From Salegentibacter lacus (GTDB taxonomy: Bacteria; Bacteroidota; Bacteroidia; Flavobacteriales; Flavobacteriaceae): 44,850 bases of DNA. The stretch is taken from contig NZ_JAIQZB010000025.1 in assembly GCF_020164555.1 (NCBI RefSeq), positions 1 through 44,850 of the forward strand, written 5' to 3'. The notes beneath the pieces were generated by a model. That model saw nothing but the letters and a program-made list of their open reading frames with translations, was not told the origin of the DNA and searched no databases. A program made the translations under genes and the position numbers. Positions 1-44,850 of this stretch are shown here, piece by piece; within the stretch, counting starts at the first letter, position 1, and each line of letters begins with the position of its first letter.

Positions 1-41
1 AATTGCTGACATCTTCGTTCTAAACGAGGGTCAGACAGATA

Positions 42-58
42 TCCCGAATAGTTCGGGA
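42..58. repeat. Short perfect hairpin
   Basis: TCCCGAA (42-48) and TTCGGGA (52-58) form a perfect 7-bp stem with a 3-base loop. No T-run follows on either strand, so it looks more like an intergenic palindromic repeat than a terminator. Confidence 0.6.
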
Positions 59-143
59 AAAACCCATGAGTATCTTCAGTTATATTCATACTCCTAAAAT
101 AGTACATTTGTGTACACACGGTAGCTTTTTTAAGGGAAGGTGG

Positions 144-158
144 CACATCTTTGATGTG
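144..158. repeat. Hairpin inside a GGAAGG-flanked element
   Basis: CACATC (144-149) pairs with GATGTG (153-158) across a TTT loop. The hairpin is bracketed by GGGAAGG (about 134-140) and GGAAGGG (161-167), giving a direct-repeat-flanked palindrome. This layout resembles other dispersed intergenic elements, but there is only one clear copy in this window. Confidence 0.45.
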
Positions 159-295
159 ACGGAAGGGTCTCTGGGTAGTCAGGATACTTCTCGAAACACC
201 TGAGCTAATGAGGTAATTCACGAAAGAGTTTGGTAATCTCTGAATAGAAAAAATCTAACGCCTTCTCGACTGCGACTAACAATGGGTGTTTTTTT

Positions 296-415
296 GAAAG
301 CAATTATATTATGAGAAAGAGATTGCTTCAGTCGTCCCGATAGTTATCGGGACTCATCACAATGAAGATTTTTTCTCAACGTTATTACTAGCAACGAAGG
401 AGCGCAGTAATCTTT
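296..415. repeat. Composite dispersed repeat, copy 1
   Basis: It contains AGATTGCTTCAGTCG, a perfect hairpin (TCCCGATA 335-342 with TATCGGGA 345-352), and then a segment with AGGAGCGCAGTAATCTTTTC. The same two landmarks (GGAGCACGGTAATCTTTT and AGATTGCTTCACTA) recur in reversed order at 4561-4635. I take both as copies of one intergenic repeat family whose ends read GTCATTACGAG-like; this copy is degraded. Confidence 0.5.
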
Positions 416-480
416 TCTTCCTAGTTCCCATTAATAATTTCCCCAATTAACGAATTAACAAAACAAAGAACCTCTCCGTC

Positions 481-530
481 TTTTCGTTTTGCAAACGAAA
501 ATCCACCTCTCCTTGAAAAAAGGTGAGGAG
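481..530. repeat. Two adjacent hairpins downstream of asnB
   Basis: TTTTCGTTT (481-489) and AAACGAAAA (493-501) form a 9-bp perfect stem with loop TGC. Directly after it, CACCTCTCCTT (504-514) and AAGGTGAGGAG (520-530) form an imperfect palindrome. On the minus strand these follow the asnB stop codon by 65-115 bases. They could slow transcription or protect the mRNA end, but no U-tract follows, so I do not call a terminator. Confidence 0.45.
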
Positions 531-595
531 CTTTTGCTTTGAATTTGATTTTTATTTTTATAGTTTTTTTTGCAGCAAACTGGAACTAATACCGT

Positions 596-2308
596 CTATC
601 GGCTAAGCAAGAGCCCCGCATTAATCCACTGCCAAATATGAAAACTACTTTGGTTGTCTCCGGCTTTATAATTACTCCATTCCCTTTGCATTTCTTCAAA
701 GTCAAACCAATGTGAAACACGGGAATATCTTAGTTTTTCTAAATTTTCTTCTGTAAAACCCTTTAACTCATTACCCAACCATTCCCTTTGAGGGGTTTGC
801 AGCGGACGTTTGGGAGCATAACTCAAATCTTGAGGAGCGATTTCTTTAAGTATTTCACGGATTAAATATTTCTGAATCCCATTATGAATTTTATATGATT
901 TCGGCTGGGAAAAGGCAAATTCAACCATTCTGTAATCCAAAAAAGGTTCTCTTAATTCTGTGCTATAAGCCATAGAAATCCGGTCATTGAATCTCAATGC
1001 ACGTGGAATCTTGGTGTGAAAAAGATCCCTGTACTGCAGGTTTTGTAAATTATTGTCAAATGGCCTAGGATAGACCGGTTTTTTAGCTAATTGTCTGAAT
1101 TCCTCATTTAGCACCTTCAATCGAAACGGAGTGTTTTTCCCGATTCCCTGAATAGTCGCTGTATTTCCGGAATTTTGATAATAATCATACCCCGCCCATT
1201 GCTCGTCCATTCCCTGACCATCGAGCAGAACTTTTACTCCGTCTTTTTTTGCGGTTTCAAACAATGCCGCATAAGCTAAAGTGGGCAAACCGGCATAAGG
1301 TTCATCTTGGATATCGCTTAGAAACTGTGCTTTTTCAATTACATCACCCTGATGAATTTTAACTTTTGTGAGCGGATTCTGAGTAGTTTCAATCATTTTC
1401 TGAACCCACGGCAGCTCGTCATAATTTTCGTCACCGGTATAAAAGGTATAAGCCTGAATATGTCTGTTTTCGTGAAGCCGGTTTACCAAAGCCAGCAATA
1501 GCGAGCTGTCCACTCCGCCGCTAATATTAAAGCCAATAGGAACATCGGCTCTAAATCTTAGGGAAATACTATCGGTTAAAATTTCAGAATAAGATTGTTT
1601 AGCTTCTTCAAAAGATAAGTTATTAGAATATTTGGACAGGCTTTTTTCAAACTCGTACCACTTCCTAATTTTTAAATTTCCTGATTGATATTCCAGAAAA
1701 TGTCCTCCCGGGAGTTGATATATATCAGTGTAAAAAGTCTCTGAGGGCATCCCGTAAGAACCGTACGCAAAATAATTAGCCCACACCTGTTCATTAGGTT
1801 GGTTCGACTTTAAAAGGCTTTTTATAGCTTTAATTTCACTACTGAAATAGAATTCCTGGTTTTCTTCGGAATAAAAAAAAGGCTTTACCCCAAACCTGTC
1901 CCGGGCAGCAAAAAGTTTTTTCTCTCTACTATCCCAAATAGCGAAAGCAAACATTCCATTAAGTTTATTGAGGCAGGATTTCCCCCAAACTATAAATGCT
2001 GCCAGTAAAACCTCTGTATCAGATTCTGTTTTATAATTATAATGGGCTTTTAATTCTTGTTTTAACTCTTTGTAATTATAGATCTCCCCATTAAAAGTCA
2101 GGTGATAGCGCCCGGAATTATCTTTAAATGGCTGATTGGCTTTTGCAGAAAGGTCAATAATTGAAAGTCGGTTATGTCCCAGGGTGCTATAGCCGGAATC
2201 AACATAATTCCCGGTGTGATCCGGGCCACGATGATGTTGAAGTTTCAGCATTTGCTGAAGTTTTTCGCTATTAGCCTTTGTTGAAACAATTCCTGCGATT
2301 CCGCACAT
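596..2308 (-). CDS. asnB: Glutamine-dependent asparagine synthase-like amidotransferase
   Basis: AsnB-family enzymes take ammonia from glutamine in an N-terminal Ntn-hydrolase domain and use it in a C-terminal PP-loop domain to amidate a carboxylate activated by ATP. The protein begins MCGIAGI, so Cys2 is the nucleophile; NGEIYN (73-78) is the glutamine-site motif and SGGVDS (263-268) the PP-loop. At 570 residues it is near full length with no missing motif. It is the last gene of a minus-strand operon after neuC and neuA. In polysaccharide loci AsnB homologues (WbpS type) are thought to amidate sugar carboxylates such as uronic acids. Here the target could be a nonulosonate or uronate, but ordinary asparagine synthesis cannot be excluded. 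Family assignment is secure; substrate is inferred. Confidence 0.9.
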   Translation of the reverse strand: MCGIAGIVSTKANSEKLQQMLKLQHHRGPDHTGNYVDSGYSTLGHNRLSIIDLSAKANQPFKDNSGRYHLTFNGEIYNYKELKQELKAHYNYKTESDTEVLLAAFIVWGKSCLNKLNGMFAFAIWDSREKKLFAARDRFGVKPFFYSEENQEFYFSSEIKAIKSLLKSNQPNEQVWANYFAYGSYGMPSETFYTDIYQLPGGHFLEYQSGNLKIRKWYEFEKSLSKYSNNLSFEEAKQSYSEILTDSISLRFRADVPIGFNISGGVDSSLLLALVNRLHENRHIQAYTFYTGDENYDELPWVQKMIETTQNPLTKVKIHQGDVIEKAQFLSDIQDEPYAGLPTLAYAALFETAKKDGVKVLLDGQGMDEQWAGYDYYQNSGNTATIQGIGKNTPFRLKVLNEEFRQLAKKPVYPRPFDNNLQNLQYRDLFHTKIPRALRFNDRISMAYSTELREPFLDYRMVEFAFSQPKSYKIHNGIQKYLIREILKEIAPQDLSYAPKRPLQTPQREWLGNELKGFTEENLEKLRYSRVSHWFDFEEMQREWSNYKAGDNQSSFHIWQWINAGLLLSR

Positions 2309-2336
2309 TCTTTTTATAATTTGCTATTAATTATTC

Positions 2337-2380
2337 ACTTCTCGATACATCCCGACTCCCGTCGGGCCACTCGAAGTGAC
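2337..2380. repeat. Palindromic element, constant arms with variable hairpin
   Basis: Arms CTCGATACA (2341-2349) and CACTCGAAGTGAC (2368-2380) flank an inner hairpin CCCGAC/GTCGGG. The reverse complement matches the element at 44515-44557 at about 40 of 44 bases. It lies between neuA and asnB, just upstream of the asnB start codon, so it may sit in the leader between the two cistrons. Confidence 0.75.
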
Positions 2381-2423
2381 GAGATACTTAGAACAATATT
2401 TTCGAATTCAAACAAGACAAAAT

Positions 2424-3140
2424 TTAAATCCCATTTGTCTTTCTTTCAGCTTTTAACTTTTCCAACATTTGTTCTGCTTTTCTCCAATCTTCCGGGGTAT
2501 CAATATTTACATAAGGAGAAGCGGAAGTATCAACAAAACCTATCTTCTTGCCAAAAAGGGAATTTTCATTTAAGAGTACTTCGGTTTTAGTAATATAAAT
2601 CGCTCCGTCTCTATGATAGGCTTTTGGTAAATCCTGTCTTCGGCTTATAATTTCTTTTTCACCGGTAGCGATTTGTAAAGATCCCTCACTTTCTTCAAAA
2701 ACCCAATGCGGATTATATTCCTCAGGCACTTCTCTTACTGTTACCAACGAATCGAAATTATTGTCCTGAAATTTCAGGATACATTCATCTATAAGTCCGG
2801 GTTTTCGAAATGGCGTGGTTGCCTGTAGCAAACATACCGCATCAAATTCAATTCCCTTATCCATGTAGTATTTCACCGCATGTTTCACAACCTCCAGGCT
2901 GGAACTGGAATCTTCTGCCAGATGCTCGGGACGTTTAAAAGGAACCTCAAGCTCAAGCTGTTTTGCAATTTGAATAGTGTCTTCGTCGTCTGAGCTTAGG
3001 ATTACTTTATTTAAAAGCTTTGAGTTTTTTGCCGCTTCAAAAGTGTATTGCAATAGTGGTTTGCCCCCCAGGAGTTTAATGTTTTTCCCGGGAATACCTT
3101 TGCTGCCGCCCCGGGCAGGGATTAGTCCTAAAATTTTCAT
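2424..3140 (-). CDS. neuA: CMP-nonulosonate cytidylyltransferase (NeuA/LegF-like)
   Basis: This family joins CTP to a nonulosonic acid (sialic, legionaminic or pseudaminic) to give the CMP-sugar donor in the cytoplasm. The nucleotide-binding start IPARGGSKGIPGKN (7-20) is complete and LLQATTPFR (104-112) is the second family motif; a later HRDGAIYI segment also fits. Length (238 residues) is that of the catalytic domain alone, as in NeuA/LegF/PseF proteins without an esterase tail. It begins 18 bases after the neuC stop codon. The sequence does not tell which nonulosonate is used; no LegB/LegC or PseB/PseC gene is in the window, which favours a Neu5Ac-type product unless those genes lie elsewhere. 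Confidence 0.9.
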   Translation of the reverse strand: MKILGLIPARGGSKGIPGKNIKLLGGKPLLQYTFEAAKNSKLLNKVILSSDDEDTIQIAKQLELEVPFKRPEHLAEDSSSSLEVVKHAVKYYMDKGIEFDAVCLLQATTPFRKPGLIDECILKFQDNNFDSLVTVREVPEEYNPHWVFEESEGSLQIATGEKEIISRRQDLPKAYHRDGAIYITKTEVLLNENSLFGKKIGFVDTSASPYVNIDTPEDWRKAEQMLEKLKAERKTNGI

Positions 3141-3158
3141 ACTGAAGCAGTTTAAATT

Positions 3159-4316
3159 TTAATAGGTAATTGTTTTGCTATAGGTTAATTCTGAAGTGGC
3201 TAAAATTTCAGCAATCTTTATTCCTGAATTTCCATTTCCGTAGATATCGGAAGATTCAAAATGTTCGGTTTGGATTGCGTTTTCGGTCGCCTTTAAAATT
3301 TCATTTAAATTGTAGTTTACATCAGTAACATTCGTAGCCCGATTGCGTCGAAATTGCCTATTTCCAATGTTAACCACCGGCACTCCCAAAAAGGCACACT
3401 CCCTTAAACCGGCACTGGAGTTGCCTACCAGTGCTTTAGAATTCTTTAAAAGCCTTAAGAAATCTGTCGGTTCCATATTTTTAAAAAAATGTATATTTTC
3501 CGGCTTTTCCAGTTCCCTGAAAGTTCGTATTGCGTTAGATGTCCCATCAGATCCTGCATCTACATTTGGCCAGAACCAAAAAGTAGGAATATCTAATTTT
3601 TTAATTGCTTTTAGAGTTTCGGTAACATGTACTTTTGCCTGTTTATATTCGGTAGTAACCGGATGTTGCATCACTACAATATAGCCTTCTTTCCAGTTGA
3701 GTTTAGAACCCACACCCCCGTATTTTTCAATAGGATCAAAATCGAGAAATGGATATTCTGAAATCTCTTTTGCCAGGTCAATAGAAGGGCAGCCGGTGTT
3801 TATCACCTTTTCAGGATTTTCCCCCAGTTTTATTACGCGTTGTTTGGCATCTTCTGAAGCCACCAGGTGAAGATCGGCCAGTTTGGTGTTCGCATGCCTA
3901 ACTTTTTCATCAATACTACCAGTAACCTCACCTCCCTGGATGTGAACTAAAGGTATATTTTGATAAGCCGCTGCTATAGAAGTAGCGATGGTCTCAAACC
4001 GGTCGGCAATGGTGAGCACTGCATGGGGTTTCAGGTTGTAAAAAACATTGGTGAGTTCCATCACTCCCAGGCCGGTGGTTTTGGCCATGGTGGTAGGATT
4101 TTCTCCCTCCAGTACCATAAAAACCTTCGCCGCAATTTCAAATCCGTCTTTTTCAATAAAATCTACCGCGTTTCCGTATCGATCCAGGAGAGCCGATCCT
4201 GCAATAACTAGTTGTAGTTCCAGTTTGGGGTGTTCCTGTATTGCTGTAAGGGCAGTTTTAATCCGGCTGTAGGAAGGTCGGGCAGTAACGACCACGCATA
4301 TTTTACGTTTGGGCAT
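3159..4316 (-). CDS. neuC: UDP-N-acetylglucosamine 2-epimerase, hydrolysing (NeuC/LegG type)
   Basis: NeuC-type enzymes convert a UDP-GlcNAc-type sugar to free ManNAc (or a diacetamido analogue) plus UDP, the first step to nonulosonic acids. The start CVVVTARPSYSRI resembles the family's VTGTRADY region. GGEVTGSIDEKVRHA and, towards the C-terminus, LVGNSSAGLRECAFLGVPVV are typical of the epimerase fold. The length, 385 residues, is normal for the family. It is the first gene of the neuC-neuA-asnB operon and starts at an ATG. Just upstream of that ATG lies an AACCGATAACTGACAACTG-type repeat. The partner synthase (neuB) is far away at 37.3 kb on the other strand. Confidence 0.9.
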   Translation of the reverse strand: MPKRKICVVVTARPSYSRIKTALTAIQEHPKLELQLVIAGSALLDRYGNAVDFIEKDGFEIAAKVFMVLEGENPTTMAKTTGLGVMELTNVFYNLKPHAVLTIADRFETIATSIAAAYQNIPLVHIQGGEVTGSIDEKVRHANTKLADLHLVASEDAKQRVIKLGENPEKVINTGCPSIDLAKEISEYPFLDFDPIEKYGGVGSKLNWKEGYIVVMQHPVTTEYKQAKVHVTETLKAIKKLDIPTFWFWPNVDAGSDGTSNAIRTFRELEKPENIHFFKNMEPTDFLRLLKNSKALVGNSSAGLRECAFLGVPVVNIGNRQFRRNRATNVTDVNYNLNEILKATENAIQTEHFESSDIYGNGNSGIKIAEILATSELTYSKTITY

Positions 4317-4345
4317 TTTCAGTTGTCAGTTATCGGTTGTGGTTA
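4317..4345 (-). repeat. Low-complexity tract abutting the neuC start codon
   Basis: Read on the minus strand, ACAACCGATAACTGACAACT runs almost directly into the ATG of neuC. The same word family appears at 9791-9900 and 11118-11153, always touching the edge of a gene. Confidence 0.55.
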
Positions 4346-4560
4346 TAAGTAAATTCCTTTAGCTCCCTTATTTGGTTGGGAGACTGGTATCGCTAAAGTA
4401 GCAATTCTGTTGGGAAATGTTATTGTTTCGGGCATCTATGGCGGAAATTAAGTCGGTAGTCTGTAGTAGTTAGATGAAAACTACTATCTAAGGGCTAATC
4501 CAATAAAAGCTTTGCCAAGAATCCACGAATATTTTTTAGTCTTTTCTCTTGATTCCTACT

Positions 4561-4635
4561 GTCATTACGAGCGACTCAGGAGCACGGTAATCTTTTAAAA
4601 GAAGCAATTTTTATAATTTGGACAGATTGCTTCAC
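4561..4635. repeat. Composite dispersed repeat, copy 2
   Basis: It starts GTCATTACGAGCGACTCAGG, contains CACGGTAATCTTTT and ends with AGATTGCTTCACTACCGACT. The landmarks match those at 296-415, in a different order. The general form, an inverted pair of ends around an AATCTTTT...AGATTGCTTC core, suggests a MITE-like or REP-like element. Confidence 0.5.
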
Positions 4636-4734
4636 TACCGACTCCCGTCTAAAGACTCAGGTCTACCGACTAAACATAATTTTCAATATATTTGAGTTTT
4701 TAGGCCTGGCCTTAGTAACCCCAAAATATCACTT

Positions 4735-5571
4735 TTGAAAAAGTCAAAACACAACACTTATCGGGAAAAACAAATTCCTTTGTTTTACTGGAGTGAGATC
4801 AAATTTATTTTCAGGGAAAAGGAGAATTATGGCGATTTGCTTTCAAAATACCTGGTAGAAAAGATTAGCGGAAAACCGGTGAAATTTGTTCAGCCTAAAA
4901 AGCAGCCCTGGTATAAAAGGAGCAAAACAAATTTTCTTGCGGTCGGCAGTATTCTCCACCATGCAACTAAGCACAGTATTGTTTGGGGGAGTGGCATTAT
5001 AGACCACGAGCAGGAAATTGCTGAAGCCGACTTTAGGGCAGTGCGAGGACCGCAAACCAGGGGTTTTTTATTGAAGCTGGGCTATAATTGTCCTGACGTA
5101 TATGGAGATCCTGCGCTTTTACTTCCGAAGTATTATAATCCCCAGGTGGAGAAAAAATATAAGATCGGGGTAGTTCCGCATTATCACGATTATAAAACAG
5201 CAGTAGCATTTTTTGGGGATAAACCTGGAATAAAAGTAATAGATCTGCTCACTATGGATGTGGAAGAAACTACCAGGGAAATCTTAAGCTGTGAAAACAT
5301 AATTTCCTCTTCGCTTCACGGACTAATTGTTGCCCACGCCTATAAAATTCCGGGGCTTTGGGTAGAGTTTTCCGATAAGATCTTTGGAAACGGGATCAAG
5401 TATCAGGATTACTTTGAATCACTAAAAATCCCGTTTTATAAAGCCGACTTTATTGAAAATGGCAAAACGGCTGAAGAATTGCTTGTATTAATGCAGGATA
5501 AACCACTTTTACCTAAAGTTGATCAATTAGAAAAAATCCAGAAAGGTTTGTTGGAAAGTTGTCCCTTTTAG
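4735..5571 (+). CDS. Polysaccharide pyruvyl transferase-family protein
   Basis: Members of this family transfer pyruvate from phosphoenolpyruvate to a sugar hydroxyl pair to form an acidic ketal on exopolysaccharides; some members act differently. Visible family marks are VWGSGIID, RAVRGPQTRGFLLKLG, VYGDPALLLP and ISSSLHGLIVAHAYKIP, the last containing the conserved SxxHG histidine. The product has 278 residues with no signal peptide or membrane segment. The start is TTG; no ATG lies near the N-terminal family region. It is transcribed divergently from neuC and is followed by a repeat cluster. It would add negative charge to the glycan made here. Family call is good; the exact acceptor is unknown. 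Confidence 0.82.
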   Translation: MKKSKHNTYREKQIPLFYWSEIKFIFREKENYGDLLSKYLVEKISGKPVKFVQPKKQPWYKRSKTNFLAVGSILHHATKHSIVWGSGIIDHEQEIAEADFRAVRGPQTRGFLLKLGYNCPDVYGDPALLLPKYYNPQVEKKYKIGVVPHYHDYKTAVAFFGDKPGIKVIDLLTMDVEETTREILSCENIISSSLHGLIVAHAYKIPGLWVEFSDKIFGNGIKYQDYFESLKIPFYKADFIENGKTAEELLVLMQDKPLLPKVDQLEKIQKGLLESCPF

Positions 5572-5625
5572 GCTTGAGTTTATGAGCTCTTATGCTAAAA
5601 GAAAGTAAGTGACAGCGTGCATAGG

Positions 5626-5684
5626 GAAGTCCTCGATACAAATTCAATCTTGCTGCCGCCGATTGAATTCACTCGGACTGACGT
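5626..5684. repeat. 59-base direct repeat, left copy, upstream of the GIY-YIG gene
   Basis: Identical to 6140-6198 at 58 of 59 positions (A at 5677, C at 6191). It includes CTCGATACA, a 9-bp stem AATTCAATC (5641-5649) with GATTGAATT (5661-5669) around an 11-base loop, and CACTCGGACTGACG. It is the same constant-arm/variable-hairpin design as the other elements in the window. Confidence 0.85.
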
Positions 5685-5731
5685 TTCTACAAATTGTAGG
5701 ACAACTTAGTTTTTGTTTTTGTAATCGCACC

Positions 5732-5777
5732 GTCACTTCGAGTGATCCCGATGGAATCGGGATTGTATCGAGAAGTC
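5732..5777. repeat. Palindromic element just upstream of the GIY-YIG gene
   Basis: GTCACTTCGAGTG (5732-5744), then an 8-bp stem ATCCCGAT (5745-5752)/ATCGGGAT (5756-5763), then TGTATCGAGAAGTC (5764-5777). It ends 16 bases before the ATG of the nuclease gene and is in the opposite orientation to the repeat at 5626-5684, so the two form a larger inverted pair. Confidence 0.8.
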
Positions 5778-5793
5778 TTTATTTACTTATAGC

Positions 5794-6084
5794 ATGAAAC
5801 TCAGTTACGTTTATATTCTTAAATGCGCTGATGCAACTTTTTACACGGGTGTTACCTCTAACCTGGATAAGAGAATTATTGAGCATTATAATGGAATTCA
5901 TCCGGGGAGTTATACTGCAAAACGCCGTCCACTAAGTCTGGTTTTTTATGCTGAGTTTACAGATATTCAATTAGCTATAATGCGCGAAAAGCAGATAAAA
6001 AAATGGTCGAAAGCTAAGAAAGAAGCTTTGATAGAAGGTAGTTTTGAAGAATTACCGAATTTAGCAAAGAAGAAATTTAAATAG
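5794..6084 (+). CDS. Single-domain GIY-YIG endonuclease-like protein
   Basis: The 96-residue protein is one GIY-YIG nuclease domain of the YhbQ/UPF0213-like class. YVYILKC (5-11) and YTG (17-19) are the two strands that name the family. Arg27 lies in LDKRIIEH, followed by His31 in EHYNG, and a Glu sits in MREKQIKKW in the second half, as expected for the metal-binding glutamate. There is no extra DNA-binding domain. It has no evident role in glycan synthesis and is embedded in a cluster of palindromic repeats, flanked by 59-base direct repeats. The cellular function of such proteins is largely unclear; a link with the repeats is my inference. Confidence 0.85.
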   Translation: MKLSYVYILKCADATFYTGVTSNLDKRIIEHYNGIHPGSYTAKRRPLSLVFYAEFTDIQLAIMREKQIKKWSKAKKEALIEGSFEELPNLAKKKFK

Positions 6085-6087
6085 GCA

Positions 6088-6144
6088 GTCACTTCAAGTA
6101 GCTTTATACCTATTGCCACTGGAGTATAATGTGCATCGAGAAGT
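6088..6144. repeat. Palindromic element, long-centre variant
   Basis: GTCACTTCAAGTAG starts the element and GTGCATCGAGAAGT ends it, with a centre beginning GCTTTATACCTA. The centre is recognisably related to that of 6244-6302 (GCTTATACCTA) but not to the CCCGA-type centres elsewhere. Confidence 0.65.
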
Positions 6145-6198
6145 CCTCGATACAAATTCAATCTTGCTGCCGCCGATTGAATTCACTCGGCCTGACGT
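6140..6198. repeat. 59-base direct repeat, right copy, downstream of the GIY-YIG gene
   Basis: Second copy of 5626-5684, offset 514 bases, one mismatch. With the left copy it brackets the nuclease gene and two other palindromic elements. Confidence 0.85.
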
Positions 6199-6243
6199 CT
6201 CGACCAGGCCTGGGATATCCTGCTTTATTTTTTGTAATTTCCC

Positions 6244-6302
6244 GTCACTTCGGAGTAGGCTTATACCTAACGATAGTGGAATATGACGTGTATCGAGAAG
6301 TC
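6244..6302. repeat. Palindromic element, long-centre variant
   Basis: GTCACTTCGGAGTAG (6244-6258) and GTGTATCGAGAAGTC (6288-6302) are the arms. The centre resembles that of 6088-6144, so the two may be sub-family members or a duplication of the whole unit (long-centre element plus 59-base repeat). Confidence 0.65.
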
Positions 6303-6417
6303 TACACCTTAAAAACCTATTCGATTTGAGTTTATAGCGTGGTGATCCTTTGTTGAGAGTGTACCTTCACCGGGCAATAAACCACGCAAATTCAGGGATA
6401 TGTATTGCGAATCTGTT

Positions 6418-6470
6418 CTCGATACAGCGTTATTTTCGCTTAGGCTCAAATACCGCCACTCGAACTGACG
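6418..6470. repeat. Palindromic element, distinct centre
   Basis: CTCGATACA (6418-6426) and CACTCGAACTGACG (6457-6470) enclose a 30-base centre unlike the others. Only the arms are conserved. Confidence 0.65.
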
Positions 6471-6549
6471 TGCTGAATTTTATGGGCAGGTAATTAGTTT
6501 TATTACTTTCACTTCAATTTTATATTTTTAGCAAAACAGAAAATAGGCA

Positions 6550-7395
6550 ATGAGTTCAAATCTTAACCAGGATAAAAATAAACTGCATTATGAGAAGCTT
6601 TATGCCAACTACAACATAAAGAATATCCTTCATTGGATCAATAATCTCGATCAATTCCTTGCTTCGGCGACTACTACTGAAACCAGCTGGTTTGCACTTT
6701 ACCAAAGAAACTTCAGAGAAAAAATAAAAGGCAAAAAAGTTTTGGAAATGGGCTGTGGCGATTGTGTAAATGCGGCGGTAATGGCTGCTCTTGGCGCTGA
6801 GGTTTATGCCAATGATATAGCAGATTCCAGTGGTAAAATAGTAGAAGCTTTAAATGAAGCCTATAAATTCGAATTTCCTATTCGTTTTGTAAGTGGGGAT
6901 TTTTTAGAAAATGACCTGGAGTCAAAGCAATTTGATTTTGTGGTTGGGAAGGCATTTTTACATCATTTGGAATTACCGGTTGAAGAACAGTTTTTAAAAG
7001 AAACCGCCCGACTTTTAAAAGAAGATGGGGAAGCCCGATTTTTTGAACCGGCGGTTAACTCAAAGTTACTCGATGAGTTTCGCTGGTATGTTCCGGTTAA
7101 AAACAGACCATCAAAATTTCACAAAACCGACTTTGCTGAATGGAAAAAAAATGATCCGCATCCCGACAGAAGCTTTAGTTCTTCTCATTTTGAAAAAGCA
7201 GGCAGAAAGTTTTTTACAGAAGTGGAAATCATTCCGGTAGGCACCCTGGAACGTTTTAGCCGATTTTTTAAATGGGGAGCGCAAAAAAATAATTTTAAAA
7301 AGTGGGCATTAAAAACCGAAACCAAGCTCCCCCGAATCATAAACAAACCCCTCACCCGAAGTCAATTGATTATTTATAAAAAGCCTATTTTTTAA
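6550..7395 (+). CDS. SAM-dependent methyltransferase
   Basis: This is a class I methyltransferase. KVLEMGCGDC (63-72) is motif I and VYANDI (85-90) carries the acidic residue that binds the ribose of S-adenosylmethionine; FDFVVGKAFLHHLELP fits motif IV with an HH pair typical of the Methyltransf_11/25 group. It has 281 residues and is cytoplasmic with no membrane segment. It stands alone between a repeat cluster and gmd. In this locus it probably methylates a sugar hydroxyl or a sugar nucleotide, but the acceptor cannot be read from the sequence. The ATG start is preceded by an AT-rich leader. Confidence 0.8.
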   Translation: MSSNLNQDKNKLHYEKLYANYNIKNILHWINNLDQFLASATTTETSWFALYQRNFREKIKGKKVLEMGCGDCVNAAVMAALGAEVYANDIADSSGKIVEALNEAYKFEFPIRFVSGDFLENDLESKQFDFVVGKAFLHHLELPVEEQFLKETARLLKEDGEARFFEPAVNSKLLDEFRWYVPVKNRPSKFHKTDFAEWKKNDPHPDRSFSSSHFEKAGRKFFTEVEIIPVGTLERFSRFFKWGAQKNNFKKWALKTETKLPRIINKPLTRSQLIIYKKPIF

Positions 7396-7554
7396 TAATT
7401 TTTTGAAACTTTTTATTTTCCTTGCAACCCGCAACTCTAAACCCCAAACCCCAAAAAAAGTCCTTTTTTGAATAAACTGAGAACTCAGGAAATAAAAATT
7501 CTTTTACCTTGGTCAGGTATTTACCGGTTTGTTGCCGGAAAATAAAAGAAAAGG

Positions 7555-8667
7555 ATGAAAAAAGCATTAATAACAGGAATTACCGGTCAGGATGGAGCCT
7601 ATTTAAGTGAATTTCTTCTGAAAAAAGGATATGAAGTGCATGGGATTAAACGCAGATCTTCACAGTTCAATACCTCCAGGATAGACCACCTCTACCAGGA
7701 TCCTCACGAGACGAATAGAAACTTTGTTCTCCATTACGGAGATATGAGCGATAGTACAAATCTTATCCGTCTCATCAAAGAGATCCAGCCTGATGAGATC
7801 TATAACTTGGCAGCAATGAGTCATGTGCAGGTTTCCTTTGAAATTCCGGAATATACGGGAAATACCGACGGACTCGGCGCCCTTCGAATTCTCGATGCGG
7901 TAAGGTTACTGGGACTGGAGAAAAAGGTAAGGGTTTACCAGGCCTCAACTTCTGAATTATTTGGAAAGGTTCAGGAAAGTCCGCAATCGGAAACCACTCC
8001 TTTTTACCCTCGCAGCCCCTACGGTGTCGCAAAGCTTTATGCTTACTGGATCACGGTTAATTACCGGGAGGCATACGGGATGTTTGCCTGTAACGGTATT
8101 CTATTTAACCATGAATCCCCTTTACGGGGAGAGACCTTTGTAAGTCGGAAGATCACAAGGGCAGTGGCAAGGATCGCTTTAGGCTTACAGGATAAATTCT
8201 ACCTGGGAAACCTGGATGCACAAAGAGATTGGGGGCATGCAAAAGACTACGTAAGAATGATGTGGATGATCCTGCAGGCCGAAGAAGCTGAAGACTGGGT
8301 AATTGCAACCGGTACCACCACCAAAGTAAGGGATATGGTTAAGATGGCTTTTTCAGAAGCGGGAATAGAGCTGGAGTTCAGGGGAGAAGGAGTTGAGGAA
8401 AAGGCTCTGGTAAAATCCTGTAATGATGAACGTTTTCAGCTTGAGATAGGTAAGGAAATTCTGAATATCGACCCACGGTATTTTAGACCTGCGGAAGTAG
8501 ATCTGCTGGTAGGTGATGCGTCAAAAGCTCATAAAAGGTTAGGCTGGAAACCGGAATATGATTTAAAAGATTTGATAAAAGAAATGATGGAGAGCGACCT
8601 GATACTGATGCTGAAAGAACAACACCTGAAAAATGGAGGCTTTACCACTTTAAATTACTTTGAGTAA
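7555..8667 (+). CDS. gmd: GDP-mannose 4,6-dehydratase
   Basis: Gmd converts GDP-D-mannose to GDP-4-keto-6-deoxy-D-mannose, the first committed step to GDP-L-fucose. The N-terminus [19 protein letters not shown] has the TGxxGxxG dinucleotide-binding motif. [18 protein letters not shown] is characteristic of Gmd and contains the arginines that bind the phosphate of NADP. STSELFG and [10 protein letters not shown] supply the catalytic Thr/Ser, Tyr and Lys. Length (370) is normal. It is followed 40 bases later by fcl, so the two form a GDP-fucose module. The GT11 gene at 28.1 kb is the likely user of the product. The coding sequence is visibly richer in G+C than the GT genes in the middle of the window. 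Confidence 0.97.
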
Positions 8668-8707
8668 GTGAAAGATTTCAAGGTTTAAAACAGATTACAC
8701 GGATTAA

Positions 8708-9637
8708 ATGAATAAGGAAACAAAAATATATATAGCAGGTCACAAAGGAATGGCAGGTTCGGCTATCTGGAGAAAATTATCAAGGGCAGGATATACCAAT
8801 CTTTTAGGGAGAACCTCCGGGGAACTTGATCTCAGGGACAGGTTATCCGTAAACCGGTTTTTTGAAGAGGAAAGCCCGGAAGTAGTGATCCTGGCTGCGG
8901 CAAAAGTAGGAGGCATTTGGGCCAATAATGAATTTCCATATGAATTTCTTATGCACAATTTGCAAATACAGAATAATGTTATTGAAGCGGCCCACAACTA
9001 CGGTATAAAAAAGTTTATTTTCCTCGGAAGTTCCTGTATCTATCCCAAACATTCTCCTCAGCCCATTAAAGAAGAATACCTATTATCTGGCGAGCTGGAA
9101 CCTACCAACCAATGGTATTCCCTGGCAAAGATCGCCGGGATTAAAGCCTGCGAAGCTTTGCGTCGACAATATGAAAAGGATTTTGTATGCCTGATGCCCA
9201 CAAATTTATATGGCCCGGGAGATAATTTCGACCTGAAAACCTCGCATGTGCTTCCTGCACTGATCAGAAAATTCCATGAAGCAAAAAACCGGGATCATGC
9301 GCCGGTAAAGCTTTGGGGAACGGGAAGCCCTATGAGGGAATTTATGCATGTAGATGACCTGGCCTCGGCGGTTTTGTTTAGCCTGCAACATAAGCTGGAA
9401 GAAACTATCTATAATGTGGGAACCGGAAAAGACCTTCGAATAGATGAACTGGCAGGTATAATTCAAAAGCTCACCGGTCACCACGGAGAAATATTCTGGG
9501 ACCAGTCCAAACCCGACGGCACTCCCAGAAAATTACTGGATGTCGAAAAGCTGAAAAACAAAGGTTGGCAGGCAGAGATAGCACTGGAAGAAGGAATTAT
9601 ACAGACTTATGAGTGGTATCGAATTGCAGTTGGTTGA
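8708..9637 (+). CDS. fcl: GDP-L-fucose synthase (epimerase/reductase)
   Basis: Fcl (WcaG) carries out the 3,5-epimerisation and NADPH reduction that turn GDP-4-keto-6-deoxymannose into GDP-L-fucose. The start IYIAGHKGMAGSAIWRKL holds the Rossmann motif; FLGSSCIYP, YSLAKIAGIKACE (catalytic Tyr and Lys) and PTNLYGPGDNFD are diagnostic. Length, 309 residues, is that of the family. It follows gmd closely and probably shares its transcript. Nothing appears truncated. Confidence 0.97.
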   Translation: MNKETKIYIAGHKGMAGSAIWRKLSRAGYTNLLGRTSGELDLRDRLSVNRFFEEESPEVVILAAAKVGGIWANNEFPYEFLMHNLQIQNNVIEAAHNYGIKKFIFLGSSCIYPKHSPQPIKEEYLLSGELEPTNQWYSLAKIAGIKACEALRRQYEKDFVCLMPTNLYGPGDNFDLKTSHVLPALIRKFHEAKNRDHAPVKLWGTGSPMREFMHVDDLASAVLFSLQHKLEETIYNVGTGKDLRIDELAGIIQKLTGHHGEIFWDQSKPDGTPRKLLDVEKLKNKGWQAEIALEEGIIQTYEWYRIAVG

Positions 9638-9980
9638 GAGTAAAAGTACCCACATTGGCTTCTAGTGTTAGGCGGTAGTCGGTATGTATCGAGAAGTGTT
9701 TGATATTTAGAATTACTATATGTTTTTCGATACACCCTTGCTCTGTGATCGCTATCCAAAGTTACTCGAACCCAACGAGAGATTTTTATTTACAACTCAC
9801 AACCGAGAACTGACAACCCAAAACCCCAAAACAGACATCCGAACCAACAACTGAGAACTAAAAGCTCAAACAGACAACCGAGAACCGACAACGGAGAACT
9901 CACAACCCCAAACAACAAACATTCCCAATACCCAATTAACAAATTAACCAATCCCAACTCCCAAATTAACGAATCCCGAA
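9638..9980. other. Convergent intergenic region with repeats
   Basis: The 343 bases lie between fcl (plus) and a GT4 gene (minus), both ending here. The left half has two degraded palindromic elements (9686-9699 and 9727-9773). The right half (9791-9995) is an almost G-free low-complexity array. No gene is seen, and no classical terminator hairpin. Confidence 0.65.
9686..9773. repeat. Two degraded palindromic-element arms
   Basis: TGTATCGAGAAGTG (9686-9699), TTCGATACA (about 9727-9735) and TTACTCGAACC (9763-9773) match the arm sequences of the constant-arm family, with decayed centres. Confidence 0.5.
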
Positions 9981-9995
9981 TTACCGAATCACCGA
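9791..9995 (-). repeat. Low-complexity array of degenerate short units
   Basis: On the plus strand, units like CACAACCGAGAACTGACAAC recur about four times, followed by a second unit type like CCCAATTAACAAATTAACC and ACGAATCCCGAATTACCG. Guanine is rare throughout. The right end runs into the 3' end of the minus-strand GT4 gene, and its last codons and stop lie in the array. Similar words occur at 4317-4345 and 11118-11153, and the AATTAACGAATTAAC word also at about 440-460. Confidence 0.7.
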
Positions 9996-11117
9996 TTCAT
10001 AAAACCTGATATTTTCTATCACCACCACCTCTGTGGAAAATTTTGCCACCACCCTTTTCCTCGCCGCTTCCCCCATTTTCTCTGCTAATTCGTTATTTTC
10101 AAGAAGAGATAGAACCTTTTCTGCATAACTAGCATGGTCTTTAGGATTTACGGTATATCCCGTTAACCTGTTTTGCATCACCTCCTCGGCCCAACCGATA
10201 TCTGAAGTTACCAGGGCTTTTTCCATAGCCATAGCTTCCAGCCAGGTCATGGGCAGGGCTTCGGCAAAGCTGGGAAGCACAATCACTGCCGCTTTAGAGA
10301 TTTGTGCTTTTACTTCTTGGTAGGGCAGACTTCCTGTCCAGGTAATTTTTTTCCGACTCTCATCATTCAGTAGTTTCTCAAACAAGGCACGGGTAGATTT
10401 TCCGGTTTTTATATCGGGTACATCCCTTCCGGCCATGATCAGGCGGGCATTAGGGTTTTGTTGGTTTATTAGGTTAAAAATATGGGCCAGTTCCAGTACT
10501 CCCTTTTTCCTGATAATGCTTCCGAAATACAGAATGGTGTCAGGGGTTGGTGCTTCTCCTGTTGACCTGAAAGCCTCTACATCTACCGAGTTGGGAATTA
10601 CCTTGATTTCTTTTTTCAAACCAAAGATTTCCCGGGTTTTTGAAGCTGTAAATTCGCTTACTGAGAGCAGATGATCTGCATTTTTCAAAGCCAAATTTTC
10701 AAACCAAAAGTTCTTCTTCTTCTGCGGCCTACCTTCCAACCAACAAAAATAAGAGTCGCTGCCATTCATTCTTATTACCAGGGGGCACTGAAACTTCATA
10801 AAAGCTGTTATCCCTGTCCAGTCCGGGGCTTCCAGGGCATCGATCTTCTTATCCAATATCACTTTATTAATATAGAATTCCAGGTATTTCCTGTAGCGAT
10901 ACCAACCAAAGAAATCATAATGTAGCTGCTTAATAAAATAAAAGCTGATTCCGTTTTCTTCAAAAACTTTATCCTCTTCCTGCCCATAAATAAAAATACT
11001 TATGCGAAACTCTTTTTTTACCAACTGCTCTGCCAGGTTTTTAATACTGGTGCCAAGTCCGCCGGAAGGGGTGGAGTGGGAGTGGGGGTATTCTGGGGTG
11101 AGGAAAGCTAGATGCAT
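9981..11117 (-). CDS. GT4-family glycosyltransferase
   Basis: This is a GT-B fold glycosyltransferase with a GT4 C-terminal domain. GGLGTSIKNLA (19-29) is the acceptor-domain glycine loop; ILYFGSIIRKKGV (195-207) opens the donor domain; and EALPMTWLE (286-294) is the EX7E motif that binds the nucleotide sugar. At 378 residues it is full length. It is transcribed after the gene at 11141-12550 with a 23-base gap made of a low-complexity repeat, and its own stop codon lies in the 9791-9995 array. It is probably cytoplasmic, acting on the lipid-linked glycan. Sugar specificity is unknown. Confidence 0.88.
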   Translation of the reverse strand: MHLAFLTPEYPHSHSTPSGGLGTSIKNLAEQLVKKEFRISIFIYGQEEDKVFEENGISFYFIKQLHYDFFGWYRYRKYLEFYINKVILDKKIDALEAPDWTGITAFMKFQCPLVIRMNGSDSYFCWLEGRPQKKKNFWFENLALKNADHLLSVSEFTASKTREIFGLKKEIKVIPNSVDVEAFRSTGEAPTPDTILYFGSIIRKKGVLELAHIFNLINQQNPNARLIMAGRDVPDIKTGKSTRALFEKLLNDESRKKITWTGSLPYQEVKAQISKAAVIVLPSFAEALPMTWLEAMAMEKALVTSDIGWAEEVMQNRLTGYTVNPKDHASYAEKVLSLLENNELAEKMGEAARKRVVAKFSTEVVVIENIRFYESVIR

Positions 11118-11153
11118 TGTCGGTTGTGAGTTATCGGTTCTCAGTTTTCAGTG
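11118..11153 (-). repeat. Low-complexity tract bridging two minus-strand genes
   Basis: On the minus strand ACTGAAAACTGAGAACCGAT continues to CTCACAACCGAC and ends at the next ATG. The TGA stop of the upstream gene (11141-12550) is part of the unit (GAA AAC TGA). Confidence 0.6.
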
Positions 11154-12550
11154 GTTTTTTGATCCAGAATTTTCTCTAATTTTTCCCATATTCGTTTCGA
11201 AGCTTTATCAGCAGGATCAATATTTATTTTTTTAAACCAATCCAGGGCTTTTTTAGTTTTCTCATTTGGATTTTTTAAAGCCTCTTCCAATTTAGTTGGG
11301 ATTTCATCCTTTGAATTTAACCAATAAACTTCTTCTCCGGTAGGCATTGATCTAAAATGCACAAATTTATAAACCTTTTCAGGACTCCAGTCGCCCTGGG
11401 TTTTATTTCTTACCTCATAATTAAGATACAAACAGGGCTTTCCGAAGATTGCGAAATCAAAGACCATCGAGGAACCGACATTAACAACCATTTCTGAGTA
11501 CAGAATCGTATTTATTTGAAGGCTTAGATCTTCTTTTGTAGGTAAAACAGTGTTCCACTGTTCTCCGGTTTTTTCCCATTTGGGTGCGATTGGAACTATT
11601 AAATCTTTATACTTCTCTAATACTTTGTCATATCTATCGGAAAAATCTACAGGACACCGCCTAAAAATAATGCCCAGCCTGTGTCTCTGGAAATTTAGTT
11701 TTTCTACTGCTTCTGCTAGATCATTAAGGTATTGTGGGTCATCTGGAGAAGTGGTGATATCATCCCCGCTAAAACATATGTATTTCTTTGAAAGATTGAG
11801 TCCATGTTCTTTAAAAAATGTTTCGCGGCTTTGTCTAAGGATAAGATCGTAATGAGGCTCAAATTGAGGGCTTCCCGTTACAACCACTTGTTTTAATTTT
11901 ATATGCGGATAATAGCTTAGCAATTGCTCTTTCATGTGTTCACTCCAAACAAAATAATAATCGGTTTCCACCACCATGGTTGCTTTGGGCAGATTGTCCC
12001 AGGAAAAAATAAAACTGGCGGTAGGTATACCCAGATCTTGTGCCGCTGTTAAAGGTGCAATAGCATTTACCGGTCGTTGATTGGTACAGAATAGAAAATC
12101 GGGTTTTTCTTTTTTTAGAATTGCTTTACAATCTTCATGAAATTCCCCCTTCCTCTCTGAGGCCTTCATTTGGGTTATCAATCGCTGCAAGCCTGCTTCT
12201 CCTTTGGTTCGGCTGATTAGTTGATCGACAATAAAATTTTTTATCCGCGCTTTTAGGTTTTTCTTCGAGGCAGGAAATTTGTAATCCTGATAAACAGGGT
12301 CCGAAAATTTCTGGGTCCAGTAGTCGAGCTCTGAAATTATTTTTGCCCGTTTCAAAAGATCAGTTTTTGGGCGGGCATTTCCGTTAAGTTTGATTTCCTT
12401 ATAGCCTAAATTGTTAAGATCAAAAGGGGTATGGTTCCAAAAGATCACTTCCCAACCCAATTCTTTTCCAATTTCCACAAAAGAAGTGAAAGCAAAATTT
12501 CTAAGACCAACCCCGTCGGGAAGGAGGATAAAGATTTTTTTGGGATGCAA
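11141..12550 (-). CDS. GT-B-like surface-carbohydrate protein of unknown specificity
   Basis: I cannot place this 469-residue protein in a named GT family. It has no membrane segment. KIFILLPDGVGLRNF at the start looks like the first strand and loop of a GT-B N-domain. PTASFIFSWDNLPKATMV and, near the end, VVNVGSSMVFDFAIFGKPCLYL resemble the donor domain of CDP-glycerol/UDP-sugar type GT-B enzymes. The start codon is TTG, the only one close to the N-terminal strand; a TATATTTG box lies 22 bases upstream. The gene leads a two-gene minus operon with the GT4 gene. It could be a transferase for an unusual donor, for example the CMP-nonulosonate, for which no known sialyltransferase is seen in the window, but that is speculation. 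Confidence 0.6.
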   Translation of the reverse strand: MHPKKIFILLPDGVGLRNFAFTSFVEIGKELGWEVIFWNHTPFDLNNLGYKEIKLNGNARPKTDLLKRAKIISELDYWTQKFSDPVYQDYKFPASKKNLKARIKNFIVDQLISRTKGEAGLQRLITQMKASERKGEFHEDCKAILKKEKPDFLFCTNQRPVNAIAPLTAAQDLGIPTASFIFSWDNLPKATMVVETDYYFVWSEHMKEQLLSYYPHIKLKQVVVTGSPQFEPHYDLILRQSRETFFKEHGLNLSKKYICFSGDDITTSPDDPQYLNDLAEAVEKLNFQRHRLGIIFRRCPVDFSDRYDKVLEKYKDLIVPIAPKWEKTGEQWNTVLPTKEDLSLQINTILYSEMVVNVGSSMVFDFAIFGKPCLYLNYEVRNKTQGDWSPEKVYKFVHFRSMPTGEEVYWLNSKDEIPTKLEEALKNPNEKTKKALDWFKKINIDPADKASKRIWEKLEKILDQKTTEN

Positions 12551-12572
12551 AATATTAAGATGTATTTATTTT

Positions 12573-12580
12573 CAAATATA
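12573..12580 (-). promoter_or_regulatory. Possible Bacteroidota -7 box
   Basis: The minus strand reads TATATTTG, a full match to the Bacteroidota -7 consensus TAnnTTTG. It lies 22 bases before the TTG start of the gene ending at 11141. No TTTG -33 element is present at the expected distance upstream, so this is a weak call. Confidence 0.25.
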
Positions 12581-12637
12581 GTAAATTAGCATCTTGTGCT
12601 TTTTTAATTCTTAACAGAAAATAACCAGAAATTAAAT

Positions 12638-14107
12638 TTGATTCATTCCAATCTTAAATTTCATTGCCTGGCATTAATCGGTGCTGCCTTATTATTACTG
12701 GTAATCTTACCATATAAATTAGGTTTTAGTCCAGATTCTATTGCATATATGGAGGTTACTGAAAATCTCGTTTCTGGAAATGGAATAACAGATAATGAAG
12801 GGCATCTAGTAAACCACTGGCCTCCATTATTCCCAATGTTAGTTTCATTTGTTGCGACTATAATTAATGTGGAAATTCTTCAGGCGGGACTGATCCTTCA
12901 GATTTTTCTCTTTTACTTATTTCTGCTAATCAATATGTTAATTTTACGGGAATTAAAAGTTAACCATAAACTAATTATATTTTTTGGAATATCTCTTATT
13001 TTCTCTCAAGTATCCGTCAACTTTCTAAACTTTTTATCAGAAGGGCTTTTTTTAGTGTTGCTCAGTTTCTCATTTTATTTCTTTCTGAGATGGATTCAGA
13101 CTGGTAAATCCTTAAATCTTTATTTCTGTTCTCTGGCTTGTGGTTTGTTTTTTCTAAGTAGATATGCGGGAATTGCTTTCCTGGGTTGTTATTCACTGTT
13201 TATTTTGTTTTTTCCAGAGGAGAAAGTGGTTCAAAGGTTTAAAAACTTATTTGGATTTCTATTCACCTTTATGTTGACAATTTCTCCCTGGTTTATTTAT
13301 CAAAATTTCTTTGATACACCTCCTGTAGGCCGCGAAATTGCCATTCACCTTATTCCGGTTGGGAAACTTCAGGATATGTTTATCACCTTTGGATACTGGT
13401 TTTTGGGAAGTAGATTAGCTATTGTTTTATTCACAGGGGTTTTTCTTTTTTATTTACTAAAAATAAAAGTCATAAAGAAGTATGCACTGGAAACTTATAA
13501 AACGAACAGGTCTGCAATTTTTATTATTGTTCTTTTTTTAATTCTTTATCCTGCTTTTCTAATTATTTCTATTTCATTTTTTGACTTCTGGACTCCAATG
13601 ACCAATAGGATATTATCTCCTCTTCTCAGTTTTTTATTGATTCTAATCTTTTTGTTTTTTCAGAAACTTTGGAGGAATGGGGAAAATAAATTGGCATATG
13701 CAGGTATTGTTTTTCTTTTCTTAAGCTTCAGCTCCTCATTATTTCCTGTTTTGAAAAATCATTATTTGAGTGGAGGTGGTTATGCGAAAAAAATGTGGGT
13801 GGAATCAGAAACTTTATCTTTTCTAAAGGATCAAAATCCTAATATTCTTACTTATTCCAATGGCGTTGAATTGGGGAAACTTCATCTGCAGCAGGATTTT
13901 GAATTGCTTCCTAAAATGAATGAGGACTTAAAAATGGAAAACCTAAAGGAAAATATATGTAGAGGTGAGGCTCAAATTGTTTTTTTAAACGAAGTGAATT
14001 GGAGAAATTATTTAGTTAATGAGCATTGGCTACGAGAAAATTTTAATAAAAACTATTTTATTCCCTTAGAGGATGGTTTTATATTGAGGAAAATTAGCGA
14101 TGAATAA
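12638..14107 (+). CDS. Membrane glycosyltransferase, GT-C fold (GT39/ArnT-like)
   Basis: The 489-residue protein has about ten hydrophobic membrane segments and a soluble C-terminal tail of about 100 residues. After the first segment comes [20 protein letters not shown], the acidic first periplasmic loop typical of GT-C enzymes of the ArnT/PMT type, in which an aspartate binds the acceptor or metal. Such enzymes take sugars from polyprenyl phosphate in the periplasm and put them on lipid, glycan or protein. The start is TTG. Its neighbour, ending convergently with a 14-base overlap, encodes a DPM1-like polyprenyl-phosphate sugar synthase that could make its donor. Sequence similarity within this fold is low, so the exact family is unsure; a polymerase role cannot be ruled out. 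Confidence 0.72.
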
Positions 14108-14810
14108 TATTATATTTAAAGACACACCATAAGGCCCGAAATCCATCCTTCCAGTTTATCTTTTTTCCTTCTTCATAAGTACGACCATAGTAGGAAATTC
14201 CAACTTCATAGATTCTGATCCCCGGAACTCTACTAATCTTTGCCGTAACCTCCGGTTCAAAACCAAAACGCTTTTCCTTAAGCTCCAAAGATTTTAAAAT
14301 ATCAGCCCTAAAAAGCTTATAGCAGGTTTCCATATCGGTTAAATTGAGGTTGGTAAAAGCATTGCTTAAAAAAGTGAGAAATTTATTTCCTATAGAGTGC
14401 CAGAAGAAAAGTATGCGGTGAGGATTTCCTCCCATAAACCTGGAGCCGTATACTACATCAGCTTTTTCTGATAGTATAGGTTTTAGTAAATGATTATATT
14501 CACCAGGATCATATTCTAAATCGGCGTCCTGAATAATTATAAAATCTCCTGAAGCAATTTCAATTCCTTTGTGAATTGCCGCCCCTTTTCCCTGATTGAA
14601 CTTCTGCCTGAAATAATTAATATGTAAATCAGGATTTCCAATGATAAATTGTTCAATTAATTCCCCTGTTTTGTCGGTGGAATGATCATCAATGATTATG
14701 ATTTCCTTTTGAAGGGAAGGATCCAGGTTTAAATCTTGCAATGTTTTTAAAATGGGAGTAATGCTTCCCTCTTCATTATATGCTGGAATTAAGATAGATA
14801 ATTTTTTCAA
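14094..14810 (-). CDS. GT2 polyprenyl-phosphate sugar synthase (DPM1-like)
   Basis: DPM1-type enzymes load mannose, glucose or a related sugar from a nucleotide donor onto polyprenyl phosphate at the inner face of the membrane. [14 protein letters not shown] (4-17), [25 protein letters not shown] with the DAD metal motif, VVYGSRF and the GKGAAIHKG loop are classic for the group. At 238 residues it lacks the C-terminal membrane helices of the DPM/GtrB fusion types. The start is TTG, since no ATG is near. The gene converges on the GT-C gene and overlaps its end by 14 bases, an arrangement that would make sense if they act in one pathway. Confidence 0.85.
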
Positions 14811-15074
14811 GAGGTAATTTTAAAACTGATATAGTTTCTTGGATTTAATAATTTAGAACACATAGGTTTTACAGAAGCCCGCTATCTTCGTATTAAATAC
14901 TATTGCAATTTAAATTTTATTTTTAGTTTTTGCTGAAAAAATCTTTCATTCTAATTTACTGCAATTTCCAAACAAAACCATTCTAATTAAGCACTCTTTT
15001 TGAATCTTGTAAACGAACATTTCTTGGAGCAATTTAATTGTATAAAGTAGTAAATGCTGTTGTAAAATTAAATT

Positions 15075-16160
15075 CTAAAGTAAAGGAGGGTGCTTTTTAT
15101 AGTATTCGATTACTTCTTTAGTACGTTCGCCAAATAAGGGGCCACAACAAATCTGGCCTGTTCGAATGCCCGGAACCCTTGTGTTTACTTCAATTACAAC
15201 AACTTCTCCCTTACTATTTATTGCTAAATCCCAACCTAATAATCCACACATGGGAAAATAACGAGAATGATTATCTAAGACCATATTTATACATTTCTGG
15301 TAATGGGTGATTTTTTTATTCTTGAAAGGCACACCATTTTCTGACTTTTCGAATTTCAATAAATTTTTATTAAAAGCTTTATGGTCTAAGCTTCCATCTT
15401 TGCTAATCTTTACTCTTAAACTTCCTGCAGAATTGTCAGCTATGTTCCCTGGACTTCCTACCATTAGTAAAACAAAAAGTATGGTTGTTTTTCCGTTTAA
15501 AAACAATGAGGTAACCCTTAAAGTATTAACGGAAGATTCATTAAAAATTCTTGTGTCCTCATGTTGAACAATTACTTCTTGAATAATATAATTTTTGGAA
15601 TAACTATCTAGGATTTTTATAATTTCATTTGATGAATATTCCTCTATGTTAATCGATTTCACACCCCGGCCTCCAAATGAACCACTAATAGGTTTTATAA
15701 AGATTTTATCTTCTTTTAAAATTTTTTGGAGAACTTGGTGTTTGGAAATGGGTAGAAACTCATTATTAAAAGAATTTCCTTCAACATTTTTAATTATCGT
15801 TCGTGGCCTTTTTAGCCCTTTTAAAATTAAGTCAAAGAATGCTTTATTTTCATAAAATGCAGAATATGAAGTTGGATTAAGACTTTTAATAATTAAAGGA
15901 TAATATAAACTACTAGGTAGAAACTGTGGATCAAATCCAGAGATTTTTTTGAATATACGAAACTCATTGGTTAAAGAAGCTGTCAAACCAGCCGGACCCC
16001 AAATGCTAAAAATCTGTTTAAGTTCATCCCCTGTTAATTGTGGAGTATCAAATAAATTCATCAAGGTGTTTTCTTCCCTGAAGAGCCATTCCCGGTTTTT
16101 TTTTAATTTCTTCTGAAGAAGAACTTTCTTTTTGATTTTCCTGATATATTTCAAAGACAT
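15075..16160 (-). CDS. Sugar-transfer-associated ATP-grasp protein
   Basis: This protein belongs to the ATP-grasp fold, in the group found in polysaccharide loci (ATPgrasp_ST) whose chemistry is not established. FIKPISGSFGGRGV (154-167) is the nucleotide-binding lysine and glycine-rich loop; VVIEVNTRVPG (from 321) holds Glu324 and Asn326, which bind Mg-ATP. Fold members ligate a carboxylate to an amine or thiol through an acyl phosphate, so a glycan acylation or amino-acid addition is possible. A GTG lies directly before the ATG; I chose the ATG, giving 361 residues. It is alone on the minus strand, divergent from the next gene. Confidence 0.78.
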   Translation of the reverse strand: MSLKYIRKIKKKVLLQKKLKKNREWLFREENTLMNLFDTPQLTGDELKQIFSIWGPAGLTASLTNEFRIFKKISGFDPQFLPSSLYYPLIIKSLNPTSYSAFYENKAFFDLILKGLKRPRTIIKNVEGNSFNNEFLPISKHQVLQKILKEDKIFIKPISGSFGGRGVKSINIEEYSSNEIIKILDSYSKNYIIQEVIVQHEDTRIFNESSVNTLRVTSLFLNGKTTILFVLLMVGSPGNIADNSAGSLRVKISKDGSLDHKAFNKNLLKFEKSENGVPFKNKKITHYQKCINMVLDNHSRYFPMCGLLGWDLAINSKGEVVVIEVNTRVPGIRTGQICCGPLFGERTKEVIEYYKKHPPLL

Positions 16161-16163
16161 CAC

Positions 16164-16465
16164 AATTCTCTTTTTACTTTTTTTATATAAATATATAAAT
16201 ATCGTACTAATAGTATTTAAAAGAAGTAAATCCTATATATTTTTACAGCAGGATTAGAAATCCTGAATTTAGATTTTAGTTGTTGTAAATCTTGAGAGGA
16301 TAAGAAACAATCCAAATTTTTTTGGATAAGGATAATAAGTAAATTGCTCTTTTTATCCATTGTACCAATGAAAAGAAACTGCTATAGGTCCATTTTTTAG
16401 GTCTTTACCTTCGATCGCTTCAAAGCTTTAACATTAAGCAATAAAAAATATAAGGGAATATATTT
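16164..16465. other. Divergent intergenic region
   Basis: About 300 very A+T-rich bases between the ATP-grasp gene and the first gene of the long plus-strand cluster. Promoters for both are expected. The plus strand has TACCTTCG (16406-16413), one base off the TAnnTTTG box, 52 bases before the next ATG, but no good -33 element. AAGGGAA (about 16451) may be the ribosome site. No repeat family seen elsewhere is present. Confidence 0.4.
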
Positions 16466-17440
16466 ATGGAAAAAATTGATTTGCTGAATATACCCAATTA
16501 CTTTAGTAGTTATTATTTGTATGGTTTAAACGAAGTTGCCAAAGTCAGGTATTGTCCAAATACCGAATTCCGTAAATGGAATGGTACGCCTTTATTAATT
16601 TTGAGAGTTGATAAAAAAATCATCATAATAGATAACCGAGATCCTAATGGAGTTCAAAAGGATCTTTATTCAGTAGCTACATCTTATTTTGCAACTAACA
16701 AACTTAAAGATAATCCCAATTATAATTTACTCAAACTTAAAGCTCTTTTTCCTCATTATCCTATTAATTTTAGTTTAGGCTATTTAAAGATTTTTAGAAA
16801 ACATTTATTTAAAGAATTAGGCAAGGAGAAGGTGATGAAAGATTTTTATGCCCAGGTTAAAAGACCTAACTACCAAAACTACTCAGTAAATCCTGAAAAT
16901 TTTAGTAACTATATTTTTTTTTCAGGATCCATTTGGAAAAAGGAAGAAGTTGCAAACAAACAGCGAGCAGTTTTTATTAAGGCTTGTAAGGAAAATGAGC
17001 AGATTGATTTTGAAGGTGGACTTATTCCCAGAACAGATGGGGATAACCGAAATCTGGAAGATGTGTTGGGACCAAAACGTTATACTTCAAAGAATTTTCA
17101 CAAGAAAAGTTCCAGTTCGCTCATAAATTTTAATAACCCTGCAGTTTTGGGAGCTATCAGTTGGAGGGTAGGTGAATTTTTTAATCTTTCGTCTTTTGTA
17201 CTTTCTTTGCCTTTTATGGTTGATTTGCCGGTTTATCCTTTGCATGGTAAGGAAATTCACATGATTAAATCAGTTGACGAAATAGAAGATTTTTTAAATT
17301 ACCTATTAAAGAATCCCCACTATCACCGGCAAATTAAAATAGGCGGCAAAAATTTTTTTAATAAATTTTGTGATCCGAAAATACAAGCATTAAGAATTCT
17401 TAAATACCCTAAGTATGAAGCGGATAGTAGAGAAATTTAA
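16466..17440 (+). CDS. GT-B-like putative glycosyltransferase, paralogue of 39075-40091
   Basis: This is a 324-residue cytoplasmic protein with no membrane segment. It aligns by eye along much of its length with the product at 39075-40091. Shared stations include IIIIDNRD/IIFFDMAD, IFFSGSIW/ILFRSRLW, FEGGLIPR/FKGGIQKD, and AVLGAISWRVGEF/GLEGSISWKFGEY. The last region looks like the nucleotide-sugar side of a GT-B enzyme, but the EX7E motif of GT4 is not clear. The start ATG has AAGGGAA upstream. It opens the long plus-strand gene run, just before wzm. Role as a glycosyltransferase is likely from fold and context; specificity is unknown. Confidence 0.6.
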   Translation: MEKIDLLNIPNYFSSYYLYGLNEVAKVRYCPNTEFRKWNGTPLLILRVDKKIIIIDNRDPNGVQKDLYSVATSYFATNKLKDNPNYNLLKLKALFPHYPINFSLGYLKIFRKHLFKELGKEKVMKDFYAQVKRPNYQNYSVNPENFSNYIFFSGSIWKKEEVANKQRAVFIKACKENEQIDFEGGLIPRTDGDNRNLEDVLGPKRYTSKNFHKKSSSSLINFNNPAVLGAISWRVGEFFNLSSFVLSLPFMVDLPVYPLHGKEIHMIKSVDEIEDFLNYLLKNPHYHRQIKIGGKNFFNKFCDPKIQALRILKYPKYEADSREI

Positions 17441-17564
17441 GTTCAGATTTTGAAGTTGTCATCAGTCACTTAAAATAAAATGATAGAAAAAAGGCAGGTA
17501 GGGGTAATATGCTTACTTTTCAATCCAGATAAAACTATGGTAAATTATATCAAGATATTCTTTT

Positions 17565-18422
17565 ATGAATAGCGAAAAGGAATGGCTTTACGAAATAAGC
17601 CCTAAACGAAAATTTATAGATCTTAACTTTAAAGAGATCTGGGATTATCGTGATTTACTTATCCTTTTTGTAAAACGGGATATAGTCACTGTTTATAAAC
17701 AAACGATTCTTGGTCCACTTTGGTATTTTATTCAACCGCTTTTTACGTCGGTGATCTTTACCCTGGTTTTTAATAATATTGCCAATATCCCTACCGGGAA
17801 TGTACCTCCATTTTTGTTTAACCTGGCAGGGATCACGGCCTGGAATTACTTTAATCAAAGCCTCACCAAAACTTCAAATACTTTCACCGCAAATGCCGGT
17901 ATCTTTGGTAAAGTATATTTCCCCCGGGCAATTATGCCATTAAAAACTGTAATTTCAGGTCTTTTTAAATTTGGAATACAATTAAGCATCCTGATTGTAT
18001 TTTATTTTTATTTCCTACTCCAGGGTTATGACCTGCAACCTAATACTAACCTACTATTGTTTCCTGTATATGTTTTGATGATGGCACTTTTAGGTTTGGG
18101 AGCAGGAATGACCATTTCAGCTTTTACTACTAAATACAGAGATCTTACGGTTATGGTTGGATTTGCGACTTCATTGCTGATGTATATTTCTGCTGTCCCT
18201 TATCCTTTAAGTGAAGTTTCAGAGAAAATCCCCTCCCTGGCCTGGCTGGTAAATTATAATCCCCTGGCGCAAATTATCGAAGGTTTTAGATATATGATTC
18301 TGGATACCGGGATTTTTAACTGGAGTGGTTTTTTCTATACTCTGGCATTTTCAATAATACTTTTTTTAGTTGGACTTATTGTTTTTAATCGGACCGAAAA
18401 GAATTTTATTGATACGGTTTAA
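17565..18422 (+). CDS. wzm: ABC-2 type polysaccharide/O-antigen export permease
   Basis: Wzm forms the membrane channel that carries completed lipid-linked polysaccharide across the inner membrane, powered by Wzt. The 285-residue protein begins with a cytoplasmic amphipathic stretch including WDYRDLLILFVKRDI, then GPLWYFIQPLFTSVIFTLVF, and has about six membrane segments. NAGIFGKVYFPRAIMPL is the conserved loop that contacts the ATPase, and LVNYNPLAQIIEGFRYMIL near the end is a family mark. wzt follows 214 bases later, a larger gap than usual for this pair. The exporter implies synthesis of the whole chain in the cytoplasm. Confidence 0.95.
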   Translation: MNSEKEWLYEISPKRKFIDLNFKEIWDYRDLLILFVKRDIVTVYKQTILGPLWYFIQPLFTSVIFTLVFNNIANIPTGNVPPFLFNLAGITAWNYFNQSLTKTSNTFTANAGIFGKVYFPRAIMPLKTVISGLFKFGIQLSILIVFYFYFLLQGYDLQPNTNLLLFPVYVLMMALLGLGAGMTISAFTTKYRDLTVMVGFATSLLMYISAVPYPLSEVSEKIPSLAWLVNYNPLAQIIEGFRYMILDTGIFNWSGFFYTLAFSIILFLVGLIVFNRTEKNFIDTV

Positions 18423-18636
18423 AATAATAGTCATTAGTCGCAAGTCTTTTGTCGGTAGATCTGAGGTAACTCGAGCGTTTAATCTTAATTTGTTGGTTAA
18501 AAGCTAATAAAGACTTGCTCAATCAAAATGTAACTGACTTAGAATAGAAATCAGGGAAAAACCCATATAATTTTATTACTTTACCCTCTGAAAACATAAG
18601 AGAGCGAACTGTCTACTGTAATACTGCCTACCGAAG

Positions 18637-19923
18637 ATGAGTATAATCCTAAAAGCCCAAAATATTTCCAAACAATACCGACTTGGCAAAGTGGGTACAG
18701 GAACTTTGGGGGATGACTTGAAGCGCTTCTGGTATAGCATACAGGGAAAAGAAGATCCTTTTTTAAAAGTTGGCGCTGTTAATAATCGTAATTCTATTGC
18801 AAATGAAGATTATGTTTGGGCCTTGCGGGATATTAATTTTGAAGTGAAACAAGGTGAGGTTTTAGGTATTATTGGAAAAAACGGTGCCGGAAAATCTACC
18901 CTCTTAAAACTTTTATCTCGTGTAACATCACCTACAACTGGAAGTATAAAAACCAAAGGGCGAATTGCCAGTTTACTGGAAATTGGTACAGGTTTTCATC
19001 CCGAACTCACCGGAAGGGAGAATATTTTTATGAATGGAGCGGTGTTGGGAATGAAAAGATCCGAAATTAAAAGCAAAATAAATGAAATCATAGCATTTTC
19101 AGGTTGTGAAAAGTATATTGACACACCCGTGAAACGATACAGCAGCGGAATGCGGGTTCGCCTGGGGTTTGCTGTAGCGGCCCACCTTGAACCCGAAATC
19201 CTGGTGGTAGATGAGGTTTTAGCCGTTGGCGATGCTGAATTTCAAAAAAAGGCTATTGGGAAAATGCAAGACCTATCGACCGGAGAAGGACGTACTGTGC
19301 TATTTGTAAGTCATAATATGGCGAGTGTGCAAAGTTTGTGTACCAGAGGGATAGTTTTGGAAAATGGAATGTCTGTTTTTGAAGGTGATATCGATAATAC
19401 AATAAATTTTTATCTTTCAAATGATAAGCAAATAATTCCCAAAGACCTTAGTTTAATTGAAAACCGAAGCGGCAATGGAATTGTTAAATTCGATAGTTTC
19501 CATATTGAACATTCGAATGGAGAGATAGTAGAAAATGTTTTAAGCGGCGATACAGTTGTGTTTTCATTCGAAATTGATGTAAAGAATTTAACCAATAAAT
19601 CTCAGGTAGATTTAGGTTTTTCGATACATACCCCGCAGGATGAGTTGATATCTGTATTGTATAATTCTTATCAGAATGTATCACTACCAGTTAATTCAAA
19701 TGGAAAACACAAAGTTCAATGTGCAATTTCCAATTTGGGATTGAATGAAGGCGAATATATTGTAAAGGGTAGAATTGAATGTGATAAAATGGAATCTGAC
19801 TGGCCAAAAGTTCCTATCGGTAAATTTAACGTGGTTAAGGGAGATTTTTATGGGACTGGAAACCTTGGTTTTAATGGTAAATCCAAATTTTTAATTCAAG
19901 GAAAATGGGATTTAAAAAACTGA
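18637..19923 (+). CDS. wzt: ABC transporter ATPase with glycan-binding C-terminal domain
   Basis: Wzt drives Wzm. GKNGAGKST (80-88) is Walker A, YSSGM (168-172) the ABC signature, LVVDE (189-193) Walker B and His226 the switch histidine. The ATPase domain ends near residue 260 and is followed by about 165 residues rich in beta strands, matching the Wzt C-terminal domain. In known O-antigen systems this domain recognises a chemical cap (such as methyl or phosphate) at the non-reducing end of the chain before export. The last 19 bases overlap the start of an FkbM methyltransferase gene, so translation is probably coupled. Length of 428 residues fits cap-dependent Wzt proteins. Confidence 0.95.
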   Translation: MSIILKAQNISKQYRLGKVGTGTLGDDLKRFWYSIQGKEDPFLKVGAVNNRNSIANEDYVWALRDINFEVKQGEVLGIIGKNGAGKSTLLKLLSRVTSPTTGSIKTKGRIASLLEIGTGFHPELTGRENIFMNGAVLGMKRSEIKSKINEIIAFSGCEKYIDTPVKRYSSGMRVRLGFAVAAHLEPEILVVDEVLAVGDAEFQKKAIGKMQDLSTGEGRTVLFVSHNMASVQSLCTRGIVLENGMSVFEGDIDNTINFYLSNDKQIIPKDLSLIENRSGNGIVKFDSFHIEHSNGEIVENVLSGDTVVFSFEIDVKNLTNKSQVDLGFSIHTPQDELISVLYNSYQNVSLPVNSNGKHKVQCAISNLGLNEGEYIVKGRIECDKMESDWPKVPIGKFNVVKGDFYGTGNLGFNGKSKFLIQGKWDLKN

Positions 19924-20648
19924 AAACACTTATTTTAAAAAACACTCCTAGAAAATTAGTGAATATTTATCAGGAGCCTATTAAAAAAGAGAATGAAAAA
20001 TTGGATCCATTTTCTACTCTTTCTTACTCACAGGAAGGTGAAGATTTGATCCTAAAAAGGATATTTGAAGGTCAAAAAACTGGATTTTATGTAGATGTTG
20101 GCGCACATCATCCAAAACGTTTTTCTAACACATATCTGTTTTATAAAATAGGATGGAGAGGCATTAATATAGATGCAATGCCGGGGAGTATGGCGATTTT
20201 TAAAGAAATTCGACCTAATGATATTAATCTTGAAATAGGAGTTTCAAAAGAGCAGGAGGAAAAGATTTACTATATGTTTAACCAGCAAGCTATTAATACT
20301 TTTTCAGAAATTGAAGCAAAAAAAAAGCTGAATATAGAAAAGTTTAAAGTCGTTGAGACTAGAAAGATAAACACCTTACCCTTAAGGATGATTTTAAAAC
20401 AGTACCTTCCCAAACATACCAAGATTGACTTTATAACTATAGATGTTGAAGGGCTTGACTTTGAAGTTATACAATCTAATGATTGGGAAAATTATAGGCC
20501 TAAAATTGTATTGGTTGAAGACCTAAACAATTTCCACTTAACGAAGTTAAACCACAATAGGGTTTTTAAAGAGTTAAATAAAAATGGTTATGAATTAGTT
20601 GCGAAGACATATAATACACTTTTTTTTAAAAATATTCGACAAGATTAA
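19905..20648 (+). CDS. FkbM-family methyltransferase
   Basis: FkbM-type (Methyltransf_21) enzymes use S-adenosylmethionine to methylate hydroxyls, often on sugars. GFYVDVGAHHPKRFSNT (about 59-75) is motif I in the form typical of the group, and IDFITIDVEGLDFEVI (about 173-188) holds the DVEG motif. The protein has 247 residues with a short basic N-terminus. Its ATG lies inside the end of wzt (19-base overlap), and it precedes the sulfotransferase gene by 2 bases. The position right after a Wzt with a sensor domain makes it a candidate for the enzyme that makes the export cap. This is inference from context. Confidence 0.85.
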   Translation: MGFKKLKTLILKNTPRKLVNIYQEPIKKENEKLDPFSTLSYSQEGEDLILKRIFEGQKTGFYVDVGAHHPKRFSNTYLFYKIGWRGINIDAMPGSMAIFKEIRPNDINLEIGVSKEQEEKIYYMFNQQAINTFSEIEAKKKLNIEKFKVVETRKINTLPLRMILKQYLPKHTKIDFITIDVEGLDFEVIQSNDWENYRPKIVLVEDLNNFHLTKLNHNRVFKELNKNGYELVAKTYNTLFFKNIRQD

Positions 20649-20650
20649 TT

Positions 20651-21289
20651 ATGGTTATTTCACATAGTAAAAAGTTTATTTTTATTCATAATTATAAAGT
20701 TGCTGGTACAAGTATTCAGCATGCCTTGGATTGTTTTAATAACAATAATAGTATTGATGTGAACTTTTATAAAAGGTTAAAAACTTTTTTAGGAATCCCC
20801 CCATCTTTTTATTCTAAAACTTTTCCGGGTCATATCAAAGCAAATGAATTGCGCACTCGAATTCCCTCTAAAATATTTAATAGTTATTATAAATTTGGTT
20901 TTGTGAGGAATCCCTGGGATTGGCAAGTATCATTATATACATTTATGCTAATGGAAAAAAACCATCATCAACATGAATTGATAAAATCCTTTAAAAACTT
21001 TGATGAATATATTGATTGGCGTGTACATAATGATTTAAGATTGCAGAAATCATTCTTTTATTCCGATGATGAATTTCTTATGGATTTTGTTGGAAAATTC
21101 GAAAGTTTGAACGCAGACTTTCAAAAGATTTGTGACCATTTGTCAATAAAATCTGACTTGCCGTACTTGAACAGTAGTAGAAAAGAGAAAGAATTCTTAC
21201 ATTTCTATAGCAAAGCATCTCTTGAAATGATCGATCAAGCTTTTAGGGAGGATATAAGTTTGTTTGGTTATTCCAAACCTAAGTTATAA
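20651..21289 (+). CDS. Sulfotransferase-family protein
   Basis: Sulfotransferases of the carbohydrate type move sulfate from PAPS to a sugar hydroxyl. HNYKVAGTS (13-21) corresponds to the 5'-phosphosulfate loop, normally KxAGTS, and FVRNPWDWQVSLY (84-96) to the 3'-phosphate motif RxPxxRxxS, in the form seen in Sulfotransfer_2 members. At 212 residues it is compact and has no signal or membrane segment, so it should act in the cytoplasm. It begins 2 bases after the FkbM gene. It could add a charged group or a cap to the glycan. Genes for PAPS supply are not in the window. Confidence 0.82.
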   Translation: MVISHSKKFIFIHNYKVAGTSIQHALDCFNNNNSIDVNFYKRLKTFLGIPPSFYSKTFPGHIKANELRTRIPSKIFNSYYKFGFVRNPWDWQVSLYTFMLMEKNHHQHELIKSFKNFDEYIDWRVHNDLRLQKSFFYSDDEFLMDFVGKFESLNADFQKICDHLSIKSDLPYLNSSRKEKEFLHFYSKASLEMIDQAFREDISLFGYSKPKL

Positions 21290-21309
21290 CAAAATGAAAA
21301 CTCCTTAGC

Positions 21310-23043
21310 TTGTTAGCTACTTTGAAAAATATCGAAACTTTGGCCCCAATAATATTGTTCGTTTATAACCGACCCTGGCATACAGAACAAACGCTGGAGG
21401 CATTAATGAAAAACGAGCTTGCCGATCAAAGCATTTTATATATTTATAGCGACGGTATAAAAAAAAATGCACCAAAGGAAGATTTAAAAAAAATCAAAGA
21501 AGTTAGAACTTTAATTCGTAAAAAGAATTGGTGTAAAGAGGTTGTAATTATCGAAAGAGATGAAAATCTTGGTTTAGCGAATTCTGTTATTAAAGGTGTA
21601 ACTGAAATTATTAAAAAACACGAGAAAGCTATTGTGCTGGAAGATGATATTGTGACAGGAAAGAATTTTCTTCAATTTATGAATGATGGATTGAGGGTGT
21701 ATGAATTTGAAAAACAGGTCTATGGAGTTTCAGGATATTGTTTTCCAAGTTCTAAGGAAATTCAGGGTGCAACTTATTTCTTACCCATTATGAGTTCTTG
21801 GGGATACGGTACATGGCTGGATAGATGGAATCAAATAAATTTTGCTGGTGAAGAACTTTTATGCTCAGTTATATCTAAAGGCCTAGAAAAGAAACTTAAT
21901 TTTCTACGTTTCGATTTCTGGGAAATGTTAAAAGATCAAGTCTCAGGAAAGAATGATTCATGGGCAGTAAGATTCTATGTTTCAATGTATTTGAATCAAG
22001 GGTTGTTTCTTTATCCAAATACTTCCCTAATAAAAAATATAGGATTCGATGGAAGTGGGGTACACTGTAAACCAAATTCCTTTAATTCAGGAAAAGACCA
22101 AAATATCGATAATGGAATCATTACGGTGAAAAAACAAAAAGTGTATATGGATCAAAGTGTGAAAGATAAATTCGAAGAAAAAACAGAAATACCGAAAAAG
22201 CCACTCTCAAAAAGGTTCAAGAAATTGTTGAAAAAAAATATCCCTCCTGAAATTATTCAATTGATCAAACGTAAAACAACTTCTTCCATAAAATTAAAAA
22301 ATGATTTTCTAAAGATTCCACGATATACGGAAACCACAGCATTGCTTAATGGTAAGAAAATTATAGTTCCAGATAATGCTTCATTTTCATTTATGCATAA
22401 GGAAATTTTTGAGGAAGAAATTTATAAATTCATTACTCAAAATCCGGAACCATATATTATTGATGGTGGTGCAAATATAGGTCTCGCTTCTATTTATTTT
22501 AAAAAACTTTATCCTTCTTCCAGAATTGTTGCGTTCGAACCTGATCCTAAAATATTTAAAATTTTAGAAAAAAATATAAATGAGTTTAATTTCAACAAAA
22601 TTGATTTAGTCCCAAAAGGACTCTGGAACTACAAGACAAAATTAAAATTTTTGTCGGAGGGAGCAGATGCCGGTTTGATTACGGATTTGGATAAGTCAAG
22701 GTCTTCGTCTTTAGAAATAGAAACAACTTCACTCAATGACTACCTTAATCAACCTGTAGATTTTTTGAAACTGGATATTGAAGGAGCAGAAACAGTTGTT
22801 TTAAGTGATATAGAAAATAATTTAAATAAGGTTGACAGAATTTTTGTGGAATATCATTCTTTTGTTAATCAGCCCCAAACCTTAAATGAGGTCATAGAAA
22901 TTTTAAGAAAAGCTAATTTTAGGGTATATATGTCGATACCTGGTAACAGCTCGATAAGATCTCCATTTATGGGATTGATACCCTATAATAATATGGATTT
23001 CCAGTTGAATATTTTTGGCTTTAAAGAAGACCTAATTAAGTAA
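21310..23043 (+). CDS. Fusion of a GT-A glycosyltransferase and an FkbM methyltransferase
   Basis: The 577-residue protein has two parts. Residues 1 to about 300 are a GT-A domain: APIILFVYNRPWHTEQTLEAL at the start (donor strand), and AIVLEDDIVTGKNFLQFM with the LEDD metal motif like that of GnT-I/GT13 enzymes. After a lysine-rich linker (about 295-325) follows an FkbM methyltransferase, with YIIDGGANIGLASIYF (from about 382) and VDFLKLDIEGAETVVL. A transferase and a methylase in one chain suggest that the sugar it adds is methylated at once. The start is uncertain: TTG at 21310 gives this length, TTG at 21322 is possible, and the better ATG at 21294 is in another frame and reads a stop after four codons. 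Confidence 0.82.
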   Translation: MLATLKNIETLAPIILFVYNRPWHTEQTLEALMKNELADQSILYIYSDGIKKNAPKEDLKKIKEVRTLIRKKNWCKEVVIIERDENLGLANSVIKGVTEIIKKHEKAIVLEDDIVTGKNFLQFMNDGLRVYEFEKQVYGVSGYCFPSSKEIQGATYFLPIMSSWGYGTWLDRWNQINFAGEELLCSVISKGLEKKLNFLRFDFWEMLKDQVSGKNDSWAVRFYVSMYLNQGLFLYPNTSLIKNIGFDGSGVHCKPNSFNSGKDQNIDNGIITVKKQKVYMDQSVKDKFEEKTEIPKKPLSKRFKKLLKKNIPPEIIQLIKRKTTSSIKLKNDFLKIPRYTETTALLNGKKIIVPDNASFSFMHKEIFEEEIYKFITQNPEPYIIDGGANIGLASIYFKKLYPSSRIVAFEPDPKIFKILEKNINEFNFNKIDLVPKGLWNYKTKLKFLSEGADAGLITDLDKSRSSSLEIETTSLNDYLNQPVDFLKLDIEGAETVVLSDIENNLNKVDRIFVEYHSFVNQPQTLNEVIEILRKANFRVYMSIPGNSSIRSPFMGLIPYNNMDFQLNIFGFKEDLIK

Positions 23044-23051
23044 ATAGCATT

Positions 23052-23900
23052 ATGAAATTTCTGAACTTAGGCTGTGGCAATAATTATCATAAAGACTGGA
23101 TCAATATTGATTTCGCGACAAGAAGTGATGATGTGATTGAGCATAACCTTTTGAAGGGGATCCCACTGGCAGACGATTCCATAGATGTTTTATATCATTC
23201 TCATGTACTGGAGCATTTTAGTAAGAAGGATGGAGAGGAATTGATGAAAGAATGTAATAGGGTTTTAAAAGATAACGGAATCATTAGAGTAGCAGTTCCA
23301 GATCTGGAAACCATTGCAGTAGAGTATTTAAGAAATTTGAATCTCGCTCTTGAAGGCGATAAAGATGCTATTCATAATTATGAATGGATACAACTGGAAT
23401 TATTTGACCAGATGGTAAGAAATAAAAGTGGTGGTGAAATGGGTAAGTATCTGCAACAAGCTTCCATTCCAAACGAAGAATATGTATTTCAAAGAATAGG
23501 ATTGGAAGGAAAGTATATACGTGAAGATTTTTTATCAAGACAAAATAAAAAAGCACCAGTGAGGACAAATTCAGTATATAAACCTTCCAAAAAAAAGTTA
23601 TTTAAGAAATTTATTAAAAGCTCTTTATTGAAGATATTTAAGAAACTTAAATTACAAGAGCCCATTCCAGATTTAAAAATAGTTAACACAGGGAAGTTTA
23701 GATGTTCTGGAGAAATTCATCAATGGATGTATGATCGTTTTTCATTGACTGAATTATTTAAAAGATCTGGTTTTCAAGATATAAGAATATGTAATGCCTA
23801 TGAAAGCAGCATCCCGAATTGGTCAGATTATAATTTGGATGTAGTAAAGGGAGAAATAAGAAAACCAGATTCTTTGTTTGTTGAAGGCAGAAAATCATGA
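23052..23900 (+). CDS. SAM-dependent methyltransferase (type 11)
   Basis: FLNLGCGNNYH (3-13) is motif I, placed at the very N-terminus, and VLYHSHVLEHF (46-56) is the motif IV region seen in predicted glycan methyltransferases. The 282-residue protein has an insert of about 70 basic and hydrophobic residues in the middle (about 170-220), longer than the minimal family domain, which may bind the acceptor or membrane. It overlaps the next gene by 4 bases (ATGA) and starts 8 bases after the fusion gene. Acceptor unknown. Confidence 0.8.
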   Translation: MKFLNLGCGNNYHKDWINIDFATRSDDVIEHNLLKGIPLADDSIDVLYHSHVLEHFSKKDGEELMKECNRVLKDNGIIRVAVPDLETIAVEYLRNLNLALEGDKDAIHNYEWIQLELFDQMVRNKSGGEMGKYLQQASIPNEEYVFQRIGLEGKYIREDFLSRQNKKAPVRTNSVYKPSKKKLFKKFIKSSLLKIFKKLKLQEPIPDLKIVNTGKFRCSGEIHQWMYDRFSLTELFKRSGFQDIRICNAYESSIPNWSDYNLDVVKGEIRKPDSLFVEGRKS

Positions 23901-25168
23901 AAACTCTAATTGTAAATACTTATGATAGGGGAGGTGCGGCGAACTCTTGTGTTAGACTGCATAAAGGTTTGTTGAAAATAGGAGTATCTTCTAAATTACT
24001 TTTGCAAAAACAAACCAAGAATGTTCCTAATAGTGAAGTTGCAGAACCACTAAAGCCTAAAATTACTAAAATTAAAAAGGCTCAGAAGGGAGTGAAGAAA
24101 ATTTTAAAGGAATTCAAATTATATTCTGAGCCTCCTCTAAAAGAAATCCCATTTGTCTGGAAAAGGTCTTCTAACCTAGAAATGTTTAGCTATCCAGAAT
24201 CCAATTACGATATTACACAAAGTTCAGGCTATGAAGAGGCAGATATTATAAACCTGCATTGGGTGGCAAATTTCTTAGACTACTCTAGTTTCTTTAAAAA
24301 GAATGAAAAACCAGTAGTTTGGACACTGCACGATATGAATCCATTTTCAGGAGGGGAGCATTATACAGAGCTTTTTAAAGGTATAGATGAAAGTGGTTAT
24401 CCCATAAAAAGGATATTATCTGATTTTGAAGAGCAAGAGTTCAAAGCAGTAATTGAAAGGAAGAAAGAGGCTATAAAAGGCTTTAAAAATTTAACGGTCG
24501 TTGCTCCATCTCAGTGGTTAGCGAATGAAGCAAGAAAAAGTGAGGTTTTTAAAGGAAGGCCTGTGCATTGTATTCCTTATGGGCTCGATCCAAAAATTTT
24601 TGCACCAAGAGATAAAGCATTTTCAAGGGAACTACTAAGTATCCCGGCGGAAAAAAAGATGGTCCTTTTTGTGGCAGACTCTACCAGTATTCCTAGAAAA
24701 GGATTTTCCTTCTTAAAAAAAGCCTTGCAGAAAATAGAAGATGAAAATATCCTCCTGTGTGCAATCGGAAGTAATAACTCCGAAATTGAGACGGATAAAA
24801 ACATCATACAATTGGGCTCAATTACCGATGAAAGATTAATGAGTGTTGCTTATTCTGCAGCTGATCTTTTTGTTATTCCATCCATAATGGACAATTTGCC
24901 AAATACGGTGATTGAATCCTTGATGTGTGGCACTCCGGTAATAGGTTTTCCTATAGGAGGAATTTCTGATATGATAATTCATGAAGAAAATGGTTTATTA
25001 ACAAGGGATATTAGTGTTGATTCTTTGGTTGAGGCCTTAAATAAATTTCTGGCTAAACCTAAAAGGTTTAACAGGGAAAAGATCAGAATGGAAGCTTTAA
25101 AAATTTATGATGAAAAAATTCAGGCCGAGAATTATAAAAACTTATTTAAAAAGATATTAAAAGGTTGA
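23897..25168 (+). CDS. GT4-family glycosyltransferase
   Basis: GT-B enzyme of 423 residues. The start TLIVNTYDRGGAANSCVRLH has the glycine-rich acceptor loop (GGAANS). VVWTLHDMNPFSGGEHY is typical of WcaL/WbcM-like GT4 proteins, and FVADSTSIPRKGFSFLKKAL begins the donor domain. DNLPNTVIESLMCGTPVIGF (about 333 on) is the donor motif, with Asp in place of the first Glu of EX7E. It is coupled to the upstream methyltransferase gene by an ATGA overlap. Confidence 0.9.
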   Translation: MKTLIVNTYDRGGAANSCVRLHKGLLKIGVSSKLLLQKQTKNVPNSEVAEPLKPKITKIKKAQKGVKKILKEFKLYSEPPLKEIPFVWKRSSNLEMFSYPESNYDITQSSGYEEADIINLHWVANFLDYSSFFKKNEKPVVWTLHDMNPFSGGEHYTELFKGIDESGYPIKRILSDFEEQEFKAVIERKKEAIKGFKNLTVVAPSQWLANEARKSEVFKGRPVHCIPYGLDPKIFAPRDKAFSRELLSIPAEKKMVLFVADSTSIPRKGFSFLKKALQKIEDENILLCAIGSNNSEIETDKNIIQLGSITDERLMSVAYSAADLFVIPSIMDNLPNTVIESLMCGTPVIGFPIGGISDMIIHEENGLLTRDISVDSLVEALNKFLAKPKRFNREKIRMEALKIYDEKIQAENYKNLFKKILKG

Positions 25169-25205
25169 TTTCTGCCTTTTCTAAATCTGATTTATTAAAA
25201 AAAAA

Positions 25206-25994
25206 ATGAAAACTGCGCCATTAATATCAATTATCACCGTGAACCTCAATAATTTTAAAGGTTTAAAAAAAACAATGGCCAGTGTTCTTGATCAAAGCTG
25301 GCAAGAGTTTGAATATATAGTTATTGACGGAGGTTCTAACGACGGAAGTAAAGATTATATCGAGTCTCAAAGCCAAAAACTGGATTATTGGGTGAGTGAG
25401 CCCGATAAGGGTGTTTATAACGCTATGAATAAGGGTGTTAAGAGGGCAGCCGGGGAATATTTGCTGTTTTTGAATAGTGGGGATCATTTCGTTAACAAGG
25501 AAGTATTAGGAGGAAATAGAAGGGAGCTTGCATTTTCTGATTTAATTTATTTTAACATTAAGGTTGTCACTAATGAGGAAACACATATTGTTTCTTATCC
25601 TGAACAATTGGGCTTCACAGATCTTTTTTATGGAACACTCTGTCATCAAGCGGTTTTTATAAAAAAAGATATTTTCAATAAGGTGGGTTTTTATGATGAA
25701 AATCTAAAAATTGTAGCAGATTGGAAATTATTTATTCTAGCGTTATTTAAATTCAATTGTAGCTATAGAAAAGTAGATAAACTTTTGACTGTTTATTATT
25801 CAGATGGTTTAAGTGCAGATTCAAAAAACGAACCTTTAATTTTATCGGAAAGGGAAGGTGTATTGCAAAATAATTTTCAAAATTTTCAATCTGAGATAGA
25901 CGAATTATGCGAATTGAGAAAAACTTTTAAATATTTAAGAAAGTCAAAAAAGATCAATATGTTAATCAAGCTCAGGTTGTTGAATAAGTTTTAG
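25206..25994 (+). CDS. GT2-family glycosyltransferase (WcaA-like)
   Basis: GT-A transferase of 262 residues. ISIITVNLNNFKGLKKTM opens the domain; DGGSNDGS (41-48) binds the nucleotide; YWVSEPDKGVYNAMNKG (61-77) is the hallmark of the PGL/WcaA-like GT2 subgroup; FLNSGDHF (88-95) is in the place of the DXD metal motif, as in that subgroup. There is no membrane segment. It sits in the plus-strand run between two GT4 genes. The acceptor and donor are not predictable. A 102-base gap follows it without a convincing gene. Confidence 0.88.
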   Translation: MKTAPLISIITVNLNNFKGLKKTMASVLDQSWQEFEYIVIDGGSNDGSKDYIESQSQKLDYWVSEPDKGVYNAMNKGVKRAAGEYLLFLNSGDHFVNKEVLGGNRRELAFSDLIYFNIKVVTNEETHIVSYPEQLGFTDLFYGTLCHQAVFIKKDIFNKVGFYDENLKIVADWKLFILALFKFNCSYRKVDKLLTVYYSDGLSADSKNEPLILSEREGVLQNNFQNFQSEIDELCELRKTFKYLRKSKKINMLIKLRLLNKF

Positions 25995-26096
25995 GATAGA
26001 ACTAAATAATGCTTTCAATCACATTAATACTCAAAGCAAGGCTTCAAAAATGGATAAAGATTATCGTATGGAATATTACAGTGAAGCGCAATTAGA

Positions 26097-27218
26097 ATGA
26101 AGTTATTAATAGCAACTCCATATCTTAGAGTAATCGGAGGCACCGAAATAGAGACGCTCATTACTGCTCGGGAATTGGCTTCATCTGGAATTTTTTCAGA
26201 AGTATTAATTTTTAGTCCAAAACCAATTGAACACAGCCATTTAAAGGAGTTGGTATGCGGTAGAAATATATCCTTTCATTCTTATCCTTCTTTTTTTTGG
26301 AATCAAAATGTGAAAAATATTAATAATCAACTTAAAAGTCGATTAAAATTAAAAACTTCTCCTTTAGAGTATTTCTACTGGAAATTCATAGCTTCAAAAG
26401 GCGTGAATAAAATAATTTTTCTTTCTTCAACCGGTCAAAACTTCTATTTACCGATTCTTAATTTTTTTGATTTAAGGAATTGCTTTATTAAGTATACTGT
26501 GGTTTACGATGAAGCTATGCCTTCCTGGAAGAAAAAAATCCTGAGAAAACTTAAGTGGAATATCGTAATGAGTAAAAACCATCAAGCATACCTTCAAAAG
26601 GAATTAAAGATTAAAAATGCGGTGGTACAGGATATAATTATAGCTAATGAAGAAGCCTTACTTAACACCAATTCTATAAGAAAATTCACTTTTGGAATTC
26701 TTTCCCGGATTTCAAGGGAGAAGCAAATTCAGGATGCCATATTGTTAGTAAAAAAATTAAAGATCAATGGTATAAGCACCAGTTTACTTATTCAGGGAGA
26801 GGGTGACCAGGATTATTTTAAAGAGTTGCTTAAATTAGTGGAGGAAGCAAATTTAGAAGAAGAAATTACGTTGATTAATAAAAGTATTCCACCCAATCAG
26901 TCGCATGAATTTTATGGTAAAATCTCCTTCTTCCTTATTACTTCCAAACATGAAACGGGACCGATGACCGGCTTAGAAGCAATTGCCGCAGGAGTGCCGG
27001 TTTTATCATACAATGTGGGAGCTATGAAAGAAAGACTATCGAGGCATTCTTATCTTGTAGTAGAAAACTTTCAGGAATTAATAGGATTAGCAACTCAATT
27101 AATAACTTTGGAAGAAAAGGATTATAAATCGCTAGCTCATTCCCTAAGGCAACATTATAAATCTGAATGTTCAAACGATTTAAAGATTAAAAAATTAGAA
27201 AAGCTAATTCTAAAATAG
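26097..27218 (+). CDS. GT4-family glycosyltransferase
   Basis: GT-B enzyme of 373 residues. ATPYLRVIGGTEIETLITAREL gives the usual N-terminal glycine loop (GGTE), FGILSRISREKQIQDAILL starts the donor domain and ETGPMTGLEAIAAGVPVLSY has the complete EX7E motif (Glu about 285 and 293). It probably acts at the cytoplasmic face on the lipid-linked chain. The next gene, GT2, starts 10 bases after its stop. Confidence 0.9.
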   Translation: MKLLIATPYLRVIGGTEIETLITARELASSGIFSEVLIFSPKPIEHSHLKELVCGRNISFHSYPSFFWNQNVKNINNQLKSRLKLKTSPLEYFYWKFIASKGVNKIIFLSSTGQNFYLPILNFFDLRNCFIKYTVVYDEAMPSWKKKILRKLKWNIVMSKNHQAYLQKELKIKNAVVQDIIIANEEALLNTNSIRKFTFGILSRISREKQIQDAILLVKKLKINGISTSLLIQGEGDQDYFKELLKLVEEANLEEEITLINKSIPPNQSHEFYGKISFFLITSKHETGPMTGLEAIAAGVPVLSYNVGAMKERLSRHSYLVVENFQELIGLATQLITLEEKDYKSLAHSLRQHYKSECSNDLKIKKLEKLILK

Positions 27219-27228
27219 AATAGAAAAA

Positions 27229-28062
27229 ATGGAAGGTTTGGTTTCAGTAGTTATTCCCTGTTTTAATGATGCAGAATACATAGAGCAGGCCTTGCAGTCA
27301 GTTCTGGACCAAACTTATAATGACAAAGAAATTATAATTGTTGATGATGGTTCTAACGAAGCAACAAAAAAGGTTCTCAGCAAACTGGAAAGTAAAATCA
27401 ATCTTTTACTTGTTCAGGACAACAAAGGTCCGAGTGCTGCGAGGAACTATGGGATTTCCTGTGCAAAAGGAAAATTCATTTTAACTCTTGATGCCGATGA
27501 TTATTTTGAATCAACTTTTATTTCTAAAGCTTTAGAAGTTATGAAAGCTAATCCTAAAGTAGGTATGGTTACTTGTAAGGCATTAACTTTTAATGAGCAG
27601 GGCCCTCTCGGCCAAATACTGCCCAAAGGAGGGAATGCTAATGACCTCCTATACAGAAACGGGGCTATAGCTAGTTCATTGATTAAAAAAGAAGCCTGGG
27701 CCGAATCCGGTGGTTATGATGAAGAAATGGTAGAGGGTTATGAGGATTGGGACTTCAATATCTCTATTACTAAAATAGGGTGGAAAATTTACGTTATTGA
27801 TGAATTTCTTTTTAATTACAGGGTAAAATCCGGGTCAAGAAATGAGATAGCAAATCTGGAGCATAAACAAGACTTGATGGCTTATATTTATATAAAACAC
27901 CAAGATCTTTTCATAAAAGATTACGAGAAAAACATTCAACATGTTTTTTTAAAAATAAAGGAGGCCGAAAGAGAAAAAATCAAAATAAAAAATAGCATTG
28001 CCTTTAAGGTCGGAAACAAAATTTTGAAAACATTCAATTTTATTTTGAATAAAAAGAAATAA
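27229..28062 (+). CDS. GT2-family glycosyltransferase, paralogue of 29069-29923
   Basis: GT-A transferase of 277 residues. VSVVIPCFNDAEYIEQAL opens it, VDDGSNEATKK binds the nucleotide, LDADDYF (87-93) carries the DXD metal site, and YDEEMVEGYEDWDFNISI is the ED motif that supplies the catalytic base. The sequence aligns with the GT2 at 29069-29923 from end to end, including the basic C-terminal tail. The two flank the GT11 gene, so they look like products of an internal duplication that then diverged. Confidence 0.9.
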   Translation: MEGLVSVVIPCFNDAEYIEQALQSVLDQTYNDKEIIIVDDGSNEATKKVLSKLESKINLLLVQDNKGPSAARNYGISCAKGKFILTLDADDYFESTFISKALEVMKANPKVGMVTCKALTFNEQGPLGQILPKGGNANDLLYRNGAIASSLIKKEAWAESGGYDEEMVEGYEDWDFNISITKIGWKIYVIDEFLFNYRVKSGSRNEIANLEHKQDLMAYIYIKHQDLFIKDYEKNIQHVFLKIKEAEREKIKIKNSIAFKVGNKILKTFNFILNKKK

Positions 28063-28104
28063 CTTTTTTAATTAGAATAGGGAAAACAAAAGGGACATTT
28101 TTAA

Positions 28105-29013
28105 GTGAAAAGAAGTAGCGAGAATATTATTTTGCTGGAGCTTTTGGGCGGTTTGGGGAATCAAATGTTCCAATATGCAACTGCTCGGGTTTTGGCAAAA
28201 AGAAATAAATCAATTATTCTTTTAGATGACAGCTTTTACTCAAAAAAAACAGGGAATCTTCAAAAATTTCCTCGCCAATTAGACTTGAAAATTTTTGATA
28301 AATCTTTACTAATTGTAACTGCGTTACAGAAGAAAAAATTTACAGAACTTTCATTCCATAATCGTATAAAGAAAAAACTGGGATTTAACTATCCTAAAAT
28401 CTATAAAGAACCTACATTCAGGTTTAATGATCAATTATTTCAAATGAGTAGTCCAGTATATTTGAAGGGATATTTCCAGAGTTACAAATACTTTGAAAAC
28501 GAAGAAAAATTCATTCAGGGTCTTTTTGTATTTCCTGAAGAATATCTTAATAAAAATGATAGGGAGTTAAAAGATTATATATGTAACCAAAAAACAGTTT
28601 CTATTCATATAAGAAGAGGAGATTATGTAGAAAATCAACAAACTCAAGAATTTCATGGCAATTGTACTCTGGAATATTATAATAAAGCTATACTGCACCT
28701 TACTAAACAGTTTGATAATCTTAATTTGATATTTTTCTCTGATGATATTGCTTGGGTAAAAGAAAACTTTAAAGCTATATCACACAAAAAACTTTTTATA
28801 ACCGGGAATGAAAATCAAAACAGTTGGAAGGATATGTATTTAATGAGCCTATGTAATCATCACATTATTGCAAATAGCTCTTTTAGCTGGTGGGGTGCTT
28901 GGCTAAATAAAAAGCCAGGCAAACAGGTTATAGCTCCAGCAAAGTGGTTTTCAAATACTGAACAGGAGAAAAAAACAGTAGATTTAATTCCCCCCGGTTG
29001 GCTTCGTATTTGA
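28105..29013 (+). CDS. GT11 alpha-1,2-fucosyltransferase-family protein
   Basis: GT11 enzymes transfer L-fucose from GDP-fucose, most often in alpha-1,2 linkage to galactose. All family marks are present in the 302 residues: GGLGNQMFQYA (15-25), HIRRGDY (168-174) for GDP binding, and NSSFSWWGAW (257-266). The start is GTG at 28105; no ATG lies before the first motif. The gmd-fcl pair at 7.5-9.6 kb provides the donor, which supports the call. The linkage and acceptor are known only for the family, not for this protein; a few GT11 members use other sugars. Confidence 0.93.
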   Translation: MKRSSENIILLELLGGLGNQMFQYATARVLAKRNKSIILLDDSFYSKKTGNLQKFPRQLDLKIFDKSLLIVTALQKKKFTELSFHNRIKKKLGFNYPKIYKEPTFRFNDQLFQMSSPVYLKGYFQSYKYFENEEKFIQGLFVFPEEYLNKNDRELKDYICNQKTVSIHIRRGDYVENQQTQEFHGNCTLEYYNKAILHLTKQFDNLNLIFFSDDIAWVKENFKAISHKKLFITGNENQNSWKDMYLMSLCNHHIIANSSFSWWGAWLNKKPGKQVIAPAKWFSNTEQEKKTVDLIPPGWLRI

Positions 29014-29068
29014 TATTTTAGTTAAAACCTTTTTAAAAGAAATTAAAATTGACCATTTTGTAATTCTA

Positions 29069-29923
29069 ATGCAACAAAAACTTCCTTTATTATCTATAAT
29101 AATTCCCTGTTATAATGACCTCCATTTTATACAAAAGAGTGTGGATTCAGCCCTTGGGCAAACCTATCCCAATAAGGAGATAATTATTATTGATGACGGC
29201 TCAAATAATGCAACGAAAGAGATTTTACGGGGAATAGAACCGATGGTCGATTTACTAATTACCCAGGAAAATAAGGGTTTGAGCTCTGCCCGAAACGCCG
29301 GCATAAAAAAAGCCAGGGGAGAATATATTTTGGTATTAGATTCAGATGATTTTTTTGAACCCCAATTTGCTGAACGTGCCCTAGAGATTATTATCAGTAA
29401 TCCTCAGAAGTATAAAATTATTACATGTCAGGCACATAGGTTTAATAAGAAAGGTACAATTGATATTTTCACCCCTAAAGGTGGAAATATTAAAGCTTTT
29501 CTGTTTTCAAATTCAGCTATTGGAAATTCTTTATTTAAAAAAGCAGATTGGGAAAGTGTTGATGGATATGATGAAAAAATGACAAATGGGTATGAAGACT
29601 GGGAGTTTTTTATTCGTTTATTGAAAGAGGGAGGAGAAGCATTTGTTATTTTAGAACCATGGTTTAATTACAGGCAAAAAGAAAATTCGATGAGGTTGGA
29701 AGCCAACAAAGTAAAATTTGACCTATGGGAATATATTTTTCTGAAACATTCTGATCTGTATAAAAACTATTTCGATCTTTATACTAGAAATTTCCTTACA
29801 AAATTAAAGGAAGAAGAGCGAGAAAAAATAAAAAATACAGCACGTCTGGAATTCAGACTAGGAAATGCTATTTTAAAACCATTGAGAATTCTAAAATCTC
29901 AATTAAAATGGAGGATGAAATGA
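29069..29923 (+). CDS. GT2-family glycosyltransferase, paralogue of 27229-28062
   Basis: GT-A transferase of 284 residues. LSIIIPCYNDLHFIQKSV, IIDDGSNNATK, LDSDDFF with the DSDD metal site (91-94), and YDEKMTNGYEDWEFFIRL are visible. It matches the GT2 upstream of the GT11 gene over the full length. It overlaps the next gene by 4 bases if that starts at 29920. Confidence 0.9.
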   Translation: MQQKLPLLSIIIPCYNDLHFIQKSVDSALGQTYPNKEIIIIDDGSNNATKEILRGIEPMVDLLITQENKGLSSARNAGIKKARGEYILVLDSDDFFEPQFAERALEIIISNPQKYKIITCQAHRFNKKGTIDIFTPKGGNIKAFLFSNSAIGNSLFKKADWESVDGYDEKMTNGYEDWEFFIRLLKEGGEAFVILEPWFNYRQKENSMRLEANKVKFDLWEYIFLKHSDLYKNYFDLYTRNFLTKLKEEEREKIKNTARLEFRLGNAILKPLRILKSQLKWRMK

Positions 29924-30849
29924 GACCTGAGGGATCAATTATAATGGCTACTTATAACAGGGCTCATCTAATTAGTGAAAGTTTGTTGGCCATAAAAGCT
30001 CAAACATTTACCAATTGGGAATGTATAATTATTGATGACGGAAGCATTGATGAAACCTTGGAAACGGTGAAGAAATTTACAGACACTGACTTCCGTTTTA
30101 AGTATTTTACGCGAAATAAAAAATATAAAAAAGGCTTACCGGGATGTCGAAACCAGGGTCTTGATGTAGCGAAAGGAAAATATATAGTCTTTTTTGACGA
30201 TGATGATATCTCACATCCTCAATTACTGGAGTTGGCTTTAATAAATTTAAGTAAAAAAAAATATGATTTTTGTCGTTATGAACGGTCTACTTTCAGAGGA
30301 AAGTTTGAAAAGGAATTTGAATATTTGAAAGACTCTAATACCCGGGAAATAACCATCCAAAATTTAGACGCAATTATTAAAAATGAATTACCCTTTAACT
30401 CCTGTCAGGTGGTTTGGAAGAAATCTAGTATTTCTAATGAACGATTTGAAGAAAGCCTTATGTTTGCTGAGGAGTGGGAATTTTATACCCGGTTATTATT
30501 AAAAGGTTTAAAAGGAATTTCAATTGATAAAGTTCTTTATTTCGGCAGAAAGCATCCGGAATCTAATACGGGAGAGTTTTTTAGAAGAAATCCAGTTAGA
30601 ATTAATTCACAAAATAAAGCAGCTATTTTGATAATAAAAAATCTAAATTCAAAAGATTTATTTACTGAAAAACATAAAATTTTCTTTCTGAGAATGGGAT
30701 TTAATTTGAAATCTTTAACTGTTATAAAAAGAAGTCTTGATGCCGCAGGGTCTAATTCTTTTGAAAAGTTGAAGTATCAGTTAGGTTATAAATTCTACCC
30801 TTTTTTAAAACCCATTTTTCACCTTAAAAGCAAAATATTAAAAAATTAA
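29920..30849 (+). CDS. GT2-family glycosyltransferase
   Basis: GT-A transferase. GSIIMATYNRAHLISESL starts the fold, IIDDGSIDETL binds the nucleotide, VFFDDDDISHP has the metal site, and FAEEWEFYTRLLLKG gives the ED-like catalytic segment. I chose the ATG at 29920, which overlaps the previous stop as ATGA and starts four residues before the fold (309 residues); an ATG at 29908 would add four residues. The tail is basic. It ends with TAATG, sharing one base with the epimerase gene. Confidence 0.87.
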   Translation: MRPEGSIIMATYNRAHLISESLLAIKAQTFTNWECIIIDDGSIDETLETVKKFTDTDFRFKYFTRNKKYKKGLPGCRNQGLDVAKGKYIVFFDDDDISHPQLLELALINLSKKKYDFCRYERSTFRGKFEKEFEYLKDSNTREITIQNLDAIIKNELPFNSCQVVWKKSSISNERFEESLMFAEEWEFYTRLLLKGLKGISIDKVLYFGRKHPESNTGEFFRRNPVRINSQNKAAILIIKNLNSKDLFTEKHKIFFLRMGFNLKSLTVIKRSLDAAGSNSFEKLKYQLGYKFYPFLKPIFHLKSKILKN

Positions 30850-31952
30850 TGGTATTACTGTGTTTTGGCACCCGGCCAGAAGCTATTAAAATGGCTCCTG
30901 TACTATATGAATTAAAAAGGCAAAAACTTAATTTTAGGGTTTGTGTAACTGCACAACACCGGGAAATGCTCGATCAGGTATTGGGTTTTTTTGAAATTAT
31001 CCCTGATTACGATTTAGACCTGATGAAACAAAACCAAAACTTAAATTTGCTTAGCGCTGATATTGTCTCGGAAATTGATAAAGTTTTTGAAGAAATTTGT
31101 CCTGATATTGTTTTAGTTCAGGGTGATACTACTACAGCTTTTATAGCTTCCCTAGCCGCTTTTAATAGGCGAATAAAAATAGGTCATATCGAAGCCGGGT
31201 TGCGCACAGGGAATCTAAAATCTCCATTTCCGGAAGAAGGAAACCGACAACTTATTAGTCGGATTGCTGATTATAATTTCGCCCCTACTTTAATGGCTAA
31301 AAATAATTTATTGAAAGAGGCTGTCCCTGAAGAAAAAATAATTGTAACCGGTAACACTATTGTTGATGCGCTATTAATTGCCAAATCTAAAATAGCAGTT
31401 GGTTATTTGAGTGAAAAAATAAGGGAATTTCAGGTTTTGCTTCGGAAAGATAAAAAACTAATTCTAGTGACAGGACATCGTAGAGAAAATTTTGGCAAAG
31501 GTCTGGAAGCTGTCTGCCAGGCACTCTTGGAAATAGCTAAACGTGATGATGTGCAAATCATTTTCCCGGTACATTTGAATCCGACAGTAGAAAAAACCGT
31601 ATATGAGTTGTTAGACCATAATCCAAACATAAACCTGATTAAACCTGTTAATTATCCTTCATTTATCTGGTTAATGATGGAGTCAGATCTAATAATATCA
31701 GATTCCGGTGGAATTCAGGAAGAAGCTCCAAGTCTTAAAAAGCCTGTAATCGTTACGAGAGAAACGACAGAGAGAGCGGAAGGAGTAGAAGCAGGATTCT
31801 TCATTTTAACGGGAACGTCAAAAAAGAAAATTATTACTGAGGCTTTTAGGCTTTTGGATGCTCCCATGAGCTTTAGCGGAAAGCAAAATCCATTTGGAGA
31901 TGGGAAGGCTGCCGAGAAGGTTGTGAATTTCTTAATTGGCAAAAATGTCTAA
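30849..31952 (+). CDS. wecB: UDP-N-acetylglucosamine 2-epimerase, non-hydrolysing
   Basis: WecB interconverts UDP-GlcNAc and UDP-ManNAc. FGTRPEAIKMAPV (6-18), QGDTTT (91-96), HIEAGLRT (113-120), HRRENFGKGLE and SDSGGIQEEAPSL are diagnostic and complete. The length, 367 residues, is normal; the N-terminus is a few residues shorter than common. No UDP-ManNAc dehydrogenase (WecC) is in the window, so ManNAc itself may be added to the glycan. The window also has a hydrolysing 2-epimerase (neuC), so two products may be drawn from the same UDP-GlcNAc pool. Confidence 0.95.
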   Translation: MVLLCFGTRPEAIKMAPVLYELKRQKLNFRVCVTAQHREMLDQVLGFFEIIPDYDLDLMKQNQNLNLLSADIVSEIDKVFEEICPDIVLVQGDTTTAFIASLAAFNRRIKIGHIEAGLRTGNLKSPFPEEGNRQLISRIADYNFAPTLMAKNNLLKEAVPEEKIIVTGNTIVDALLIAKSKIAVGYLSEKIREFQVLLRKDKKLILVTGHRRENFGKGLEAVCQALLEIAKRDDVQIIFPVHLNPTVEKTVYELLDHNPNINLIKPVNYPSFIWLMMESDLIISDSGGIQEEAPSLKKPVIVTRETTERAEGVEAGFFILTGTSKKKIITEAFRLLDAPMSFSGKQNPFGDGKAAEKVVNFLIGKNV

Positions 31953-33198
31953 AATCCAAAAGAAAATACTTATTGTGGTTGAATCAATTGACATTGAGGA
32001 TAGCAGTGGCTCTAAGGCAAATGTTGCGTTAATTCAAAATCTTTATAAGGCCGGTTTTGAAATACTCGTCTACCATTATACAAGAAAAGAAATTCAGATT
32101 GATGATATTCAATGTATAAGTATAAGGGAAAATCGGCGTAGCTTTCTGTTTTTCCTAAGTCGTATAGAGCGTCAAATCAGGTATAAAACAGGCTGGAAGT
32201 TTAATAAGTATATTGAGCAGCTATTTGGTTTTTCTTTTACATTATTCAACGATCGAAATAGTATCGTAACTGGATTAAAAAAACTGGAAAACTTTGAGCC
32301 TGATCTTGTTCTCACTTTAAGCAAGGGGGGTAGTTTTAGACCCCACCATGCGCTTTTAAAAATTCCAGAATATCATGCCAGGTGGATGGCCTATATTCAT
32401 GATCCTTATCCTTTTGCCTATTTTCCCAGACCTTATGATTATGTAGAGCCGGGGCATCAACAAAAAAGAAACTTTATGAGTGCGGTGGGTATGAAAGCAA
32501 AATTTGTTGCCTACCCTAGCGAGCTACTGGCGGAATGGATGGAGAGTTATTACCAGTCCATGGAAGGAAAAAAAATTATAATTCCTCATCAGATATTAGA
32601 CAAAATAGAAGATGAAATAGAAGAACTACCTGATTTTTTTGATCCTGAAAAATTTAATATACTTCACGCCGGAACACTTTTATGGGGCAGGAGTCCAATG
32701 GGACTTGTAAAGGGATTTTTAAAGTTTCTGGAATGGTATCCCGAAGCAAAGAGAATTGCCATGCTTTTCTTTATCGGCGGTAAAAATTATTATACAGAAG
32801 AGCTTGAAAAAATTAGTAGTAATTACCCGGAAATATTTATTAGCAAGGATTATCTTCCTTTTGCTATTACTCAAGCTTTGCAAGCCCAATCTTCGGTAAA
32901 TGTTATTTTAGAAGCTAAAGGGCCTATTAGTCCATTCTTACCCGGAAAGTTTCCACACTGTATTCAAGCAGGGAAGCCTATCCTTTTATTAGGTCCTTAT
33001 TATAGTGAGAGTAAAAGATTGTTAGGCGATCATTACAAGTATCACGCTGAGATTGATGAAGTTGAAAAAATTTCAAAACTTATTGCAGTACTTTATGAAA
33101 ATTGGAAATTAGACCCCAATTCAAAAATAATGTGGGATGATTTGAGCAAATATTTATCCTCTGCCAATTTTACATCAACTTTAAAAACTAATTTATGA
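31945..33198 (+). CDS. Putative GT4-like glycosyltransferase
   Basis: A 417-residue protein without membrane segments. The N-terminus ILIVVESIDIEDSSGSKANVA resembles the acceptor loop of GT-B enzymes, and WMAYIHDPYPFAYFPRPYDY and FNILHAGTLLWGRSPMGLVKG fit the first domain and the domain linker. The usual GT4 EX7E motif is not plain; GPISPFLPGKFPHCIQAGKP takes its place. I prefer the ATG at 31945 over the TTG at 31936; the overlap with wecB is then 8 bases. It overlaps the next gene as ATGA. It is probably a glycosyltransferase, but the donor is unknown. Confidence 0.7.
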   Translation: MSKIQKKILIVVESIDIEDSSGSKANVALIQNLYKAGFEILVYHYTRKEIQIDDIQCISIRENRRSFLFFLSRIERQIRYKTGWKFNKYIEQLFGFSFTLFNDRNSIVTGLKKLENFEPDLVLTLSKGGSFRPHHALLKIPEYHARWMAYIHDPYPFAYFPRPYDYVEPGHQQKRNFMSAVGMKAKFVAYPSELLAEWMESYYQSMEGKKIIIPHQILDKIEDEIEELPDFFDPEKFNILHAGTLLWGRSPMGLVKGFLKFLEWYPEAKRIAMLFFIGGKNYYTEELEKISSNYPEIFISKDYLPFAITQALQAQSSVNVILEAKGPISPFLPGKFPHCIQAGKPILLLGPYYSESKRLLGDHYKYHAEIDEVEKISKLIAVLYENWKLDPNSKIMWDDLSKYLSSANFTSTLKTNL

Positions 33199-34355
33199 AG
33201 ATTCTAATGGTATCCATGTCTTCTATTCATTTTTTCCGGTGGGCAGAGCAATTGAAGGATTCAGGCCACGAAGTTTATTGGATTGACGTTTTTGATTCGA
33301 ACAATTATAATCCCAAAATTGGTTTTGTAGGACAAATTATTGGATGGCGAAATAAAATAAACTATCCTGGTAGATATTTGGTAAAAAAAAAGTTTCCAAG
33401 GCTTAATAACTTTGTAAACAAATTTAATCAAAGGAAATTAGCTGATATAGTTGATAAGAAAATTAAAGAAATAGAACCTGATGTAGTACATAGCTTTATT
33501 TTACAATCCGCAGTATTCCCTTTGCTCGGAGTTATGCAAAAAAAAACCGCAGTTAAATGGATTTTTTCTGCCTGGGGGAATGACTTGTTTTATGGGCAAC
33601 AACTTCAGAGACAATCTATTGAGATGAAATTAGCTTTGCCTTGTTTACATTTTATGTTTGCAGATTGTACAAGGGATTATTTTGTTGCTCGAAAGCACGG
33701 ATTTAAAGGGGAGTATTTAGGAACATATCCAACCGGAGGAGGGTATAGACTGCATAAATACCAGAAATCAACATATCCATTTGAATCCAAAAAATGTATT
33801 ATAATAAAAGGGTATCAGGACAACTTAGGAAGATGTAATACTGTTTTGGAAGCATTAGAAAAACTAAAGGCTGAACTTTTCAACTTTAAAATTATTGTAT
33901 TTGGTGCTAATGAGAAAGTTGAAAAATTTGCTAAAAAAAATGGAATTTATTTTTGGGATAATTTTGAACTTTATTTTCACATCCCCCATAAGGAAGTTTT
34001 GGAATTAATGGGGAAAAGTAAAATTTATATAGGGAATAATATTTCCGATGGGCTTCCCAATACATTACTTGAAGCCATAATTATGAAATGTTTTCCAATC
34101 CAATCAAATCCCGGTGGTGCGTCCTCAGAATTGATTGCGGACGGGTATAATGGTTTATTAATTGAAAATCCTGAAAGTTCTATAGAGATAAAAGACCTGG
34201 TAGTACGTGCCATAAAGGATGAAAATTTAATGAAAAATGCAATAGAACATAACTCTAAATATATTGTACCTAAATTGGAGAGGGAGTACATCAGGAAACA
34301 GGTTTTAGAAAAGTATAAGTTAATTGAAGATAAGATAAACCATAAAAATGATTAA
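33195..34355 (+). CDS. GT4-family glycosyltransferase
   Basis: GT-B enzyme of 386 residues. ILMVSMSSIHFFRWAEQLKD opens the acceptor domain; WIFSAWGNDLFYGQQLQ is typical of one GT4 subgroup. DGLPNTLLEAIIMKCFPIQ carries the donor motif with Asp as the first acidic residue, followed by NPGGASSELI. It starts inside the stop of the previous gene (ATGA) and overlaps the PP-loop gene by 8 bases, so the three are likely co-translated. Confidence 0.88.
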   Translation: MKILMVSMSSIHFFRWAEQLKDSGHEVYWIDVFDSNNYNPKIGFVGQIIGWRNKINYPGRYLVKKKFPRLNNFVNKFNQRKLADIVDKKIKEIEPDVVHSFILQSAVFPLLGVMQKKTAVKWIFSAWGNDLFYGQQLQRQSIEMKLALPCLHFMFADCTRDYFVARKHGFKGEYLGTYPTGGGYRLHKYQKSTYPFESKKCIIIKGYQDNLGRCNTVLEALEKLKAELFNFKIIVFGANEKVEKFAKKNGIYFWDNFELYFHIPHKEVLELMGKSKIYIGNNISDGLPNTLLEAIIMKCFPIQSNPGGASSELIADGYNGLLIENPESSIEIKDLVVRAIKDENLMKNAIEHNSKYIVPKLEREYIRKQVLEKYKLIEDKINHKND

Positions 34356-35514
34356 AATCTTTCCGCCAACAATTAAAGAGGGGAAAAAAGAATGCATCAT
34401 TGCTGCGGAATTTGAATTAGAGGGTCGGCGTGAGGAACTATGGTATAGGCTCCCAAATGAGTACAAACCTTATATAGTGACTGAACAGTTGGATGCATTT
34501 GTCATTGCGTTATTATTCTTAGGGTTAAAAACAGGTCAGGATATTAAATTGATGGCCCCTATAAGCTCCAGATTGTTTTATTCTATAAAACATTATATAA
34601 TAGATGCACTTTGTTTGGTAAATTCAGCTTACACAAAAATAAAAATTATACCAACTACTTTAAGTACTTTGGATTTTAATACCAGGGGAGTTGCAGGCAC
34701 AGGTCTTTCGTGTGGTATTGATTCTTTTGCCAGTTACTATGATCATTTGGATGATGAGAAACCCTATAAAATTGAGTATTTTACTTTTTTTAACGTGGGA
34801 TCTCATGGTGATTTTGGGGGTGAGAAAGCTAGGATGATTTTTAAAGATAGATTTGAAAATGTCCAGACTTTTGCGAGTGAGGTTGGAAGAGAGGTAATCA
34901 CCATTGATTCCAATTTGAGTGAAATTTTAGGAATGAAATTTCAAGAAACTTATAATTTAAGAACAATTTCCTGTGTATTGATTTTACAGAAACTGTTTAA
35001 AAATTATTATTATGCTTCGGGGACTAGGTTTGATCATTTTAGTTTTAATAAAGATGAAATAGCTGATTTGGATATGTTACTTATCCCAAACCTTAGTACA
35101 GAATCAACTTCAATTTTTGTTTCTGCTTTAAAATATTCCAGGATTGAAAGAACAGATTTGATCTCTAGGTATTCTGAAACTTATAAATATTTGGATGTAT
35201 GTACTCATCCTTTCGAAAAAAATAGATCATATTTAAACTGTTCAAAATGTTATAAATGTAAAAGGACAATGTTAACATTGGAAGCACTAGGAAAATTGGA
35301 TCTTTATTCGGGAGTTTTTGATGTTAAAAGATTTAGAAAAGAAAAATATGATTATATAGGTTGGCTCCTTTCAAAGGAAAAAAAATTGACCTTGGATAAA
35401 GAATTAATCATATTTCTATATTCAAGAAATATGATTAATTCTAAGGTTCACTTTTACACTATTAAAAATGCACTATTTAGACAAAAAATGATGTTGAAAA
35501 AAATATTCAGATAA
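34348..35514 (+). CDS. PP-loop ATPase-like protein with QueC-like cysteine cluster, function unknown
   Basis: I do not recognise this 388-residue protein as a named enzyme. TGLSCGIDSFASYY (118-131) looks like a PP-loop, SGGxDS, with the second residue changed to Cys (SCGIDS, 121-126). Cys285, Cys298, Cys301 and Cys304 (the last three in NCSKCYKCKR) form a C-x12-C-x2-C-x2-C cluster like the zinc site near the end of QueC. YYASGTRFDHFSF (221-233) might be a substrate loop. About 110 residues before the PP-loop have no visible relative. PP-loop enzymes adenylate a carboxylate or carbonyl for amide, nitrile or thio formation, so modification of a sugar acid or amide is possible. It is locked between two GT genes (8-base overlap, 2-base gap). 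Confidence concerns the fold. Confidence 0.6.
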   Translation: MIKIFPPTIKEGKKECIIAAEFELEGRREELWYRLPNEYKPYIVTEQLDAFVIALLFLGLKTGQDIKLMAPISSRLFYSIKHYIIDALCLVNSAYTKIKIIPTTLSTLDFNTRGVAGTGLSCGIDSFASYYDHLDDEKPYKIEYFTFFNVGSHGDFGGEKARMIFKDRFENVQTFASEVGREVITIDSNLSEILGMKFQETYNLRTISCVLILQKLFKNYYYASGTRFDHFSFNKDEIADLDMLLIPNLSTESTSIFVSALKYSRIERTDLISRYSETYKYLDVCTHPFEKNRSYLNCSKCYKCKRTMLTLEALGKLDLYSGVFDVKRFRKEKYDYIGWLLSKEKKLTLDKELIIFLYSRNMINSKVHFYTIKNALFRQKMMLKKIFR

Positions 35515-35516
35515 AT

Positions 35517-36593
35517 TTGTTATCTATAATTTATCCATACCGTAACCGGGATATAAGCCGGGTCAAAAAATCTTTAGATTCCTTGGTCGAACAAAGCTTC
35601 AGGGATTTCAAAGTATTTTTAGTGGATTACGGTTCTTCAGAATCCTTTGCTTCTAAAATAAAAGAATTATGCAAAAGCTATGATTTTGTAACCTATAATT
35701 ATTGTAATACCCAATATCAACCTTGGAATAAAAGCAGGGCCTTGAATTCGGTAATAAAAAGCCTTACTTCCGATTTTTGTTTTGTAGCCGATGTGGATAT
35801 GATCTTTCACCCCGATTTTGTTAAAAATGCCTTGAAACTTCAGCAGCCTGAAACAACAGTTTATTTTCAGGTTGGATTTTTAAGTCCTGATGAGGGAGTC
35901 GAAGGAAAGAAATATAATGAATTTACTAATTACCGAAAGAGTACCTCAGAGGCTACCGGGTTAAGTATGTTTCCGGTTAAGGTTTTACAAGAATTAAGAG
36001 GCTTCGATGAGTTTTATCATTTCTGGGGTGCCGAAGATACCGATATGCACATTCGTTTAAAAAAATCAGGTTACCCGGTTAAATATTATGATAAGGAAAT
36101 TTTAATGCTGCATCAGTGGCACCCGTCTTACAGAAGTAAAGAATCTAAAAAGCTGACTGAAGATCTTCAAATTAACGGTATCGTTCCATTAAATCATCAA
36201 CACCTTAAATTTGCAATCGAAAATAAGGTTAGGCAAACAAATATCAGGAAATGGGGAGAGATCATGTCCGAAACAGATAAGATCGAACTGGAAGGTGCAT
36301 CTGTGAATTTTAGAATTCAAACCGAAAAAAGACAGGTAGATGATTTTCTCTACGGTCAGTTACCTGGCATAAAGAATAAAATTTTAAAAGTAGTAATTGA
36401 ACCCGACCCGTTTCATAATTCTAAAAAATTTCTGATCAAAAAATTATTAAAAATGAAGTTACCTGTTTATTATAGTTTAAAGGAAGTAAATGATCTTGTG
36501 CTTTTACACCTTATATCTTTCTACCGGGATAAAGCTTATATCTATAAGGTTGAGAGTGTGAATAAGCAAATTATCCTTGCTATTAAATTATGA
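35517..36593 (+). CDS. GT2-family glycosyltransferase with GT7-like C-terminal motif
   Basis: GT-A enzyme of 358 residues. LSIIYPYRNRDISRVKKSL starts the fold, CFVADVDMIFHPDF contains the DVD metal site (92-94), and FWGAEDTDMHIRLKKSG (169-185) matches the WGxEDxD motif of galactosyltransferase/chondroitin-synthase type domains. About 120 residues after the catalytic core are of unknown use. The start is TTG, 2 bases after the PP-loop gene's stop; no ATG is near. It overlaps the next gene by 4 bases. Confidence 0.83.
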   Translation: MLSIIYPYRNRDISRVKKSLDSLVEQSFRDFKVFLVDYGSSESFASKIKELCKSYDFVTYNYCNTQYQPWNKSRALNSVIKSLTSDFCFVADVDMIFHPDFVKNALKLQQPETTVYFQVGFLSPDEGVEGKKYNEFTNYRKSTSEATGLSMFPVKVLQELRGFDEFYHFWGAEDTDMHIRLKKSGYPVKYYDKEILMLHQWHPSYRSKESKKLTEDLQINGIVPLNHQHLKFAIENKVRQTNIRKWGEIMSETDKIELEGASVNFRIQTEKRQVDDFLYGQLPGIKNKILKVVIEPDPFHNSKKFLIKKLLKMKLPVYYSLKEVNDLVLLHLISFYRDKAYIYKVESVNKQIILAIKL

Positions 36594-37216
36594 GAAAACA
36601 GGAGCAAATTTTAACTGAATATAAAGAGTTTTGTGCTGCAGAAGGCAACCAACATATCGCCAGTGAGTATGCTGTTATAAAGCTTCAGGACATAATAGAT
36701 AGTTTTGGCGTTGAAAATATTTTGGAAATAGGTTTAGGGATCGGAGCCATTGCCGGGAGTCTTCTTCCAGTTAATGAACACCTAAAATACGCCGGCACCG
36801 AAGATAATGAATTTTGTCTGGATGCCCTAAAGACGAATCTTGGTGAAAAGTATAGAAAAGTAGAGGTGTTTTCTGAACTTTCTGAAGTGCCTCAAATAAA
36901 ATTCGACCTGATCATAATCGACGGAAAAGACCCCGACCTCGCAAAAATCCAACAGTTGGTAACCCAGCATGGGATTATTGCCATAGAAGGGGACAGGATA
37001 CCGCAGCAGGAAATGCTAAGAAAGTATTTTCCCGGCCAAAAGTATGTGCACTCCATCAGTATCAAAAAAAATGCTGCTTATAGTCCGTTTCCACAGGGGC
37101 AATGGAAGGGAGGCTTGAAGATCATTTTTGTCAATCCCAATCTGCACCAGACAATTTGGTGGTTGAGGGAGAAAGTATTTACAAAATTAAAATATCTTTA
37201 TAGGAAATTGAGGTAG
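36590..37216 (+). CDS. Class I methyltransferase-like protein
   Basis: The 208-residue protein has a Rossmann methyltransferase core: VENILEIGLGIGAIAGSL (about 41-58) as motif I and FDLIIIDGKDPDLAKI (about 105-120) as the IDG motif seen in O-methyltransferases. The C-terminal 25 residues are basic and aromatic (TIWWLREKVFTKLKYLY) and could touch the membrane. It overlaps the previous GT gene by 4 bases. Acceptor unknown; activity is likely but not certain. Confidence 0.7.
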   Translation: MRKQEQILTEYKEFCAAEGNQHIASEYAVIKLQDIIDSFGVENILEIGLGIGAIAGSLLPVNEHLKYAGTEDNEFCLDALKTNLGEKYRKVEVFSELSEVPQIKFDLIIIDGKDPDLAKIQQLVTQHGIIAIEGDRIPQQEMLRKYFPGQKYVHSISIKKNAAYSPFPQGQWKGGLKIIFVNPNLHQTIWWLREKVFTKLKYLYRKLR

Positions 37217-37225
37217 GAACTAATG

Positions 37226-37269
37226 CCCCTCGGCCTCCCGTTGTGAAAACGGGACAAGCTCTAAAGGGG
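37226..37269. repeat. Nested inverted repeat upstream of neuB
   Basis: TCCCGTT (37236-37242) and AACGGGA (37248-37254) make a perfect 7-bp stem with loop GTGAA; outside it CCCCT (37226-37230) pairs with AGGGG (37265-37269). It lies in the 86-base gap between the methyltransferase gene and neuB. It has no T-run, so it may be a palindromic repeat or a leader structure. The GTG in the loop is an unlikely start codon. Confidence 0.55.
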
Positions 37270-37302
37270 AAGCTAAAAGAAAGTGTTTTAAAAATTAAAT
37301 CT

Positions 37303-38304
37303 ATGTTTATTATAGCGGAAATAGGACAGGCCCACGAGGGCAGCTTTGGATTGGCTTTGTCCTATATAGATGCCCTGGCGGAAACCGGAGTTGATGCCGT
37401 GAAATTCCAGCTCCATATAGCAGAGGCGGAGAGTAGTGAATATGAGCCTTTTCGGGTAAAGTTTAGCGAGCAGGACAAAACCCGTTTTGATTACTGGAAG
37501 CGGATGGAATTTAGCCTGGACCAGTGGAAACTTCTAAAACAAAGATGTAATGAAAAAGGGGTGGAGTTCCTGGCTTCTCCTTTTAGCAACGCTGCTGTGG
37601 ACCTTCTGGAGCAAATAGGAGTCAAGCGCTATAAAATAGGTTCTGGAGAAGTGAATAACTTTTTATTGCTGGAAAAAATAGCAAAGACCCGGAAGCCGGT
37701 AATTATTTCTTCCGGGATGAGTTCTTTTATGGAACTGGATAGAACGGTAGAGTTCCTGAAAGAGCGAAAAATTGAATTTTATATCCTTCAATGTACCACT
37801 GCCTATCCCACAAAGCCGGAAGATTATGGCTTGAATGTGATTAAGGAACTCAAAGATCGCTACAAAGTGCCGGTCGGCTATTCCGATCATTCGGCGAAAA
37901 TTGAAACCTGCATTGCAGCAACTGCAATGGGCGCTGATATCCTCGAGTTTCACGCAGTATTTGACCGCCGCAGCTTCGGCCCGGATGCATCTTCTTCTTT
38001 GGAGATCGATGAGATCAAAAACCTGGTGCAGGCGGTAAAAAACATTCATTCCTCCCTGCAGCAGCCCGCTGATAAAGCTGATAATTCCCGTTTTAGTGAC
38101 CTAAAAAATATCTTTGAAAAATCCCTGGCAGTGAATAAAGATTTACCTGCGGGTCACATACTTTCTTTTGACGATCTTGAAGCCAAGAAGCCGAAAGCTG
38201 AAGGAATTGATGCCAAGGACTATCAGGAGGTGATAGGCAAAAAGCTCTTAAAAAGTTGTTCTCGATGGGAATTTCTTGTGAATGATAGCATAATCCGCTC
38301 TTAA
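37303..38304 (+). CDS. neuB: N-acetylneuraminate/nonulosonate synthase
   Basis: NeuB-family enzymes condense phosphoenolpyruvate with ManNAc (NeuB) or a diacetamido hexose (LegI/PseI) to give a nonulosonic acid. FIIAEIGQAHEGSFGLALSY (2-21) is the family start; VDAVKFQ (30-36), YKIGSGEVNN, SSGMSSFMEL, LQCTTAYPT and GYSDHS follow in order, covering the metal and substrate sites of the barrel. The last 65 residues are the SAF (antifreeze-like) lid. I start at ATG 37303 (333 residues) because it is two residues before the conserved strand; an upstream GTG at 37243 lies in a hairpin loop. Its partners neuC and neuA are 33 kb away on the opposite strand. Confidence 0.92.
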   Translation: MFIIAEIGQAHEGSFGLALSYIDALAETGVDAVKFQLHIAEAESSEYEPFRVKFSEQDKTRFDYWKRMEFSLDQWKLLKQRCNEKGVEFLASPFSNAAVDLLEQIGVKRYKIGSGEVNNFLLLEKIAKTRKPVIISSGMSSFMELDRTVEFLKERKIEFYILQCTTAYPTKPEDYGLNVIKELKDRYKVPVGYSDHSAKIETCIAATAMGADILEFHAVFDRRSFGPDASSSLEIDEIKNLVQAVKNIHSSLQQPADKADNSRFSDLKNIFEKSLAVNKDLPAGHILSFDDLEAKKPKAEGIDAKDYQEVIGKKLLKSCSRWEFLVNDSIIRS

Positions 38305-38307
38305 AAA

Positions 38308-39075
38308 ATGAATGAACTAAAGAAAATAGCACATGGAATTATCTCCCTTGTTGATCATTGGGAAAAATGGAAATGGGGAGGGCTTCTTCTTTTAAGGAAG
38401 AGGCTGTTATATCCTAACAAAATAATAGAGATCAAACTTAGAGAGTTAAAACAGCCGGTTTACCTCAGGAATAGTACTTCCGATATCACGGTCTTTTATC
38501 AGGTGTTTTTCCAAAATAGTTATAATTTCAACTACTCTTCTCCTGTTGATGTTATTATTGATTGTGGTGCAAACATTGGTTTATCAAGCATTTTCTATGC
38601 CCATCACTTTCCAAATGCTATGATCATAGCAGTGGAACCGGAAAGAAATAATTTTAAAATGTTGGAAAAAAATTGCAGGCCCTTCAAGAATATTATTCCC
38701 GTTAGAGCAGGTGTTTGGAATATGAATACTAATTTACGTTTGGTTAATAAAACCGATCAACCCTGGGGTATGCAGGTTGAGGAAACGACAGATCAAAAAT
38801 CTGATATTGAGGCGCTCTCCATTCCATATTTATTTCAAAAGTATAACTTAAAAAAGATCGATATTTTAAAGGTCGACATAGAAGGTTCCGAAAAGGAATT
38901 ATTTGAAACCGGTACTGATGATTGGCTTCCATATACTAGAATACTTTGTATTGAATTACATGATCATTTAAGAAAAGGAGCGTCCCAGTCTTTCTTTAAA
39001 GCACTTAGAAAATATGAATATAGCATGTTAAAGAGAAAGGAAAATCTGATTTTTTTTTTAAATCATAAAGTGTAA
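38308..39075 (+). CDS. FkbM-family methyltransferase
   Basis: A 255-residue SAM-dependent methyltransferase. VIIDCGANIGLSSIFYAHHF (about 80-99) is motif I and KIDILKVDIEGSEKELF (about 183-199) is the DIEG motif; IAVEPERNNFKMLEKN fits the ribose-binding acidic loop. It starts 3 bases after neuB and shares a base with the next gene (TAATG). It is the third FkbM domain in the window. It may methylate the nonulosonate or a neighbouring sugar, judging only from position. Confidence 0.87.
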   Translation: MNELKKIAHGIISLVDHWEKWKWGGLLLLRKRLLYPNKIIEIKLRELKQPVYLRNSTSDITVFYQVFFQNSYNFNYSSPVDVIIDCGANIGLSSIFYAHHFPNAMIIAVEPERNNFKMLEKNCRPFKNIIPVRAGVWNMNTNLRLVNKTDQPWGMQVEETTDQKSDIEALSIPYLFQKYNLKKIDILKVDIEGSEKELFETGTDDWLPYTRILCIELHDHLRKGASQSFFKALRKYEYSMLKRKENLIFFLNHKV

Positions 39076-40091
39076 TGAAAAAAAAAGTCACACTTTATTT
39101 TAACTCAGGCTTACTTCACTTTACTCAGTTAATAACCGGCCTGGAGTACTTAAGGGATCAGGGAGAAATTGATCTTAAATATATTATAGAAGATCATATT
39201 TATCCAGTGGATATTTTCAAAATTAGGTACAGTAATAAAATAATTTTCTTTGATATGGCTGATAGTTGTATTATAAAAGATTCCTTATATGAAGAATCTG
39301 ATTTTTATTTTAAGCGAATGCTTTTGAAAAAAGATTTCTGGGAAAAAAGTAAGTTGCGTCCGTACGGGCTTAATTATCAAGTCTATTATAAAAATAAATT
39401 TTTGAAGTATTTATTCATAAAGAATAAAAGATTGCTCAAATATTCACTTAGGTTTTCACCAATTGCTTCATCTGTTTTAAATATCAAAGATTGTATAATA
39501 AACAATGAACTTTCTAAAATGCAGTCTGTTCCTTCCACTAGGATACAGATTTTGTTTCGAAGTAGGTTATGGAACCCCGATAATAATGAATTGCACTGGA
39601 AGAAAGAAGAACGTAAAGTTCTTAACGAGGAGCGTATAAGGTTGAATAGGATCCTAAAAAAACATTACGGCAGTAATTTTAAGGGGGGAATTCAAAAAGA
39701 TCAATTTTCAGTTCATCAATGTAAGGATTTACTTCTTCGAAAACAGGAATACCATAAAAGGAATTACTTAAAAATTCTTAAAAGCTCAAGTATCGGAATT
39801 GTTAACCCGGGCCTGGAAGGAAGTATTAGCTGGAAATTTGGAGAGTATATTTCTCATAGCCTGGCTATTATTTCGACACCAATAGAAGAGTTTGAATTAT
39901 TGGGACCATTACAAGAGGAGGAGCATTATCTTACTTACAATTCACCTGAAGAATGTCTGGAAAAAACAGAAAGATTGTATTCAAATAACAATCTGAGAAG
40001 GTCCATTCAGCAGGCAAATCGGGAATATTATCAGAACTGGTTGCATCCAGGAGTGAAAATGAGAAAAATATTAGAACTTATAGACAGTTAA
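39075..40091 (+). CDS. GT-B-like putative glycosyltransferase, paralogue of 16466-17440
   Basis: A 338-residue protein without membrane segments, sharing its pattern of conserved blocks with the first gene of the plus-strand run (see that entry). Its own blocks include IIFFDMADS (about 54-62), RIQILFRSRLW, FKGGIQKDQFSVHQC, and IGIVNPGLEGSISWKFGEY, followed by about 80 residues that look like the end of a GT-B donor domain with LHPGVKMRKILELI at the tail. TAATG overlaps occur on both sides, so it is co-translated with the FkbM gene and the next GT. Confidence 0.62.
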   Translation: MKKKVTLYFNSGLLHFTQLITGLEYLRDQGEIDLKYIIEDHIYPVDIFKIRYSNKIIFFDMADSCIIKDSLYEESDFYFKRMLLKKDFWEKSKLRPYGLNYQVYYKNKFLKYLFIKNKRLLKYSLRFSPIASSVLNIKDCIINNELSKMQSVPSTRIQILFRSRLWNPDNNELHWKKEERKVLNEERIRLNRILKKHYGSNFKGGIQKDQFSVHQCKDLLLRKQEYHKRNYLKILKSSSIGIVNPGLEGSISWKFGEYISHSLAIISTPIEEFELLGPLQEEEHYLTYNSPEECLEKTERLYSNNNLRRSIQQANREYYQNWLHPGVKMRKILELIDS

Positions 40092-41656
40092 TGATCCTAC
40101 TAATTCATCAGAGAGCCTCATTTATTATGCGGATAGAAAAGAATGGAGAGCAAGTTGCAGTTTCTAAAGATCCATGCGAGGCTTTATGGCAGCTTGCAGA
40201 AGCATTTCCGGAAGAACTACTCGTGTGGATTGAAAAAGATCTTTCTTATTTTCTTAGAAAAGAGAAATTGAAGGATTGTTTTGACCATGATCTTTTAATG
40301 TCATCTTATGCTGTAAAGACTAAATTTTTGTCGGGGAAAATTGGATATGTGGATCAGCTGCCATTCATAAATGTAAAATGTGGCGTAAAATATCCTACCT
40401 GGAGAATGAGCAGCGATGTAGGGGGGATTAAAGGACAAACTCTTCTGAAATTCCGGGATATGTTTAAGCATATATCAGATTTCGACTATCTGCTTAATTC
40501 GGTTGCTAAACTGGGGCAGCAAAACGGTTTGTTCTGCTATTCAGATCCGCAGATGATAGATACTGTGCGGGATAAGGAGCTAATGCCCTCAGCCGGAAAC
40601 AAGGAATTATTCTCTTTTGTTTTTCAGCATTATAAAAGCATCCGCCTTTGGTTGCTCTTCTGGTGTTTTGTGAGATATGAAAAAGCCTTTCCTATAGGAG
40701 CCCTGATTACGGCTCTTTTTCAAGAAAAATATTTTAAAAAGGATATAGACCTGTCCAGAATAGAATTAAAATCGAATAGAGCCGGAGAACCAGTGCCTTC
40801 CATCGATGTGATCATTCCCACGCTGGGACGGAAGCAGTATCTGCTGCAAGTGCTGGAAGATCTGAAAATTCAGAGCCTGTTGCCTAAAAAAGTGATAATT
40901 CTAGAACAGGATCCTGCTCCCGGATCCCAAAGCGAACTCCCCGAATTACAAACGCAATTCTGGCCCTTTGAGATTGTACATCATTTTACCCACCAAACCG
41001 GGGCCTGTAACGCAAGAAATGTCGCTTTGAAAGAAGTAGATGCTGAATGGGTTTTTTTTGCCGATGATGATATAAGACTTGAAGAAGATTTGCTGCAAAA
41101 AAGCCTGGAAGAATTAAAGAGACTGGGGGCTGATTGCCTGAATATTAATTGTAAGCAGGAAAGAGAAAAGACCATTTTTCATAAGATAAAACAATGGGGT
41201 AGTTTTGGGTCAGGAACCAGTATAGTAAATGCAGACTTTTGTAGATCTTTAAGCTTTGATGAAATCTTTGAATATGGCTTTGGCGAAGACCAGGATTACG
41301 GCATGCAGCTTCGCGATGCAGGTTGTGATATAATCTATCATCCTAAAATAGAAATTTTGCATCTAAAGGCTCCGCGGGGTGGTTTTAGGGAATTAAGCCA
41401 GCCACCATGGGAGAAAGATAAACCAAAACCTTCCCCCACCTTAATGGTATATGTAAAAAAATATTACACACCGGAACAACAGAAAGGCTATAAAACCGAG
41501 CTCTTCCTACGTTATTACTCCAGTCAGGAAATAAAGAATCCTTCTAAATATTTGAAACGGATGGAAGAAGGCTGGAGGAGGAGTGAGGAATGGGCAGACA
41601 GATTAATGACGTCCTCTTCAAAGTCCACCAGAGAAAAGTTTATAAATGAAGTTTAA
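40091..41656 (+). CDS. GT2-family glycosyltransferase with unrecognised N-terminal domain
   Basis: The 521-residue protein has a GT2 domain only from about residue 237 on: PSIDVIIPTLGRKQYLLQVL, HQTGACNARNVALKEV, VFFADDDIRLEEDLL with the metal site near 322, and EYGFGEDQDYGMQLRDAG with the ED catalytic segment. The first 235 residues do not match any domain I know. They contain ALWQLAEAFPEELLVWIEKD and YVDQLPFINVKCGVKYPTWR and have no signal or membrane helix. This part might choose the acceptor or be a partner-binding domain. It overlaps the next gene by 11 bases. Confidence 0.85.
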   Translation: MILLIHQRASFIMRIEKNGEQVAVSKDPCEALWQLAEAFPEELLVWIEKDLSYFLRKEKLKDCFDHDLLMSSYAVKTKFLSGKIGYVDQLPFINVKCGVKYPTWRMSSDVGGIKGQTLLKFRDMFKHISDFDYLLNSVAKLGQQNGLFCYSDPQMIDTVRDKELMPSAGNKELFSFVFQHYKSIRLWLLFWCFVRYEKAFPIGALITALFQEKYFKKDIDLSRIELKSNRAGEPVPSIDVIIPTLGRKQYLLQVLEDLKIQSLLPKKVIILEQDPAPGSQSELPELQTQFWPFEIVHHFTHQTGACNARNVALKEVDAEWVFFADDDIRLEEDLLQKSLEELKRLGADCLNINCKQEREKTIFHKIKQWGSFGSGTSIVNADFCRSLSFDEIFEYGFGEDQDYGMQLRDAGCDIIYHPKIEILHLKAPRGGFRELSQPPWEKDKPKPSPTLMVYVKKYYTPEQQKGYKTELFLRYYSSQEIKNPSKYLKRMEEGWRRSEEWADRLMTSSSKSTREKFINEV

Positions 41657-42641
41657 CCTGATCGTTTGTACCTATAAAAGAAGGAAGGCTCTCGGTAGAC
41701 TATTAGCTTCGGTGGCTTTGCAAAGTCGGATTCCCGATGAGATCCTAATAATAGATGCCTCACCTGATGATCTTACCAGGGAACTTATAGAAAGGAATGT
41801 GATCGAGGGCCTGAAATACTTTAAGGTAGATGAAAAGGACCGCGGACTTACCCGGCAGCGGAATTACGGGATTGGAAAGACCGGTAAAGAAATAGACGTC
41901 ATTAGTTTTCTGGATGATGATATCATTTTGGAACAGGACTATTTTGAAAAGCTTATTGATACTTACGCAACTTATCCCAATGCTATTGGAGTGGGTGGGT
42001 ATATCAGTAATGAAGTCAGCTGGAAGAAAAGCAATGCTATCCCGGATTTTGATGAATTTAAAGTGGATGGCTATATTCGAAAGCTAGGCAGTAGGAATTT
42101 GCTTCGGAAAAAACTTGGCCTTTTAAGTGATCATGCTCCGGGAGTAATGCCGGAATTTTCCCATGGGCTTTCTATTGGTTTTCTGCCCCCTTCAGGAAAA
42201 ACATACCCGGTAGAATTCTTTATGGGCGGGGTGGCTTCTTATCGCAAAAGCCTTTTTCAAAAAATAAGCTTTTCTGAATATTTTGAGGGCTACGGGCTTT
42301 ATGAAGATATGGATTTTTGTTTGCGGGCATCGCGCCTGGGGCAGTTATATGTGAATACCGCCGCCCAGGTGGAGCACCATCACGAACTGTCCGGCAGGCC
42401 GGATAAGTATAAATATGGTAAAATGGTGATCAGGAACGGCTGGTATGTCTGGCGGGTTAAATATCCTGATCCCGATTTAAAAGCCAGGCTGAAGTGGCAC
42501 GGCACTGCATTTTTATTAACTTTAGTGCGATTGGGAAATATGATCACAACCCAAAACAGGAAAGAGGCATTCACAGAAAGTCTGGGCAGGATTGTCGGAT
42601 GGTGGATCCTTTTGCTAAATAAGCCCAAAAATGAAGTCTGA
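41646..42641 (+). CDS. GT2-family glycosyltransferase
   Basis: GT-A enzyme of 331 residues. FNLIVCTYKRRKALGRLLAS starts the fold, IIDASPDDLTRELI binds the nucleotide, GLTRQRNYGIG follows, VISFLDDDIILEQDYF holds the metal site and FEGYGLYEDMDFCLRASRLG the ED segment. A hydrophobic stretch near the C-terminus (about 285-325) may attach it to the membrane. Both its start and stop lie in 11-base overlaps with the neighbours. The coding sequence is richer in G+C than the GT genes at 19-36 kb. Confidence 0.9.
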   Translation: MKFNLIVCTYKRRKALGRLLASVALQSRIPDEILIIDASPDDLTRELIERNVIEGLKYFKVDEKDRGLTRQRNYGIGKTGKEIDVISFLDDDIILEQDYFEKLIDTYATYPNAIGVGGYISNEVSWKKSNAIPDFDEFKVDGYIRKLGSRNLLRKKLGLLSDHAPGVMPEFSHGLSIGFLPPSGKTYPVEFFMGGVASYRKSLFQKISFSEYFEGYGLYEDMDFCLRASRLGQLYVNTAAQVEHHHELSGRPDKYKYGKMVIRNGWYVWRVKYPDPDLKARLKWHGTAFLLTLVRLGNMITTQNRKEAFTESLGRIVGWWILLLNKPKNEV

Positions 42642-43440
42642 GAAACGCAAACTTATAAACGCGAGGCAGAAAGAATTCTATGATACCAAGCAAAAAAATG
42701 CTGCTACCCGGCTATGGTCTTATTTTAGAAATGGGGCTTTAAACCGCATCAAAAAAGACACCGGGGTAGAGCGGGATATCTACGAACTTCATAAAAGCTG
42801 GTTTGGAGACCTTTCTCAAAAGAAAGTACTCGACCTGGGCTGTTATGCCGGAAACTCGCTGAGTTCTTACCTTGCTCAAAATTCAAAAGAATACCTGGGA
42901 ATAGATCTTAGTCCGAAAGGAATCAACAACCTCAGCCGCCGACTGGAAAAAGTTCCGGGGGCCAGAGCTGAGGTGATGGACTTTCTTTCAGAAGAATTTA
43001 GGGAGAAAGACTTTGATTTGATCTATGCCTATGGAGTGCTGCATCATTTTAAGGATGTGGATGAACTTATCGCGAAGCTTGAGGAAAAATTAAGCAAGAA
43101 CGGAAGTATTGTAAGTCACGATCCGCTGCAGACCAGTTTGCCTATAAAATTTATCAGAACCATTTATCGACCTTTTCAAAGTGATAAAGCCTGGGAATGG
43201 CCTTTTTCCAAAAAAACGTATTATCAGTTTGCAAAAGGCTTTGTCGTAAAAGAGCGAAGGGCAGTGCTGGGAAAAGCGAAGTGGAGCGCTTTTATTAGTT
43301 TTCTGCCGGTTTCTGAAGAAAAGAGAATTCAAAAGGCGAAGGCCTGGCACCGGGATGACTGGGAAAACTCCCTGAATTCTGATAAGGCGATGTTCGACTG
43401 TATGCATTTAAGCCTGTTCATGCAAAAAAAATCTCATTGA
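42631..43440 (+). CDS. SAM-dependent methyltransferase (type 11)
   Basis: A 269-residue class I methyltransferase. KKVLDLGCYAGNSLSSYLA (about 65-83) is motif I; YLGIDLSPKGINNL holds the acidic ribose-binding residue; FDLIYAYGVLHHFKDVDELI is motif IV with the HH pair. The C-terminal third (after about residue 180) is rich in Lys and Trp and could bind the acceptor. It starts within the end of the previous GT gene and its stop overlaps the next start (TGATG). Acceptor not known. Confidence 0.82.
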   Translation: MKSEKRKLINARQKEFYDTKQKNAATRLWSYFRNGALNRIKKDTGVERDIYELHKSWFGDLSQKKVLDLGCYAGNSLSSYLAQNSKEYLGIDLSPKGINNLSRRLEKVPGARAEVMDFLSEEFREKDFDLIYAYGVLHHFKDVDELIAKLEEKLSKNGSIVSHDPLQTSLPIKFIRTIYRPFQSDKAWEWPFSKKTYYQFAKGFVVKERRAVLGKAKWSAFISFLPVSEEKRIQKAKAWHRDDWENSLNSDKAMFDCMHLSLFMQKKSH

Positions 43441-44717
43441 TGCGGTTCGCAGTATTTACCCACGTGATCCATCAGGAAAAGGAAGGCAGGTATTATGCCT
43501 ATAGTCCCTATGTGAGGGAGATGAATTTGTGGTTTAAGTATGTGGAGGAGGTTGAAATACTGGCACCTTTGGAAGAGAGAAGGAGAAAAGGAGAGAAGGG
43601 GAAAAGGGGAAGTGGAGAAAAGGAGATGAGGGGAAAAGGGGAGCTTTATGAGCAATCTTGTATTACTTTTACTAAGATCCCGTCTTTCCATTTACTGAAT
43701 TTTCCGGCGGTTTTAGATTCGATTATAAAGATTCCGTTTATATTTTTTAGAATTCTGGGTGCTATGCGAAGGGCGGATCATTTGCATTTAAGGTGTCCGG
43801 GGAATATTGGATTGCTTGCCGCGGTAGCCCAGATCTTTTTTCCGAAGAAACCCAAAACTGTAAAATATGCGGGAAACTGGGATCCCGGTTCCAGGCAGCC
43901 GTGGACTTACAGATTGCAGAAATGGATTCTGAGCAATACTTTTTTAAGCAGAAATATAAAGGTTTTAGCTTACGGCGTCTGGCCAAATCAGTCAGAAAAT
44001 ATATTACCTTTTTTTACCGCCAGCTTTTCAGAAATAGAAAAAGAGTCGGTTCAGAAAGATTTTAGTCCACCTTATAAATTTATTTTTACCGGAAACCTGG
44101 TGGAAGGAAAAGGAATTTTTAAAGCTATTAAACTCATTGAAGCTCTTAATGGCAAAGGAGTGAATTCAGAACTCGAGATCTATGGAGACGGAATTTTAAA
44201 AGATTCGCTCAATGATTATATTCAAAAGAAAAAACTACAAAAGTTTGTAAAACTAAAAGGCCGAAAGAGCCTGGAAGGATTAAAAGATGCCTATATAAAA
44301 GCCCATTTTGTAATTCTGCTCTCAAAAAGCGAAGGCTGGCCAAAAACAATTGCTGAGGGAATGTGGTATGGGTGTGTTCCTGTTGCTACGGATGTTTCTT
44401 GTGTGGCCTGGATGCTTGGGGATGGGAGTCGTGGGATATTAATATCTGATGTGGAAAAAAGAAAAGAGAGAAGAGAGAAGAGAGAAGAAAATGTCGAAAA
44501 ACCTAAGAAAAACTGTCAGTTCGAGTGTCCCGACGGGAGTCGGGATGTATCGAGAACAGGTTTTTCTGAAACAGATATTGAAAGAATAGTGAGCCTTTTG
44601 AAAAATCCCGCGAACTTAGAGCAAATGTCCAGAGCCGCACAGGAATGGAGTCAGCAATATACTTTGGAGAGGTTTGAAGCAGAAATTAAGAAACTGTTGG
44701 TTCGGAAAGAAGCTTAG
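43440..44717 (+). CDS. GT4-family glycosyltransferase with two low-complexity inserts
   Basis: GT-B enzyme; TFTKIPSFHLLNFPAVLDSI, KYAGNWDPGSRQPWTYRLQ, FIFTGNLVEGKGIFKAIKLI (donor domain) and EGWPKTIAEGMWYGCVPVAT with the EX7E motif are all present. I use the ATG at 43440 (425 residues), which overlaps the previous stop as TGATG, not the TTG just before it. Two segments do not look like part of the family: a Lys/Arg/Glu/Gly-rich run at about 44-68 and a run at 339-373 (KRKERREKREE, then CQFECPDGSRDVSRT). The second contains an in-frame copy of the palindromic repeat found between genes elsewhere. The catalytic motif is before it, so the enzyme may still work. It is the last gene of the plus-strand run. 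Confidence 0.87.
   Translation: MRFAVFTHVIHQEKEGRYYAYSPYVREMNLWFKYVEEVEILAPLEERRRKGEKGKRGSGEKEMRGKGELYEQSCITFTKIPSFHLLNFPAVLDSIIKIPFIFFRILGAMRRADHLHLRCPGNIGLLAAVAQIFFPKKPKTVKYAGNWDPGSRQPWTYRLQKWILSNTFLSRNIKVLAYGVWPNQSENILPFFTASFSEIEKESVQKDFSPPYKFIFTGNLVEGKGIFKAIKLIEALNGKGVNSELEIYGDGILKDSLNDYIQKKKLQKFVKLKGRKSLEGLKDAYIKAHFVILLSKSEGWPKTIAEGMWYGCVPVATDVSCVAWMLGDGSRGILISDVEKRKERREKREENVEKPKKNCQFECPDGSRDVSRTGFSETDIERIVSLLKNPANLEQMSRAAQEWSQQYTLERFEAEIKKLLVRKEA
43571..43643. repeat. Purine-only low-complexity insert in coding sequence
   Basis: Nearly all bases are A or G, in words such as GGAGAAAAGG and GAGGGGAAAAGG. In frame it codes for a highly charged stretch (ERRRKGEKGKRGSGEK and more) between two strands of the GT4 N-domain. 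It looks like a simple-sequence expansion. Confidence 0.65.
44453..44491. repeat. Purine-only GAGA/AGAG tract in coding sequence
   Basis: An unbroken purine run with about three AGAGAGA units (KRKERREKREE in translation). It precedes the palindromic element by 23 bases and belongs to the same non-family insert of the GT4 protein. A change in unit number could shift the frame. Confidence 0.65.
44515..44557. repeat. Palindromic element inside a GT4 coding sequence
   Basis: GTCAGTTCGAGTG, then TCCCGAC (44528-44534) and GTCGGGA (44539-44545) as a 7-bp stem, then TGTATCGAGAAC. It matches the reverse complement of 2337-2380 at about 40 of 44 bases and is read in frame as residues 359-373 of the GT4 product with no stop. 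Confidence 0.82.
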
Positions 44718-44850
44718 ACCCTGAAATAAATTACCATTGACGTATTTTTCAAGTTGCTGTTTTATAGCTGATTACCATGTTCATTTCTTTTGCCATTTTG
44801 AATAAGCTTTTTTGTTTATTAAGTAGTATTTTTTCTTGGTAAGCTTTGAT

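Follow-up and report, generated by a model that had tools for sequence, protein, structure and literature searches.

A PP-loop gene inside a glycosyltransferase operon

What is a protein with an ATP-pyrophosphatase-like loop doing between two glycosyltransferase genes? The question arises from an ORF in Salegentibacter lacus, which we studied within a 44,850-nucleotide stretch of DNA (the window). The ORF has an ATG start and no internal stop, and its product (P0001) is the single match in its own genome in a whole-genome search. It overlaps the upstream glycosyltransferase gene (33195–34355) by 8 bases, and the downstream glycosyltransferase gene (35517–36593) starts 2 bases past it. The parts of the protein are as follows; alignment rows are those described under family conservation.

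34348..35514, + strand: PP-loop/QueC-QatC-like protein P0001, 388 aa (ORF, AlphaFold2 model, and Foldseek)
34348..34686, + strand: N-terminal alpha/beta domain, residues 1–113 (secondary structure of the model)
34708..34725, + strand: PP-loop SCGIDS, residues 121–126 (sequence; G123 and D125 in 22/22 rows)
35200..35259, + strand: C-x12-C-x2-C-x2-C, residues 285–304, probable Zn site
35323..35508, + strand: C-terminal three-helix extension, residues 326–387 (AlphaFold2 model)

The cysteines are C285, C298, C301, and C304. By analogy with QatC, in which C334/C354/C357/C360 bind Zn (PMC13279940, excerpt), these four cysteines are probably a zinc site. No glutaminase domain was seen within the 388 residues. 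P0001 matched no Pfam family at E values up to 10, no NCBIfam family at E values up to 0.1, and none of the PADLOC and PHROG models.

Predicted fold and remote similarity

The AlphaFold2 model of P0001 (pLDDT 91.3, pTM 0.89) predicts a PP-loop fold, as the initial annotation had anticipated: by the model, P0001 combines the HUP/Rossmann-like fold and the SxGxDS loop that define the superfamily. In a Foldseek search of the PDB, QatC (9y01), a component of qatABCD phage defense, was the only match below E 1e-3 (E 3.8e-5, 12% identity). Ranks 2–12 (E 0.009 to 0.063) held GMP synthetases, an NAD synthetase, the thiolase NcsA, and 2e18 and 9kpv, entries without an enzyme name; RNase H chains turned up from rank 13 (E 0.07). 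The QatC superposition was loose, with TM scores of 0.41/0.38 and an rmsd of 10.3 over 415 columns including gaps. In a fold search of BFVD, no match passed E 1e-3; phage QueC models stood at ranks 2 and 3, the better with a TMt of 0.63.

Sequence searches of the PDB with P0001 alone returned only implausible matches (immunoglobulin-binding repeats and others); with the family profile, PP-loop enzymes appeared, none of them better than E 0.08. Profile comparison of the family with 7 QueC sequences gave 82.7% (E 9.5e-6) over 64 columns around the loop, in keeping with the proposed resemblance of this half of the protein to QueC.

Conservation across an unnamed family

The relatives of P0001 fall into two clades of one unnamed family, which were compared as profiles with alignments that share no overlapping sequences. 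Christiangramia echinicola DSM 19838 carries an ortholog (L003). Members occur in Bacteroidota, Synergistaceae, alphaproteobacteria, cyanobacteria, Bacillota, haloarchaea, and phages. In an alignment of 22 rows, a selection among the members found, all 22 keep G123, D125, N189, R265, the four cysteines, N297, and K303. The viral rows were fetched by the pattern NC[SG]xCxKCxR, and the Christiangramia and Synergistaceae rows came from a scan with six patterns, one of them NCSKCYKC; because of these Cys patterns, cysteine conservation in those rows is partly a product of selection. Nine rows besides P0001 came from whole-protein or profile searches, and all nine retain the named residues. The SCGIDS loop and the four-cysteine cluster, which the initial annotation had pointed out, are not there by chance, since G123 and D125 of the loop and all four cysteines are kept in 22/22 rows. 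It had also singled out Cys for Gly in the loop; the substitution is present but is no family hallmark, because loop position 2 is Cys in 11/22 rows (G in 6, L in 2, A in 2, and S in 1), and it is therefore a lineage trait.

No match was found in phage GenBank records. In viral contigs, a single-sequence P0001 query found none; a repeated alignment scan returned the same 11 loci. One match in genome G366 (E 4.3e-4), which covered 30 profile positions within a 55-aa frame, was attributed to chance and left out.

A recurrent acidic-sugar neighborhood

Neighbors were counted across eight clade-1 Flavobacteriaceae loci, which are the denominator of the x/8 values given here for genes in the window.

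31936..33198, + strand: glycosyltransferase-like protein (Glyco_transf_4 18.1 bits, below cut-off; 7/8 loci)
33195..34355, + strand: GT4 glycosyltransferase (PF00534 62.6 bits, over cut-off; 5/8 loci)
35517..36593, + strand: GT2-like glycosyltransferase (NCBIfam glycosyltransferase matches below cut-offs; 7/8 loci)
36590..37216, + strand: methyltransferase-like protein (sub-cutoff Pfam matches)
37243..38304, + strand: NeuB-like nonulosonic acid synthase (TIGR03569 312.8 bits, below cut-off 399.65; 7/8 loci)
3159..4316, − strand: NeuC-type UDP-GlcNAc 2-epimerase (TIGR03568 395.3 bits, over cut-off; 5/8 loci)
2424..3140, − strand: CMP-nonulosonic acid synthetase-like protein (PseF 168.3 bits, below cut-off 205.7; 6/8 loci)
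596..2308, − strand: AsnB-type glutamine amidotransferase (TIGR01536 416.5 bits, over cut-off; 5/8 loci)
4735..5571, + strand: polysaccharide pyruvyl transferase (PF04230, the only match in its own genome)

In the neighborhood check suggested in the initial annotation, the PP-loop gene has NeuB (a synthase of the sialic-acid type) and one recurring pair of glycosyltransferases as neighbors in 7/8 loci; at the remaining locus (L022), two nucleotide-sugar dehydrogenases are present. One such dehydrogenase is present at a clade-2 locus (L026).

A pyruvyl transferase lies within 1.2 kb of the PP-loop gene in 12 of 36 loci; counted by independent occurrence, these are about seven, from four phyla plus one viral contig. 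The two genes are at most 30 kb apart in 12 of the 14 genomes checked; the exceptions are G367 (354 kb apart) and G698 (other contigs). All 14 genomes with the PP-loop gene have a pyruvyl-transferase match, versus 57 of 100 Flavobacteriaceae genomes, and because of that background mere presence in the genome is weak evidence. Four haloarchaeal loci had no pyruvyl transferase within about 7 kb, and at two loci (L004 and L025) the neighbors are transporter and NADH-dehydrogenase genes in place of glycan genes.

Two further links to pyruvyl transferases were considered. A fusion with the PP-loop protein, suggested by an extra N terminus in Paracoccus (L014) and on a viral contig (L032), is not claimed: the Pfam pyruvyl-transferase match was below cut-off in L032 (2.4e-4, 21.6 bits) and absent in L014, profile comparison with pyruvyl transferase gave 0.2%, and a single-sequence model of the extra region was useless (pLDDT 34). 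Beside phage members L036 and L037, a pyruvyl-transferase-like gene is only a weak candidate, with 20.8 bits in Pfam (below cut-off) and no hmmsearch match for L036, an hmmsearch value of 4.1e-4 for L037, and 44% in profile comparison.

Proposed function

We tentatively propose, at a little short of even confidence, that P0001 is a PP-loop ATP-pyrophosphatase, similar in layout to QatC, that activates the carboxylate of an acidic sugar for amide formation during surface polysaccharide synthesis. The predicted fold, the conserved loop and four cysteines, the operon context, and the recurrent acidic-sugar/pyruvyl-transferase neighborhood were computed; that the protein binds zinc, uses ATP, acts on a carboxylate, and yields an amide is what we infer. 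P0001 would adenylate the carboxylate of an acidic sugar component with release of pyrophosphate, and ammonia or an amine would then attack the adenylate to give the amide. Candidate carboxylates would be C1 of a nonulosonic acid, C6 of a hexuronic acid, and the carboxylate of a pyruvate ketal, which the pyruvyl transferase would supply. As no glutaminase domain was seen in P0001, it would use free ammonia or an amine; free ammonia is used by QueC. The group acted on by both QueC and Cap9 is a carboxylate (PMC13279940; PMC13329287; excerpts), and marine polysaccharides contain sugar-acid amides (PMC3210612, excerpt).

ATP-dependent activation of a carboxylate to form an amide is also the chemistry of AsnB-type enzymes, but P0001 starts MIKIF, without the AsnB-type Cys2 glutaminase start, has no Pfam match, and gave 3.9% in comparison with the AsnB-type protein of the window (596–2308). 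The initial annotation had supposed chemistry not described for such a locus. A QueC/QatC-type enzyme in sugar-acid amide loci does look new, but sugar-acid amides themselves are known (PMC3210612), and the PP-loop sugar amidotransferase WbpG has already been placed near QueC (PMC13329287, excerpt). Against the amide reading stand the other products of related PP-loop enzymes, the loop similarity to WbuX, the loose QatC superposition, the RNase H chains in the fold search, the lack of a BFVD match below E 1e-3, and the loci without pyruvyl transferase or glycan genes. A wider version is speculative and rather unlikely: the family would pair functionally with polysaccharide pyruvyl transferases, and a ketal, nonulosonic, or uronic carboxylate would be capped as an amide, possibly a nitrile, masking negative charge on surface glycans in bacteria and some phages.

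Alternatives and comparison with known enzymes

Amidines, thio groups, and nitriles are also made by related PP-loop enzymes. It is unlikely, although the locus is of the nonulosonic acid type, that P0001 is an amidine-forming sugar amidotransferase like PseA, WbpG, or WbuX, by which an N-acetyl oxygen would be activated and replaced by nitrogen. These enzymes (TIGR03573) are, like P0001, PP-loop enzymes from surface sugar loci, and the family profile, in its loop region, matched a WbuX homolog at 79.7%, nearly equal to QueC. TIGR03573, however, had no match in P0001 or elsewhere in its own genome, and the Cys pairs precede the loop in two WbuX homologs whereas they follow it in P0001, which upholds the earlier impression of a different layout; the order of loop and cysteines in WbuX/PseA-type enzymes is likewise called reversed in PMC13329287 (excerpt). 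By-eye inspection of the window ORFs found no HisH/HisF-type partner.

QatC, the closest solved fold, resembles the model of P0001 in layout, each having a pre-loop domain, a PP-loop core, four cysteines ending in C-x2-C-x2-C, and three helices after them. It is conceivable, but quite improbable, that P0001 is a QatC/Cap9-like protein modifier that joins a carboxylic acid to the N terminus of a partner, which might be a glycosyltransferase, a pyruvyl transferase, or, in phages, a tail protein; viral members L032 and L038 do lie near tail or baseplate genes. Known substrates of QatC/Cap9-type enzymes are reported to start MGGS or MGTS. No neighbor in 21 loci (up to three ORFs on each side) does so, with starts picked mechanically and poor ORF lists for L014 and L015; two neighbor ORFs start MGGL and MGGG. 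Nor was a QatB with an MGTS start found among the listed neighbors, and the annotated neighbors are glycan genes, not QatA or QatD of qatABCD. The QatC model (NF041925) matched neither P0001 nor anything else in its own genome, which also lacks a QueC match. Profile comparison with QatC gave 35% for the whole family and 37% for clade 2, versus 95% between QueC and QatC. P0001 has SCG in the loop where QatC has SGG, x12 rather than x19 after the first cysteine, and neither the QatC stretch STRTTHP nor the QueC motifs YPDC and VPxRN.

The N terminus had been called unfamiliar. It matches no family model, but QatC, the top fold match, also has an N-terminal extension, described as a parallel sheet (PMC13279940, excerpt). 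The model of P0001 has parts before and after the core, as in QatC, although the superposition TM is only about 0.4. Its N-terminal strands are at residues 2–4, 8–11, 15–24, 27–36, and 66–68 and its helices at 37–42, 49–62, and 74–91; strands 15–24 and 27–36 look like a predicted hairpin, in contrast to the parallel sheet of QatC.

That P0001 makes a thio group or a nitrile on a sugar acid is very improbable. QueC converts an amide to a nitrile and LarE inserts sulfur (PMC13329287, excerpt), and the AsnB-type gene (5/8 loci) could supply an amide, but that gene is absent from the retrieved stretches of 3/8 loci. QueC (PF06508) resembles P0001 in having a PP-loop followed by C-terminal Cys4. 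P0001, however, had no PF06508 match even at E 10, carries parts before and after the core that QueC does not have, also lacks YxQxHxxE, and with SCGIDS and C-x12 does not fit the QueC signature of SGGxDS and C-x8-C-x2-C-x2-C (PMC13329287, excerpt). Assignment of P0001 to the QueC, QatC, and WbuX families fails in every case. Queuosine synthesis is rejected, and synthesis of another nucleoside is highly improbable, despite the QueC-like fold, because, as the initial annotation had argued, the gene sits in a tight glycosyltransferase operon, and the canonical QueC motifs are absent from P0001 and any QueC match from its own genome.

Implications

QueC-type enzymes are known for making a tRNA base and, since recently, for modifying proteins in phage defense; a glycan-serving branch, if true, would extend this fold to a further field. 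It would have consequences for the reaction catalyzed by QatC, which PMC13279940 (excerpt) leaves open, and would lead one to expect modifications that mask charge in the polysaccharides of marine bacteria. In the plasmid records examined, family members are labeled hypothetical proteins, and a glycan role, if true, would give them a name and a test.

The PP-loop gene and its operon

P0001, the PP-loop protein of the window, is encoded by the following open reading frame (ORF):

34348-35514, + strand, P0001 ORF, 388 aa

The ORF belongs to an operon of 18 ORFs, all on the plus strand (26097 to 44717), in which neighbours either overlap or stand no more than 55 bases apart; the upstream GT4 gene overlaps it by 8 bases, and the downstream GT2-like gene lies 2 bases away. 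Residues 121–126 of P0001 form the loop SCGIDS, and its four cysteines are at positions 285, 298, 301, and 304. The initial annotation had described a PP-loop, four-cysteine ORF set among glycosyltransferases, and this ORF proved to be real, intact, and conserved. A single match for P0001 was found in its own genome of 4,054,538 bases. Three other ORFs of the window were noted by eye: one of 577 aa (21310-23043) that resembles a fusion of a glycosyltransferase-like part with an FkbM-type methyltransferase, a sulfotransferase-like ORF of 212 aa (20651-21289), and a GIY-YIG endonuclease-like ORF of 96 aa (5794-6084) that is flanked by glycan genes.

Place among PP-loop families

The P0001 family is unnamed in Pfam, NCBIfam, PADLOC, and PHROGs. 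P0001 matched no Pfam family at E values up to 10, no NCBIfam family up to 0.1, no PADLOC model up to 1, and no PHROGs entry up to 0.1. All ten members submitted to PADLOC were without a match, and one of six proteins submitted to PHROGs, from viral locus L038, matched the QueC-like phrog_1550 (9.3e-4). For an Azospirillum member, Pfam gave DUF6395 (0.17) and QueC (0.39) below cut-off, both close to the cysteine cluster.

Profile comparisons with a 22-row family alignment gave 82.7% against QueC (7 sequences), 79.7% against one homologue of the sugar amidotransferase WbuX, 35% against QatC of the qatABCD phage-defence system (3 sequences), 22.7% against a GMP-synthase-like protein, 11.0% against E. 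coli QueC by itself, and 3.9% against the AsnB of the window; in all except QatC, the aligned part was confined to the loop surroundings. Clade 2, one of the two clades of the family, gave 37% against QatC and 18.2% against QueC, the latter with the loop through the cysteine cluster in register. QueC and QatC gave 95% against each other. In sequence, the P0001 family therefore forms a separate branch, more distant from QatC than QueC is. P0001 differs from two WbuX homologues in that their cysteine pairs precede the loop. By the features tested, P0001 is not QueC, QatC, or WbuX.

Predicted fold

The AlphaFold2 model of P0001, built from 14 aligned sequences, had a mean pLDDT of 91.3 and a pTM of 0.89. 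Foldseek returned 410 PDB matches at E values up to 10. Only one was below 1e-3, at E 3.8e-5 with probability 1.00: chain 9y01_B, which is QatC in its complex with QatB, with 12% identity and a gapped alignment of 415 columns. GMP synthetases, one NAD synthetase, NcsA, and two entries lacking an enzyme name filled ranks 2–12 (E 0.009 to 0.063), and RNase H chains appeared from E 0.07 onward. In BFVD, no match fell below 1e-3; ranks 2 and 3 were phage 7-cyano-7-deazaguanine synthases, the better with a TMt of 0.63.

PMC13279940 describes QatC as a QueC core with zinc held by C334, C354, C357, and C360, an N terminus of a parallel four-stranded sheet and three helices, and three C-terminal helices. 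The P0001 model has five predicted strands and three helices ahead of the loop and three terminal helices. Its strands 15–24 and 27–36 look like an antiparallel pair linked by a short turn, an argument against a simple equivalence of the two N-terminal sheets. TM-scores were 0.41 and 0.38 with an rmsd of 10.3; the match to QatC therefore concerns the elements and their order and is not a tight superposition. The layout of P0001 likely has its counterpart in QatC, and its N-terminal domain may have one there.

Acidic-sugar genes at eight clade-1 loci

Genes of the window were compared by tblastn with eight Flavobacteriaceae clade-1 loci (the window itself, L001, L002, L003, and one each from G007, G010, G061, and G063), which are unequal in length and of which three are from Christiangramia. 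Seven of the eight have NeuB (in G010 with 30% identity to that of the window), and seven also have the glycosyltransferase at 31936 and the GT2-like gene at 35517; the CMP-sugar synthetase occurs in six, and NeuC, the GT4 at 33195, and AsnB in five each. The exception, L022 of G061, carries two nucleotide-sugar dehydrogenases, so by family names acidic-sugar genes accompany all eight.

Association with pyruvyl transferases

Each of 14 genomes with the PP-loop gene has one or two pyruvyl-transferase (PF04230) genes, and for 12 of these genomes the contig of the PP-loop gene carries one no further than 30 kb from it; the exceptions are G367 (354 kb away) and the Synergistaceae genome G698 (different contigs). 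A profile built from 13 genes neighbouring PP-loop genes, and hence circular for its source loci, placed a pyruvyl transferase no more than 1.2 kb away at 12 of the 36 loci (L012, L015, L016, L021, L022, L026, L027, L028, L031, L087, L090, and L093), each backed by PF04230 or public annotation. These 12 amount to about seven independent cases because they include close relatives (two Azospirillum, four clade-2 Flavobacteriaceae, and two Gloeothece). L034 and L037 have weak matches no further than 1.6 kb away, and the distance is 6.6 kb in L023 and 28.8 kb in the window. The profile found none in the retrieved stretches of the remaining 20; L089 has none by profile, yet its annotation lists two pyruvyl-transferase genes, of which the closer is two genes from the PP-loop gene.

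As a control, 150 listed GT4 genes (of 169 found) from ten Flavobacteriaceae genomes were used. PP-loop genes had a pyruvyl transferase within 30 kb in 10/10 cases (GT4, 53/150), within 5 kb in 6/10 (12/150), and within 2.5 kb in 5/10 (7/150). The nominal tails of approximately 1e-5 are too small because four of the five PP-loop loci within 2.5 kb are orthologous clade-2 loci; for clade 1 only, the counts are 1/6 within 2.5 kb and 6/6 within 30 kb. Having a pyruvyl transferase somewhere in the genome is common in itself (57/100 Flavobacteriaceae genomes). The Synergistaceae locus L004 (8984-13132) sits between the tripartite tricarboxylate transporter genes TctC and TctA, a carboxylate-transport rather than a glycan context.

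Proposed function

P0001 most likely uses ATP to activate a carboxylate in the making of a glycan. The PP-loop would bind ATP, and the four-cysteine site, by analogy with QatC, probably holds zinc and completes the fold. The enzyme would adenylate a carboxylate, which ammonia or an amine could then attack; QueC and Cap9 target the carboxylate of 7-carboxy-7-deazaguanine, according to PMC13279940. The operon and the recurrent company of acid-sugar and pyruvyl-transfer genes suggest a sugar acid as substrate. Sugar-acid amides such as GalNAcA6(D-Ala) are reported from marine bacterial polysaccharides (PMC3210612).

A search of full-text literature, with most subscription journals and preprints outside its scope, found no paper on the loop, DUF6395, or a PP-loop protein with pyruvyl transferase or capsular polysaccharide; papers joining a QueC-like protein with polysaccharide, or QueC with glycosyltransferase and pyruvyl, included none pointing to the family by title. 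Papers on QueC were what the literature on QatC yielded. In the main text of PMC13329287, the terms polysaccharide, pyruvyl, and capsul are absent, and the sugar amidotransferase WbpG is assigned to a sub-cluster. Matches like TIGR03573, the amidotransferase model, occurred in 8/100 Flavobacteriaceae genomes (L061-L068; E about 1e-36 to 1e-40) in open frames of approximately 1,380 aa; large multi-domain Flavobacterial proteins of this kind are mentioned in the same paper (PMC13329287).

Distribution of the family

The nearest named relatives of P0001 are three records from Christiangramia, a genus of Flavobacteriaceae. A pattern scan of genome contigs gave 58 matches, of which four were confirmed as relatives (67, 66, 66, and 31%). 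Nine of 299 Flavobacteriaceae genomes matched the family, six in one clade (the own genome included) and three in a second with weak scores (~5e-4); both other genomes of the same genus in this sample were without a match. In a sample of 395 genomes from the phylum, four matched the first family alignment: the own genome, G367 (1.2e-25), the clade-2 G220 (5.0e-8), and G366, which was taken for chance and dropped. Relatives occur on nine plasmid records (Azospirillum, 7; Paracoccus, 2), and clade 2 (~426 aa) on 19, from haloarchaea, Priestia, Gloeothece, and Pseudobutyrivibrio. The clade-1-side and clade-2 alignments, with no rows in common, gave 99.8% in profile comparison (E 4.1e-30, 304 columns). 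This patchy spread suggests that the gene is accessory and moves between genomes.

Eleven family loci are on viral contigs, L040 and L041 being an identical stretch. Viral neighbours are UvsX and ssDNA-binding genes in L037, baseplate and tail fibre genes in L038 (6375-10809), and a tail fibre gene in L032 (1715-9095); the last two loci hint that the role there could be virion or host-surface modification.

Tandem PP-loop gene pairs, perhaps encoding heterodimers, were seen in L031 (6779-7942 and 7908-9065) and L087 (7956-9164 and 9364-10569); the first L031 copy lacks R306 and T307 and retains the four cysteines. In L035 (7974-10520), the PP-loop protein shares one frame with PF05118 (1.2e-10), an aspartyl/asparaginyl beta-hydroxylase domain.
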